Below the pieces are notes generated by a model that had not been told where the DNA came from, did not search any database, and saw only the letters and a list, made by a program, of their open reading frames with translations. Position numbers and translations under genes: made by a program. Source: Mya arenaria (taxonomy: Eukaryota; Mollusca; Bivalvia; Myida; Myidae). Taken from it: 64,000 nt of DNA. The stretch spans positions 25,306,489 to 25,370,488 of the forward strand of contig NC_069124.1 of assembly GCF_026914265.1 (NCBI RefSeq), given 5' to 3'. This document shows positions 1-64,000 of the stretch, in pieces (within the stretch, counting starts at the first letter, position 1; the number at the start of each line of letters is the position of its first letter).

Positions 1-643
1 CTATAGCAAGCTTATTAACTGGTTAATTGAATCACACTTTTAAAAAACAACAACATATGTATGACTTAACAACATAGGAGCACCACAGTCGGGTACAAAC
101 GCTCGTCCGTTTTTTCTTATTTGGTCAAGGTGCAGTGTTTTAATGTTTTAAGACATAGGTAAACGTACACGTGCCTTTCGAAACTTATTGTCAGTGCAAG
201 TGCTGTATAAATATCTTTCAAGGCTTTTAAGTTTAGCAATTATAAATGCAACGCCATGAACATGCATTGAACAAGTGGTATGTAGCCTATACCGGATATT
301 GAAATTACCGGAATGCAAAAATATTTCGTTGGGTTAATATTGTGGTAAACATGTTCTGCAATCGTCACGTTGACTACTAATTTGTGAATTAATTGTTTGA
401 ATGTACATCTTTGGTAACATAGGTGTATTGGCTGTAAGAAAGTTGACTGCTATTTATCAATTAAAAGACCAAAAGACACATACACTTGCAGCTAGGATGT
501 GATTTTAACAGTTGATGCCAACAATGACCTCAATGTCATCTCTACTTTCACTTTGAAATTGAAACGAAAGAAACAAAAATAAGAACTAAATCAAAACAAT
601 CTACCCGATATTGCTTATATCGATTTATGTTTAGTCAGCGACA
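1..643. other. CARS2 upstream region
   Basis: This stretch lies upstream of the CARS2 start codon and presumably holds its promoter and 5' UTR. It is AT-rich. I see no TATA box at a convincing position, no upstream gene end, and no repeat array. The transcription start cannot be placed from sequence alone. Confidence 0.4.
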
Positions 644-3600
644 ATGAATGTGTCCAGAAATTCATGTAATTTGAGATTCTGCTCAAAAGTTTTCACAAGT
701 TTTACAATAGCTGGAAAGAAAAAAGGTGTAACATATAATAGATTCAGTAATCACTATTACTCTTCAAAGACACCAAAAGTTAGTGAGTGGATAGAGCCAT
801 CAGGAAATAGGACAGGCATATACATATATAACTCACTGACAAAACAGAAGAATGAATTGGTTCTGCCCAGAGGAAACCATTTATCTTGGTGAGTTTAAGG
901 CCTATCCAATAGAGAAAGAGATTGTGTCTCAACTGAGAATTGACCCAAATACCTCTAGTTCTGCAAGTTAACACACCAACCACGATTAGAGCAACTCTGT
1001 TTATTTAACGTTCACTAGTGTTCATAACTCTCACACAGGACGCCCGTTAAATGTCCCTCCCAATAGACGGTTAGTTTTTTAGTGGTGAGGATGGGGATTG
1101 AGTCTGCAAAGCTCCAAAGACAGTCAAGTGGTCCACAAGACAACAGTTCCACCATGTGTCTAAAGAGCTAGCCTAAATGCAGGTTTCAGCTCTTGGAAGT
1201 GCTAATGTATATATGGCTGACTGGCTTCACTTCTTTCCCAAATATTTTTTTTGAGTTTGAACCCCTGGTTGTGTTATCTGCCCAAGTACATACAGGTGTT
1301 CTTCTCGCACCATTTTAATATAGAAAGAGTTGTGTCTAGACGGGATAGAAGCCAGTACTGCAATGTCCACAAGATGACGTAACATCATTACCTAAGAGCT
1401 TAAGGGCATGCCCAAGAGACAATCTAGCAGCGGTGTCATGATAATTGTCATACATCATACAAAATTAATGATTAGAACTTACCATATGCATGTTAATGTA
1501 TGTTGCCTGCTAACTATTTTAGCTTGTCCGAACTCTGGTCTACTCTGTAAATGTGGACTAAAACCTTTCATAAACATGTACTGAAAAGAGTGACTGCTTG
1601 TTGTTAAATTGCTTAGAGTCTTGGCCTTGTTTCAAGAAGAAATCCTAGTTGTAACCCTAACACTGCATAAGAGTGCTAAAGTACACCTGTAAAATGTCAA
1701 GCAAACGTCTTTAACCATATTTTTTATTGACCACAGTTTACGCCCAAAGCTAGATTACGCATGAAAATTTACCATCTTATTAAAATAGTGAAAAGTTGAT
1801 TTTAGTCACCTTTTGTCAAGATTTTGTTTATATCTATTCAAATTCAAACTTTATATTTAAAGCTGCACTTTTGTGGATTGACATTTTTGACCCTTTTTTG
1901 TTTTTGTCCCAGAATCAGCTGATTTTGGTATCAATGCCTTCAATTCAGTCATATAAAATAACTCATTAGAAAAGATTTAATTTGTGTGGAAAACTGCTGA
2001 AATTTTTATTTTTCTTGAAGCGTAACACTTTTTAAAAAAGACTTAAAATATCAATTTTCGAACGTAAATATGAAAAACTGACATTTTATCAACAGTCTAT
2101 CAACAGTCTTGCATCACTGGTTTCTAGACAATTAAGCAAAAAAAATGGCTCATTCCAAGACAAAAAATAACTGTGAGAAACCAGCTTTAAGAACTGAATG
2201 CTATGTTTTGCATGTACCAGCAAATGTAATTGTAAGTTTTTTAAAGTGTGAACATTTTTGTCATTGAGCATGATAATCGATGCCAAACCATATTAATGCT
2301 TTATGTTAATTTAATCATATCTTATAATATTATTAGTATTTAAACACAGTGAGTCACTTAGCCAAATTGGGCCAAACTGAAATGGCATTAGTTTTACTTT
2401 TACCGCCTCTGACAAGTGACAAGGCAGAGTAAAGCTACCATTGTTGTAACCTTGACAGTCCATTTTTTGCCTATTAAAAACATTTCATATCTAGCTGTTT
2501 TATTTCAGGTATATATGTGGCCTGACTGTGTATGACCCCTCACACATTTCATATCTTACTGTTTTATTTCAGGTATATATGTGGCCTGACTGCCTATGAC
2601 TCCTCACACATTTCATATCTAACTGTTTTATTTCAGGTATATATGTGGCCCGACTGTCTATGACTCCTCACACATTTCATATCTAACTGTTTTATTTCAG
2701 GTATATATGTGGCCCCACTGTCTATGACTCCTCACACATTTCATATCTAACTGTTTTATTTCAGGTATATATGTGGCCCCACTGTCTATGACTCCTCACA
2801 CATTTCATATCTAACTGTTTTATTTCAGGTATATATGTGGCCCGACTGTCTATGACTCCTCACACATTTCATATCTAACTGTTTTATTTCAGGTATATAT
2901 GTGGCCTGACTGTGTATGACCCCTCACACATTTCATATCTAACTGTTTTATTTCAGGTATATATGTGGCCCGACTGTCTATGACTCCTCACACATTTCAT
3001 ATCTAACTGCTTTATTTCAGGTATATATGTGGCCCGACTGTCTATGACTCCTCACACATTTCATATCTAACTGTTTTATTTCAGGTATATATGTGGCCTG
3101 ACTGCCTATGACTCCTCACACATTTCATATCTAACTGTTTTATTTCAGGTATATATGTGGCCCCACTGTCTATGACTCCTCACACATTTCATATCTGACT
3201 GTTTTATTTCAGGTATATATGTGGCCCGGCTGTCTATGACTCCTCACACATTTCATATCTAACTGCTTTATTTCAGGTATATATGTGGCCCGACTGCCTA
3301 TGACTCCTCACACATTTCATATCTAACTGCTTTATTTCAGGTATATATGTGGCCCGGCTGTCTATGACCCCTCACACATTTCATATCTAACTGTTTTATT
3401 TCAGGTATATATGTGGCCCGGCTGTCTATGACTCCTCACACATTTCATATCTAACTGCTTTATTTCAGGTATATATGTGGCCTGACTGCCTATGACTCCT
3501 CACACATTTCATATCGAACTGTTTTATTTCAGGTATATATGTGGCCCGACTGTCTATGACTCCTCACACATTTCATATCTAACTGTTTTATTTCAGGTAT

Positions 3601-6600
3601 ATATGTGGCCCGGCTGTCTATGACTCCTCACACATTTCATATCTAACTGTTTTATTTCAGGTATATATGTGGCCCGGCTGTCTATGACTCCTCACACATT
3701 TCATATCTAACTGTTTTATTTCAGGTATATATGTGGCCCGACTGTCTATGACTCCTCACACATTTCATATCTAACTGTTTTATTTCAGGTATATATGTGG
3801 CCTGACTGTCTATGACTCCTCACACATTTCATATCTAACTGTTTTATTTCAGGTATATATGTGGCCCGACTGTCTATGACTCCTCACACATTTCATATCT
3901 AACTGTTTTATTTCAGGTATATATGTGGCCCGACTGTCTATGACTCCTCACACATTTCATATCGAACTGTTTTATTTCAGGTATATATGTGGCCTGACTG
4001 TCTATGACTCCTCACACATTTCATATCTAACTGTTTTATTTCAGGTATATATGTGGCCCGACTGTCTATGACTCCTCACACATTTCATATCTAACTGTTT
4101 TATTTCAGGTATATATGTGGCCCGGCTGTCTATGACTCCTCACACATTTCATATCTGACTGTTTTATTTCAGGTATATATGTGGCCCGACTGTCTATGAC
4201 TCCTCACACATTTCATATCTGACTGTTTTATTTGAGGTATATATGTGGCCCGACTGTCTATGACTCCTCACACATTTCATATCTAACTGTTTTATTTCAG
4301 GTATATATGTGGCCCGACTGTCTATGACTCCTCACACATTTCATATCTGACTGTTTTGTTTCAGGTATATATGTGGCCCGACTGTCTATGACTCCTCACA
4401 CATTTCATATCTAACTGTTTTATTTCAGGTATATATGTGGCCCGACTGTGTATGACCCCTCACACATTTCATATCGAACTGTTTTATTTCAGGTATATAT
4501 GTGGCCCGGCTGTCTATGACTCCTCACACATTTCATATCTAACTGTTTTATTTGAGGTATATATGTGGCCCCACTGTCTATGACTCCTCACACATTTCAT
4601 ATCTAACTGTTTTATTTCAGGTATATATGTGGCCCCACTGTCTATGACTCCTCACACATTTCATATCTAACTGTTTTATTTTAGGTATATATGTGGCCTG
4701 ACTGTCTATGACTCCTCACACATTTCATATCTAACTGTTTTATTTTAGGTATATATGTGGCCTGACTGTCTATGACTCCTCACACATTTCATATCTAACT
4801 GTTTTATTTCAGGTATATATGTGGCCCGGCTGTCTATGACTCCTCACACATTTCATATCTAACTGTTTTATTTGAGGTATATATGTGGCCCCACTGTCTA
4901 TGACTCCTCACACATTTCATATCTAACTGTTTTATTTCAGGTATATATGTGGCCCCACTGTCTATGACTCCTCACACATTTCATATCGAACTGTTTTATT
5001 TCAGGTATATATGTGGCCCGGCTGTCTATGACTCCTCACACATTTCATATCTAACTGTTTTATTTCAGGTATATATGTGGCCCGACTGTCTATGACTCCT
5101 CACACATTTCATATCGAACTGTTTTATTTCAGGTATATATGTGGCCCGACTGTCTATGACTCCTCACACATTTCATATCTAACTGTTTTATTTCAGGTAT
5201 ATGTGTGGCCCGACTGTCTATGACTCCTCACACATTTCATATCTAACTGTTTTATTTCAGGTATATATGTGGCCCGACTGTCTATGACTCCTCACACATT
5301 TCATATCTAACTGTTTTATTTCAGGTATATATGTGGCCCGACTGTCTATGACTCCTCACACATTTCATATCTAACTGTTTTATTTCAGGTATATATGTGG
5401 CCCGACTGTCTATGACTCCTCACACATTTCATATCTAGCTGTTTTATTTGAGGTATATATGTGGCCCGACTGTCTATGACTCCTCACACATTTCATATCT
5501 AACTGTTTTATTTGAGGTATATATGTGGCCCGGCTGTCTATGACTCCTCACACATTTCATATCGAACTGTTTTATTTCAGGTATATATGTGGCCCGACTG
5601 TCTATGACTCCTCACACATTTCATATCTAACTGTTTTATTTGAGGTATATATGTGGCCCGACTGTCTATGACTCCTCACACATTTCATATCGAACTGTTT
5701 TATTTCAGGTATATATGTGGCCCGGCTGTCTATGACTCCTCACACATTTCATATCTAACTGTTTTATTTCAGGTATATATGTGGCCCGACTGTCTATGAC
5801 TCCTCACACATTTCATATCTGACTGTTTTATTTCAGGTATATATGTGGCCTGACTGCCTATGACTCCTCACACATTTCATATCGAACTGTTTTATTTCAG
5901 GTATATATGTGGCCCGACTGTCTATGACTCCTCACACATTTCATATCTAACTGTTTTATTTCAGGTATATATGTGGCCCGACTGTCTATGACTCCTCACA
6001 CATTTCATATCGAACTGTTTTATTTCAGGTATATATGTGGCCCGACTGTCTATGACTCCTCACACATTTCATATCGAACTGTTTTATTTCAGGTATATAT
6101 GTGGCCTGACTGTGTATGACCCCTCACACATTTCATATCGAACTGTTTTATTTCAGGTATATATGTGGCCCGACTGTCGTATGACTCCTCACACATTTCA
6201 TATCTAACTGTTTTATTTCAGGTATATATGTGGCCCCACTGTCTATGACTCCTCACACATTTCATATCTAACTGTTTTATTTCAGGTATATATGTGGCCC
6301 GACTGTCTATGACTCCTCACACATTTCATATCGAACTGTTTTATTTCAGGTATATATGTGGCCCGACTGTCTATGACTCCTCACACATTTCATATCTAAC
6401 TGTTTTATTTCAGGTATATATGTGGCCTGACTGTGTATGACCCCTCACACATTTCATATCGAACTGTTTTATTTCAGGTATATATGTGGCCCGACTGCCT
6501 ATGACTCCTCACACATTTCATATCTAACTGTTTTATTTGAGGTATATATGTGGCCCAACTGCCTATGACTCCTCACACATTTCATATCTCACTGTTTTAT

Positions 6601-9600
6601 TTCAGGTATATATGTGGCCCGACTGTCTATGACTCCTCACACATTTCATATCGAACTGTTTTATTTCAGGTATATATGTGGCCCGACTGTGTATGACTCC
6701 TCACACATTGGTCATGCAAGCAACTATGTCAGATATGACATCATTCGAAGAGTCTTCCTTGATTTCTTTAACATCAATGTCTCATATCTGATGGGCGTTA
6801 CAGACATTGATGATAAAATCATTGTTAGAGCAAATGAGGTAAGTTATTTTTAGTTAGTTTTTGAGAGAAAAATAAGTTGAGGTATAGAATTAAGGTTATA
6901 TACTACTAATTCATTTCCCAATTAATTTCTATGTTAACAGGCAACACTTCAGATTGAAGAAAGCCATTTCTAGCGTTTCCATACATTTCTTTAAAATTCA
7001 AATCACAACCAATTGATTTAAACAAAAAAAAGATATGTCACATTTCACCTAAGAATATTCACTCATTTTAAAGTTAGTTACTGCTAATTTTTCACGGGTT
7101 CTAATGTTGTATCAGGCCGGAAGTAAGCAAATTTCTAGTCCAGCAGAAAATGTTAAATCTCTGAGATATTCATGATTTTTTTATTGAACTGAATGCAAAG
7201 AATAACAACTATAAATTATGTGCATTACCCAAAATATCAGTCTGAAGTAGCATTCTCAATCTTAAAGTGTTCGTATATTTAAAATCAATACTTACACACA
7301 AACATAAACTTTAAGTGATAAACCTTTAACTACTATCTAAATAATGCATTTATGGAAAATATTAATTGCTGATAACAAGAGTGTAACCTTGTTTTTAATA
7401 GTTGAAAACGCACAAATATTAAATAACTGATGGGTCTTAAAAGATTAACTGTGATCAACTATTGTCTCATAAGGTAGAAATGCCGCGATTTCTGCACCTT
7501 TTTTCAAATTAAACATGTATTCTTAATAAGAACCATTGTTTTCAATATCTATTCATCCTTTCCAGTAAATTAAAACAATTGTATTAATTGTGGTACTGTT
7601 TATTTGGGAGTAAGAAAGCATCTTTAAATATAGAGACTGCATCCTGGACAACATACGAGTGCCTGGCATTTAGTTATAACGTACCTTATGATAGCATTGG
7701 TGTCATGCAAAAATTATTACCTTGGTCATAAATCAAACAAGGTTTTAGATAATGAAATACAATGCTACACATGTTAATTCAAACCGCATTTATTCCAAAT
7801 TAACATACACAAATATTTACATATAACAAAAAGTAAGGATCGGAAAACGAGTTATTAAAAACTTACGTAAATTCCTTTCTTATTTAGTCAAATAAGCTTA
7901 TTGTGAACATTTGCAGTCAAAATGCCTGTAATTAGAGACTTGTTAAACATACATGTACTGATATATACTGTTATTTTGTTTAATAAATGTAGCTATATAC
8001 TTGGGTTAAAATTTCATGCATGACACACAACCCCGACATACAACGCTTTAGCAGTCCCCACAAACAAAAAATCTCTAAAACCTCCGACTATTTTAATTGT
8101 TGAATTTAATATGCATGTAGGTTGACAAAAAAATGCAAAACTTTAATGTGGCCTTAAAGCTGCACTCTTACGAATTGACAGTTTTGATCAGTATTTTTTT
8201 GTCTCAGAATCAGCTCATTTTGGCATCATTGCCTTCAATTCAGTCGTATAATATAACTCACAATAGAACAGATTACAATTGTTTGGTAAACTGCTGATTT
8301 TGTTTTCTTAAAGCGTTAGTAACGATTTTTAAGTCATCAAACATAGATTTTTAAACATAGATATGAAAACTGCGATCTGCTCTTTTGTCAGCAGTCTTAT
8401 ATCACTGGTTTCAAAAAAATGTTGAAACGCTCAATCTGTGAGAGTGCAGCTGAGTCTATGACATGGACTTTAATGATGCCCCAACTAATGAAAGTGATTG
8501 TTTTGAATTTTAGCCTCTTTGAGATGTTATTCAAATATGTTTAGTTATGTCAACAAATAGATATCTCCTTGTTCAAAAATTGTCAAATAACATGTTTTTG
8601 GGGCATTATGTCAATTCTGATTATGGTAGGCAAATGAAAGAATTAAAGGGACTAGACACCAGATGATACAATTAGAGAAATTTGCCTTAAACATAATTTT
8701 GATATTGTTGTGTACATCACATATTGGTAAATGTATCTGTACTAATCACCTGACTTTAATGTACTAAATGTATGAACTATATACAGTAATACTGCGGTCG
8801 TTCAAACAGGCTGTTGTTAGAGAACAGGCGGTCCCTCGAGGTCGGAGCTTGGTCCCGAACATTTTTCCTTCTATTTTCACATAAAATATACTGACGCTGC
8901 ATCGAAACCTAAATAAGTCGAAGAGTCGACCACAATAGCCGGTCCCAAGTACACAAATCATGCACAAAACCTTATAACTCCCTTGAGGTAAATCCTGTTC
9001 AAAATAAACAAACAACTGTATGGTGTTATGATTTTTTGGTAAGTTGTAAAAATTGCAATAACAGTTGAAAGGCGATCTAATAAGTTGTGAAAAAACGTTT
9101 ATCATTGTTTCCGCATGACGGATAGTAGTTGATAAGGGCATTTCTAAGCATCTGATCCCTTGAGGTTTTGGCTCGGACCCCAGTGTCCTCAAGCGATCGC
9201 AGTTTTACAGTACTGGGAAATCATTATGCGCTATTTTTAAACCGGTAATCTCAGCTGAGACAGCAACAAAATATTCTTTTTAATCAGGAAAGCTGATGTA
9301 TTATCGGCCTCATACTAGCCCATATTGACAATTCTGGGCTTGTTTTGTGGAATTAATGTGTTTGCCAATTTTGGGACCATCTGGTGTCTAGCCCCTTTAA
9401 TCAGTCTCATTTTAACATATGTAAGTACGATATAATTGAATGTACTTTGAAAGTTTTTTTAAGAACTCATTGTTTATCACACAAGTTTCCTCAGTCAGAT
9501 GACTCGTAGGGTTGATGTTAATGTAATATCATGTGTTCCAGCTGGGGCAAGACTTTACAGCCATAACAAACCACTATGAGAGGGAGTTTTTCCAAGAAAT

Positions 9601-12600
9601 GTTGGCATTGAACATCCTGCAGCCAACAATGACATCTAGGGTGTCAGACTATGTGCCGGAAATCATAGCTTTTGTGCAAAAAATAATGGAAAAAGGCCAT
9701 GGATATGTCGGAAAAGATGGTAAGCATTTTGAGGGGTAAATGTATAAATAGGTTTGATGTGATTCTTGACTTAATTTCACTTAGATTTTTAAATGATTTA
9801 ACAAGTTGATTTGGAAATTTGGACAAAAATCTGCAGGTGCCAATTTTTCTATCAATATTAAGTCCCTAATAACAGGATTAAGCAGATTGCACTATTTTTA
9901 TTTTGGTATGCATTGTGTAATGTTCTATTTTTTATTATAACCTACTTTTCCAGCCAATGAGATTGCCCATGGGCCTCTTAATTAAAAGTCATCAGCTTCA
10001 TCCTAAAGCCTTGCAGTTTTACAACAAACAATCATAACCTCAACATTTGGTTCCCTGCCTGAAGTCAACATATCGTAATGACCTCATCATTTGGTTCCCT
10101 GCTTAAAGTAAACATATCATCATGACCTCATCATTTGGTTCCCTTCCTGAAGTAAACACATCATCATGACCTCATCATTTGGTTCCCTTCATGAAGTAAA
10201 CACATCATCATAACCTCATCATTTGGTTCCCTTCATGAAGTAAACACATCATCATGACATCATCATTTGGTTCCCTTCATGAAGTAAACACATCATCATG
10301 ACCTCATCATTTGGTTCCCTTCCTGAAGTAAACACATCATTATAACCTTAATATTTGGTTCCCGGCCTGAAGTATACACATCATCATGACCTCATCATTT
10401 GGTTTCCTGCCGCCTGAAGTATGATCTCATTATTTGGTTCCCTGCCTGATGTAAACACATCATGACCTCATCATTTGGTTCCCTGCCTAAAGTAAACGCA
10501 TCATCATGACCTCATCATTTGGTTCCCTTCCTAAAGTAAACGCATCATCATGACATCATCATTTGGTTCCCTGTCTGAGGTAAACACACCATCTGATCAT
10601 GACCTCATCATTTGGTTCTCTGCCTGAAGTAAACACATCATAATCTAAGTCAGTTGGAACGTGTTGTTTAAAATCTTAATTACAAGGACAGGGCCCACTA
10701 AAAATATTCTGTTAAAAATTAATTTATATTTATCTCGTACATATACAATATATGCAATGTTTTAAGATGAAATAGTTGTATAGCATGAACAAAACGCACA
10801 AAAAAAACAAACAACAGGGCCCACTGGTCACTTCTATCTTTGCCCTACTTAATTATTATGATTTAACACAATGTGTTTTTCTTCTTATTATTATTATTAT
10901 CATAGACTTATCAGACCCTTTTGAAAAATTATTATAATATTTAATATAGAATTAATCAAAACTATTGTTTTTGTTTAGTAAAATCAGGTATATAATTTGG
11001 TGTAATATAATAAAATAGGCTCAAGATATTTCGAGAATTTGGGCCAGGTAAAAAAAAGAGTATTTTAAAATGTTTACATTGTCTACTGGATTTTACTTAA
11101 ATGTAATTCGGGTAGGTATTCTACATTAAAAGCCTTTTATTTCGATTGCCCTGCAATGCTGGTAGTATATTGTAGATTTATTGAATTAAGAGCTTTTCAA
11201 AAACGTATATGATAATTATTTGAATAAGTTGATAAGTCTTTAATGTTTTTTTGCATTATGTAAATAAATCTTCATATTTTTGTGTACAAATCATGCAAAA
11301 AAAAGATTGATGATCTGAGTTGGAGATCAAATACAATTTCAGGGTCATAGCGTCAGAATTCATTTCACATGGTCAAAAAAATTTCATGTATTTCAGGCAG
11401 TGTTTATTTTGATGTTGTGGAGTATGGAAACTACTACAAGTTTGCTTCCCCTCAGCAACTGTTCAAGTCCGATGTTGAAGGTATTACTGTTTATAGTGTA
11501 GCATTCGTTACTGTAGATTGGTTTAAAAGTGTAACATTTGTTACTTTAGATTGGTTTAAAAATTGGTTTAAAAATGTATTGTTTGCTATTGTAGATTGGT
11601 TTAAAAGTGTAACATTTGTTACTTTAGATTGGTTTAAAAGTGTAACAATCATTACTGTAGATTGGTTTAAACGTGTAGCATTCGTTGATGTATATTGCTT
11701 TTAATTCTAATTTGACGTGACCTTAATAATCATGATCTTTTTGCAAAAGAGTCAGGTTGCAACTTTAAAACCTAGCAAAGTATTAATTTACACATGTTTG
11801 CAAAACGATACATAACAGCTTTGCAAATATCAAACCTCTCAAAATTGGATTAATATCAAAATAATTATTCAGAAAGGTCCTAACCATAGTAGGAAATTAA
11901 AACAGTTTACAGTGCTAATGATTTTTTCAGTTGTTGGGACAGTCATTATACGTTATGTATGTTATATGTACGTTTTTGAAGGACTGTGAAACAAGCTGCA
12001 AAACTTTTCAACCCTGTGCAAATCCTACTTATTTGAATGATGTTTAAAACATAGCTTTAGCTTTTGAGCAGCGTACTGGTGGAAAGGGCACAGTTTTGGA
12101 TGTCGAAGACCTGATGGACTATTTACGAAGCATCTGAATGATATACGGATATAGCATACGATATAACATATAGATAATACATTGTATTTATCACTATTTT
12201 CAGTGAAGAAGAACCCTGCCGACTTTGCTCTATGGAAGGCGGCAAAGCCTGGAGAGCCATTCTGGGATTCACCCTGGGGACCTGGACGTCCGGGCTGGCA
12301 CATTGAGTGCTCAGCTATGGCCAGGTACCTGTAAATTGGTTTTGCAAATTAGGCTTGATAAATTGTTGGACTTGTCGTAGTTGTAGTCAGTGTGCAATAA
12401 CTTGAACCTTCGCAACTACTTGAAAACTGTAAGATATTAAAATGAAGTTTGGTATTGAAACAAATCTATTCGCTCATGTGAAGCAAGGTGTATAACTCTG
12501 GTTTGATTAATTCTTGACTTATGCTCCATGATTGATTGAAAAAAAAAGAACAGATGAGTGTTGATGTTTCCTCCGTGGCGCTGTTGTTTTCTTAAGCTTT

Positions 12601-15600
12601 CATTCAAACCTTCTCCTGTCTGCATTGTTGCAATGCCCAGATGTCTCTTTCATTTAATAGAAATAATTCAGCCTCAGCATGATCTGGTCAGAATTTGGAA
12701 AAACAGTGCTAAAGCTAAAATGAAACACAGACACATTTCTAATAATTCATGCTTAACAAACAGCACTGATGATACCTCATTTTTTTAAATATGACAGGGT
12801 TGTCTTTCTACGTTAGAGGAAGGGGCCCGGGCTCTGAGAAAGGGAAACGTAGAGTTGTTTTTGCTTAAAAGAGGAATTTTGCAAGTTGACAGACACAAAG
12901 CAAAAAAACAACATTTTATTTTGGTGGATAATTATAACCAAAATTTAGGGGAAATAGTATATTCCTTGGCTTGTAAAATGGGACTTGTACATATTTGGCT
13001 TCAAAGTTCAATGAAAGACAGCTCTTTAGTATTATACATGTTATTTCTTATATTTCAGATTTATATATGCCAGTTACATGAATATTTGTAAATATTTAGA
13101 ATTGATGAAAAGCTGTTCACACTTACATCAAATAAACTTTATGTTCTATTATGTTATGATGAAACGCCAAATCATTTTTCTTATCCTGCTAAAATTACTA
13201 ACCTTTCGTTAAAAATATTAGCCGAGTGTTTGGGAGCACCATTGACCTTCACTCAGGCGGGTTAGACCTGATGTTCCCCCATCATGAGAACGAGATTGCC
13301 CAGTCCTGTTCGTACCATGGCGTCAAACAATGGGCAAACTACTGGCTGCACACAGGTTTGTTAATAAGTAGACATAATTCTCAATAGAACTTGTATGGTT
13401 TGTGGGTTTTTTCCTAAAAAATTTAATTTGCCATCAGATTTTTATCTTGTCTGTCTTTGGAATATAAAAGTCGGTGCATTGTGATGACCTTGGTATCGTC
13501 AGCCTCATTGTGCAAAGAATTCGATTCAGGCCATAGATAAAAAAAAATGGAACTGGTTATAATTGGTGCTAGAGATAATACTCACATGGCTGACAAGGCA
13601 AATATGTTTAGCTTTAATCATTACTGGGCCCATTGTTCAGAACTTTGTTAAGGTTAACAACATTGTTTACTTCATCGTTGTTAACTTTCAAATCAATAAT
13701 GCTCCTGAAAGTTAATGGATACACTAGTCATCTACTGTATCTCAAACAAAAATTTGAGACATCTGTTTCAGGTTTACTTACTTATACTTAAGTATGCGAG
13801 TACATCATAATATATTTTACAGTTTAATGTTAACAATGATGTCGTTAATCACCTTGTTAACTTAAACAAAGTTCTGATCAATTGGCCCACTGAGTGATAA
13901 CTCTTGTTCAACTGAACAAACAAGAACAGACAGGTGTTAGTGTTAGGTCTATGATGCGCATCAATGGGCTACTGGATGTTTAAGTAAAAAAAAAAAAAAT
14001 CACAAAAATGTACCATATAGCCTGTTCTTTCCCGTATATTTAGCACACAATATATGATTTTACTGTGTATATAATGTAAGCTTAACGCTTGAGATAATGT
14101 TTGTTTAATGTGTAATTGTTTTAAATTCAAATTTGGTATTACTTTGAACTTATGCTTTGAAATTCTAACTAGCTCCCAGATATATGATAGCTGTCATTTT
14201 GTAACGTTTTGGTGTGCTTGAAATGCAGAAATTGTCCTAAGAAATATAATATTGTGTTAAACTTAATAACGAAAAATGGAATGTTCTTACTATGATTCAT
14301 ATTGAAAATTTTCAATTTAATAAACAGTTTTGCTTACAAAACCCTGTAAAAAAATAATATTTTCACAATAATTATTTTACTTATTTCTTTTCAGGGTTCC
14401 TGTTCACACCGCAGGAATCTGAGAAGATGTCTAAATCGCTGAAAAACACGATTTCCACATCATCTCTCCTTAGCAAATACACGTCAAACCAGTTTCGCAT
14501 GTTTTGTATGCTCACACACTACAGGAATAGTAAGTCATTGTTATATAGCTAGTAATTTTTCATTTTAAAAGAAAAGGGGCATTGACCACTTACATTCTCA
14601 CTAGTAATTACTCATCACAACACACAAAATTAAAATTAGTAATACATTCCCTGTAATCTGTCAATTAATTCGCAGACATTACTACAGTTATCTACAATTA
14701 GACATTGCACAATAAATCTATTGTCAGACATTCTCGCTTTAATCTATGGTCAGACAATTTTTCTTTAATCTATGGTCAGGCATTCTCCCAGTCATGTATG
14801 GTAAGACATTCTCCCAGTAATCTATGGTAAGACATTCTCCCTGTAATCTATAGTCAGACATTCTCCAGGTAATCTATGGTCAGACATTCTCCCTGTTATC
14901 TATGGTCAGACATTTTCCCTATTATCTATGGTCAGACATTCTCCCTGTTATCTATGGTCAGACATTTTCGCTCTTATCTATGGTCAGACATTCTCCCTGT
15001 TATCTATGGTCAGACATTTTCCCTGTAATCTATGGTCAGACATTCTCCCTGTTATCTATGGTCAGACATTCTCCCTGTTATCTATGGTCAGACATTCTCC
15101 CTGTTATCTATGGTCAGACATTCTCCCTGGTATCTATGGTCAGACATTCTCCCTGGTATCTATGGTCAGACATTCTCCCTGTTATCTATGGTCAGACATT
15201 TTCCCTATTATCTATGGTCAGACATTCTCCCTGTTATCTATGGTCAGACATTTTCCCTATTATCAGACATTCTTCTGGTAATCTATGGTAAGACATTCTC
15301 CCTGTTATCTATGGTCAGACATTTTCCCTATTATCTATGGTCAGACATTCTCCCTGTTATCTATGGTCAGACATTCTCCCTGTTATATATGGTCAGACAT
15401 TTTCGCTCTTATCTATGGTCAGACATTCTCCCTGTTATCTATGGTCAGACATTTTCCCTGCAATCTATGGTCAGACATTTTCCCTGTTATCTGTGGTCAA
15501 ACTTTCTCCCTGTAATCTATAGTCAGACATTCTTCTTGTAATCTATGGTAAGACATTCTCCCTTTATTCTATGGTCAGACATTTTCCCTGCAATCTATGG

Positions 15601-18600
15601 TAAAACATTTTCTCTCTAAACTATAGTCAGACATTTTCTCTCTAATGGTCAAACATTTTTTCTGTTATCTATATTCACACATTCTCTCTTTAATCAATGG
15701 TCAGACATATAGTCTGACTTTCTATCTTATCTATAGTCAGACATTTTCTCTTTAATCCATGGTCAGACATTTTATATATGTTTAATCTATTATCAGACAT
15801 TGAGTTTACTGAGGAGAAGATGCAGAAGGCGATCTCCCTTGACAACAAGATTGGCTCGTTCCTGCGGCAGTGTGATGCCTATGTGAAAGGACAAGTGGTT
15901 GGAGGAGACATATCCGAGGCCGAGACCATGAATATGTAAGACCCAAGAAATATGCTTAGTGAGAATGTGGCCACTTTTAAGGCAAACATCATGCCAATTT
16001 ATTGCATGTTTAACTGATTATCACATTCATTATTATATTTATTAGCATCTTGTTATGTGGCCAAAACAATTATGAATACATAAATTAACCCACCTATGGC
16101 ACAGGTTAATTGTTATACTTTCCTGAAAAGGTATTTGTTCCCAAACTCTTTTAATCTCTAGAGCAGGCAAAAGACTGTAACATGTTTATTATGATTATCA
16201 AGTCATTACTCAGTCAAAAACAATTCATACCAACTGAATAAAGTCTAGGTCTGACTACACTGCTAACAGACATTTTTAGCTTGACCAAGCGAAATTCATG
16301 CACTGTGATAGTCCAATGTTGGCGTAAAGAATTTTAACGATGGCTTTAACTTATAAAATGCTAAAGATTTTCCAATGAAACCTGGTACACATGTTACCTG
16401 TGATAGTATATACATGCTTAGGAAGGCACATAACTCTGGCTTTAATTAACACCCATTTTCAACTGCAAAAAAGAGACAAGCATTTGCACGGCCCTGCAGC
16501 ACTCTTGTTATTTAGTAATCAAGATGGCCTGATAATGTATTACGTCTTCTTCAGGCTGGCAGAGAACTACGAAAGGGTGATGGGTCATCTGAAGGACGAC
16601 TTTCACACACCACTTGCCATGGATGCCATCTTCAACCTTATATCAGTTCTCAATCAAAAGTTCAAAGAGGTACATACCAGTAAACATCAATGGAAATAAA
16701 GATGTGGTTCCATTTCAATGGTTAAAGTCGATCTTAGTTGTATATTAAAATTACAGTGGTATTATATTTTGGTTTTGCTACTACATATTTGTGTGAATTG
16801 AACAGTCTGAGAAAATTGAAAGAATAAAGGTTTTGGGAAGATTATTGAACTTATGATTAAGATCCTAAAAAAAGCCAAAGGTCTTGTCTATTTTCAGCCA
16901 ATGAAATCTCCATTATTAGCCATAGTGAAATACTTCTTTAAAAGAAGTTGAGGTATTGTCATAGACTTGGTGTTTTGGAAAGCGTTAGTATGCATGACTT
17001 TAACTTTGGCCATAACCAAAATAACGGTCGAGATATTCATATGAAACTTAGGCCACATGCTACCAGTGTTTATTCACTTATGTGTTGAAAGAACCATTAC
17101 TACAATTAAGTACTAGTAGTTGTTGAGTTGTCCCTTTAGCAACTGAGAGGAGAATATATGAGAGTTGACATTCACCTGTGGGGATTGTATTTATGGTGTT
17201 ATGATAAAATATAATCAAATAATTGTTCAATGGACACCTTTGTTTGTTTTTTTAAATGTCTGATTTCATGTTGCATAAAACATGTTTTATTATTCCCTGT
17301 CAGAAAAGATAATCACGTATCTGACTTCCATGTAAAATATTATTTCAAACAGATAAGATCTTTCACAAACTAGTTCCATGTTTTGTTTTATCTCCAGTCG
17401 GATACAGTGTGTCGATGTCCCGGTGTTATAGCGGCTGTAGAGGTCCATGTAAAGAGGATCTGCAAGAAACTTGGCTTCCTTAAGAAGGGCTGGAAGGTGA
17501 GTGAAATAGTTAATTAGACATCAGAAATAAACTATGAGGTGTTTCTTATAGGTGTAATATTCATCAAACCTGATTTTTTTGTCACCTGGAAAGCATGGTA
17601 GACTTATGGGCATTACTTTGTCCAGTGTCTGCGTTGTTACAGGAGTGTAGTATTTTATATGGGTTGCAGATAAATATGAATCACTAAAATATGCCTTATA
17701 ATTTTCAATACTTGAATTCCTAATTTTGTGGCAGATTAGGCAATGTTTTTAAAAGAATGCATTTTGCTTAGGTACATGATGTTAAAGATAGGAAAGAGAA
17801 TGAGTGTATGACTCGGGTTTATTGATCAAAATGAATCACTGAATATGTCTTTAAGTTTTCATATTTGCTCTCATATTTTTGGTTTTAGATGAGTGAAGAC
17901 TCAGACAACATGAAACTGAGGGAAGTCCTTGATCACACTGTCAGATTCCGCTATAACGTTCGACAGTACTCAATCAAAACTAAACTCCCAGAATCCGTTA
18001 CAGGTAATATCTTATTAGGCTGACCTTAAACTATTAATTGTTGCAATGGCCTGACTCATACTTTTTCTAGTTGTGATGGATGGTTTCCCAATTTATATTT
18101 TAAGCATGTCCATTTTTTGGAAGAAAAAGGTTGTGATATTGTCAAATTTGGGACTTCAAGACTTGGTACACATGTTTTCAGAAACACTCGAACCATGTCC
18201 ATAACTCAAAAACCCTTCAAGATATTCAAATGAAACTTGGTACGCATGTTTCCAGAGACAATACACAAATGTTTAGAAAGGCTCATAACTCTTACTTTAA
18301 TAGTTGTTGAGTTGTGCCCGTTTTACTGAAAGGTAATCAGATAAGCGTAGGTACCAGTATTTGCTACATGGTTCTCTTGTTTACCTATGGTAAGACTGAG
18401 TTATAACTTACCACTTGACAATAATTATGAGAGTGTAATAAAGAAAAAATGCTAAATACAGTAGTCAAACTATCCTTCCATATCCATTTGTATAAAACTG
18501 GTTAATCCTTTGGTTTTGTCAAAGTTGGCCAAAATGTTTATTGATTGGTCAATATTTATCCAATTATAACTACTAACCAATCAAATCATTTAAATGTGCA

Positions 18601-20395
18601 ACTAACTGAAAGACTGTGGACAACTTATCCAGGTTTTATACCGGCTATATATGTCTGTCTGGATTAATTAAAGAACACAAGTTTAAACCCTACTTTAAAA
18701 TATTTAGGAATCTTCTAATGTTCATTTGCAAACGCAGATTTTTCTCTACACTTGTGGCATTATTTCAGCGTCCTTACCTGCCGGCATGGAAAAGAAGATA
18801 CGCAAGGAGCTGTTTACCCCTCTGCTACAACAATGTGACAGCCTGCGAACACAGCTGAAGAACTGCTACATAAATATACAGGTCAGAAAAGCAGGCTGAA
18901 AACAATATTATAATTTACTGGGTTAGTCGGTGACCTGATATGGGATATACAAATATGTTGTCCTGCTCCCTGTATATAACATAGGGGCAACCTGTTGATA
19001 TTGGTGAATTATAGGAAATGGTAAATCGGAATCGCAAAATAGCCGCTATTTTGGTACTTTAAAATTTAGTGACTAAGTATGAAAAAATGGAGTCTTCGCA
19101 TGACCAGTCCTGGACCAATGGCATTGCGTCATTCATGTTGGAGGCGTTATATGATTTACTATAATTTATTTTGGGCTTGGAATGATAGAACTTGTTAATT
19201 TTTCACAAGTAGGGGTAAGAGTGGTCAAGTGGGTTAGATGCCCATCTCTCACCAAAGAGGTTGTAGGTTCGAGCCTCACCAGGGGTAATTTCTCATGGCC
19301 TTTCAAAAATGACACAGTACTGTGGGTTTTTTCAGAAAACTGACTCTAGAGAGATTAATATCAGCTTTCAGCTGACTACAATCAAGCAAAATAAATTCCT
19401 ATAAACCAAGTAGGCTGTTCTTGACCAAAAGATTACTCTTATTGTTTTTTGGATTAGAAAATCAATATTGAAGGTCACAGTAATTTTCAGTGCATTTTTC
19501 CTTAGAACAAATTCAGGGCTTTTTCTATAGTACCCACGGGTCCGACTATCAGACCCATTCCCAAAGCAAAATTTATGATAATTTTCCCAATCTTCAGAAA
19601 TTCATGATTTATTGCAATAGATATTTACACCCCAAGGATTGATATTTCAGCCGTTTAAGGTCTTTTGAAAGGGAAAAGAAACTAATATATAATAATTTCC
19701 TCTTTCGCAGGAGACTGTAAAAGCTTGTTCTTTTAACTGTAAAATTTCCCAATTTAGGTATATTTGCGATGAAAATTTTCCCAAAATGTCTAGGGTCTTT
19801 TTCCCAAAATGGATAGAAAAAGCCCTGATATTGCAGTCTACTGTCTAGCAAATGTTTAGGACAAAGCGATGCTTAGGAGCATTAAGTTTTACAAACATCT
19901 CTTGTTTGCCATGCTCAATTACATTACCTTTTGTAGAGTTTAAGGAAATAATGAACATTTCAGGACCTTAAAACAAGCTCGACATGGGACTTTGATGATT
20001 CTAAAGATATGAGGGAAGATTCAGACTGGGATAGCGACAGCAGCGGAACTCCCATGGACAAACAAACTACACAAGAAACACAGAGCAGTGAACATGGGAC
20101 ATCAAAGGAACCTATTAGCAAAGAAATTATGCATGATACACAGTGCGGAAAGACTGAGGAGTTCGAGAGAGAAATGAGCACAGAAAGCCCAAGTATACAC
20201 GATACACAGAATCGAGATTATAAGATATCAGAGGAACCAACAGGCAGACATACACATGATGGACAGACGACGGAAAGTGAAAAATTGGAACAATCGCTTA
20301 ATGTTGAGGATACATGTAGGAAAGATACAGAAAAGGTTGATTCGAAAGTGTTAAAAGAAGCAACTGAGAGTGTTTCCAAAAGAACAACAAGCTAG
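644..20395 (+). CDS. CARS2: Cysteinyl-tRNA synthetase, mitochondrial (CARS2), 13 coding exons
   Basis: The product charges mitochondrial tRNA-Cys with cysteine in the matrix. Exons: 644-888, 6670-6838, 9542-9719, 11397-11480, 12204-12324, 13222-13355, 14395-14529, 15797-15935, 16555-16669, 17398-17496, 17889-18003, 18769-18881, 19964-20395. They join in frame into about 692 residues. Class I signatures are intact: [16 protein letters not shown] (HIGH at 94-97), GWHIEC around 256-261, FPHHENE around 284-290, and KMSKS at 321-325. By analogy with bacterial CysRS the zinc ligands are C85, C261, H286 and E290. The first ~80 residues are basic and hydroxylated, fitting a mitochondrial presequence. 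STWDFDDSK near 555-563 matches the end of vertebrate CARS2 (STWELLDQR), which argues against cytosolic CARS1. Beyond it lies an extra acidic S/T/E/K-rich tail of about 125 residues with repeated HDTQ-like motifs, apparently lineage-specific. The weakest border is the exon 4 donor (GTATTA). Introns 1 and 7 end in minisatellites that contain the acceptors. No canonical AATAAA lies within 250 bases of the stop. Confidence 0.94.
889..2480. other. CARS2 intron 1, unique part
   Basis: This is the first part of intron 1, starting at a consensus GTGAGT donor. Apart from the short inverted-repeat element at 1857-2190 I see no gene or array. The donor joins phase 2 (CTTG) to exon 2, completing the tryptophan codon of WYICGP. 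Confidence 0.6.
1857..2190 (+). mobile_element. MITE family A, degenerate copy
   Basis: A non-autonomous DNA element about 330 bp long. It starts TTAAAGCTGCACTTTTGTGG and ends with a decayed inverted copy (CTGTGAGAAACCAGCTTTAA). Its interior (CAGAATCAGCTGATTTTGG, then CTTCAATTCAGTCATA) matches the copy at 8154-8452. TTAA at both ends suggests a TTAA target duplication, as in piggyBac-like elements, but no transposase is present, so the superfamily is inference. Confidence 0.65.
2481..6709 (+). repeat. 64-bp minisatellite carrying the CARS2 exon 2 splice acceptor, about 66 units
   Basis: A tandem array with a 64-bp period. The first acceptor-like AG ends at 2508 and the true exon 2 begins at 6670, 65 periods plus one inserted base later. 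Each unit holds the end of intron 1 (CTGTTTTATTTCAG) and the first 40 bases of exon 2, which encode [13 protein letters not shown]. The last unit runs on into unique exon sequence (CACATTGGTCATGC), whereas the others return to intron sequence (CACATTTCATATC). Most units keep the peptide with GTC in place of GTG for valine. I saw the acceptor AG in every unit scanned; roughly seven units have GAG instead of CAG and two have TAG. Confidence 0.97.
7262..7628 (-). mobile_element. MITE family B copy
   Basis: An element of about 367 bp in reverse orientation relative to the copies at 59311-59688 and 63158-63532. Shared landmarks include the terminal TTTAAAGATGCNNNCTTACT, an internal TAAATAATGCATTTATGG, and GATAAACCTTT. 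The ends are imperfect inverted repeats (TTAAAGTG / TTTAAAGATG). It is non-coding and lies in CARS2 intron 2. Confidence 0.75.
8154..8452 (+). mobile_element. MITE family A copy
   Basis: An element of about 300 bp. It starts TTAAAGCTGCACTCTTACG and ends TCAATCTGTGAGAGTGCAGCT, inverted copies of each other. The interior is shared with 1857-2190 (CAGAATCAGCTCATTTTGGC, CTTCAATTCAGTCGTATAA) and partly with 59044-59315. The right-hand TTAA is lost (GCAGCTGAG). Confidence 0.75.
8643..9400. mobile_element. MITE family C, host of a nested element
   Basis: The outer inverted repeats are TTAAAGGGACTAGACACCAG at the left and CTGGTGTCTAGCCCCTTTAA at the right, about 23 bp each and close to perfect. TTAA at both ends suggests a TTAA target duplication. 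The total is 758 bp, of which about 430 bp is a second element inserted at 8783-9212. No transposase is visible. Confidence 0.75.
8783..9212. mobile_element. Short TIR element nested in MITE C
   Basis: The left end reads ACAGTAATACTGCGGTCGTT. The right end, read on the other strand, is TACTGTAAAACTGCGATCGC. They form imperfect inverted repeats next to TA dinucleotides, which suggests a Tc1/mariner-type non-autonomous element. Two diverged direct repeats lie just inside the ends (GTCCCTCGAGGTCGGAGC near 8831 and ATCCCTTGAGGTTTTGGC near 9156). A minus-strand open frame of 142 codons spans it, but I recognise no protein there. Confidence 0.6.
10029..10642 (+). repeat. ~45-bp minisatellite in CARS2 intron 3
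   Basis: About 13 degenerate units with the core CCTCATCATTTGGTTCCC followed by a CTGAAGTAAACACATCATC-like arm; the period varies from 44 to 46 bp. It is intronic, in the 9720-11396 intron, and does not touch a splice site. Confidence 0.85.
11494..11700 (+). repeat. 33-bp minisatellite just inside CARS2 intron 4
   Basis: Six or so units of 33 bp built on TAGATTGGTTTAAAAGTGTA begin about 14 bases after the exon 4 donor (GT at 11481). Because 33 is a multiple of three and the frame stays open, an unspliced message would continue past DVEG into repeats of [11 protein letters not shown] before stopping at 11702-11704. I treat this as intronic, because splicing to 12204 restores the conserved [10 protein letters not shown]. 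Confidence 0.85.
13626..13888. mobile_element. MITE family E copy
   Basis: Inverted ends: GGGCCCATTGTTCAGAACTT at the left and GTTCTGATCAATTGGCCC at the right, extended inward by GTTAACAA-type arms on both sides. It is about 263 bp, lies in CARS2 intron 6, and is related to 34378-34602. No coding sequence was seen. Confidence 0.75.
14700..15796 (+). repeat. 26-bp minisatellite ending in the CARS2 exon 8 acceptor, about 40 units
   Basis: The unit is ATCTATGGTCAGACATT followed by CTCCCTGTT. The array becomes ragged at both edges. The true exon 8 begins at 15797 as ATTATCAG|ACATTGAG, so the exon junction is the last, diverged member: each unit repeats CAG|ACATT preceded by a pyrimidine tract (TTCTCCCTGTT). 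Upstream copies return to array sequence after ACATT, whereas the real exon continues with GAGTTTACTG. Several open frames over this array (SLLSMVRH-type repeats) are artefacts. Confidence 0.93.
16380..17165 (+). repeat. Dispersed repeat fragments in CARS2 introns 8 and 9
   Basis: Fragments at about 16370-16480 and 16990-17160 share phrases with 18110-18340, 49300-49450 and 56520-56650, such as GATATTCATATGAAACTT, CATAACTCTGGCTTTAAT and GTTGTTGAGTTGTNCC. This looks like an old interspersed family with poorly defined ends. Exon 9 (16555-16669) lies between the two fragments. Confidence 0.4.
18110..18345 (+). repeat. Dispersed repeat fragment in CARS2 intron 11
   Basis: The same family as above: ATTCAAATGAAACTTGGTAC, CATAACTCTTACTTTAATAG and GTTGTTGAGTTGTGCCC. 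Its core phrase (gene-family style GAAACTTGGTACNCATG) occurs twice here. No ends, target duplications or coding sequence could be identified. Confidence 0.4.
19213..19340 (+). mobile_element. tRNA-derived SINE
   Basis: An A-box-like TGGTCAAGTGG and a perfect B-box GGTTCGAGCC lie about 40 bases apart, as in a tRNA-Leu/Ser-like promoter for RNA polymerase III. It continues into a tail (TTTCTCATGGCCTTTCAAAA) shared with the copy at 62726-62835. There is no acceptor-stem pairing, so it is not a functional tRNA gene. It lies in CARS2 intron 12. Confidence 0.7.
19514..19827. mobile_element. hAT-like MITE
   Basis: The inverted ends CAGGGCTTTTTCTAT and ATAGAAAAAGCCCTG are perfect over 15 bp and enclose about 314 bp of AT-rich non-coding DNA with repeated TTTTCCCAA. 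CAGGG...CCCTG termini are typical of hAT elements, but I could not see a matching 8-bp target duplication. It lies in CARS2 intron 12. Confidence 0.65.
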
Positions 20396-20644
20396 TTTAT
20401 ATCAACATTTAAAAAATCTCCGATTGTGATAATTTATAACTTTTGAAGTTTTGTAAATGTGTATTATCATGTACCCTGTAATAATTGTGTATTATCCCTA
20501 AATGTTAAAATGCAATAACATTCAGTGTTTTTTTCAAATCTGCTCATATGCATTCCTTTGGGCTCTTGTAAATATTTCATATCTATAAGTTGCGAACAAA
20601 AATCTAAGAGTCCTAATCATAGTTTTGTTTCGATATGACTTTAA
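20396..20644 (+). other. CARS2 3' UTR / downstream
   Basis: AT-rich sequence after the CARS2 stop codon (TAG at 20393-20395). No canonical AATAAA or ATTAAA was seen, so the polyadenylation site may lie further on, possibly beyond the array that starts at 20645. Confidence 0.35.
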
Positions 20645-21836
20645 GACAATGCATCTCGCTGATACACATGGGCCTTCAAAATTAAGCATCCTGCTGGTAA
20701 ACATGGTCCTTTAAAACAATGCTTGTAAACATGGTCCTTCAAAACAGGGTATCCCGATGATACAAACAGTCCTTCATAACAAGACACCCCGCTGATACAA
20801 ACAGTCCTTCATAACAAGACATCCCGGTGATATACTTGGTCTTTCAAACAATGCACCGCGCTGATACACTTGTCCTTCAAAACAATGCTGGTAAACATGG
20901 TCCTTCAACACAAGGCATTTTGCGGATAAACATGGTCCTTCAAAACAATGCTGGTAAACATGGCCCTTTAAAACAATACATCTGGCTGATACACATGGTC
21001 CTTCAAAACAAGGCATCCTGCTGATACACATGGTCCTTCAAAACAATGCATCATGCTGATACACATGGTCCTTCAAGACAATTCATCCTGCTGATACACT
21101 TGGTCCTTTAAAACAATGCTGGTAAACATGATCCTTTAAAACAATGCATCATGCTGATACACATGGTCCTTCAAATCAATGCATCCTGCTGATACACATG
21201 GTCCTTCAAAACAATGCATCCTGCTGATACACATGGTCCTTCAAATCAATGCATCCTGCTGATACACATGGTCCTTCAAAACAATGCATCATGCTGATAC
21301 ACATGGTCCTTCAAATCAATGCATCCTGCTGATACACATGGTCCTTCAAAACAATGCTGGTAAACATGGTCCTTCAAAACAATGCATCCTGCTGATACAC
21401 ATGGTCCTTCAAAACAATGCCACCTGCTGATACACATGGTCCTTCAAATCAATGCATCCTGCTAATACACTTGGTCCTTTAAAACAATGCTGGTAAACAT
21501 GGTCCTTTAAAACAATGCATCCTGCTGATACACATGGTCCTTCAAAACAATGCTGGTAAACATGGCCCTTTAAAACGATACATCTGGCTGATACACATGG
21601 TCCTTCAAAACAATGCATCCTGCTGATACACATGGTCCTTCAAATCAATGCATCCTGCTAATACACTTGGTCCTTTAAAACAATGCTGGTAAACATGGTC
21701 CTTTAAAACAATGCATCCTGCTGATACACATGGTCCTTCAAAACAATGCATCCTGCTGATACACATGGTCCTTCAAATCAATGCATCCTGCTGATACACC
21801 TGGTCTTTCAAAACAATGCATCCTGCTGGTCCTTCA
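20645..21836 (+). repeat. 35-bp minisatellite downstream of CARS2
   Basis: The main unit of 35 bp reads AATGCATCCTGCTGATACAC then ATGGTCCTTCAAAAC. It alternates with 28-bp units in which CATCCTGCTGATACAC is replaced by CTGGTAAAC. About 35 units in all. The mixed 28/35 pattern repeats in blocks, suggesting higher-order duplication. Open frames in it on both strands are artefacts. Confidence 0.92.
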
Positions 21837-21941
21837 ATTAAAGCAATTATTATATAGACTCTGGATTTACATCTTTATTCATGAAAGAATCAGTGTTTTT
21901 ATAGAACTTATTAATTGCTTCTTTTTTTGTGCCTTAATATT

Positions 21942-22427
21942 CAGTGTGTGTATACCACGTGATAAATTGCGTCATAAATGCTACGTCGGAAGGCAATATT
22001 TTGATTTGAAAAAATACTTTAAACAAAGATAACTTCACTATTTCTTCACCATTTTGAATGAAACAAAGCGCAGTCTATGCCGCCTATGGAGCCCTGCCTT
22101 CGGTCTTTCACCAGAGTTTGATTGGGAGTTTAATTTCTTTAAACACTTCGACAAACATTTGCACAATACGGCCGTCTGACGGAGCACTGTCAAAACATGA
22201 TTTTGGAAACAGGTTTGTCGAAGTGTTTGATGAAACTAATGACTTCATCAAATGTCGGTAATAAAACAAATGCGGGGCTTTTTAAGCGGCATAGACTACC
22301 CTTTGTTTCATTTAAAATAATGTTGTAAAAGAAAAGTTATCTTTGACTTCAGTCTTCATTTTAGGCAAAATGTTGCCTTCCGATGTAGCATATATGACGC
22401 AATTTATCACGTGGTATACACACACTG
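21942..22427. mobile_element. Foldback element with long inverted repeats, copy 1
   Basis: The ends are CAGTGTGTGTATACCACGTG and its inverse. Pairing continues through GATAAATTGCGTCAT and GGAAGGCAATATTTTG for about 60 bp, and looser symmetry extends further inward (ACTTCGACAAACA / TTTGTCGAAGTGTTTG). The length is 486 bp. The copy at 47717-48189 matches along its whole length. No convincing coding sequence is present. Confidence 0.8.
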
Positions 22428-22862
22428 TTATTTAAGTTCTTGAAATAGGGTGACATTTTGTTTTGACTGCAGATTTCAATATGCCTGTACTGCTGTTATA
22501 TGCATAATATGGTGTTGATTTCGTATAGGCCACACCAAATCAGTAATTCTTAAGATTTACCACACTTATTTTTATTTTGTATTTTGTGTGTCCTGTATCT
22601 CATGCTGTTCTGACATATTAGGACGTTCATGCTCTTCCGACATGTGGCAATAATTATCAACCCGATATTTGTTAGCTTTTTAACTGGAGATCCTTCTCAT
22701 TATAAGAATTCATTTACAACAGAGATACCAACCTCGGAAGAGATACCAACCTCGGAATGAATTTGATTCATGAACATATACAACCATATTCTAATCAGAG
22801 ATTCCTATATGTGTCACATCGATTGTTAGTGAATAAAAGAATTGAAAAGCTTGCATCTTGAA
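22428..22862. other. Intergenic, nothing recognised
   Basis: Unique AT-rich sequence with a small tandem duplication of GAGATACCAACCTCGGAA near 22721-22758. I see no gene. Confidence 0.4.
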
Positions 22863-23432
22863 GTTTTACAGTATTATTTCCCTTTGTATACAAGATGCCA
22901 AAAATGTTTTTTTTCAGATTTACTTCCCTGTGTATCATAAACCCCATTTGCATTTTTTTAGAGATACTTCCCTTTGTATCATAAACGCTATTTGCAATAT
23001 TTGACAGTACCTTTCCTTTGTTTCAAGTACGCCATTTGCAATATTATTTCAGAGTAACATCCCTTAGTACCAAAAAAAACACCATTTGCAATATTTTTTC
23101 AGAGTTACTTCCCTTTGTACTAAAACTGCCATTTGCAATATTTTTTCAGTTACTTCCCTGTGTACCAAAAAAAACGCCTTTTGCTATAGTTTTACAGAGT
23201 TACTTCCCTTTGTACCAAAAACACCATTTGCAATAATTTTACAGAGTTATTTCCATTTGTATCAAGAACGCCATTTGAATATTATTTCCCTTTGTATCAA
23301 CTATGTCATTTGCAACATTTTATTTTTTTTTAGTTACTTTTCTTTGCATCATAAATGCCATTTGCAATATTTTTCAGAGTAACTTCCCTTTGTATCAAGT
23401 ACGCCATTTGCAATATTTTTTAGAGTTACTTG
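22863..23432 (+). repeat. ~46-bp minisatellite between CARS2 and PAM16
   Basis: About 12 degenerate units, 44-50 bp each, built from CGCCATTTGCAATATT, a T-run with CAGAGTTA, and CTTCCCTTTGTATCAA. Each unit contains a pyrimidine tract followed by CAG, superficially like a 3' splice site, but no exon follows. Open frames here are artefacts. Confidence 0.85.
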
Positions 23433-25269
23433 CCTATGAATTGGGTTCCATTGAACTTATTTAAATCTGAATTGGACTTGTTAGAAATTGACTTTAAACA
23501 AAAGGAAATGACTTGAGATGTTTTAGAACTACCCTTCTGTCCATAATGAGAAGCCATCACAAAATGACTCTGGTAAGAATCCTACCCAAAACCTTTCGGG
23601 CAAGAAGAGGTCAAGTTGCAGGGCCTTTTCACCCTTCTTTGCCATAGCCGATACCCAGCTATTTCTCCAAGGGCCAGACCCTGATTTTTTTTTAAAAATA
23701 GCCTCTGAAATTCTCTATTTCCATTTTAATGAGAATCGCACTATGCATTCAATGTTTCCGAGTGATCAATTTACTGCTTTATTGACATTTCACTTCCCAA
23801 ATTGTTTGAAAAAAATACTCCCAGAATCTGTCCCGAAACTGAAAAAAATCACGCTTTTTCCCCCATAAAAAGGGCTATGGTGTCTTCCCAATAACTAGTA
23901 GAGGGCCCAGGCTATGGCCTCGTGACTTTACCACTTCTGCTTATTTGCCTGGATAAGGTTTAAATCATAGCAGTGGAAAAATACAGTTGTTTTAAACTAG
24001 AAAGTTATGAAAGTTATACAAGCTTTTTTTGAAAGTTATACAAGCTTTTTTCCTTGAAATAAAGAAACACCATTTTTATGGCATTTATGTTTATTTAAAT
24101 GATGAGATGAATCGTTAAAAACATAAAATAAATACCACATTTATGTTAACAATTCTGGATAATGAAAAACTGTAACTCTTGAGAGAAATCATTTTCATAT
24201 ATTATAATATATCAATAAAACAAAGTGGGTGTGACCATACATCTTAACATGTATATTTTTAAAACATCAAACCATAATCTTAACAATCCTTCATTCTTAA
24301 ATTGTGCTTGCCATACTAGGAAAAACGAACTAGCAAAGGAAATATAAAAACATGAAAGAAAATGCTTGACATTTCTAAGGATAAATTATTATCTCTGACT
24401 AAAATTCACATACTTTTAAATTGTCTTATTACCATTACCAATAGACACACTGGAACAACACAACCACATGTTCATTATGTTGTTTACCATATTATGAGAC
24501 ATGCAGCCAAATGTTAGTCCATATGAATTGACATCACAAGGCCTTATATTTGGTTTTTGTTACAGAGACACATAAAATTAGCCAAATGCCCATATAAGAG
24601 GCTAAATAAAACACATGCTGTATTAATTCTAGCAATTCTTTGGGTTTTACAAAAACATGGAATGGTGCTGCATCCTGTCCTTTTTTGGTAACATCTTTTT
24701 ACCCTAATAGAGACTAGCATGGGCACCCTTCTGTTTTCATAGGAGTAAATGCTGATGACTGTTTTGACGGAAACTTCTTATACAATTATAAATACAATTA
24801 TTTTTGGCAGTTGAAACCCAATATAACATTTTTTTTTAATTTTCTATCAATTTCATGATGTGTAAGTTTTTTCTCACAGCCTGATACAATAAGCCCTTTT
24901 CACCCCAAGCACCCTGTCCTTTTTAAAACCCAGCCAAAACCCTTAATAAGAATATTATTTCTTCTGTTCTGAGTAAAACAGCTTTCTTCATTAATTCTGA
25001 TGTACATATATTTCGAAAAAAGAGAGTGAAAGCTGGTTCTGTGCCCATAAACTCTTCCAGTGCCATTGAGAGCAAACATGTTCAGCGTAATATGTCACAC
25101 AGGCCATTTATGGTATTTAAATGCACGATTTTTCTATTCATATCAGTACAATTAACCCAACCATTTTGGTGAGCATTTGTACCGACCACACTGCAAAATA
25201 CCAATAGCCTGGCACTGTTTTCAATATCACAATTCTTTAACATTGATAGTCCTAATGTTAAATCTAGTG
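23433..25269. other. Region between the CARS2-side array and the PAM16 stop
   Basis: It probably includes the 3' UTR of PAM16 on the minus strand. A TTTATT at 24090-24095 (AATAAA on the minus strand) is one possible polyadenylation signal, which would give a 1.2 kb UTR. Between about 23610 and 23920 there are phrases like CAGGGCCTTTTC and AAAAAGGGCTATGG that may be a decayed TIR element. No other gene was seen. Confidence 0.35.
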
Positions 25270-28200
25270 TTAAGTTTTTTCTGTTCTATTTTCGCTGTCT
25301 GTGTCAGTTTTCAGTGTTTCTTGATCTTCTGCTTTCAGCTCAACTTCTATCCGTTCTTTTGCTCGAACCACCTGCAAGTAAGCAAAACATTCAACACTTA
25401 AACTCATTAATGATAAGTTGATGTTTTCAGATGATGTATTATCATCATATGAAATGTTTGCAATTATATTCCAAATGAAAGCTGTTCACAATCATATTTT
25501 TTTACTAAAAAACCTAAGAAAAATGTAATCTCTGGTATTTATTTCACTGGTATTACAATTTACCAATCAAAGGGATCTCTTCACAGCTCTATTTTCATGA
25601 CACGGAACTGCTTTCCCAACTTCAAGTTAAATATAAACAACGCAGAACAAAATGATATTGCAACAAATCATTGGTTTATATTATTAGTTTTCTCAATTTA
25701 AAGGGCTAACACATGATCTTGAAATCTTTTATTGGAAATCAACTTGTCCCCTCAGGCTACAAGCTTTGAAATTTACTTGTCCTGACCAAATACTTGGTAG
25801 TTACGGACAGTCGGACTACTGTTAATGTTTGAACCTTGAAGTACAGTGAGTACAGTCGAAACCCTTGGCTTGATATCCCAGGGATCGGTCAAAATACTTC
25901 CAGCCTCACGGATATCAAGCCAAGCAGGAATGCTTACAAAGTGTAAAACAAAATTGATCCTTTACATACAGATTGAGGAAATTGAGCCCAGCAATATCAA
26001 GGCTGAGCCAGCGGGTTTCGACTGTATATGATGATGCAATCTAGTTATGATACATGAACATACTTTTGACTGCAGGTAAAAGGACCCTCCTTTTGACTTG
26101 TCGTTCACATCAAACAAATGTTTGTAACTTTTCTCAACAGATTCTTTGTTTGCTATGTCTTCGATATTCAGAATTTCTCTGGCTTCCTGAAGTAACAAAT
26201 ATTAACAGTGTTCAAACAGGTCATAGAACAGTTTTGAACTTAACAAGCCATCCCAGATCTCCAATAAGTTGTACGTATTCAATTCATTCATTGTAACATG
26301 CAATGATTATACAATGAATGTGGGACAGTCATTAGACTGCCAGGACATGAGCTATTAAAATTAGTGTCCCGTTAATAAAGTGATTAGAGCAGGCACTTCT
26401 CATCAAGGTGTCTCAGGTTGATTTCCAGGCCTGGCAGCATGCAAGTTTGGTTTGTGATCACAAAACCGGACAAGTGAGTTTCCTCTGGGTACTCAGGTTT
26501 CTCACACAAGACCACATTCTCACATAAAACTGTGGCAACGAGAGTGATTATGGTAATATAATGTTGTAACAAAACAATCATTGTAAAAAGAAATAAATTA
26601 GTGCAAGCCATGCACTGGTAAATTTAATTCCGGATTTTATATAGCACATCTGTTTTAAAAATGATGTCAAGTACTTGGCTTTGTTCATACAAGACTCTTA
26701 TTTGAATAATTGAACATTAAAGTATTGCAGATATTACTACCTGTAGTGACATGTTCATAGAGAGGTCTGCCGCAGCCTTCTTCTCCCCCTGCCTCCCTCC
26801 GCCGTGACGAGCCGCTGCCTGTTTGCTCATTTCCAACTCCTGCTGGAATGCCTTGGCGAAAGCCCGTCCAACCACCTTTGAACCAGCTATGATCACACTT
26901 ATCAAGTTTTTTGCCTTAAAAGAGAAACACAAAGAACTGTTAAGACAAACCCTTGAGTTTTTATGGACATACCATTTTAAATGAGAGCTATCACTGGATA
27001 TGATTAATATCCCCATCACACCATATTCTTGTAATAAGAAGTATCATTGGGAGTGATGTAGTCTCCTTGAATGCCCCATGTTAGTTTATCAAGGCATCAA
27101 TTAAGTTAATTAAGTCCAATGTTATACCATATATAGAAATAACTCTAAAAATACACAACAAATTTCTTATGCACAGCATTTCTTTGAGTCAGAAAGTCAA
27201 CATGTGTATAAAGTTGGAAGTCATCACCTTAAAACATATTGAGTTATGGGGAGAAGTAAAAAAAAATAGTATTAAAATAATCTAAAGGGCAATAACTCTA
27301 TAAGCACCATACACAAAACAATGTTTCTTTTGCACAACACTTCTCACCACAGTCAATATGTGTATGAAGTTTGAAGAGAGTACATGTACCTAAAAGGATG
27401 GAGTTATGGTGAAAAGTAGACTGGTCCCAGGCTGGAAAGACAGAGGGACTGGACTGGCCAAGATAATTCCTATATAACCCCCACTTGGTCGCCTCGGGGG
27501 TTAAAAATGGATAACATGATCTATATGATGAGAATGCCACTGCTGAGTGTGAACATGATGTTATTTGCATGTGAGATTTGTAGACCATTGGATTGATATT
27601 GGTAACATTGATGAACAATTAAATATGTTGTCAATAAAATCTAGTTATTTCTAATGATAATGTGACTTCCTTAATGTCATTTCTATTATAGTTATATTTT
27701 AGAATAAGAATAATTGATGGGGCCACCCACCAGCCCCAGAACTTAGACAGCCCTAAGCATGTTGTGGTTTACTTTCAGTTTGGAAAGATTTTTATATTGA
27801 CAAGTTTACATGGAAAGAATTAAAATTAATCAAACTTTTAAATGTGCAGTTTTGTTGTATAGTACTAGCCCTAGTAAAAAAAATGTGTGGTAAATAAGGT
27901 TTCCGTCTCATCCAAAAACTGGTGGGGTAGGGCCTAAAAAAAAAAAAAAATACATTTGTTTCGGGTTACCCGACCCTACCTACGGAATAGGCGCCGACCC
28001 TACCTACGGAATAGGCGCCGACCCTACTGTTTTTATAGTCAGTTTGAAAAAAAAAATGAAAAAAAAAATTTTCGTTTTTTTTTTAATTGCTTTTTAATAT
28101 TAAGTTTAAACCTTAAATGCTTGTACAGAAGATAGCTTTAACACCATTCTCCAATGATGAAAATTATATTCTTATATAAAACCTAATAAAAAAAATAAAT

Positions 28201-29537
28201 AAAAAAAAATAAAAAGCCTACCTACCCTACCTAATTTTTTTTAAGGATGTAACCCTAACCAAACAATTATTTTTTTTAGGCCTAGGCATGGTTTATTTAT
28301 TATTTATTTATAAGGCTTCAATATGTAAGTCTTGGAAGTAAAATAAATTATTATAACATAAATCTGTGAATTTGGCAAGATATAGCTTAAATTTATTTGA
28401 TTTTTAACATAGTTTTAAAAAATACTGAAAAAAGAAAAGAAATTGTATTCGGGGAAACAATGATGACTGGCTACCTAGTCTAATATATTAGACGTGTTAT
28501 ACAGGATTCTTCCAATCCCTAACGTCTAAACGGGAATGTGCAAAAAACGGGGGTGTTTTAAAAATATTGAAATTGTTTTAAGTGAAGTATTTTATGGTTG
28601 AAATTGATCATAAAGAGTTATATTCATATTTTACCATGTAAGTGAAATGCTATTTTGCACTAAACAAGCATTTAATGCATTAAAACAAGTTGTTTACCTT
28701 TCCAATAAAACGAAAGTTGACTGACACAGAAAACAATTATGCGAAGGGGAACAACTCGATACAATCGTAATAACTCGGCCTCCTCCGACAAAGCTTCGAG
28801 ATAGACCTCGTTATACAAACATAACAACTCGGCCATGGCCGAAATGTTCCGAGCGATTTAAAACTGTGCCCTGAAGCCTTGCAGGTGCCCTTCATGTATA
28901 TATCGTTATGTTTTGACAGAATGAAATGAAGAAAAGCCGTCAAACTCATAATTATATGTTGGATATTTATTTTTTGTGTACGGAACTAATATAAAATAAC
29001 ATTATCTGGTAATATTTCTTGTTTTTATGATATTTTATAGACGCTATATGCTTTAACCAGGAATCCTGATCGGAACAACTACCCACTTTTGATACTAAAA
29101 AATTTGTACGTGAAGGATTTGCCATATCAAAAATCTTAAAAAAATCCGTCAACGTACAATTATTTGGACTAACTGGCTACCCATCATTAAAAAAAAGCCT
29201 GGATGGCATTTCAGAATGACTAGCGGATTTGATTGCCGCATCGTATTGATTTATTGACTTCTTTTTACTCCTTCCTGTTACTGGCCACCATCAACTAAAG
29301 GAACACATTGCGGCCAATGACGCAATTCGTCGTAAGATCGGACTTCATAGTAAATAGTTATTCGGGTACAAAAATTGCATAAGAATTTATTAATGTTACC
29401 TCCCTTGCCTAGGCAGAGATGAATTTTGTACTTTCTTGAATGAAAAACACTACAAAATTACATGACAGAGTTTGCTTGAAATCTAACATTGATAAAGAAA
29501 ATGTTTTTCTATAATCTAGCGTTTATTCTCTTACCAT
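25270..29537 (-). CDS. PAM16: PAM16/Magmas (TIM16), import motor subunit, 4 coding exons
   Basis: PAM16 is a J-like protein that pairs with PAM18/DNAJC19 and restrains mtHsp70 stimulation at the TIM23 import channel, on the matrix side of the inner membrane. Exons read 5'-3' on the minus strand: 29537-29535 (just ATG, donor GTAAGA), 26914-26741, 26186-26064, 25371-25270. They give 133 residues; human PAM16 has 125. The start [20 protein letters not shown] matches human AKYLAQIIVMGVQVVGRAFA. The J-like domain runs from about 60 to 110. It contains DKS at 88-90 ([17 protein letters not shown]) where true J proteins have HPD, the family hallmark. The tail [17 protein letters not shown] is typical. 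All three junctions are phase 0. An ATG-only first exon fits the MAK... alignment, but no transcript confirms it. The gene shares a short promoter with LRRC59. Confidence 0.93.
25851..26026. mobile_element. Tc1/mariner-type MITE
   Basis: A 176-bp element with inverted ends TACAGTCGAAACCCTTGGCT and its counterpart ending GGGTTTCGACTGTA, flanked by TA. The inner arms pair further (GATATCAAGCC / CAATATCAAGGCTGAGCC). A related shorter copy lies at 58799-58912. It sits in PAM16 intron 3. Confidence 0.75.
26352..26605 (+). mobile_element. SINE with conserved central domain
   Basis: The tRNA-like head contains a B-box variant GGTTGATTTCC. It is followed by GTTTCCTCTGGGTACTCAGG and CACAAGACCACATTCTC, a block I know as a conserved central domain shared by SINEs of many invertebrates, then GGCAACGAGAGTGATTATGG and an A-rich end. 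The family name is uncertain. It lies in PAM16 intron 2. Confidence 0.55.
27931..28283. mobile_element. TIR element with A-rich termini
   Basis: The left end GGCCTAAAAAAAA...TTTGTTTCGGGTTA pairs with the right end, which on the other strand reads GGCCTAAAAAAAATAATTG then TTTGGTTAGGGTTA. The interior has a direct duplication of CCTACCTACGGAATAGGCGC and long A/T runs. It is about 353 bp, non-coding, in PAM16 intron 1. Confidence 0.6.
28459..29188. mobile_element. Probable TIR element in PAM16 intron 1
   Basis: The left end is AATGATGACTGGCTACCTAG. The right end, read on the minus strand, is AATGATGGGTAGCCAGTTAG. Both continue with TAGTC(T/C)AAATA-like sequence. The outer 7 and inner 10 bases match as inverted repeats, while the 10 bases between them are reversed. 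The interior carries a relatively GC-rich patch (28740-28860) with repeated AACTCGGCC. I recognise no protein. Confidence 0.45.
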
Positions 29538-29873
29538 TTTGAAGAAAATATACTCTTGTATTTTTCACCTTCACGATTTTGTAATCGCATGAACGGAAAC
29601 TTACTTTCGGTTTACTCTGAGCAGTTAATTATTATTTTGTTACATTATTTACGATTTATTGTTTATCCTGATTTAAACACACCAGTAAGGAATATTCTTA
29701 CGTAAAGTTTTATTACCAACATAAATTATTATTTTTACTAATTTTAAGATTAATTGACAAATACTTTTTATTCACTGCGTGAAAACCCGGAAGTGATACG
29801 TTTCTGTCGGCTTTAGTTTTTCAGATTTATTAAAAATAATATTTTTCAAAGAAAAGTACTGAAAGCACTAACG
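29538..29873. promoter_or_regulatory. Bidirectional promoter between PAM16 and LRRC59
   Basis: Only 336 bp separate the two divergent start codons, so both 5' UTRs and the shared promoter must fit here unless further non-coding exons exist. CCGGAAGTG at 29787-29795 is a full ETS/GABP (NRF-2) core, the type of site common in TATA-less divergent promoters and in nuclear genes for mitochondrial proteins. No TATA box is convincing. It is AT-rich apart from the ETS surroundings (GCGTGAAAACCCGGAAGTGA). Confidence 0.7.
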
Positions 29874-32800
29874 ATGCCCAAAGATAATTTGAAAGACAAG
29901 TTGGAAGGGAATGAGATTGATCTCAGCCTTAACAATCTAACAGCAGTGCCTGTGAAGGAATTGGTAAAAAAATTGTTTTAAAATTAAATTTCTACTTTCA
30001 GTTTTAAAATACAATACTTGTTGTGCAATTCTTAGTTGGGATCTGTTCATTTCAGTGAAATGGTGCAATTCCTTGCAAATCTTTCTTAATCTCAAACATA
30101 CTTGCATCATTGATTCATATTGGTGTTTTTTAAGGGTTCAATGAGGGTGAAACAGATCACTCCTGATAAATTGAGAGTTATGAAAGTTTCGGGCCAAATT
30201 GGCTTACCATTCAACTAGCGTACTTTGGATAGTTGTGTAGGTTCTCTCTGTGCATATCCCATTAAACTAAGTTGACCAAAGTTAATCATGATTCCATAAC
30301 AGGTAAAAAATTCAAATTCTGGCTGCAAAATTAGAAATAATTTCTCCCAATGGAAGTAAAGTTGACCCATTGCTCCAACTAGAGCTTAATGGCAAAGGGT
30401 TGATTCAATTCAGCGATTTGACTGATTTCTTGCATAAAAACATCTAAATCGCATTGAAAATTCCTTAATGAGAGATATGCGACTTCACCTTGGAGCATTG
30501 CTGTCTACTATGGTCTACTTGTGCCCCATCAATTTTTTTCACCTACATGCACACTTGTTTTCAAGCGTTATTGAAATCATACATAAAGGAAAAAGCAGGA
30601 AAATTTTTAATGTGCATAATATGTAACCTATAATCATTGCCGTAAGTGATGAAAAATAGTTTGAATAATACTACAACATCATCTAATTTCAATACGAGTG
30701 TTTCATTACAGCTGCCCAGTTCCAGCACTGTGCTGCCTTTTTACCATGCCCTTTTTCTTTGACTAAGTCAGTTTCAAGAAATAAGAAAAAATAAAATATA
30801 TATACATACTTTTGTTTAACATTTTAGGTAAAGATAACAGCTGTACAGATTTTCATAACAAGCTATTAGTATTGAAAATAGTCCCAACACATGCACGATT
30901 AGAATTGTAAATTGGCCTGTGCAAGGCTAGTGCTCACTCATTGAGCATCAAAAGTGCCCTTTCTGACCTATAGGCTATAGCCCTGTCTTTTTCATATGGA
31001 GCGCTGATTGACCTATGGGATGCCTTTAAGAATCCTTGGTGCAAAATTCTTTATCTTTATTTTTCCTTCTCTTTGTGTGTTGCAGGCAGAAATACCAAAA
31101 GCTACACACCTAGATTTGTCATGCAATCTATTGGCGGATCTCCCAGTAAGTTGTATCAATTAGAGTACAACTAAAGTTAAACAAACTTACCTGCCACTCA
31201 GTTTCTTTTATGGATATCATATTATTACTGTATTTTACATGATACTAGAAATAGAATCCATTGTTTTTACCTATTTAATAATGTTCACCAATTTTATTAC
31301 ATGTATTAAGATGTAAAATTAAAAACATACCATACTGATTATTAAATTTGATTATTTTCAAAATCAGGATACATTCTGCTCACTGACTTACTTGGTCAAA
31401 ATTGACTTGAGTAAAAACCTGCTGACCAGTCTACCAGATGATTTTGGAAATCTCACTCGTCTGCAATACCTGGATCTCTTGGGCAACAAACTCACCGTTC
31501 TGCCAGTCAGTGTGTACCAGCTGACCAAACTCAAATGGCTTGATCTCAAGGATAATCCTCTGGCTCCGGAGTTTAAGGCAATTGCTGGTGACTGCCTTGA
31601 TGAAAAACAGTGCAAGAAGTGTGCAAAGGATGTATGTTCAGTTTTCTTACATTATATTTATATATAATCCATTTGCTTATCAATTTCAATAATCCTGCTG
31701 ATTGACTATTGTATACTTGATTGAACAACATCCAAAACAGATTGATGTTCATCAAAATCAGTAAGATATTTATAGTAATTAAAAGAAGTTCTAAGCATCC
31801 TGCAAGTTTAATATATTTGCTTGGATTTAAAATAGTTGTTGAACAGTTTTTCTTTGAATTTCAAAGGATGATATGATGTTTATTTGTAAAACATATTATG
31901 GTTGCTTAGAATTTACAGTCTGTTTCATACAAAGAATAATTTTTAAATTGTTGGTAAATTTATTATCAAAATATTTTGTTTTTCTGAATTTCAGATTGTC
32001 GATCATATGCGTATAGAACACAACCGTATAGAAAAGAAACTGCAGATTCAGAGGGATGATGAAAAGAGTATGAGATTTTGCTTTCATAGATTTTATATTA
32101 TAAATATAGTGTATCCCTGTCGTTGGAAAACATATGCTTTGAACAATATGAATTTATATCATATGTACACATTTCCGCTAGGCCAGTTTTTTCTTAGTGA
32201 TAATCATATAGGACATGATTGTCACAGGCTCAGAAAATCATGTGGCCAGTCTGGGACTAACCCTGGACTGGTATTCCTAAATCATCATTAATAGTTGTAT
32301 AACCTATATTAATTTGGTATCATTTGAAAAGATTTTGTGTGCAGAAAAAAAAACAAATAAAAAAATAAATGAAAAAGTATATCAAAGAAGTTTTTGGGGC
32401 CCTTTCCGAATTTTGGTGAAATAGAGAACAAATATTCCAACTGTTATTACAATGTAGGATTTATTTTCTGTTAATCATTTTACATATTAGTAATAAGCAA
32501 GCAAATGCCTTTTAAATTATAACAAAATTGTATGGGGTTCCACCCCCATTTATAATAATTTGGATGAATATCAAACAATTAATTATTATTGGCCTAATAC
32601 TGTATGTTTATCTTTTCAACAAAAACAATTCTTTATTGTTTAGAGCGTAAGGCAGCAGCAGATGCAGAGTTTGAAGCTGAGAGAAAACGAATTGCAGAGG
32701 AAAAGAAGCGCAATAAAAAGAAGCGGCAAAAAGGCCAGAAACAAGCTAGCACAACTCCGGAAGTACAACCAAAAAAATCAGGTGATCATTTTTATTCACT

Positions 32801-35800
32801 AAAAAGGACCGGGTACAGCTGCCATTTTTATTCACTAAAAAGGACCGGGTACAGCTGCAAAGGGCAGGGCCCCTTTTCAATGAGACATATTTGTTGTAAA
32901 CCTTATGCTGCTAAAGAGTGCTTGGGTACACTGTAAAGTTATGGCCATAATCTATGCAATAAATGTCCTTACAATACTTTTATTGAACGCAGTTTATGCC
33001 AAAAAAGAGGTTAAAACAGTTATAAATTTACAATTTTAAGCTTTAGGATTTTTATTGAAACCTGGACCAGGGTGCTGTCAGAGGGAGAAAGGGTACAATT
33101 AATTAATGGGTTTTGAAAAAGTTAAATGTTCTGAATTCGACAGAATCATTGACTTGTTGGGAATCATGTTTAATTAAATTTATATCAGGTATGAACTTCT
33201 TAATATGTAAAGATTGCATGTTATAAAATCATATTCCAAGTTTTTATTAAAACAAATGAACTATTTGACAGACAGTCTTAAGCATTTAATTCTACAAAGA
33301 TGGAAGAGTGCACATGCTGGTCTCCATGAGGATTCCAAAAATGGACAGGGTGCTCCTCTTTTCCATATTAACTCTTTAGCTAAGATCCTATCCTTTTGGT
33401 CTATTCATGTATATTACTCATGGTTTTGTACGCGATTTAACCTTCTTCTTTAACTTAGATTTATTGTGATGCCATTGATTTCAAGTTACCCATGGCAACT
33501 ATAAATAAATTTTTAGATTTTTCATCCCCGCCCTATCTACTTTGTACTGTATATTTTAGTATAATATACAGAACAAAGTGCATATTTATAAAGAAAATAG
33601 TTTTCAATATTTTTTCACATTTTTGGTATTATAATTTTTAGTTCAGAATTATAAGAATTTTTTTTGATTTTTTAAAAAAATGATTGAGTTTGAAAATCTG
33701 GTGCCAGCGGTCAGATGTTCATTCTTAAAATCTTATTTATTTTATATCATTATTATAATATTTCAGGGGAAACAATGGCGCCTATCGAGAAGAAGAAACA
33801 AAAGAATCCACAAAAGAAAGGTAATTACTTTAATATGTAATTTTTATTACTTTAATATGTAATTTTTATTAAATTGTGTGTTGTAATCTTTGTTGATTTT
33901 GACAATGTTTCAATGTTGCAGTATCTTATTTGTTGAGATATGCGTTTGCTGATAACTATATAAGTATGAAAGTCATTGATAACATAAACAAATAATTATG
34001 AGCACAGATGAACCTTGTGAAAGTAGCTTTAGTAGTATTGAGCTGTTAATATCAACTGAGGGATTTGTAAATACTATCTGATCATTTCTTTAGCTTTAAG
34101 AACATATAAAATATCAATGACTCTACTTTTGCTTTCATTTTAAGAGATATGTCACATGCTTTCATCATGGGAGTATTTTGGCCCAAAAAAATGACAATGA
34201 GGAATTTTTTACCCATTTTCTCAACTATTTTTTTGCCTGCGTCCTATCTATGCTAGCGTCCTATACATGATATAATACGGTACAGTTTTATTCGTTCTGA
34301 CAACAAAAGCTCATGTTTTTTTTTCAAATTCCAAATTTTCTGACTTTATGCCAAAATACCTATGATGTGTGACACAAGGGTCGATTGTTCAGAACTGTGT
34401 TTAAGTTAACAATTTTGTTAACGTCTTCGTTGTATCCTTTTTAATCTGTTTTGCTCAGGAAGTTTGAAGAAAAAACTGTTGTTACTGTACTTGTTTAATT
34501 TAAATATTTGGCCACATCTCAAAATACTTCATCTTTAAAAAGTTAACAACGATGTTGTTAATCAGACTGTTAACTTTAACAAAGTTCTGAACAATTGGCC
34601 CCAAAATATATAAATATATTAATAAAATACATGTAGAAATAAATTTCATGTAGGAGTCTACTAAAGTATTATGTACACATGCTTTCAGCTACCTGTACAA
34701 GTGTAAAGGATAAATATATATATTTTTCAGAACAAAAAAGTGGAAATTGCTGCTTCAAGTTACTGTGTGGATTTGTCTTCAGCCTGGCATTGATTGCATC
34801 AGCACTTTTTGGCACTCTAATGTACTGTCAATACAACTCAGGGAGCAATTTTTGTGAAATCATACAGTATGAGAGTACTGTAGTTCCATTTAGTCGTGCT
34901 TATGTGATTCCGTATGTAGAAAAGGCCCAGGGCTTTGCCCTGAATGCTCAAGAGGAGATAACTGTTGCTGGCCAAAGATGTTCAATTTGGATTCAGGAAA
35001 ATGGCCCAAAGTTCACTAGCTTTGTAAAGGAAAAATGGAATGATGTTTCAGGCTATGTTGTGGAAAAATGGAATGAGTTTTCCGCCCTTGTTGAATGGCA
35101 GTACAAGTCTTTCTTAGGAAAGGGTGAGGAGGAACCTGCCCGAAGACAGACTGGAGGAGAAAGTAAGACCAAAGGAAAACCTACTACAACTCCTAAGCCA
35201 ACAACAACTACACCTAAATCAACAACAACCACCACAACTACACCTAAACCAACAACCACCACCACAACTACACCTAAACCAACAACAACCACCACAACTA
35301 CACCTAGACCAACAACCACCACCACCACAACTACACCTAAACCAACAACAACCACCACAACTACACCTAAACCAACAACAACCACTACAACTACACCTAA
35401 ACCAACAACAACCACCACAACTACACCTAGACCAACAACCACCACCACCACAACTACACCTAAACCAACAACAACCACCACAACTACACCTAAACCAACA
35501 ACAACCACCACAACTACACCTAAACCAACAACAACCACCACAACTACACCTAAACCAACAACAACCACCACAACTACACCTAAACCAACAACAACCACCA
35601 CAACTACACCTAAACCAACAACAACCACTACAACTACACCTAAACCCACTACCACAACTACACCTAAACCAACAACAACCACCACAACTACACCTAAACC
35701 AACTACCACAACTACACCTAAACCAACAACAACCACCACAACTACACCTAAACCAACAACAACTACACCTAAACCAACAACCACCACAACTACACCTAAA

Positions 35801-36268
35801 CCAACAACCACAACTACACCTAAACCAACAACCACCACAACTACACCTAAACCAACAACCACCACAACTACACCTAAACCAACAACAACCACCACAACTA
35901 CACCTAAACCAACAACCACCACCACAACTACACCTAAACCAACAACAACCACCACAACTACACCTAAACCAACAACAACCACCACAACTACACCTAAACC
36001 AACAACAACCACCACAACCACACCTAAACCAACAACTACAACTACACCTAAACCAACAACAACCACCACAACTACACCTAAACCAACAACAACCACCACA
36101 ACCACACCTAAACCAACAACTACAACTACACCTAAACCAACAAAAGCCCCAGAAAAGGATCAAAATAAAGTAGATGAAACTAATCAGGAAATAAAGGCTG
36201 GTTTAAGTGAGCAGGAAGGTGGTGAAAAAGTTGTAAAAGTTGGAAAGCGAAGAAAACCGAATAACTAG
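29874..36268 (+). CDS. LRRC59: LRRC59 (p34) ER membrane protein with mucin-like tail, 7 coding exons
   Basis: LRRC59 is a ribosome-associated ER and nuclear-envelope membrane protein implicated in translation and in nuclear import of FGF1. Exons: 29874-29963, 31086-31145, 31368-31631, 31995-32067, 32644-32781, 33767-33820, 34731-36268. They join in frame into about 738 residues; human LRRC59 has 307. The start [19 protein letters not shown] matches the family. Leucine-rich repeats span about 16-125 ([47 protein letters not shown]), followed by the diagnostic [19 protein letters not shown]-rich, probably coiled-coil stretch covers about 142-226. One membrane helix lies at about 233-259 ([20 protein letters not shown]...). 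The following ~115 residues should be luminal. Residues about 377-697 are [10 protein letters not shown]-type repeats, absent from vertebrate LRRC59, and the protein ends in a charged stretch. An AATAAA lies at 36395. Confidence 0.95.
29964..31085. other. LRRC59 intron 1
   Basis: A 1.1 kb phase 0 intron with an ordinary donor (GTAAAA) and acceptor (TTGCAG). I see no array, inverted-repeat element or exon-like sequence in it. Confidence 0.5.
32787..32858 (+). repeat. 36-bp tandem duplication next to the LRRC59 exon 5 donor
   Basis: Two identical units reading CATTTTTATTCACTAAAAAG then GACCGGGTACAGCTGC start five bases after the exon 5 donor (GT at 32782). The frame stays open through both, so a retained intron would add [12 protein letters not shown]-type repeats before stopping near 32934. 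Confidence 0.85.
34378..34602. mobile_element. MITE family E copy in LRRC59 intron 6
   Basis: Inverted ends of about 35 bp: GGGTCGATTGTTCAGAACTG and, at the right, GTTCTGAACAATTGGCCCC, each followed inward by TTAACAA-type arms (AACAATTTTGTTAACG / GTTAACAACGATGTTGTTAA). It is related to 13626-13888. It ends about 130 bases before exon 7. Confidence 0.75.
35181..36141 (+). repeat. Coding Thr-Pro-Lys repeat inside LRRC59 exon 7
   Basis: About 38 tandem units of CCTAAACCAACAACAACCAC type encode [11 protein letters not shown], with the number of threonines varying from four to eight. Unit lengths of about 21-30 bp are all multiples of three, so the frame is kept over 960 bp. Some units have CCTAGA (Pro-Arg). 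Open frames on the opposite strand (poly-Val/Gly, WFRCSCGGC) and in the +2 frame ([10 protein letters not shown]) are by-products. Confidence 0.95.
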
Positions 36269-36394
36269 GTTGTACATGTATATTGTCTAAAACAATTATG
36301 TTTTACTTTAGAAGATGTATTCAGTTGTTGGTGTTACGACTACTTATTTTACTGGTTTTAATGGCTGGCCTACAGCTTTTAGATTCATTTACAT

Positions 36395-36400
36395 AATAAA
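36395..36400 (+). terminator. Candidate LRRC59 polyadenylation signal
   Basis: AATAAA lies 127 bases after the LRRC59 stop. Another AATAAA occurs at 38706-38711, which would give a 2.4 kb UTR. Which one is used cannot be told from sequence. Confidence 0.45.
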
Positions 36401-37525
36401 CTTCACACTTACTTGAGAACGTATTTAATGCATGCTTTCACAGCATATTAACACTTTTCACAGAATATTAACACTTTATAACTGTATTCCAGAGCATACT
36501 GGTGACGGGAATACGTGATGCATATATATAAACCTAACATACTTTCTACAGAGGAAACAGCAACAGGACAGTTAAGGGTGTTGATTTTCGAACCCCAACT
36601 TTTTGTTGTCTGCTGGTTGCCTCGGTGCTCTCGGCAACAGTATTTTATATAATGCTTTTTTTGCTTTAATCAAATGATGAGTAATATTTTCTAGAAGTGC
36701 ACATACTTTATTTGATATTAATTCTGTTGTTGAGTTGTAAATATTATGTATTATTTTGATGGAGATGGTACTCAAGTCAAATTTATTAATTGTTAACTTA
36801 ATTAATGATTGGACGTTGAAATGAAAATAGTTCCGGCAGATGGATTGAAATAATATCAATTTTTAATACATGTACTAAGTAAGCTTTTTTTACCAGAAAA
36901 AAATGATACATTTTAGGAAAGATGAAAAGTAAAGTAATTACCAGTAAATCCTATTGCTCTTCAGTGCCAAAATGAATGGATTTATCCTGAGTACATGGAA
37001 TATACTTGTATCAGACTTTGTAATTATTGGTTTTTCTGTATATTCGGTGCTCACCATGTTGTTCAAATGATGCTTTATCATTCTATGTGTCCTGGTGTGA
37101 GCCGAAATTCAGGAAACCCCCAATGTTGTCAAAGTCTCAGTAATAACTTGCATGTTTGAATGTAAGGCATCAGGGAATGATTGAAGATTTGGGTTTGCTG
37201 GTGGATTAATTGCATGTATAATATTGCCTGTATTTTAGCAATGAATTTAGGAGGGAGGGTTATGTGCTTTGAGCTCAATGGTTATGTAGTGCTAATTTTG
37301 GAAAATATGTTCTAGTGAGTTGAAATTTAATCCATAGGGACCAGTCATCTAATATTAATATGTACATAGTTTAGCAGAATTATTTTAATTATTCTAATTC
37401 TGTTAATCTTGTTTAAACATTTTGTATATATAGCACATTTTTGCATGCTTTGTGATGTCTGACATTTAAATTTTAGTTACAAAATTGATGCTTATTTAGA
37501 GTGTCTGTTTTTACACAGAAATTGT

Positions 37526-37651
37526 CGAGGTACTGTGAGTCTTGGTGTCAGAAAACCAGTCTGTTGGCTATGCATGTACTTTTAATGGTCGAGGTACTGT
37601 CAGTCTTGGTGTCATAAAACCAGTCTGTTTGCTATACATGTACTTTATTAT
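37526..37651 (+). repeat. 64-bp direct duplication
   Basis: Two tandem copies with more than 90 percent identity, landmarks TCGAGGTACTGTGAGTCTTG and AAAACCAGTCTGTT, with CTATGCATGTACTTT in both. It is non-coding. Confidence 0.85.
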
Positions 37652-37669
37652 AAAAGCAATAACCTTGAA

Positions 37670-37940
37670 GAACAAGAAATGCAAGCATTTGATTCTCCTG
37701 TTCTTAACATTTATTTTGTGTTTATATTTTGGTTTGAAAAATAGGTTTGCATGTTTAATTTCAACATGCAAGCATTTATAATATTTGATTGAGGGTTGGG
37801 TTTTTTTGGAATGAAATTTAGGTTTGTGAGTTTAGTTCCAGCATGCAAGAATTTCTTTCTGTTGTTTATAACATTTTTTTGTATTTTTATTTTTGGTTGA
37901 AAGTTAGGCTGGCGAGTTAGTTCCAACATTCTACACCCAT
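37670..37940 (+). repeat. ~100-bp degenerate tandem repeat
   Basis: Three diverged units with the order ATGCAAGCATTTNNN, TTCTTAACATTTATTTTGTG-like, then GGTTTGAAAAATAGG. Shared landmarks are CATGCAAG and TTGGNTGAAANTTAGG. It is older than the neighbouring 64-bp duplication. Confidence 0.5.
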
Positions 37941-40059
37941 AAATCATGATAATATTCTATATAGGCCAAAAAGGCCATAATTTAAAGGCTCTCATCTTAA
38001 TTATTTTTACCAAATGGGATGGGGGATAATCAGGCATTTTTTTATTTTCATAAAAAAGAAGAGCACTTTGTTTGATTTACTTTGGTGCTATTTGCAAGTT
38101 TAAACCACATATTTATACAGTAGCTCTTTTCTCATATTAAAAAAAAGGGTCAGGGTTTTCCGAGGGGCAGTTGTGGATGAGATGAGAATATAAGAATATC
38201 TTTCCTCCGGCCTTAGTTGATAGACAATGTCTTGCCCTTTCATTTCTATAATGTAGCTGGTTAGTAAACACATTTACATGTATCTAGTTATTGATCAACA
38301 ACAATTGAATTCTATATTTATTCGATGTATAATCATGTAAATTTTACTTGAAATTTGCTAAATACTTTTTGTTGTTGTAATTCAAATTTTATCACCATCT
38401 ATTCATATTATTGACCAGATATATAACAATGTTCGAATTGTTTTGATTGCATGGAATTTTGATTGTGTGGAAATTTTTATTTTTATTACAAGAAAGCGAT
38501 TTGAGTGATAAACAATAAATTGGGCATTTGATGCTCTGTGACCATGGATACCAACAGTCTCTGAGTTCAGACCTCAGTGGCAAATTTTCACATATACCTT
38601 TCCTTGTAACTTTCCATCTAGTTGAGTTTTTATAATGAAATTTCCTGATTTTTATTACCATTTGAAATTTTAATTTCAACGGGATAAAGATGATTCTTGT
38701 AATTTAATAAAAGTGCTTTTCTGAGTCTAGACTGAAGACTGTTTGTAATCATGCCCCTAGGGTACATGTTTATTCATGATGAACGAGTTGTATTTTTAGT
38801 TTACATTGCCAATTTGAACCATGTCAATATGTTATATTTATAATATTGTAAAATAACAAATAAATCTACTTATTCACATAAACAATATTATACAAAATTT
38901 TAATTGTACATATCACTCTTGTCACCGACTGGCTGTGGGGTCCAGCTATTATATTTTCTTTCTTCTGTCCTAGCCTCTTTTTAATAAAGTAAATATGGAT
39001 ATATTAAACAGCTGATTGCAGATTCACAGAATGTAATGAATGGCATAATTTAAAAATAATGTCATCTAATTCTTAAGTGTAATGGTGATCACCAAGAAAT
39101 ATATAATTTGTTGAATGAAATAGTCTTCTTTTTCCGGCCTGTATATTTCTTCTATTGGTAGAGTCATCGATATTTCAAAATTGGTTGTGTGATATTTTAT
39201 TATTAAACATGAAATATGGCATTTCCAATTCCATAGGAGTTGATAAAATCAATTAAATTGTACATAGGAGAATTATTAAATCAGTATTGAGCTTTTTCAT
39301 TTGCCATTTTTAACAGGTTCTAAAAAAGGATTTTTGAATACATATTTATTTTCGATTGTTGTGTAATTGTTCAAAGCATGACTAATTGGTTTTTGGATCA
39401 ACTTCAAATGAAGTGTAAACACTTGTGTTTATTTGATGTTTTTTTTTCATCATAAAATAATGTATAGTCATACCTTTATATCATAAAAATTAATAGACAT
39501 ATGCAGTATGCATGAGAGAGTCAGTGATGGCAGAGTGCTAAGATAAGTGTTTCTAATATGTTATATTTTGTTTTAACATCTGCCCTTGCAAAATGTTGTA
39601 CCGATTGGAACAGCTCGTTCATTTTCATTGAAAACAACCTCGGATATATGCCAGTACATCTGTAGAAGTAGTTTGTAAAATTAAATATATAAATATTGAT
39701 TAATTCTAGTGTTTAATGTTTAATTTGTATTGCCGAGTTCAAATTGATTCCCATTGAAGTGATTTTTTGCAAAGAGCGTAAAGTCCTTAACTGCTGAACT
39801 GAAATTACAATGCTATCTTCTTGCAGCGTAGATAAATGCTAAGAATTCTGATATTGTAAACTGTCCATATTACACATTCGAGGTTGTTTTCCATGAAAAA
39901 TGGCTAAAGTGTTCCAATTGAATGATGTACATGTGATTAACAATCTATATTTCACTGGACAGATGTATGAAATATCAAATTAAATAAATATGAAATCACA
40001 GAGATTCTTTTCTTTTGTCATCTTACCTCCAACATATTTTATTCAACAACAAGAGTGCC

Positions 40060-40530
40060 ACAAGGCTGAGCACATACAAGAATTACAAGCAAGTCAAAGT
40101 GAACCTTGACAAACAGAAATACAATAGGGCCATGACCACAGGATTAACCGTTCTAGATGAATAAACCTTGACTTTTGACCTAATGACCTCAAAATCAATA
40201 GGGGCGAGGTCATCTGCTGACAATAACAAATTGACATACTACTAGTATGTTTCCAGATTCGACAACATGTCAATTGTAACTGTTTCGATCAATAACTAAA
40301 GAATGCTTGGGCCCATGGATCTAAAACTTGGTAGGAAGGTGTGTGATGACCAGAAGATAATTTGATTTGAGGTCAGTGGGTCAAAGCTCAAGGTTGTGGT
40401 GACCTTGAGCTGAAAATCTGTTTCCTATCAATAACTGAAGAACGCTAGGGCCAAGGGACCTCGTACTTGATAGGCATTGACCAAGGTACCAGCAGATGTA
40501 CCCCTATGATAAAAGCAATCAATATTTTCA
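40060..40530. repeat. Dispersed GGTCAAGGTC-type repeat
   Basis: Two related blocks contain TCAATAACTNAAGAANGCT followed by AGGGCCAAGGGACCTCGTAC or CTTGGGCCCATGGATCTAAA, with GTGACCTTGAGCTGAAAATC and GACTTTTGACCTAATGACC. I know similar sequence as an abundant molluscan interspersed repeat, but ends and class are not clear. Confidence 0.5.
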
Positions 40531-41329
40531 AACTTCATGGGAAGGTAGGTAAAGTCGTCATGAAAATATTGATACTGAAGGCTAACTGTCCATATAGACC
40601 TATTACTAACAGCTATCTGTCCAGCAGGGCCTTTCGGGGACATGTGTCATCCTTTGACAGCTCTTGTCTAATAGTGATCAAACTTTGTTTAATGACTATG
40701 ACTCGTACCACATTTCTATTTATGTAGGGAGCCAGGAGTGAAAAAAATGCTTGCGGATAATGTGTCAGCCCACAACAAAATGCTTTGGGATTGTTTTAAG
40801 TCTAAAAATAGTCCTCAAAAACAATAATTTTTCCCATTTATGTAGCATCTTTTTGCAGTATATATTCTTTACTTCATTGTTTTTCAATTGGCAGTTTTTA
40901 ATATTAAGCCAGGTCAGTGTATATGAAACAAAATAAAAATAGCTTTGGTCTCGTCTAATAGCAAAAAATCAAAACTGTCTTGATATTAGTTTCTCGAGTT
41001 AAATCAACAGACAAAAATGTTTATAACTTGATGAAACACAGCGTTAAAGCTCGAATTTCTTCTAGAAGTTCTGAATAAATTGTTAACATGCCTGTTTCTA
41101 TAAATGACATAGAAGCAACTTTCGCTGCGGTCTGAGGCTCAAATGCATTTCACTGGAAATTTAATAAAAAAATTGGCGTAATAAAAATATGTAAACGATA
41201 AATTTCGCGTGTTTATAATAATAAAGATGTATTTATTAAAACTGTTGTGACTGAGTTTTTGCATAATATACAATGTATAAGTCACACAGTTCAAGTTTTT
41301 GTGATGTTAAAGTTTTTACAACACTTAAC

Positions 41330-41720
41330 AGTGACGTTTGACCTACTGACTTATTTTTTTAAGGGCATACACCACTGAAGTTGCATGGTCCTTGATCAAA
41401 CTGTTCACAAGTTATTGTGCAGAAAAAGTTTTCATAACACTTAACCTTTGACCGAGTTTTCATAACAATTAACCTTTGACCTACTGATCCAAAAATTGAG
41501 GGACCAAGTACTAGTCAACAGCTTTTACCACTGCTTTCATTGTTGTAGGTCAAATATCTCAAGTTATTCTGCAGATATATTTTTCTTAACACTTAGCTGT
41601 GACTTTTGACCTACTGACCAAAATAATATAGGGTCATTTTCTAGTCAAGGGCAACCTACCACTGAAAATGTCATGGTCCTCTACCAAGTAATTGTTCTCT
41701 GCCTACCAGCAGACAAAATG
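41330..41720. repeat. Dispersed GACCTACTGACC-type repeat, about three units
   Basis: Three degenerate ~130-bp units share TTTGACCTACTGACC, AGGGNCAANTACTAGTCAA, ACCACTGAAATGTCATGGTC-like sequence and CAAGTTATTCTGCAGA. It is related to 40060-40530 and is non-coding. Confidence 0.5.
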
Positions 41721-41981
41721 GCTGATAGACTACCCAACTAATAAGACATTTGTAAATCCATACGCCCCTTTCTTCAAAGAGATCATACATATGTGTCTCA
41801 AAGAACCAGGAAAATTGAAAAGTCGATTCAGCTCAAGGAAATTTATTTAAAGTAATAATGTGAGGTCTCAACTCCCACATAACCAGTATGATTGTATTTC
41901 ATTCAGTTTAACTGTGTTTTGTAATCATTAACAGAGCTTTATACAAATAATAAAATGTAACACATGCCAAAAACAATGAGC

Positions 41982-41987
41982 TTTATT
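41982..41987 (-). terminator. Possible THOC2 polyadenylation signal
   Basis: TTTATT on the plus strand is AATAAA on the minus strand, about 2.2 kb after the THOC2 stop. If used, the 3' UTR would contain the whole 57-bp array at 42514-43795. I saw no nearer canonical hexamer on that strand. Confidence 0.25.
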
Positions 41988-42513
41988 CAGTACAAATACT
42001 TTTTACAAGAACCATCATAAGAAATTAAAATTAACATATACAACAAAAAACAATTTTCTTACAGTCATTTCATATGGCAAATCTTTTTCAAATATCATTT
42101 CATAACTTCAGTCCGCAACAAAGAGATACTATAAAAATAAGGTACTTATAAGTACAATTTGTGAGGAAAAGAAAAAGTATTGTACAAATGAAACCAATGT
42201 CAAATGTCCTTTGGCATGGTATAATTAACATTAAGAACAGTACGAGAGTTCTGGTACTCTCTACTGTACATAAGTTTAAAGGCAACTCCAATAACAAAGT
42301 GACACTATTGCCGCTGGAGAGTCTCTGTTCCACCAAAGAGAGTGTAAACCAATCAATTAACACCATCTTCATACTTCTCTCTTCAAGACTTCTTTGGCCG
42401 TTTTCTGATACATTGTTAAGGAGTAAGAGATCACACAGGAGAAATAAAATTGTTTAAATGACTTGAATAAATGTCTTTCTATTGCTACTTACATTTCAAT
42501 CAATAATAAATGG

Positions 42514-43795
42514 CAAACAATGTCAATCCTACCATAGTCACAAAGCAAAGACTAGATGGCCGATGAAATGCCAACAATGGCAATCCTGCCATTATCCCAA
42601 AATGACGACTTGATGGCCGGTGAAATCCCAACAATGTCAAGCATGCCATTGTCACAAAGTGAAGACTAGATGGCCGATGAAATGCCAACAATGTCAAGTA
42701 CCTTTGTCACAAAGTGAAGACTAGATGGTCTGTGAAATGCCAACAATGTCAAGCATGCCATTATCACAAAATGATGACTAGATGGCCAGTGAAATCCCAA
42801 CAATGTCAAGCATGCCATTGTCACAAAGTGAAGACTAGATGGTCTGTGAAATGCCAACAATGTCAAGCATGCCATTGTCACAAAGTGAAGACTAGATGGC
42901 CGATGAAATGCCAACAATGTCAAGCATGCCATTGTCACAAAGTGAAGACTAGATGGCCGATGAAATGCCAACAATGTCAAGCATGCCATTATCACAAAGT
43001 GAAGACAAGATGGCATGTGAAATGTCAACAATGTCAAGTATGCCATTGTCACAAAGTGACGAATAGATGGCCGATGAAATGCCAACAATGTCAAGCATAC
43101 CATTGTCAAAAAGTGAAGACTAGATGGCCAATGAAATGCCAACAATGTCAAGCATACCATTGTCACAAAGTGAAGACAAGATGGCGTGTGAAATGCCAAC
43201 AATGTCAAGCATGCCATTGTCGCAAAGTGAAGACAAGATGGTCTGTGAAATCCCAACAATGTCAAGCATGCCATTGTCACAAAGTGAAGACAAGATGGTC
43301 AGTGAAATGCCAACAATGTCAAGCATGCCATTGTCACAAAGTGAAGACTAGATGGACGATGAAATGCCAACAATGTCAAGCATACCATTGTCACAAAGTG
43401 AGGACTAGATGGCCGATGAAATGCCAACAATGTCAAGCATGCCATTGTCACAAAGTGAAGACTAGATGGCCGATGAAATGCCAACAATGTCAAGCATACC
43501 ATTGTCACAAAGTGAAGACTAGATGGCCGATGAAATGCCAACAATGTCAAGCATGCCATTGTCACAAAGTGAAGACTAGATGGCCGATGAAATGCCAACA
43601 ATGTCAAGCATACCATTGTCACAAAGTGAAGACTAGATGGCCGATGAAATGCCAACAATGTCAAGCATACCATTGTCACAAAGTGAAGACTTGATGGCCG
43701 ATGAAATGCCAACAATGTCAAGCATACCATTGTAACAAAGTGAAGACAAGATGGCGTGTGAAATGCCAACAATGTCAAGCATACCATTGTCACAA
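42514..43795. repeat. 57-bp minisatellite downstream of THOC2, about 22 units
   Basis: The unit contains GATGGCCGATGAAATGCCAA, CAATGTCAAGCATGCCATTG and TCACAAAGTGAAGACTA. As 57 equals 19 codons and few stops arise, long open frames exist on both strands (326 codons at 42714-43694 plus; 204 and 166 codons minus). Their products are pure 19-residue repeats (for example CQQCQACHCHKVKTRW) that resemble no protein I know. I treat them as non-coding; the array may lie in the THOC2 3' UTR. Confidence 0.93.
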
Positions 43796-44178
43796 TCATA
43801 AAATAGTTCTAAGAATGTTGGTTTTTGACCTTGAATGCATCAAGCTGGAAAATTTATATATATATAAATGAACAATCTGACCAATGAGTGTGAATGTTCA
43901 TCTACAGATATAGGTCTTAAATATGTCCAAATGAATTGCCAAGTTCAAGTCGGAACAAGCCAATATACAAGGAATTTTTACCAAACCCTTGTGAGTGACC
44001 TTGACCTTTGACCTACAGACATGGTACCTACAGCCATGCATGTGACACAGCTTATTCTGATAGTGAACACTTTGCCAAGTCATTTTTAAAACCCCTAATG
44101 CATGGCCCAGTTACAGCCGGACAAACCAAATTACAAGCACTTTGATGTTTAGGTAATATTTATAGATCTTGTTAACAG

Positions 44179-47100
44179 TTACAGACAAAAGTCATGAACA
44201 TTTTTTTGTGTGAGGTAAGGATACGATCTTTCTTTATCTTTCTTCTTCTCCCTGTCTTTACTACGAGATCGTTCATGCTCAAGTTCCGCTTCTCGGTGTT
44301 CCTGAAAAACGTTTGAAATATTTTAGCTTAAAAGAACTTATTCAACATCATTCTTGTAACAAGTTATCACAATGTAACAGTAATCATGTTCGTTGGTCTC
44401 AAATTAGGAGAACAAAGCCATTAAAACATGCCCTATCTTTCTTGCTTTCTATCTAAACTTAAAAATCTGTCCGCACACTCTTAAGAGTTGGGTTGAGAAA
44501 ATAACCTTTATTCTGCATCCTTTCATCAAATTACTGTTGGTAGCAAACACAACTAATGTAAAAGTAAGTATGTCATAAAGGGTGCTGGTTAATTGGTGTA
44601 CAGTGGTGTGACATCCTCTCCCTAAGAGATAATGCAGACAATCCCGACCAGGTCCATTCTCCTGGCTCCTCAAAAAGGACACCAGTACTTGTTTCTACCA
44701 AGGTCCATTCTTATTTATATTGGCTGACAGCCATCTTCACTGAAGTGCTTAAATAATAGATTTAATGTAACAGACAAATTGGTATGTTTCTGGCGAGGAT
44801 TGAATCCCTACTTCTTGGTCAATGTAGACGGACATCTGCATCGCTATAAAAACAAGGTCAATAGCAACACATTATAATTGCCACTTTGTACTAATCAAAT
44901 GGTCAGTGACATGTTACCCCACCATTTAATTTTTTTATTTTTTAATTTCCAACAATCTTTGAGGCTTATCGTGCAACAAGAAGAGTTGGGAAACATTTGC
45001 ACTAAAAAAATGTAGCTGACTGCACTAACTGACATGTGCATTTGGTTATTATAGTACCCACAACCTTTAGCTATGCAGGCTGACTCTTCTGCATCACTAT
45101 AACAGTTAGCTCAGAAGAACAACGGCACATTTTAAGAGCAGATAAATTTGAAAACATGGTTACACCTTGGTCAGCTGGGGAACACTCGACCACACTACCT
45201 CTGAAGCAAGACAGTATAAGTGCCCTTATATTCATATTGAGTACTGGGTAACATTAGGTGTACAAGTACCTTCCTGGTGGTGGTGGGTCTCGCGTATCCA
45301 TCATCATCGTAGTGTTGCTCGTAACTTCCTTCCCGCCATCGATCATCTGAGTCACCATTCTGCTTGCTTCCACGTACTGGAAACACACAAGGTTTGTATG
45401 TACATGCAAGTCATTTGTAGTAAGTATTTTTGTCCATTTTTCCAAATAAACTTAGTTAAGTTATATGATTATATTAAGTTATATGATTATATTAAAACAG
45501 CAACACATACATTTTTTGTGTCCCACCATACAAATGTTATTTTTTCCAAACACACAAAGTGCTCCCTATGAATACATAAATCTTTATATACTCCAAACAC
45601 ATGTGTTGATGTCATGCCATCAGTTCATTCCATTAAAGTAGTCAATGTTTTATGCAGAAGTCAAAATGTACGCCAAACTTATGAAAGATGGTTGAGGTAA
45701 ACTAACATGATGTGTCGTACAAAGTTAAACGGCAAAGATTTCGCTTGGCTAGTGTTATTTTAACTAAGAGCCATATTTCCATATGGTACTGAATAAATGT
45801 TTCCAGAATTCACATAACTGAGTTTTCCCATTCCAGTACAAACAAGCTATGCTCTGGACAAGATTGCCTGGATACACACACACACACACCCGCCTACTGT
45901 TAGTATATCTGCTAAGCGTTTCGGCGGGGATAATAAAAGGTTATATTTAGGGTATGGAAATTCATGTAACAGAAATGATTCTATTAAGTAACATGTGTCT
46001 TTTAAAACAATACAATGTTGTTGTACCAGAGAATTAGTAGAGGGAAACCAGAATGTCTCTAAATCCAGGGTTCAACTATTGTCTTGAAGTTTTTTTACAA
46101 TGATGGTGTCATTGGCATAAAAACAAAATTGTGTTACGTAACAATACCTATAGCATTATACTAGGACAGAGCAGATGCAGCATATCACTGCACGGCTCAA
46201 GGCACAGTGGTTTGTCTCAAGTGAGTGGGTATTAAGAATAAAAGTTGTACTGTAACTATGGCCATTTCTGAAAAACTTCTTCACATCAAATGAAGTTCAT
46301 TGTGTTCTTCGCAAAAGGTCAGTTTGTACATGGTTGCTTAAACAGCTGGAAACTATTACGAACCATTTTTGAGTCCCTTTTCTAAGGTAGAAACAAGTAC
46401 CCCTCTAGGGTGAGAGGCGGACACCAATTACATTGCACTTACATGAGCCATCCAGGCTTTTCTTCTTCTTGGACATTGAAACACTCATGGTCTCGTACTC
46501 TCTGTCCTGAAATACAGGAAAGTGATATGCTTAAAACTGGTGCAAATAAACTATGTTAAGGTAGGGATTACTTTTAAGTTAGCGCCCAAAATGATAAAGG
46601 TTAAGATGCTTGTCGTACACATGTTAACAAATCTGATTAAAAACTGTGTAGTTAAAAGAGGGTAAGAACGGTAGAACGTGAACAGTTCAAATAGTGTTAA
46701 AACTTAAATTGATTTTTTTTAAATGTTACGAAAACTCATAAGAATACTTTTTTTTTCCAATTTGCTTTCCATTCACATAAAAATTACAAAAAAATCCACC
46801 AAACTAGATAGATAAATAGAATGATTGTGTTGTTGTTTTTTAAAACCAGAATGGTTATCATTTTTTAAGCTTTATAGAAAATGTTGCTTGCAGCACTTCA
46901 CCTTGTCAAGATTGGACTCGGTGGTATATAATCTTATATGTTTGTAAATGTTTTAATCATTATTAAAACTCATATTTTTGTACAAAAAAATGCCATTGTT
47001 ACTATAATGATTTAATATTTGAATCTGTTATTATGTTATTATGTATAACTTCCTTCGAAATTAAGATTTTACCATTTGTATTATTATTATTATTCTTATT

Positions 47101-50100
47101 ATTATTATTAATATCATTATTTTTATCATCAATATTATTTTTAATGTTAAAAACACCAAACCCAAAACCATGATGAATACAAAGTATTAGTGATTACGGG
47201 GTGCTAGTAATGTTACTGTTCATCAATTTAAATTCTGAGTGTTTTATATTTAAATTCACAAGGCTTTGCAAATAAGTCAAACCAAGCATAATAATAATTA
47301 CGGTAATCCTTGTTTTCCAATGATTACATACCAAAGTGGCAAATGTTAAAACTAACGAAACAGGGCAAAAACAGGAATGTGTGAAAAAACAACCCTGCAG
47401 AATGAAATAAATTTACAGTACGCAGTGAAAAAGATTGAAGAAGACAATAGCTGGTTACCTCCTCGTCCAAACTATTGGCATACGAGGTGTCAGCATCACT
47501 GAGGGCTTTAGCTTCTTTCCGCAGCTGTTAACATGAAAGTCACAAGGTTTTAGTGAGGTTAAGTGGGGAGTCAGGGGCCACATTCAATAAACAAACTTAA
47601 CCTAACGATAATGATTACAGTGTTCTCAATGGAATGTAAATCTATGACCCCAACCCACCCTGATATTAATTCACTTAGATTAAATGTATTCTTCTGATAA
47701 CAAAGTACTCCTGTTACAGTGTGTGTATACCATGTGATAAACTGTGTCATACATGCTGCGCTGGAAGGCAATATTTTGCTTCAAATGAAGACTTTAAACA
47801 AAGTTTACTTTACTGTTTCTTCGCTATTTTAAATGACACCTAGTGCAGTCTACGCCACTTAGAGTACACACCCCTTCGGTCTCTTACCAGTGTTTGATCT
47901 AGAGTTAAGTTCTTAAAAAACCTCTTCACTAAACCACTGCCTGATATAGTGTTGTCAAAATGTTATTTTTGAAACAGGTCTATCAAAGTGTTTGAAAAAC
48001 TAATCACCTTATCAAACTACGGTAAATGATGAAGATGGGGCTTTTAAAGCAGCCTATACTGCCATTTGTTTCATTTAAAATGGCGAAGAAAATAATAGTT
48101 ATCTTTGTTTAAAGTCTTAATTCAAAGAAAAATATTACCTTCCAACCTAGCATTTGTGACGTAATTTATAACGTGGTATACACACACTGTGTTAGATTAT
48201 CATGAGGGCAGTTATCGTAAGACTTAGCATCGTATCAGTATTTGAATTAAACTTATGGAATCACTTGGAAGCTTGTCTAAGAGACTAAAAATTATGAAAA
48301 AACTATATAGAATACTGACCCCGACCACACATGCTCGGGGTTGAAAACTAGGCTAGAGGGGTCTTCATAAACGACAATCAAATATCTCAATCTTTGTGCA
48401 TTAGTACCAAAACCACATTCAAATACAATTTCGATACTATGCTTATTTCTTTGTTTTTCTTAATTGGTCATGCTTCAAATGATTCAATATAGACTTAAAA
48501 TAGTTACTGCGATATGAAAATGAATGTTTTGGATGAAGATCAGCGCAAAAAGCAGAAGTAATGATAAAAACCAGGCTGAGTCTGTTTCTGTTTTTCAGTC
48601 AGGAAAGACGCATAATTCAACAACTATTAAAGCCATAGCGATGAGCCTTGATATAGATATTCATACTGTATACTGGCAACATCTGTACCAAGTTTCATTT
48701 CATTATCATAAAAAACTAATAGAAATAGACAACGACTTTTTCTTACAACACAAAAGCAATCACAATACTTCCACCTTTTTCTTCTAATAACAGACAAGAT
48801 ATGCTTATGGTCATTGAAGAGAATAGATCTATAAACTATAAGACCAGAGAAAATTTGTTGATCAAGAGGTGGTCTAAACTAGAAAGATGTGCTGAAACTA
48901 AAAAATATTTTACGTACTTTAAATATAAAACCAGCCCACCCATCCCATCTCTTATCTGGCCTTATAATGATACAGTGCATGATGATTTTTCTACCAAAGT
49001 AACGTGCAATCTTATCCCATCCACATGCATCCCACAATTCAACCCGACAATGCACAAACAATGGTCATGACTCTCTACCTACCCTCTTCTTCTCCTTGCG
49101 TTCCCGTTCCTTGTCCGGTGAGACGCTCTGTTGGACGATAAAGAAAATTGTGTCAATATTCAACCAAGAACATGAGAATTAACAGTATTTTATTGCCAAT
49201 TTTTTTCTGCATTCTCTGTGGAGCGGATGCCAATGCTTGTTTGTTTGGTTTTTGTCAGTAAAAGGGTGCATAATTCAAACATTGTTGAAGACAAACGTGT
49301 CCATTTATACATGTGCATATTGTCACTAGCAACATGTGTTCCAAGTTTCATTTGAATATCTTAAAACGCTTTATAAGTTATGGCCAAGGTCAAGGTTTTT
49401 GCAAGCCGATGACCATGACAACTAGGCCAAGGCCATTACCTTGACCTTTATTTTTCTTCAAAAAAAAGAACAGACAACCCAATAAATGGAGACAATATAA
49501 CTTTATATGTATTAACATTATTAATACGAACATGTGTAAAAGTTTCATCTAATACCAAGATATAAGTAATGCAATCCCTGTATGTACTTGATCATAATAC
49601 GAAATGATTGTCCTCATAAAATCCCGATAACAAACATTCAAAATATCCCTCATGTCTACTTTTTGAAACGAATCCTGGCAATTGGTGGAATTCAAATTTC
49701 TTTTTTGGGGATAAAATTTCTTTTTTATTCCAAAATGATCAGAGTTATTGTGCTATTGTCACCAGGTCACAACATATAAATAATTTGTTTGGCATGTCCC
49801 TTCACACATTTGACGGTATCGGTAGGTTGGTTTTTTTTGTATGATTTTTTTTTTTTTTAATTCAGCAATGAAAACAAACAAATAAATTATGACCACAAGA
49901 GACTATAAAAAGTATTCCCATGGAAGGTGTTTGTGTTAGTTGGTCGAGAAACGCCAATTTTATTTGTTTTATTAATTCTTGCCTAATGATGACTTTTCTA
50001 CTGGATTTTTAACTTACGTGTCTGTGGCGGGATTTAGACGAAGATCCCAAATCCTCCTAGAATGACAAAACATGGCAATATTCTTCCATTAACACAAACA

Positions 50101-53100
50101 CAGCGTTCAAGCACAGTCCTGTGTTGAACACAGACAGCACCGCACACGCAAGCACCAGCAAACTGCCCGCTGTTCTCAGCTCGTTGACAATGGCGTTGAA
50201 TGATGAACATCGATATTTCAACCCTGATCCATCAGACTGAATTAATATGTAGTTGCCCACTATATAGAGTATTGCATTTGAGGCAGCACTGGGCTAGATG
50301 TTGTTCTATGGAATTCTGGTGTCTATATGAGCTGAAAATCCTGAAATCTAACCCTTGCATACACATTGCAAAATATGGCATAGTAATATATTACAGGCAA
50401 GATAGGTCTTAAAAAAAACCCATAACAATAGAAAAACATTGCACATAGATTTGGATAAAAATATTAAGACACAAGTTTAACTATGATAACAAATGAGATC
50501 ATTTATCAATTTTTGAACACATTCTGTATAAAATGTCATAATAGCATTTAAAAAACAGTCGTGTCATTAAAGCATTAAAAAACAGTCTTGAAATTTTTTT
50601 ATAGAACATAAAAACAATTCACACGACAACTTAAATATTTAGGCAGATCTGTAGAATTAAGGTTTTAGTGTTTTAGCAAATAATTCAACAGGTACATACA
50701 CTAAAAACAATTCACACAACCTCAAATATAAAATGTATTGACTTTATACATCAACACAATAAAAACAGGTAAAAAAAATAAAACAATCTTAACAGTTTTC
50801 AGTCATTGTTTATTTGAAATTTCAGTAATAATATGGGAAAAATCTATGCTCACTCACACCTTAACTGAAGAAGTTTGAATATAAAGAGTATGCTTCGTAA
50901 AAGACTAGTGATATAAACAAGAATACAGACAAATATTATAACAACAATCTCAACATCAATTATATGATAGATAGAAGACAAAACATAATAAGAGCACCAC
51001 AAATGGATGTCAATACTCTTCTGTATTTTTTAAGTCCATAAAGAAGCACAACTTTTAAAGGCATAGTAATGGGCCTTAATACCAAAAAGATTTGTCACAA
51101 AGAATTTTTGTGCGAAGTTTGGTTAGAATATCTTGATGTTTTTTTTTTAATATTGCCAAGGTTACAGCTTTAGCATAATGTCATGGTCAACGCCACAAAT
51201 GCAAAGACAAAATTTACGACTATAATTCCTAGTCAGTTAAGGGGCACAACTGTTTATAAAGCCAGAGATATGGGCCTTGATACAAATAAGTTTGTTGTCA
51301 CTGGGAACTTGTGTGCAAAGTTTCATGGTGATATCTCGATATATTTTGTAATATCGCCAAGGTTACAGCTTTTGCATAATGTCAAGAGCAACAACACAAA
51401 GGCAAGGACATTACTCAGGACTATAACAGTTCGAAAAATGGACAAGATACAATTGGTGAGTAACAATGTGTTTTTTGTTCCATTTTATCTATCAACAAGA
51501 TATTGAAATCACTGAAGATGCTCCATTGCATCCTGATGGTCTTTAAAAAGCATTTAAGAAATCGAGTCACGAGAGATTCATGTATTCTTAATACATATTA
51601 AAATAGTAATAGTCATAAATGTTCAACCACAGAAGTTTAGCTAATACTTGCTATGAAAACCTGACTGGTATGTAAATAAAGTACCTTCAAATAAAGTATA
51701 TCAATGAAAATATTAGTGCAAAAACTTCCAAAATGATTTCTTGGCTAATGTGTTAAAAGAAAACATGCAAATACATACATGTATACATTATAACAAAATA
51801 TGATAATTCAACAAAAATGATATACTTCCAGTTAATATACGATAGAAAAACAGGGTAATGCAATATTACATAAATTACTTATTCCACGTTTAACAATTCC
51901 TGAGAAATACTAAATCTTGCAGCATATTTATTTACATGTAAATTTCCCTATGAAAGCACCATGTGAACTATTGAAAGCCCTTTAAACACATTCATTTGCA
52001 AGACATTAAGAAATATTATCTCTAAATTATTGCATTTTTATCTCTAAATTATTGCATTTTTATCAAATTTATTTGAAAGTATTATGGCTTTATGAGACAC
52101 TTGTACTGGCCTTATAATTCTATAAATGACTTTTGGACTTTCTGACTCTTGGTTCATTCTATGTTGACATTCTATTTAGTGATTTAGAGAAACTTCCTTC
52201 ATGTGTATTAAGGAGTGACTTAAGAATTTCAAAGGAGTCCCTTCCATGTGTGGGTAAGAAAGGGCAACTTTCATTTTACTGCCATTTAATTATTCCAAGG
52301 AGTGACTTTCCGCAAATAAATTCCAGAGTGACTTTCTTTGCGACAGTTCCAAGGAGTGACTTTTTGCATACAAATTCCGAAGAGTGACTTTTGCCAGAGT
52401 TGCAATTGGTGGTTTCTGCATACGAGTTCTAAAAAGTGACTTATCAGCAAGAGTTTCAAGGATTGAATTTCTGAATACAAGTTTCAATGAGTGACTTTCT
52501 TTGCAATAATTCCAAGGAGTGACTTTCTCCATACAAATTATTAAGTGAGTGTCTATCTGCATACAAATTCCAAAGAGTGACTTTCTTTGTCAGTGATCCA
52601 AGGGGTGATTTTCTGCATACAAGTTCCAAAAGAGTGACTTTCTATGTAGGAAATCAAAGTGGTGATTTTCTGCATACAAGTTCCAAAAGAGTGACTTTCT
52701 TTGTAGGAAATCAAAGTGGTGATTTTCTGCATACAAGTTCCAAAAGAGTGACTTTCTTTGTAGGAAATCAAAGTGGTGATTTTCTGCATACAAGTTCCAA
52801 AAAAGTGACTTTCTTTGTAGGAGATCCATGGGTTGACTTCCTGCATACAAGTTCCAAAAGAGTGACTTTCTTTGTAGGAAATCAAAGTGGTGATTTTCTG
52901 CATACAAGTTCCAAAAGAGTGACTTTCTTTGTAGGAGATCCATGGGTTGACTTCCTGCATACAAGTTCCAAAAGAGTGACTTTTTGTAGGACATCCATGG
53001 GGTGACTTCCTGCATACAAGTTCCAAAAGAGTGACTTTCTTTGTAGGAGATCCATGAGGTGACATCCTGCATACAAGTTCCAAAAGAGTGACTTTCTTTG

Positions 53101-56100
53101 TAGGAGATCCATGAGGTGACATCCTGCATACAAGATCCAAAAAAGTGACTTTCTTTGTAGGAGATCCAAGGGGTGATTTTCTGCATACAAGTTCAAAAGA
53201 GTGACTTTCTTTATAATCAAATGATTAACTTCAGGCAAACAAGTTTCAACAAATGCCTTTAGGCTAACAGTTTTATTGAGTAGCATGCTGCATACAAAGA
53301 GGGACTTTCCTTATGTTAGCTTAATGGAGAGAAGTTTTGGACACAAATTTCAAGAAGTGACTTTCTTTGACATAGTTTTCAGGAGGGACATTCTGCAAGC
53401 AGGTTTATATGAGCAACTCTCTTCATGTGTATCAAGGAGTGACTTTCTTCAAATGTGTTTCAAGGAGTGACTTTCTGCTTACTAGGATCAAGGAGTGACT
53501 TTCTTCATAGTTCTATAGGTAATTTCTTTTAAAGCAAAAGAGGTTTTATAGAGAGACTTTCTATGATCAGGTTTCCAAGTGGCTTTTCTTTAAATGTGTA
53601 TCAAGGAGTGACTTTCAACATGCTAGTCCCTAGGGGTAGTTGACTTTCTCCACAGTTCAATGACTTACTTTCTGCATACAAGTTCCAAGGAGTGACTTTC
53701 TTCATCATTCAAGGAGTGACCTTATTCATCATTTAGGAGTGACCTTATTCATTATTTAGGAGTGACCTTCATTATTCAAGGAGTGACCTTCTTCATCATT
53801 CAAGGAATGCCCTTCTTCATAATTTGAGGAGTAACTTTCTTCATCATTGGTGGAGTAACCTTCTTCATCATTCGAGGAGTTACCTTATTCATCATTCAAG
53901 GAGTGACTTTCTTCATCATTCGAAGAGTGCCCTTCTTCATAATTCGCGTTGTGACTATCATCATTCGATGAGTGCCCTTCTTCATACTTCCAGGAGTGAC
54001 TTTCTTCATCATTTGAGGAGTGACTTTCTTCATCATTTGAGGAGTGACCTTATTCATCATTTGAGGAGTGACATTCTTCATCATTTGAGAAGTGACCTTA
54101 TTCATCATTTATTTGAGGAGTGACCTTCATCATTTATTTGAGGAGAGACCTTCTTCATCATTTGAGGAGTGATCTTCTTCATCATTTGAGGAATGGCCTT
54201 CCTCATCATTTCAGGAGTGACCTTCTTCATCATTCGAGGACTGACCATTATCCTTCAAGGAGTGACTTTCTTGATATTTTAAGAAGTATCTTCATAGTTA
54301 GCGTGAGATCCTGCAAACCAGTTCGAAGGTGAGTTTAAAGTTACAGGAGTGCTTTTCTGAATACAATATCCAATGAGTGTTGTTTTTCTAATAGGTCCAG
54401 TGGGAATTTCTGCATAACTTCCAAATGGTGACTTTCTTCAAATAAGTTCCCAAGAAGTGACTTTCTTCATAGTTCAAAGAGAGACCTTCTGCATATAAGT
54501 TCAAAGAAGTGACTTTAAATATATCAAGGAGTGTGTTTTCTCACTTTCTTCTTAGTTCAAGGAGTGACTTTCTTCTTTGTTCGAGGAATGACCTTCTTCT
54601 TAGTTCAAGGAGTGAATTTCTGCATACAAGTTCAAAGGAGTGGCTTTCTTCTTTGTTCGAGGAATGACCTTCTTCATAGTTCAAGGAGTGAATTTCTGCA
54701 TACAAGTTCAAAGGAGTGGCTTTCTTCTTTGTTCAAGGAGTGACTTTCTTCTTAGCTCACCGAGTGAATTTCTGCATACAAGTTCAAAGGAGTGACTTTC
54801 TTCTTAGTTCAAGGAGTGACTTTCTTCTTAGCTCAAGGATTGAATTTCTGCATACAAGTTCAAAGGAGTGACTTTCTTCTTAGTTCATGGAGTGTCTTTC
54901 TTCTTAGATTAAGGAGTGTCTTTCTTCTAAGTTCATGGAGTAAATTTCTGCATACAGTCAATCAGTGAGCTTCATTAGTCAAGGAGTGACATTCTTCATC
55001 GTCCAAGAAGTGACTTTCTTCATAGTTCAAGGAGTGTCTTTCTATAAGTTCCTATGAGAAGCTATCTTTGTAATTTGAAAGGTGACTTTCATAATTAAAG
55101 GACTGAGCTTCTTCCTCCTTCAGAGAGTGACTGTCTGCATACGAGTTCAAGTGAGACTTCTAATTACTTTGAAGGAAAAACTTTCTGCATAATTCAAAAA
55201 TGTGACTTTCCTTTCTTCTGAAGATAAAATGCTATATAGGAAGTGGTCATGTCATTGATTTTATTTAATAGTTGCATTATAAATACTGGCTGGTTCCTTC
55301 CAAGTCTATCTTAAATCCATGGCAGTTCAGCATTTTTCCTCCAGAGCTTTCTTTCAAATGGATGGAGAGCATTATTTGCTGCATTCATGTAGTAAATCAA
55401 AAATTCATTGTTTTCAATTCCAATTTTCATTTATCTCGCTGTCTTTTTGATAATGTCTCTTTGCTTTTCATATATTCGTTGCATTGTTGTGTTAAATCCT
55501 CTTGTGCATTTACTTTCCATTTAGTATTGGCTCTGACAGGTAAACCGTTCCGTTCCTTTCTATTTCATCGACAAACAGACATAGATCAGATTTATTCTTT
55601 CCTTATTTGTAATCTTCACACTCATAGCAAGCAACGTCCATGTAATTTATCATGTGCGTGCAATAAATAGACCTTTTACCAACTGTGCATGTGCGATAGT
55701 TAAATAAGACTCCCTCCACCAACTGTTTCGCTGATATCATTTTGCCCATTTCAAAACTTTTTCCTTTTTTGTCAATCCATAACTTCTTAAACTTTCAACC
55801 GTCCATCACCTATCAATGCAAGCTTATTCCCTAGAATGCACCAATATCTCAAATTTTCAACACCAAAAGTTCATGGCCTATTATTAGTCTTATATCTTGG
55901 CAAAAACTAGCTTTCTTACATGAGTAACTTTTATGATTACTGGTAAATAGTCCAAAAGGCCCTAACAGACACAGTTGCTTTCAAGTAGCTGCAGGTGCTT
56001 TCATCATTTCCATGGTAACGACTTTGACCCCATCTGAGGACGACAAAGGCAGGTTGGTTGTAACCTCCATCAAGGGTGAATACTCGTCACCTATACTAAC

Positions 56101-59100
56101 CTTGGAAGTGGACGCAATGGCCTCTGTTTTCCTACGTTTTGTATCTGAAAGTAGAACAGGGTAAATTTATTACAGATATATACAACTGGTTAGAATCTTA
56201 AAGTAGCAATTGATGTTTACAAGTATCTCTAATTCTGACCCATTTTTATTTTTAATTTAAACTCTATTAAGCAGATACTAAAGTGCAAGTACAAATATGG
56301 TGTGATATTAATTGAAGTTTTTTTGTAATATACAGTGGTATAAAGTAAAAAAAAATCTGAGGAAAGTAACTTTTAGCAAAAGCTTAAAACACACACACAC
56401 TATAATTATGGAATGTACGAAAAAGTCTACTTTATTTCCCAAATCGTACATGTTAATGTGTCCACAATACAAGAGCACTGCAAAAGAACAGTCAAACTCA
56501 ACTCAATAAATCTATTCACCGGATTAATGAAACTTGCTCAACATGTGCATATGTCATAGGGAACACAGGCATTAAGTTTGATGCTAATAAATTTAGCTGT
56601 TTTTGAGTTATGACCAAAGTTAAAGTTAAAGGTCAAGTTTTTTTAATCCAACATGGTACCATAGCACCATCTCAACTTTTTTGGCCAAAAAAAACCCCAT
56701 ATTTAATAAATATACGTATTATAAAACCCCTCCTCCACCCACCTCTCTCCTCAGCTCTGCGTGGAGAGGCCTCTGGCGTTTGTCTGTGGGAGCCGTGACT
56801 GCTGTTGGAAGCTGCTTCTGCGTCGCGATGGTCCCGATACATCACCTCCTTCGCTGCCTCCTCTGGGCTGTAACTGCGCTTAAGTTTCCGATCGTGTTTC
56901 TCCTTCCTCCCTTCCTTCTCATGGCGGTCTGTGAAAAACAACAGCATGTATATTCTCTTTATCATAACTGTCAAACATGGGCAGTAAATACTCTTTGTCA
57001 TAACTTATGGCCATTTTAATAATACTGTCAGTATTACACCACATTTTTATTATAACCAGATTTCCACACAAGATTGTAATGTTTCTAATCTATTTCTCAA
57101 GGCACAACAAAGATTTTGTTTGTATATATAATGGCTGTAACATGCTGTTTCAGGATGAAATGTTAATGGACCAGTTTGTACATAATAGTGCATACTTTTT
57201 CTAAGTCTTCTATAAATCATTTTTGTTGAAATGTTTTAAAATCACCAAAATGGGAACAAAGCAAGTGCATACATCAATTTTCCATGTTGTTAGCCAAGAT
57301 AAGCATATAGTAAAACATGTTGGCTGAATCACACAAGTAAGTTAGGGGCTCCTTATAGCATAAAAAATACCTGTTCAAGAGTTTTTGACATTTTAAGCTT
57401 AGAGCCATATACTGCAACTGGAGGCTTTCCTGGATACAAGTGTTCTACCCTACCTGTTGGCCAGTATTTAAGCTGCAATTTTGATTTACTTTTACATTTC
57501 ATATCATCATCCTGTGCAATAAGACCAACCATACCTTTCGTCTCTTCCTTCATCCGCTCCAGCTTGGCTCGCAGCTTCTCCTCCTTGTCTCTCACATCTT
57601 TCCCTTTTGGCTCATCCCCATCTTTCTCGACCTTGACTTTCAGCCTTTCCTTTTCTCCCTTCTTCTCTTTTCCCTTCTCTTTCCTATCAGACCGAAGATT
57701 TTCACTCTCTTCTGGAGGCTCAACTTTTTCTTGCTTCACCTTCAACTTCAAGGGCGTTACGATATCTGACTTGTCTTCACGTTTGATCTTTACTTTGTGA
57801 GTATCTATCTTCTCTTCTTTAGCTTTAATCCCCTTTTCATCCTTCCTTGTAGCTTTGTCATCCTTGGATTTGTCCATCTTATCTTCAGATCTAGCCTTGT
57901 CCGGTTCAGCCAACTTTTCAGATTTTTCTTTCTCCTTTTTGTCCTTTGAACCACTTGCTTTTGAACTGGAAAATGTAAATATGATTCATAACATCATTCG
58001 AGATCATACATACAATGTTAATTGGCATTTAACATTCATACTAACCACCTGACAGTAAGCTGATATAAACATTGGCAATGGATGGGAGTGGTCCAGTAGC
58101 ACAGGTGTTGATCTATATCATAGGATACATCCACTACTAAAAGTTCACATTCAACTCATAAATGAGTCAAAATAACAAAAAATCTGACGATATATTATTC
58201 TCTTTTACAAATTAAACATACACACCAACATGTATTTATACAGGTTGAAATATTTATTTCTTAGGGCTTAATTTTCAGCTTATATGCAAACATTGATTTT
58301 TTTCTATGTCTACAATATGTTATTCCATTTATAATGCTCAAGTTCCTTTAAATCCTAACACTTTTCAAAGTAATACAGAACCATACATTCACAAAAATGC
58401 TCGTACAGTATCAAAATTTGTGCATGAAAAATTATCACTCCCTCATGAATAATACCTTGCAAGTGTGACTTCCTTCTTCTCTGTAGCTGTGCTGCTGTTG
58501 GACTTCTTTGCATCAACAGGTGAGTCACGCCCTTTCTCCTCAGAGCGAGCTTTTTCCAGAGTCTTCTCTGCTTTGTCTGTTTTTGTTTTTTTAGGCTCCT
58601 TTTCTTTTGAAGCGCTGCTCCCTGGAGGTAAATATGGGCTTGTAGAAATGATGCAAAAGAGTTTCAAAGAACAAGAACACAGCAAGCGGAAGCAAATGCT
58701 CGTCTGATTGTGTCATCTTCTAATGTTAAAAGTGGCCAAACAGCCATTAAACCCCAAGTTAAATGCTTTGCTACATATGTGCATATTGTCTTTGGTAATA
58801 CAGTCCAACCCATATGCTAGAAGCAGGAATGCTTACATTCAGTATAAAGAAATCAGTCCTTTACATCCAGTTTGAGCCAACAAGGAAATAGAGCCAACTG
58901 GGTTTGACTGTGTGTTAAATAAGTTTCATTTGAATAACCTCAATGTTTTTTAATCATACCATGGTTCAAATTTTCACAGACCAACAATGACAACAAAGTC
59001 GATGGACAATGGGGCCACACAACTGTATACATATATGTCATTGTTAAAGCTGTACTCTCACAGATTGATAGTTTTTTCTATAGAACAGATCTTAATTGTT

Positions 59101-62100
59101 TGAAAAACTGCCAAACGTTTCCTTTTTTCTTTATGCGTTAATAATGCTTATTAGTCATAAAACTTTTCGAACACAAATATGAAAATCTATGATCTGATCT
59201 TTTGTCATAAGTCTTTTACCACTGATTTCCAGACATTTGCACAAATTGTTAATTCATAGACAAAAAAAATAAGAAAGTTTTTCATCGTGCTCAATATGTG
59301 AGAGTGCAGCTTTAAAGATGCACTCTTACTCCCAGATAAGATTTACCACAATTAATAATATTGTTTTAATGTTCAAAAAAGGATGAATAAATGTCGAAAA
59401 CAATGGTTCTTATGAAGGATTCCGAGTTTAATTTGAATGAAATGAGCATAAAACACGCTATTTCAACCTTATGAGACTATAGTAGACCTCAGTAAATCTT
59501 TTAGCATTCACCAATCATTTAATATTTTTGCACTTTCTTCTATTAAATACTCTGTTACGATCTTGTTATCAGTAATTAATATTTTCCATAAGTGCATTAT
59601 TTAGTAAGTAGATAAAGGTTTATCAGTCAAAATTGATGTTTGTTATACATGTTTATGTACTGATTTTGAATAAGAGTGTCACTTTAAACTATAAAAAAAT
59701 ATATTAAAACCATGAAATGCTTACTTTCACCACTGCCTGCTGGCCTGATCTGTTTGTCCTTTGCTGCATCAGCTGAACTTCCTGACACAGGGGCGCTGGC
59801 CGCGGCTGCTGCAGCTGCTGCCTTCTTCTGTAATGGGAAAGGAAATTCAGTGGATAGGCTAGATTCAATAAATGAACACATTCCTGTATTATAAATATCA
59901 TATATTCAATGAGTTTAAGGCCAGTATCATTACTGGTTTCATGGTATTGACCACTAGTATTATCCTTTCTCAAGACAACCCTTTTTTTTTCGAAACACTT
60001 TGGTAGATATTGGAAAATGAATCATTTTCACGATGACAAGGCTATGACAATACGTAAGACTTTCTCCCTAAGAACAGGTGAGCTTAACATAACTACAACT
60101 TGCTTACCTCCTTGTCTCGTACATGGAAGTCCGTCTCAGGAACCCAAAATTGTTTCTTGCTCTTCAACTGACCGGAGTACCTGATTTAAACCAATAGAAT
60201 AATTAAGGGTTCTTATGGTATGAGATGTACAGGTGCCTGGTGATTCCTTATTATTTTATTACCATTTGAAAAGCGTTCATGAGTAATATGGAGAAAAAAG
60301 TACTGCAATCAAGCTTTTTGGCTAAGAAAGTTTTGTAAGAGTGGCGTAGCAACGAGCGAAAAGTTTATTTTTATGTTTATGAGGTGTAATCAATTGCAAA
60401 CTATAATTTTTTAAACTATTTATTACATGCATAAAAAGGATTTGAAAAGACGTTTTTTTGAAGTTTTTCAGTAAATCTTACCAAATTATATGTGAACATA
60501 TTATCATTTCGAAAACCTCATGTTTTATTATAAATACCTAAATCAGGTCTCAATTTAAATCATATAAGAATATTCAAGCTAATGGTGTCTTAGAAACGGA
60601 GCAAAATAGATATCTAAATTTAATTCTTAACACCTTTAAGACAATTTCTTACCCCATGGCAAGGGCAAACAAGTCGGGTCTCTTCTCCTTCTCTTCCTGT
60701 TTCAGTCTGTCCACCCTTCTCTCTAGCGGGGAACCAAACTGGACAATACGAGGGTAATGGGGCAAGATCTACAAAAGAATATTGACATTAATTCCTGATA
60801 ATTTTTATTGTCTGTCAATCCTGCATTCCAGGGGTGAGCCAAACTGGATGCTACGAGGGAAGTGCAGCAGAATCTACAAGAGAAGAATATGCCTAAAGTT
60901 CCGTGACATGTAAATTTTGTAATTCATTCTTTGAGGCAAACACAAACTGTCTGAAAGTAAATGATTGTAAGGTTAAGTACATACATCTCCTTGAGATATG
61001 ACTTTTTTCATCCCTTAAGACATGATTTACATCTACTTCTTTTCTGAATTTTCAAGTTCGTTTTATTTAACAGGTAAAAAAGGAAAGAACATACACAGAT
61101 ACACTAACAGTGCTAACGTGCTAAGGAATGTTCATGTTCTCACCTTTGTAAGAACAATAAGCGCATTTCTGATCTGTATGTAGTTGCTTGACTCGATACA
61201 CGTCACCATTGCCTTGGTGATACGGAAGTGCCACTTGTGACAAACGTGCCGATAATTCTCGTAATCGAGCTGGTCCGCTTTCTGGTTGGAGTTCTCTCCC
61301 TTGCGGAAAACTGTCACAAAGCCGGGATAGGCACCGCATTCCTGAAAATATATGTAGAATGCAATATTTCTTCCATATGCACAAAAAATATTTTAGCTCT
61401 TGAAAATGGCTAAATGCATAAGTTGATATAAATTACGATCAAGTCTGTTTTCTTGATACAGATAGACATATGTGTCAGGGTGGATCTATTCAATATATGT
61501 ATGTAACTTAAGTCAATCTTATGATCATACATCAGTGATGATTTCTTCACTGCATAGATCAGAACTTTCAAGTTGAAAACAAAGGCATGATAAATTCAAA
61601 ATTTAGGGCAATTTCATTTTGTTTTTGTTACACCCACCTTTTCATAGAACTCCTTACTGCTGTGCCACCTCATAACAGTGTCGAGGGCGGCGCATAGGAA
61701 GCGGCCATAGCGCTGAGCCTCGTTCTCCGTGCATGAGGATACGGTGTATGTGATATCACAGAATATCTGAAACGCAATTGACACTAGTAACACACGGTTA
61801 TGGTTATACATGTAGTAACCATACAAACATTTGTCACATCATACACACATTTTTTTATAAATTGACAACAGCTTCTACATTAAGTAAAACAGTAATTCAC
61901 AGCCATAATTTCACATATCAAAATTAGACTTTGGGATGAACAAGCAGAATTCTTATAATATTGCTTGGCATCAAAATCAAACAGGCCCTGCAATACAAAA
62001 TTCAGAATTTGAGCAAGCCCGGAAGATATTTAACTAGTGCAGGGCTTCCAGGCTTATTCCTAAGACCACTGTAATTACAATATTTTTTTTATTTTTTTAT

Positions 62101-63116
62101 ATAATTTTAAACTGTGATTTTCATGTGCACTGAGTACATTCAAATGTCTATAATTATAATTTGTTTACTTGCATAAAGTAAATCAAACTTTGAATAATTA
62201 TTTAATAATTATCTTATCTCCATACATTCATTTATGATGAACACAATGCCTAATTAGAGTTGTTTCCTTGCAATTTTTATCTTTTGTATAGTGAATGGTG
62301 TCCCCATGAATTTCATTCAATTGGTGTCATCCATTTCAAAGTGGTGGTATAGTTTCATCTTTTCAACACAAACCCTGTCATAACAGATGAGCGTTGAGAA
62401 GTTTGGAGTCTTCAAGTTGTGAAGAATGTGAATGAACTCGGCACAGTACACGGCATCACTGGCCGTGAAACAGCACCGCGGGAAAATGCAGAGTTGCAGG
62501 AACTGGGTGATGGTCTCATTCTTTGTCGCCCCTGAAACAAAGAAATAATGTTCCACTATTTCATGAGTCAAAAAGTTTTTATTTCATAAATCATTCTAAC
62601 AAGTCAGTTCTTAACAATAAACAGATGCCAATGTCCTTCCATTATGCTCAATTAAACAAAGGACTCAAAAATCCTTTTAGCCAAAGGGATCTAACTTGCT
62701 ATACTATTTTCATGAGGTTGAAGTTTAGAGTGGTCAAGTGGTTAAGGTGTCCACCTCTCACCCTAAAGATTGTGGGCTGGATTCCAACCAGTGTTACTTT
62801 CTCATCACCTCTTAAAAAGGACACAAGTTTTTAGCTGTCTTTACAATGGAAAAATAAATATGTATAAACTCAACTATTGTCAAGATGACATGTACTTTGA
62901 TGTAAATATTTTGACAAATTTTTTAGTAATGGCCATAGCTACAGCAGAACTTTTCTTTCTTGACACCCACTCACTTGAGACAAACCACTGGTCCCTCTGT
63001 GCCTTGAGCCTTGCAGTGATGCGCTGAACATGCTCCGTCTGCCTCTTCTCCTCATCTTTCAGCTTGTCAATCATGGCGTTACAACGCTCACGCTCCTTCT
63101 TACGCTTGCTTGGACC
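44179..63116 (-). CDS. THOC2: THOC2 (THO complex subunit 2), 3' part, 17 coding exons
   Basis: THOC2 scaffolds the THO/TREX complex that couples nuclear transcription to mRNP packaging and export. The gene enters from the right edge. Exons in transcript order: 63116-62975, 62531-62374, 61766-61638, 61341-61144, 60768-60653, 60180-60108, 59827-59725, 58621-58456, 57965-57535, 56928-56743, 56144-56101, 50056-50018, 49127-49083, 47524-47459, 46506-46443, 45376-45270, 44301-44179. They join in frame for 729 residues plus stop. The first six encode the conserved C-terminal Tho2 domain: [92 protein letters not shown]. The rest is a disordered Lys/Glu/Asp/Arg-rich tail, as in vertebrates, split into several very small exons (39, 44, 45 nt). 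The end ...[19 protein letters not shown] has no vertebrate counterpart and is the least certain part. Confidence 0.95.
44583..44695 (+). mobile_element. Degenerate tRNA-derived SINE
   Basis: GCAGACAATCCCGACC in the B-box position is followed by CTCCTCAAAAAGGACACCAG, the same tail as the SINE at 62726-62835 (CCTCTTAAAAAGGACACAAG). The A-box is not clear. It lies in a THOC2 intron, on the opposite strand to the gene. Confidence 0.4.
47079..47150. repeat. ATT microsatellite
   Basis: An imperfect run of TTATTATTATTATTATTCTT type with interruptions, in a THOC2 intron. Confidence 0.8.
47717..48189. mobile_element. Foldback element with long inverted repeats, copy 2
   Basis: It begins CAGTGTGTGTATACCATGTG and ends with the inverse (ACGTGGTATACACACACTG). 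The interior matches 21942-22427 (GGAAGGCAATATTTTG, CCTTCGGTCTCTTACCAG, GGGGCTTTTAAAGCAGCCTA). Differences between the copies suggest an old burst. It lies in a THOC2 intron. Confidence 0.8.
48590..49450. repeat. Dispersed repeat fragments in THOC2 introns
   Basis: Two blocks (about 48590-48720 and 49240-49450) share the order TTTTTCAGTCAGGAAAG-like start, GCATAATTCAANNATT, an ACATNTGTACCAAGTTTCAT-like phrase, and GAATATCTTAAAAC. The second continues into TTATGGCCAAGGTCAAGG. It is the same old family as the fragments in CARS2 introns. Exon 49083-49127 sits between the two blocks. Confidence 0.4.
51010..51420. repeat. Two-unit dispersed repeat in a THOC2 intron
   Basis: Two diverged copies of about 170 bp share ATGGGCCTTGATACNAANAA, GTGCAAAGTTTCATGGTGAT-like sequence, and ATATTGCCAAGGTTACAGCT followed by TTNGCATAATGTCA. 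A 107-codon open frame on the plus strand is incidental. Confidence 0.45.
52140..55240. repeat. 3.1-kb composite minisatellite built on AAGGAGTGACTTTC
   Basis: A single 14-bp core, AAGGAGTGACTTTC, recurs through the whole block with changing partners. At about 52580-53210 the period is 57 bp (GTGACTTTCTTTGTAGGAAA, GTGGTGATTTTCTGCATACA, AGTTCCAAAAGA). At about 53690-54290 it is 24-27 bp (GAGGAGTGACCTTCTTCATC). At about 54500-54960 it mixes 24-bp and longer units with TTCTTCTTAGTTC. It lies wholly in the THOC2 intron between 56101 and 50056. Open frames on both strands (up to 198 codons) are by-products of the 57-bp period. Confidence 0.92.
55241..56100. other. THOC2 intron, unique part
   Basis: AT-rich sequence between the composite array and exon 56101-56144. 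A 132-codon open frame at 55272-55670 on the plus strand encodes nothing I recognise. Immediately downstream of exon 56101-56144 on the minus strand the frame stays open for about 38 codons to a stop at 55983-55981. Confidence 0.4.
58799..58912. mobile_element. Tc1/mariner-type MITE, short copy
   Basis: ACAGTCCAACCCATATG at the left pairs with GGGTTTGACTGTG at the right. The inner GCAGGAATGCTTACA and TCCTTTACATNCAGTTTGAG are shared with 25851-26026. It is about 114 bp, a deletion derivative of that family, in a THOC2 intron. Confidence 0.6.
59044..59315 (+). mobile_element. MITE family A copy with clear inverted ends
   Basis: It starts TTAAAGCTGTACTCTCACAG and ends CTCAATATGTGAGAGTGCAG followed by CTTTAA. 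The inverted repeats are about 25 bp and match the 8154-8452 copy. The right end abuts a family B element and shares its TTTAA. It lies in a THOC2 intron. Confidence 0.8.
59311..59688 (+). mobile_element. MITE family B copy
   Basis: It starts TTTAAAGATGCACTCTTACT and ends GAATAAGAGTGTCACTTTAAA, imperfect inverted repeats of about 20 bp. It is close in sequence to 63158-63532 and, reversed, to 7262-7628. It ends about 35 bases before the THOC2 exon at 59725-59827 on the plus-strand scale. Confidence 0.8.
60829..60873 (-). pseudogene. Duplicated partial exon of THOC2 (pseudo-exon)
   Basis: This lies 105 bases upstream, in transcript direction, of the real exon 60768-60653. Minus-strand sequence repeats the acceptor (TTGTAG) and the first 15 codons of that exon. 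It reads [15 protein letters not shown] against [15 protein letters not shown] in the functional exon, with 11 of 15 residues identical. After that the copy leaves exon sequence (GGAATGCAGG) without a GT donor nearby. It is therefore a tandem duplication of an intron-exon border that cannot be spliced in as a full exon. The retained reading frame suggests it is not very old, or that its acceptor is tolerated. Confidence 0.8.
61767..62373. other. THOC2 intron, nothing recognised
   Basis: A 607-base intron between the exons ending ...YDR and starting IFCDITYTV. It is AT-rich, with no array or inverted-repeat element seen. Confidence 0.5.
62726..62835 (+). mobile_element. tRNA-derived SINE, second copy
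   Basis: TAGAGTGGTCAAGTGGTTAA contains the A-box-like TGGTCAAGTGG, and GGCTGGATTCCAACC covers a decayed B-box. The tail TTACTTTCTCATCACCTCTT continues to AAAAAGGACACAAG. It matches 19213-19340 along the tRNA-like part. It lies in a THOC2 intron in antisense orientation to the gene. Confidence 0.7.
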
Positions 63117-63157
63117 CTAGATGTAAAATATAGCGGAAAATCACTTACATGTATACA

Positions 63158-63532
63158 TTTAAAGATGCACTCTTACTTCCTAATAAGATTTACCACAATT
63201 CATTATATTGTTTTAATATTCCAAAAGGGATGAATAAATGTCGAAAAAAATGGTTCTTAAAATGGATACCTAGTAAAATTTGAAAGAAATGAGCATAAAA
63301 CATGTTTTTCTACCTCATGAGGCTATTGAAGACCACAGTAAATCTTTTAGAATCCACCAATCATTTAATATTTTTAAGCTTTCTACTATTAAATACATGG
63401 TTAAAATCTTGATATCAGTAATTATTATTTTCCATAAATGCATTATTTAGTAAGTTGTTAAAGGTTTATCAGTCAAAATTGATGTTTGTTATACATGTGT
63501 TTGTATTGATTTTGAATAAGTGTGTCACTTTA
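63158..63532 (+). mobile_element. MITE family B copy
   Basis: It starts TTTAAAGATGCACTCTTACT and ends GAATAAGTGTGTCACTTTA. It is collinear with 59311-59688 over its full length. It lies in the THOC2 intron upstream of exon 63116-62975. Confidence 0.8.
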
Positions 63533-63586
63533 GAGCAGATCAAATGAAAACTACAGGGACAAGCCCAGAAGTCAAAAATTTAAACC

Positions 63587-64000
63587 CTGATTAGAGGCAC
63601 AAGGTAAGGGCCTTAATGACTCTGAACAAGAGACACAAGGTAAGGGCCTTAATGACTCTGAACAAGAGGCACAAGGTAAGGGCCTTAATGACTCTGAACA
63701 AGAGGCACAAGGTAAGGGCCTTAATGTCTCTGAACAAGAGGCACAAGGTAAGGGCCTTAATGTCTCTGAACAAGAGGCACAAGGTAAGGGCCTTAATGAC
63801 TCTGAACAAGAGGCACAAGGTAAGGGCCTTAATGACTCTGAACAAGAGGCACAAGGTAAGGGCCTTAATGACTCTGAACAAGAGGCACAAGGTAAGGGCC
63901 TTAATGACTCTGAACAAGAGACACAAGGTAAGGGCCTTAATGACTCTGAACAAGAGACACAAGGTAAGGGCCTTAATGACTCTGAACAAGAGGCACAAAC
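63587..64000. repeat. 36-bp minisatellite cut by the right edge
   Basis: At least 11.5 near-identical units of ACAAGGTAAGGGCCTTAATG then ACTCTGAACAAGAGGC; variation is mostly GAGGC/GAGAC and GACTC/GTCTC. The array runs off the window, so its full size is unknown. The period of 12 codons leaves open frames on the minus strand (LCLLFRVIKALT repeats), which I regard as an artefact. It lies in a THOC2 intron. Confidence 0.93.

Follow-up and report, generated by a model that had tools for sequence, protein, structure and literature searches.

How one productive splice site is chosen among many near-identical copies is the question raised by the CARS2 gene of the clam Mya arenaria, in which the end of intron 1 and the beginning of exon 2 are repeated in tandem. 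The sequence analysed is a window of 64,000 nt from one assembly (GCF_026914265.1, NC_069124.1:25,306,489-25,370,488, forward strand), and its features are collected in Table 1. The translation of the 13 joined exons equals P0001, the 692-residue mitochondrial cysteine--tRNA ligase of Mya arenaria, exactly. This full-length identity, together with five PF01406 matches in the exons of the catalytic domain, places the gene in CARS2, as a first-pass annotation had proposed. A search of the genome gave nine PF01406 matches, five within this gene and four at a single locus, C4, which is taken as a putative cytosolic gene; no second CARS2 locus was found by this search. No RNA families or tRNAs were detected in the window at default thresholds.

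Table 1. Features of the CARS2 locus (positions in the 64,000-nt window; a slash marks the splice junction or, in the 26-bp array, its counterpart in the unit)
Feature	Position	Strand	Details
CARS2 (mitochondrial cysteine--tRNA ligase) gene, 13 coding exons	644..20395	+	exon-joined translation, PF01406
CARS2 exon 1	644..888	+	donor TTG/gtgagt
64-bp x 66 tandem array	2480..6709	+	intron 1 end, AG, first 40 nt of exon 2; TRF, unit-by-unit cut
ACATT, intronic array edge	2480..2484	+	
ACATT, exonic array edge	6705..6709	+	followed by unique GGTCATGC
CARS2 exon 2, 169 nt	6670..6838	+	last acceptor TTTCAG/GTATAT to donor GAG/gtaagt
Second CARS2 array, 26-bp unit	14716..15796	+	unit ending ..CTATGGTCAG/ACATT; reaches exon 8 acceptor
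CARS2 exon 8	15797..15935	+	acceptor ATCTATTATCAG/ACATT, resembling the 26-bp unit

Minisatellites are head-to-tail runs of highly alike units of about 10-100 bp. The array at exon 2 fits this description: TRF reports a period of 64 bp, 66.1 copies and 96% matches (score 7828). Cut unit by unit, it yields 66 acceptors; of the 65 steps between them, 64 measure 64 bp and one measures 65 bp. The 66 units comprise 32 distinct sequences. The acceptor triplet is CAG in 57 units, GAG in 7 and TAG in 2, and the exon side begins with GTATAT in 66/66. The Rogers model of intron gain starts from the tandem duplication of a segment with AGGT, which supplies GT and AG as splice sites, and AG/GT is present in all 66 units. 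A pattern search of the whole genome, with at most 2 mismatches allowed, found 66 places, every one inside this array, and the reversed control pattern found 0. The splice-acceptor array is thus confirmed as real, and the geometry given by the first-pass annotation (a 64-bp period, about 66 units, the end of intron 1 with 40 nt of exon 2) is correct. A unit range of 15-100 bp is stated for minisatellites in PMC3618361.

The productivity of the acceptors was assessed by joining exon 1 in turn to each of the 66 and translating the product. A premature stop follows from all 65 upstream acceptors, at codon 112 in 61 cases, 103 in 2, 120 in 1 and 91 in 1. Only the last acceptor keeps the frame open. 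The proposal that the upstream copies are decoys in front of a single productive site is upheld by this result. AG is retained in all 66 units. The last acceptor is also the one used in the Mya arenaria database protein, which is possibly itself a prediction and is therefore weak proof of acceptor use.

The motif yUnAy serves as the yardstick for branch sites. An intact yUnAy motif combined with CAG or TAG is found in 44 of the 65 decoys, and the true site has CGAAC, the weaker form of the motif; a stronger true site is thereby ruled out. Local strength cannot explain the choice, because these decoys carry the intact motif that the true site lacks. Moreover, the last 29 bases of the intron read the same in 13 decoys as at the true site, so that among these the choice cannot rest on that stretch. 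The likeliest selector is closeness to the donor of exon 2, that is, exon definition, whose operation in Mya arenaria is an assumption drawn from general knowledge.

The decoys were said to preserve synonymous coding sequence. This is the case for 37 of the 65, whose 12 encoded residues equal those of the last copy, and not for the other 28, which have one or two changes, inside CGPTVYD in 26 of them. Nor do the variable sites support preservation of the coding part. Of the 35 exonic positions of the unit 7 vary, and of the 29 intronic ones 6, so that the two parts are equally dense in variable sites, and 5 of the 7 exonic ones are non-synonymous, as against 78 of the 102 possible single changes; purifying selection on the coding part of the decoys leaves no sign in these counts. 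Selection for AG retention is likewise needless as an explanation, because 51 of the 64 unit positions never vary. From their sequences, the decoys look neutral.

The best account of these observations, to which a probability of about two in three is given, is a minisatellite founded by chance over the 3′ splice site of intron 1, tolerated through exon definition and without a dedicated function. The first tandem duplication would have run from the ACATT at the intron end to the ACATT at exon positions 36-40, and would have copied 40 nt of exon along with the branch region, the pyrimidine tract and AG; slippage or end-joining is suggested by the ACATT found at each edge of the array. Growth to 66 units may then have proceeded via slippage or unequal exchange. 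The last acceptor, being the nearest (169 nt) to the exon 2 donor gtaagt, would be paired with it by exon definition, and the 65 upstream acceptors would be skipped as part of the intron. Recognition of the true exon as a whole may be what lets CARS2 tolerate the array. Should an upstream acceptor be used now and then, the early stop and probably nonsense-mediated decay would follow.

Tandem arrays are abundant, occupying 18.8% of the 64-kb window and 7.5% of 64 sampled exon loci, so that one lying on an acceptor is unremarkable. In CARS2, arrays make up 5,834 of 19,752 bases, and no excess on its splice sites is seen: counting TRF rows with 4 or more copies, 1 of 12 acceptors and 0 of 12 donors lie inside one. 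A second array, of 26-bp units, lies at the acceptor of exon 8; its TRF row (14716-15708) holds 38.6 copies and is followed by degenerate copies, within which the acceptor is placed, 89 bp past the row. Neither this array nor the acceptor repeats at other exons appeared in the first-pass annotation. Among 104 other exon loci, three carry such repeats, with 2, 11 and about 30 copies, and two of the three are paralogues; the locus L044 has two copies of 41 bp. Length polymorphism between individuals is a further mark of minisatellites; in the one assembly analysed, the arrays of the two paralogous synthetase loci differ (658 against 1764 bp), a sign of change over time rather than of allelic differences in CARS2. 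Short repeats near L026, L027, L035 and L069 were left out of the counts, as they have no coding self-match. Downstream coding self-matches were seen at L009 and L016 (among 69 loci), and at L045 a repeat begins just past the donor, its other copies being without GT. No donor-spanning repeat was found in 69 + 40 exon loci (109), which chance founding alone would not lead one to expect, although the numbers are small (three acceptor cases, counting CARS2 exon 2).

An assembly artefact, by which the real genome would have one or few copies, is hardly credible, given the 32 distinct unit sequences, the single 65-bp unit, the irregular order of variants and the presence of arrays of this kind in another gene, at two loci that are paralogues. 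A regulatory throttle, after an idea of the first-pass annotation, has also been considered, in which frequent decoy use sends pre-mRNA to decay and array length sets the CARS2 level. It would draw on the early stop from 65/65 decoys and on the 44 with an intact branch motif, but the decoys bear no sign of selection, and similar arrays in an unrelated gene, with a two-copy repeat in a third, point to a by-product. In addition, when the predicted read-through peptide was searched against about 5.8 billion proteins, a weak negative was obtained: two matches, each of 55% identity over 47% of the query, and neither from this clam. A throttle is thus judged unlikely, and a regulatory role of the array is unproven.

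Stepwise, or recursive, removal is a further alternative. Every unit carries AG/GTATAT, so that splicing to an upstream copy would recreate a donor where the two parts join; on this view any unit of 64 nt (GTATAT..CTAAC..TTTCAG) is a potential intron itself, and mis-spliced intermediates could be respliced to the last copy and repaired. The retention of AG/GTATAT in 66/66 units agrees with this, as does a hand-weighted donor score of 5.4 for CAG/GTATAT, inside the range of the 12 annotated CARS2 donors (4.6-7.9). The junction expected after exon 1 is joined, TTG/GTATAT, scores 3.6 by the same hand weighting, under all 12. Since the true exon 2 begins with the same letters, efficient use of GTATAT would skip exon 2 too. 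Three distinct repeats extend well into their exons (CARS2 exon 2, L044, L073/L075), and all of these exons start with GT, compared with 8 of 71 other scored acceptors, but this count is small and is the basis on which the idea was formed, and CARS2 exon 8 begins with AC. Stepwise removal is accordingly rated distinctly unlikely. Equally doubtful is the reading in which satellites at splice acceptors form a class found across the genome of this clam (~1-3% of acceptors), persisting mainly at GT-starting exons as AG/GT self-removing mini-introns, with mis-splicing repaired by a second splice. If true, the arrays would serve as nurseries in which introns arise in tandem, and intron birth would be caught in progress.

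The array in CARS2 is read as a new form of known kinds, splice-site minisatellites and tandem-duplication intron gain. In the titles and abstract openings listed by searches of openly licensed papers, no acceptor array of the CARS2 type was recognised. In a published case of intron gain by tandem duplication, the duplicated segment likewise runs from the 3′ end of one intron into the beginning of the following exon, and branch site, pyrimidine tract and AG were copied with coding bases. That case has two copies, a donor (GTAAG) recruited from the upstream exon and a new intron seen in RNA-seq reads, whereas the 66 copies of CARS2 are known from sequence alone; in copy number, L044 is nearer to it. 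The minisatellite of human IFI6 (6-16) supplies multiple splice donor sites (Turri, Cuin and Porter 1995, cited in PMC2572611, PMC4526556), and here too the units hold a splice site and create many candidates in one gene. The IFI6 units are donors, reported to be used as alternatives (PMC4526556), whereas the CARS2 units carry the acceptor of the gene, with GTATAT as a candidate donor. Drosophila ratchet points join an acceptor directly to GT (AG/GT), a possible donor (PMC8605326), as TTTCAG/GTATAT does; they lie within long introns and mostly regenerate strong donors (PMC8605326), unlike TTG/GTATAT of CARS2, weak on the hand-weighted score, where the start of a coding exon is what the units repeat in tandem. 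The ABCA7 VNTR is also a tandem repeat bearing on host-gene splicing, but is intronic by its title (PMC5954066), whereas the CARS2 unit contains an acceptor and coding bases.

Gene models may misplace exons in array-rich genomes, and caution is needed in this regard. The acceptor repeats described here constitute a natural test of splice-site choice by cells. With one locus found, 66 near-identical acceptors before one exon and only the last of them productive, CARS2 is a natural experiment in which cues of position, among them exon definition and distance to the donor, stand isolated.

Thirteen exons on the forward strand give a 2079-nt coding sequence whose translation is identical to P0001, a 692-residue database protein ("probable cysteine--tRNA ligase, mitochondrial [Mya arenaria]") and the top match among those listed (best 120 of 8000 scored). 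The gene in the window (C3:25306489-25370488, assembly of 1.216 Gb) is thus CARS2, as the first-pass annotation had proposed. Intron 1 measures 5781 nt. What is said of acceptor use draws on database gene models of unstated support, and a second Mya arenaria model, P0008, likewise runs on from the last array copy. The N-terminus of P0008 (MIAYSFVR) differs from that of P0001 and was not found in the three forward frames of window positions 1-22000 and of the 8 kb upstream (L018). The nine matches of PF01406 in the genome comprise five within the CARS2 gene and four at a single locus on contig C4, so that this search found no second CARS2. At the C4 locus, the coding sequence in L009 has a self-match of 67 bp at 85%, lying 174 bp downstream; it may be a duplicated exon.

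Exons of the 13-exon CARS2 model
Feature	Position	Strand	Remark
Exon 1	644-888	+	
Exon 2	6670-6838	+	starts at last of 66 acceptors
Exon 3	9542-9719	+	
Exon 4	11397-11480	+	
Exon 5	12204-12324	+	
Exon 6	13222-13355	+	
Exon 7	14395-14529	+	
Exon 8	15797-15935	+	
Exon 9	16555-16669	+	
Exon 10	17398-17496	+	
Exon 11	17889-18003	+	
Exon 12	18769-18881	+	
Exon 13	19964-20395	+	

The array in front of exon 2 is reported by Tandem Repeats Finder at 2480-6709 with period 64, 66.1 copies and 96% matches. Cutting at the acceptors yields 66 units; neighbouring acceptors lie 64 bp apart in 64 cases and 65 bp apart in one, which confirms the first-pass count of about 66. The unit pattern (up to two mismatches) occurs at 66 places in the whole genome, every one in this array, and the reversed pattern at none. 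ACATT stands at both the intronic edge (2480-2484) and the exonic edge (6705-6709), the latter followed by unique GGTCATGC; this 5-bp direct repeat may be the mark of slippage or microhomology-mediated duplication. Mean difference to the last unit is 3.09 for units 1-11, 3.18 for units 12-22 and 2.09 for units 56-66 (last unit counted), and similarity between units is raised at lags 3, 5 and 14 (fractions in shuffled orders 0.0085, 0.0015 and 0.001, uncorrected for the 15 lags); growth by block duplication is therefore likely.

It had been claimed that a single acceptor is productive, and this is borne out by joining exon 1 to each: all 65 upstream acceptors (the decoys) lead to an early stop, at codon 112 in 61, 103 in two, 120 in one and 91 in one, and only the last stays open. 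Counted from the last acceptor exon 2 is 169 nt long, from the penultimate 233 nt and from the first 4330 nt. Across all six frames, the array stays open for at most 71 codons. Products of decoy splicing should decay. No read-through protein from this clam appeared in the protein search, a weak negative because the mRNAs in question would be expected to decay and databases rarely include short products.

Thirteen of the 64 unit positions vary (7/35 exonic, 6/29 intronic), and 5 of the 7 exonic variable sites are non-synonymous, against 78 of 102 possible single changes. Synonymous coding sequence had been ascribed to most decoys; the 12-residue peptide of the last copy is indeed unchanged in 38 of the 66 units (last counted), but 28 decoys carry one change (19) or two (9). 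Among these 28, 26 are hit in CGPTVYD, a motif identical in all nine homologous proteins compared (two from Mya arenaria). Judged by their letters, the decoys look neutral. The acceptor AG, which had been noted for most decoys, is kept in 66/66 units, and selection is not needed to account for this, since 51 positions are invariant.

A second array in CARS2 precedes exon 8. Its 26-bp unit is repeated 38.6 times at 14716-15708 (85% matches), with degenerate copies onward to the exon (14716-15796 overall), and the exon 8 acceptor ATCTATTATCAG/ACATT resembles the unit. A loose unit pattern finds 42 sites, true one counted, with AG at the junction in 38 (34 CAG, 4 AAG). Splicing to 36 of the 37 upstream AG sites would run into a premature stop, and the remaining site, lying 30 nt upstream, keeps the frame. 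Arrays of at least four copies cover 12,038 of 64,000 bases in the window (18.8%), 5,834 of 19,752 in the CARS2 gene and 15,347 of 204,507 in 64 surveyed loci (7.5%). One of 24 CARS2 splice sites lies within such an array and the exon 8 acceptor just past another; there is no excess of arrays on CARS2 splice sites. Elsewhere in the window, an open frame of 541 codons (34643-36268) has a long threonine-proline-lysine tail from a 30-bp array (35204-36138), and a 57-bp array of 22.6 copies (42508-43795) holds long open frames of 337 aa (+) and of 210 and 169 aa (-). A 36-bp array (63593-63998 and positions 1-87 of locus L019; 98% alike) carries donor-like AAGGTAAGG in its plus-strand units, probably unused as a donor because the adjacent coding-looking stretch is on the minus strand.

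Acceptor-side coding repeats were sought by self-comparison in 64 loci (60 from PF00118 and PF00133, four at the C4 PF01406 locus) and 40 shorter loci with 220-bp flanks (20 PF00118, 20 PF00063). Three of the 104 have one, beyond CARS2 exon 2 (one of five CARS2 loci compared alike). In L044, a PF00118 (chaperonin family) exon, a 41-bp unit, CACACAG/GTTGGCGATGGTACA, occurs exactly twice, and splicing at the first copy would soon reach TGA. L073 and L075, on contig C17, carry the KMSKS exon of a PF00133 protein, perhaps valyl-tRNA synthetase to judge by its peptide, and are about 89-90% identical over aligned stretches. Their 58-bp unit, AAG or TAG then GTTCTCTTACACGGCAC, is present 11 times in L073 (658 bp) and about 30 times by length in L075 (1764 bp; 26 units counted inside the locus), with AG retained in 9/11 and 24/26. 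L070 and L069 were considered alongside these two paralogous loci. No donor-spanning repeat was found among the 64, 40 and CARS2 loci. A rate of 1-3% is rough, as the survey covers conserved families only, includes some overlapping loci and some paralogous pairs, and takes flanks of just 220 bp around its 40 shorter loci. Several searched families show locus pairs with near-equal scores (for example C10/C13, C11/C16 and C17 pairs); these are paralogues of recent origin or else haplotypes left unmerged.

To judge by the sequence letters, local strength is not the reason for the choice of the last acceptor. The branch-like motif is CTAAC in 43 decoys, CGAAC in 13, CTGAC in five, CTAGC in two, and CTTAC and CTCAC in one each; that of the true acceptor is CGAAC. 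An intact yUnAy together with CAG or TAG is found in 44/65 decoys, and in 13 decoys the final 29 intronic bases are identical to those of the true site. Since these 44 decoys are motif-wise no worse and a gtaagt donor lies 169 nt past the last acceptor, exon definition, which in general would select the acceptor near that donor, is the simplest candidate selector. Stepwise removal through AG/GT units, in which each decoy splice would be followed by another, is a lead. Where a repeat has a sizeable exonic portion (three distinct cases), the exon always starts with GT, against 8 of 71 other acceptors (104 loci reduced to 97 distinct, 73 over an author-made acceptor score, 10 with GT, L044 and L073 set aside; L075 starts with GT yet falls below the cut-off, so outside this set), and among the 12 CARS2 acceptors a GT start is found at exon 2 only, exon 8 having AC. 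However, the TTG/GTATAT junction scores 3.6 on a hand-weighted scale, under all 12 annotated donors (4.6-7.9), and true exon 2 opens with the same GTATAT. The comparison is no test of stepwise removal, because the idea arose from the same data.

Recursive splicing (PMC8605326) can be set beside stepwise removal, and introns made from tandem repeats via cryptic sites are described in human paralogues (PMC2812944). The IFI6 minisatellite supplies splice donors (PMC2572611, PMC4526556), whereas the CARS2 array repeats acceptors; in potato, a duplication of an intron end and exon start yielded a new intron (PMC4974935), with two copies in contrast to 66. No acceptor array this large, nor recurrence of such arrays in one genome, was recognised in the titles and abstract openings listed from openly licensed papers. 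As far as that literature goes, splice-site minisatellites and two-copy intron-end duplications are already known, and what appears new in Mya arenaria is the size of the acceptor array and the recurrence of such arrays in the genome.
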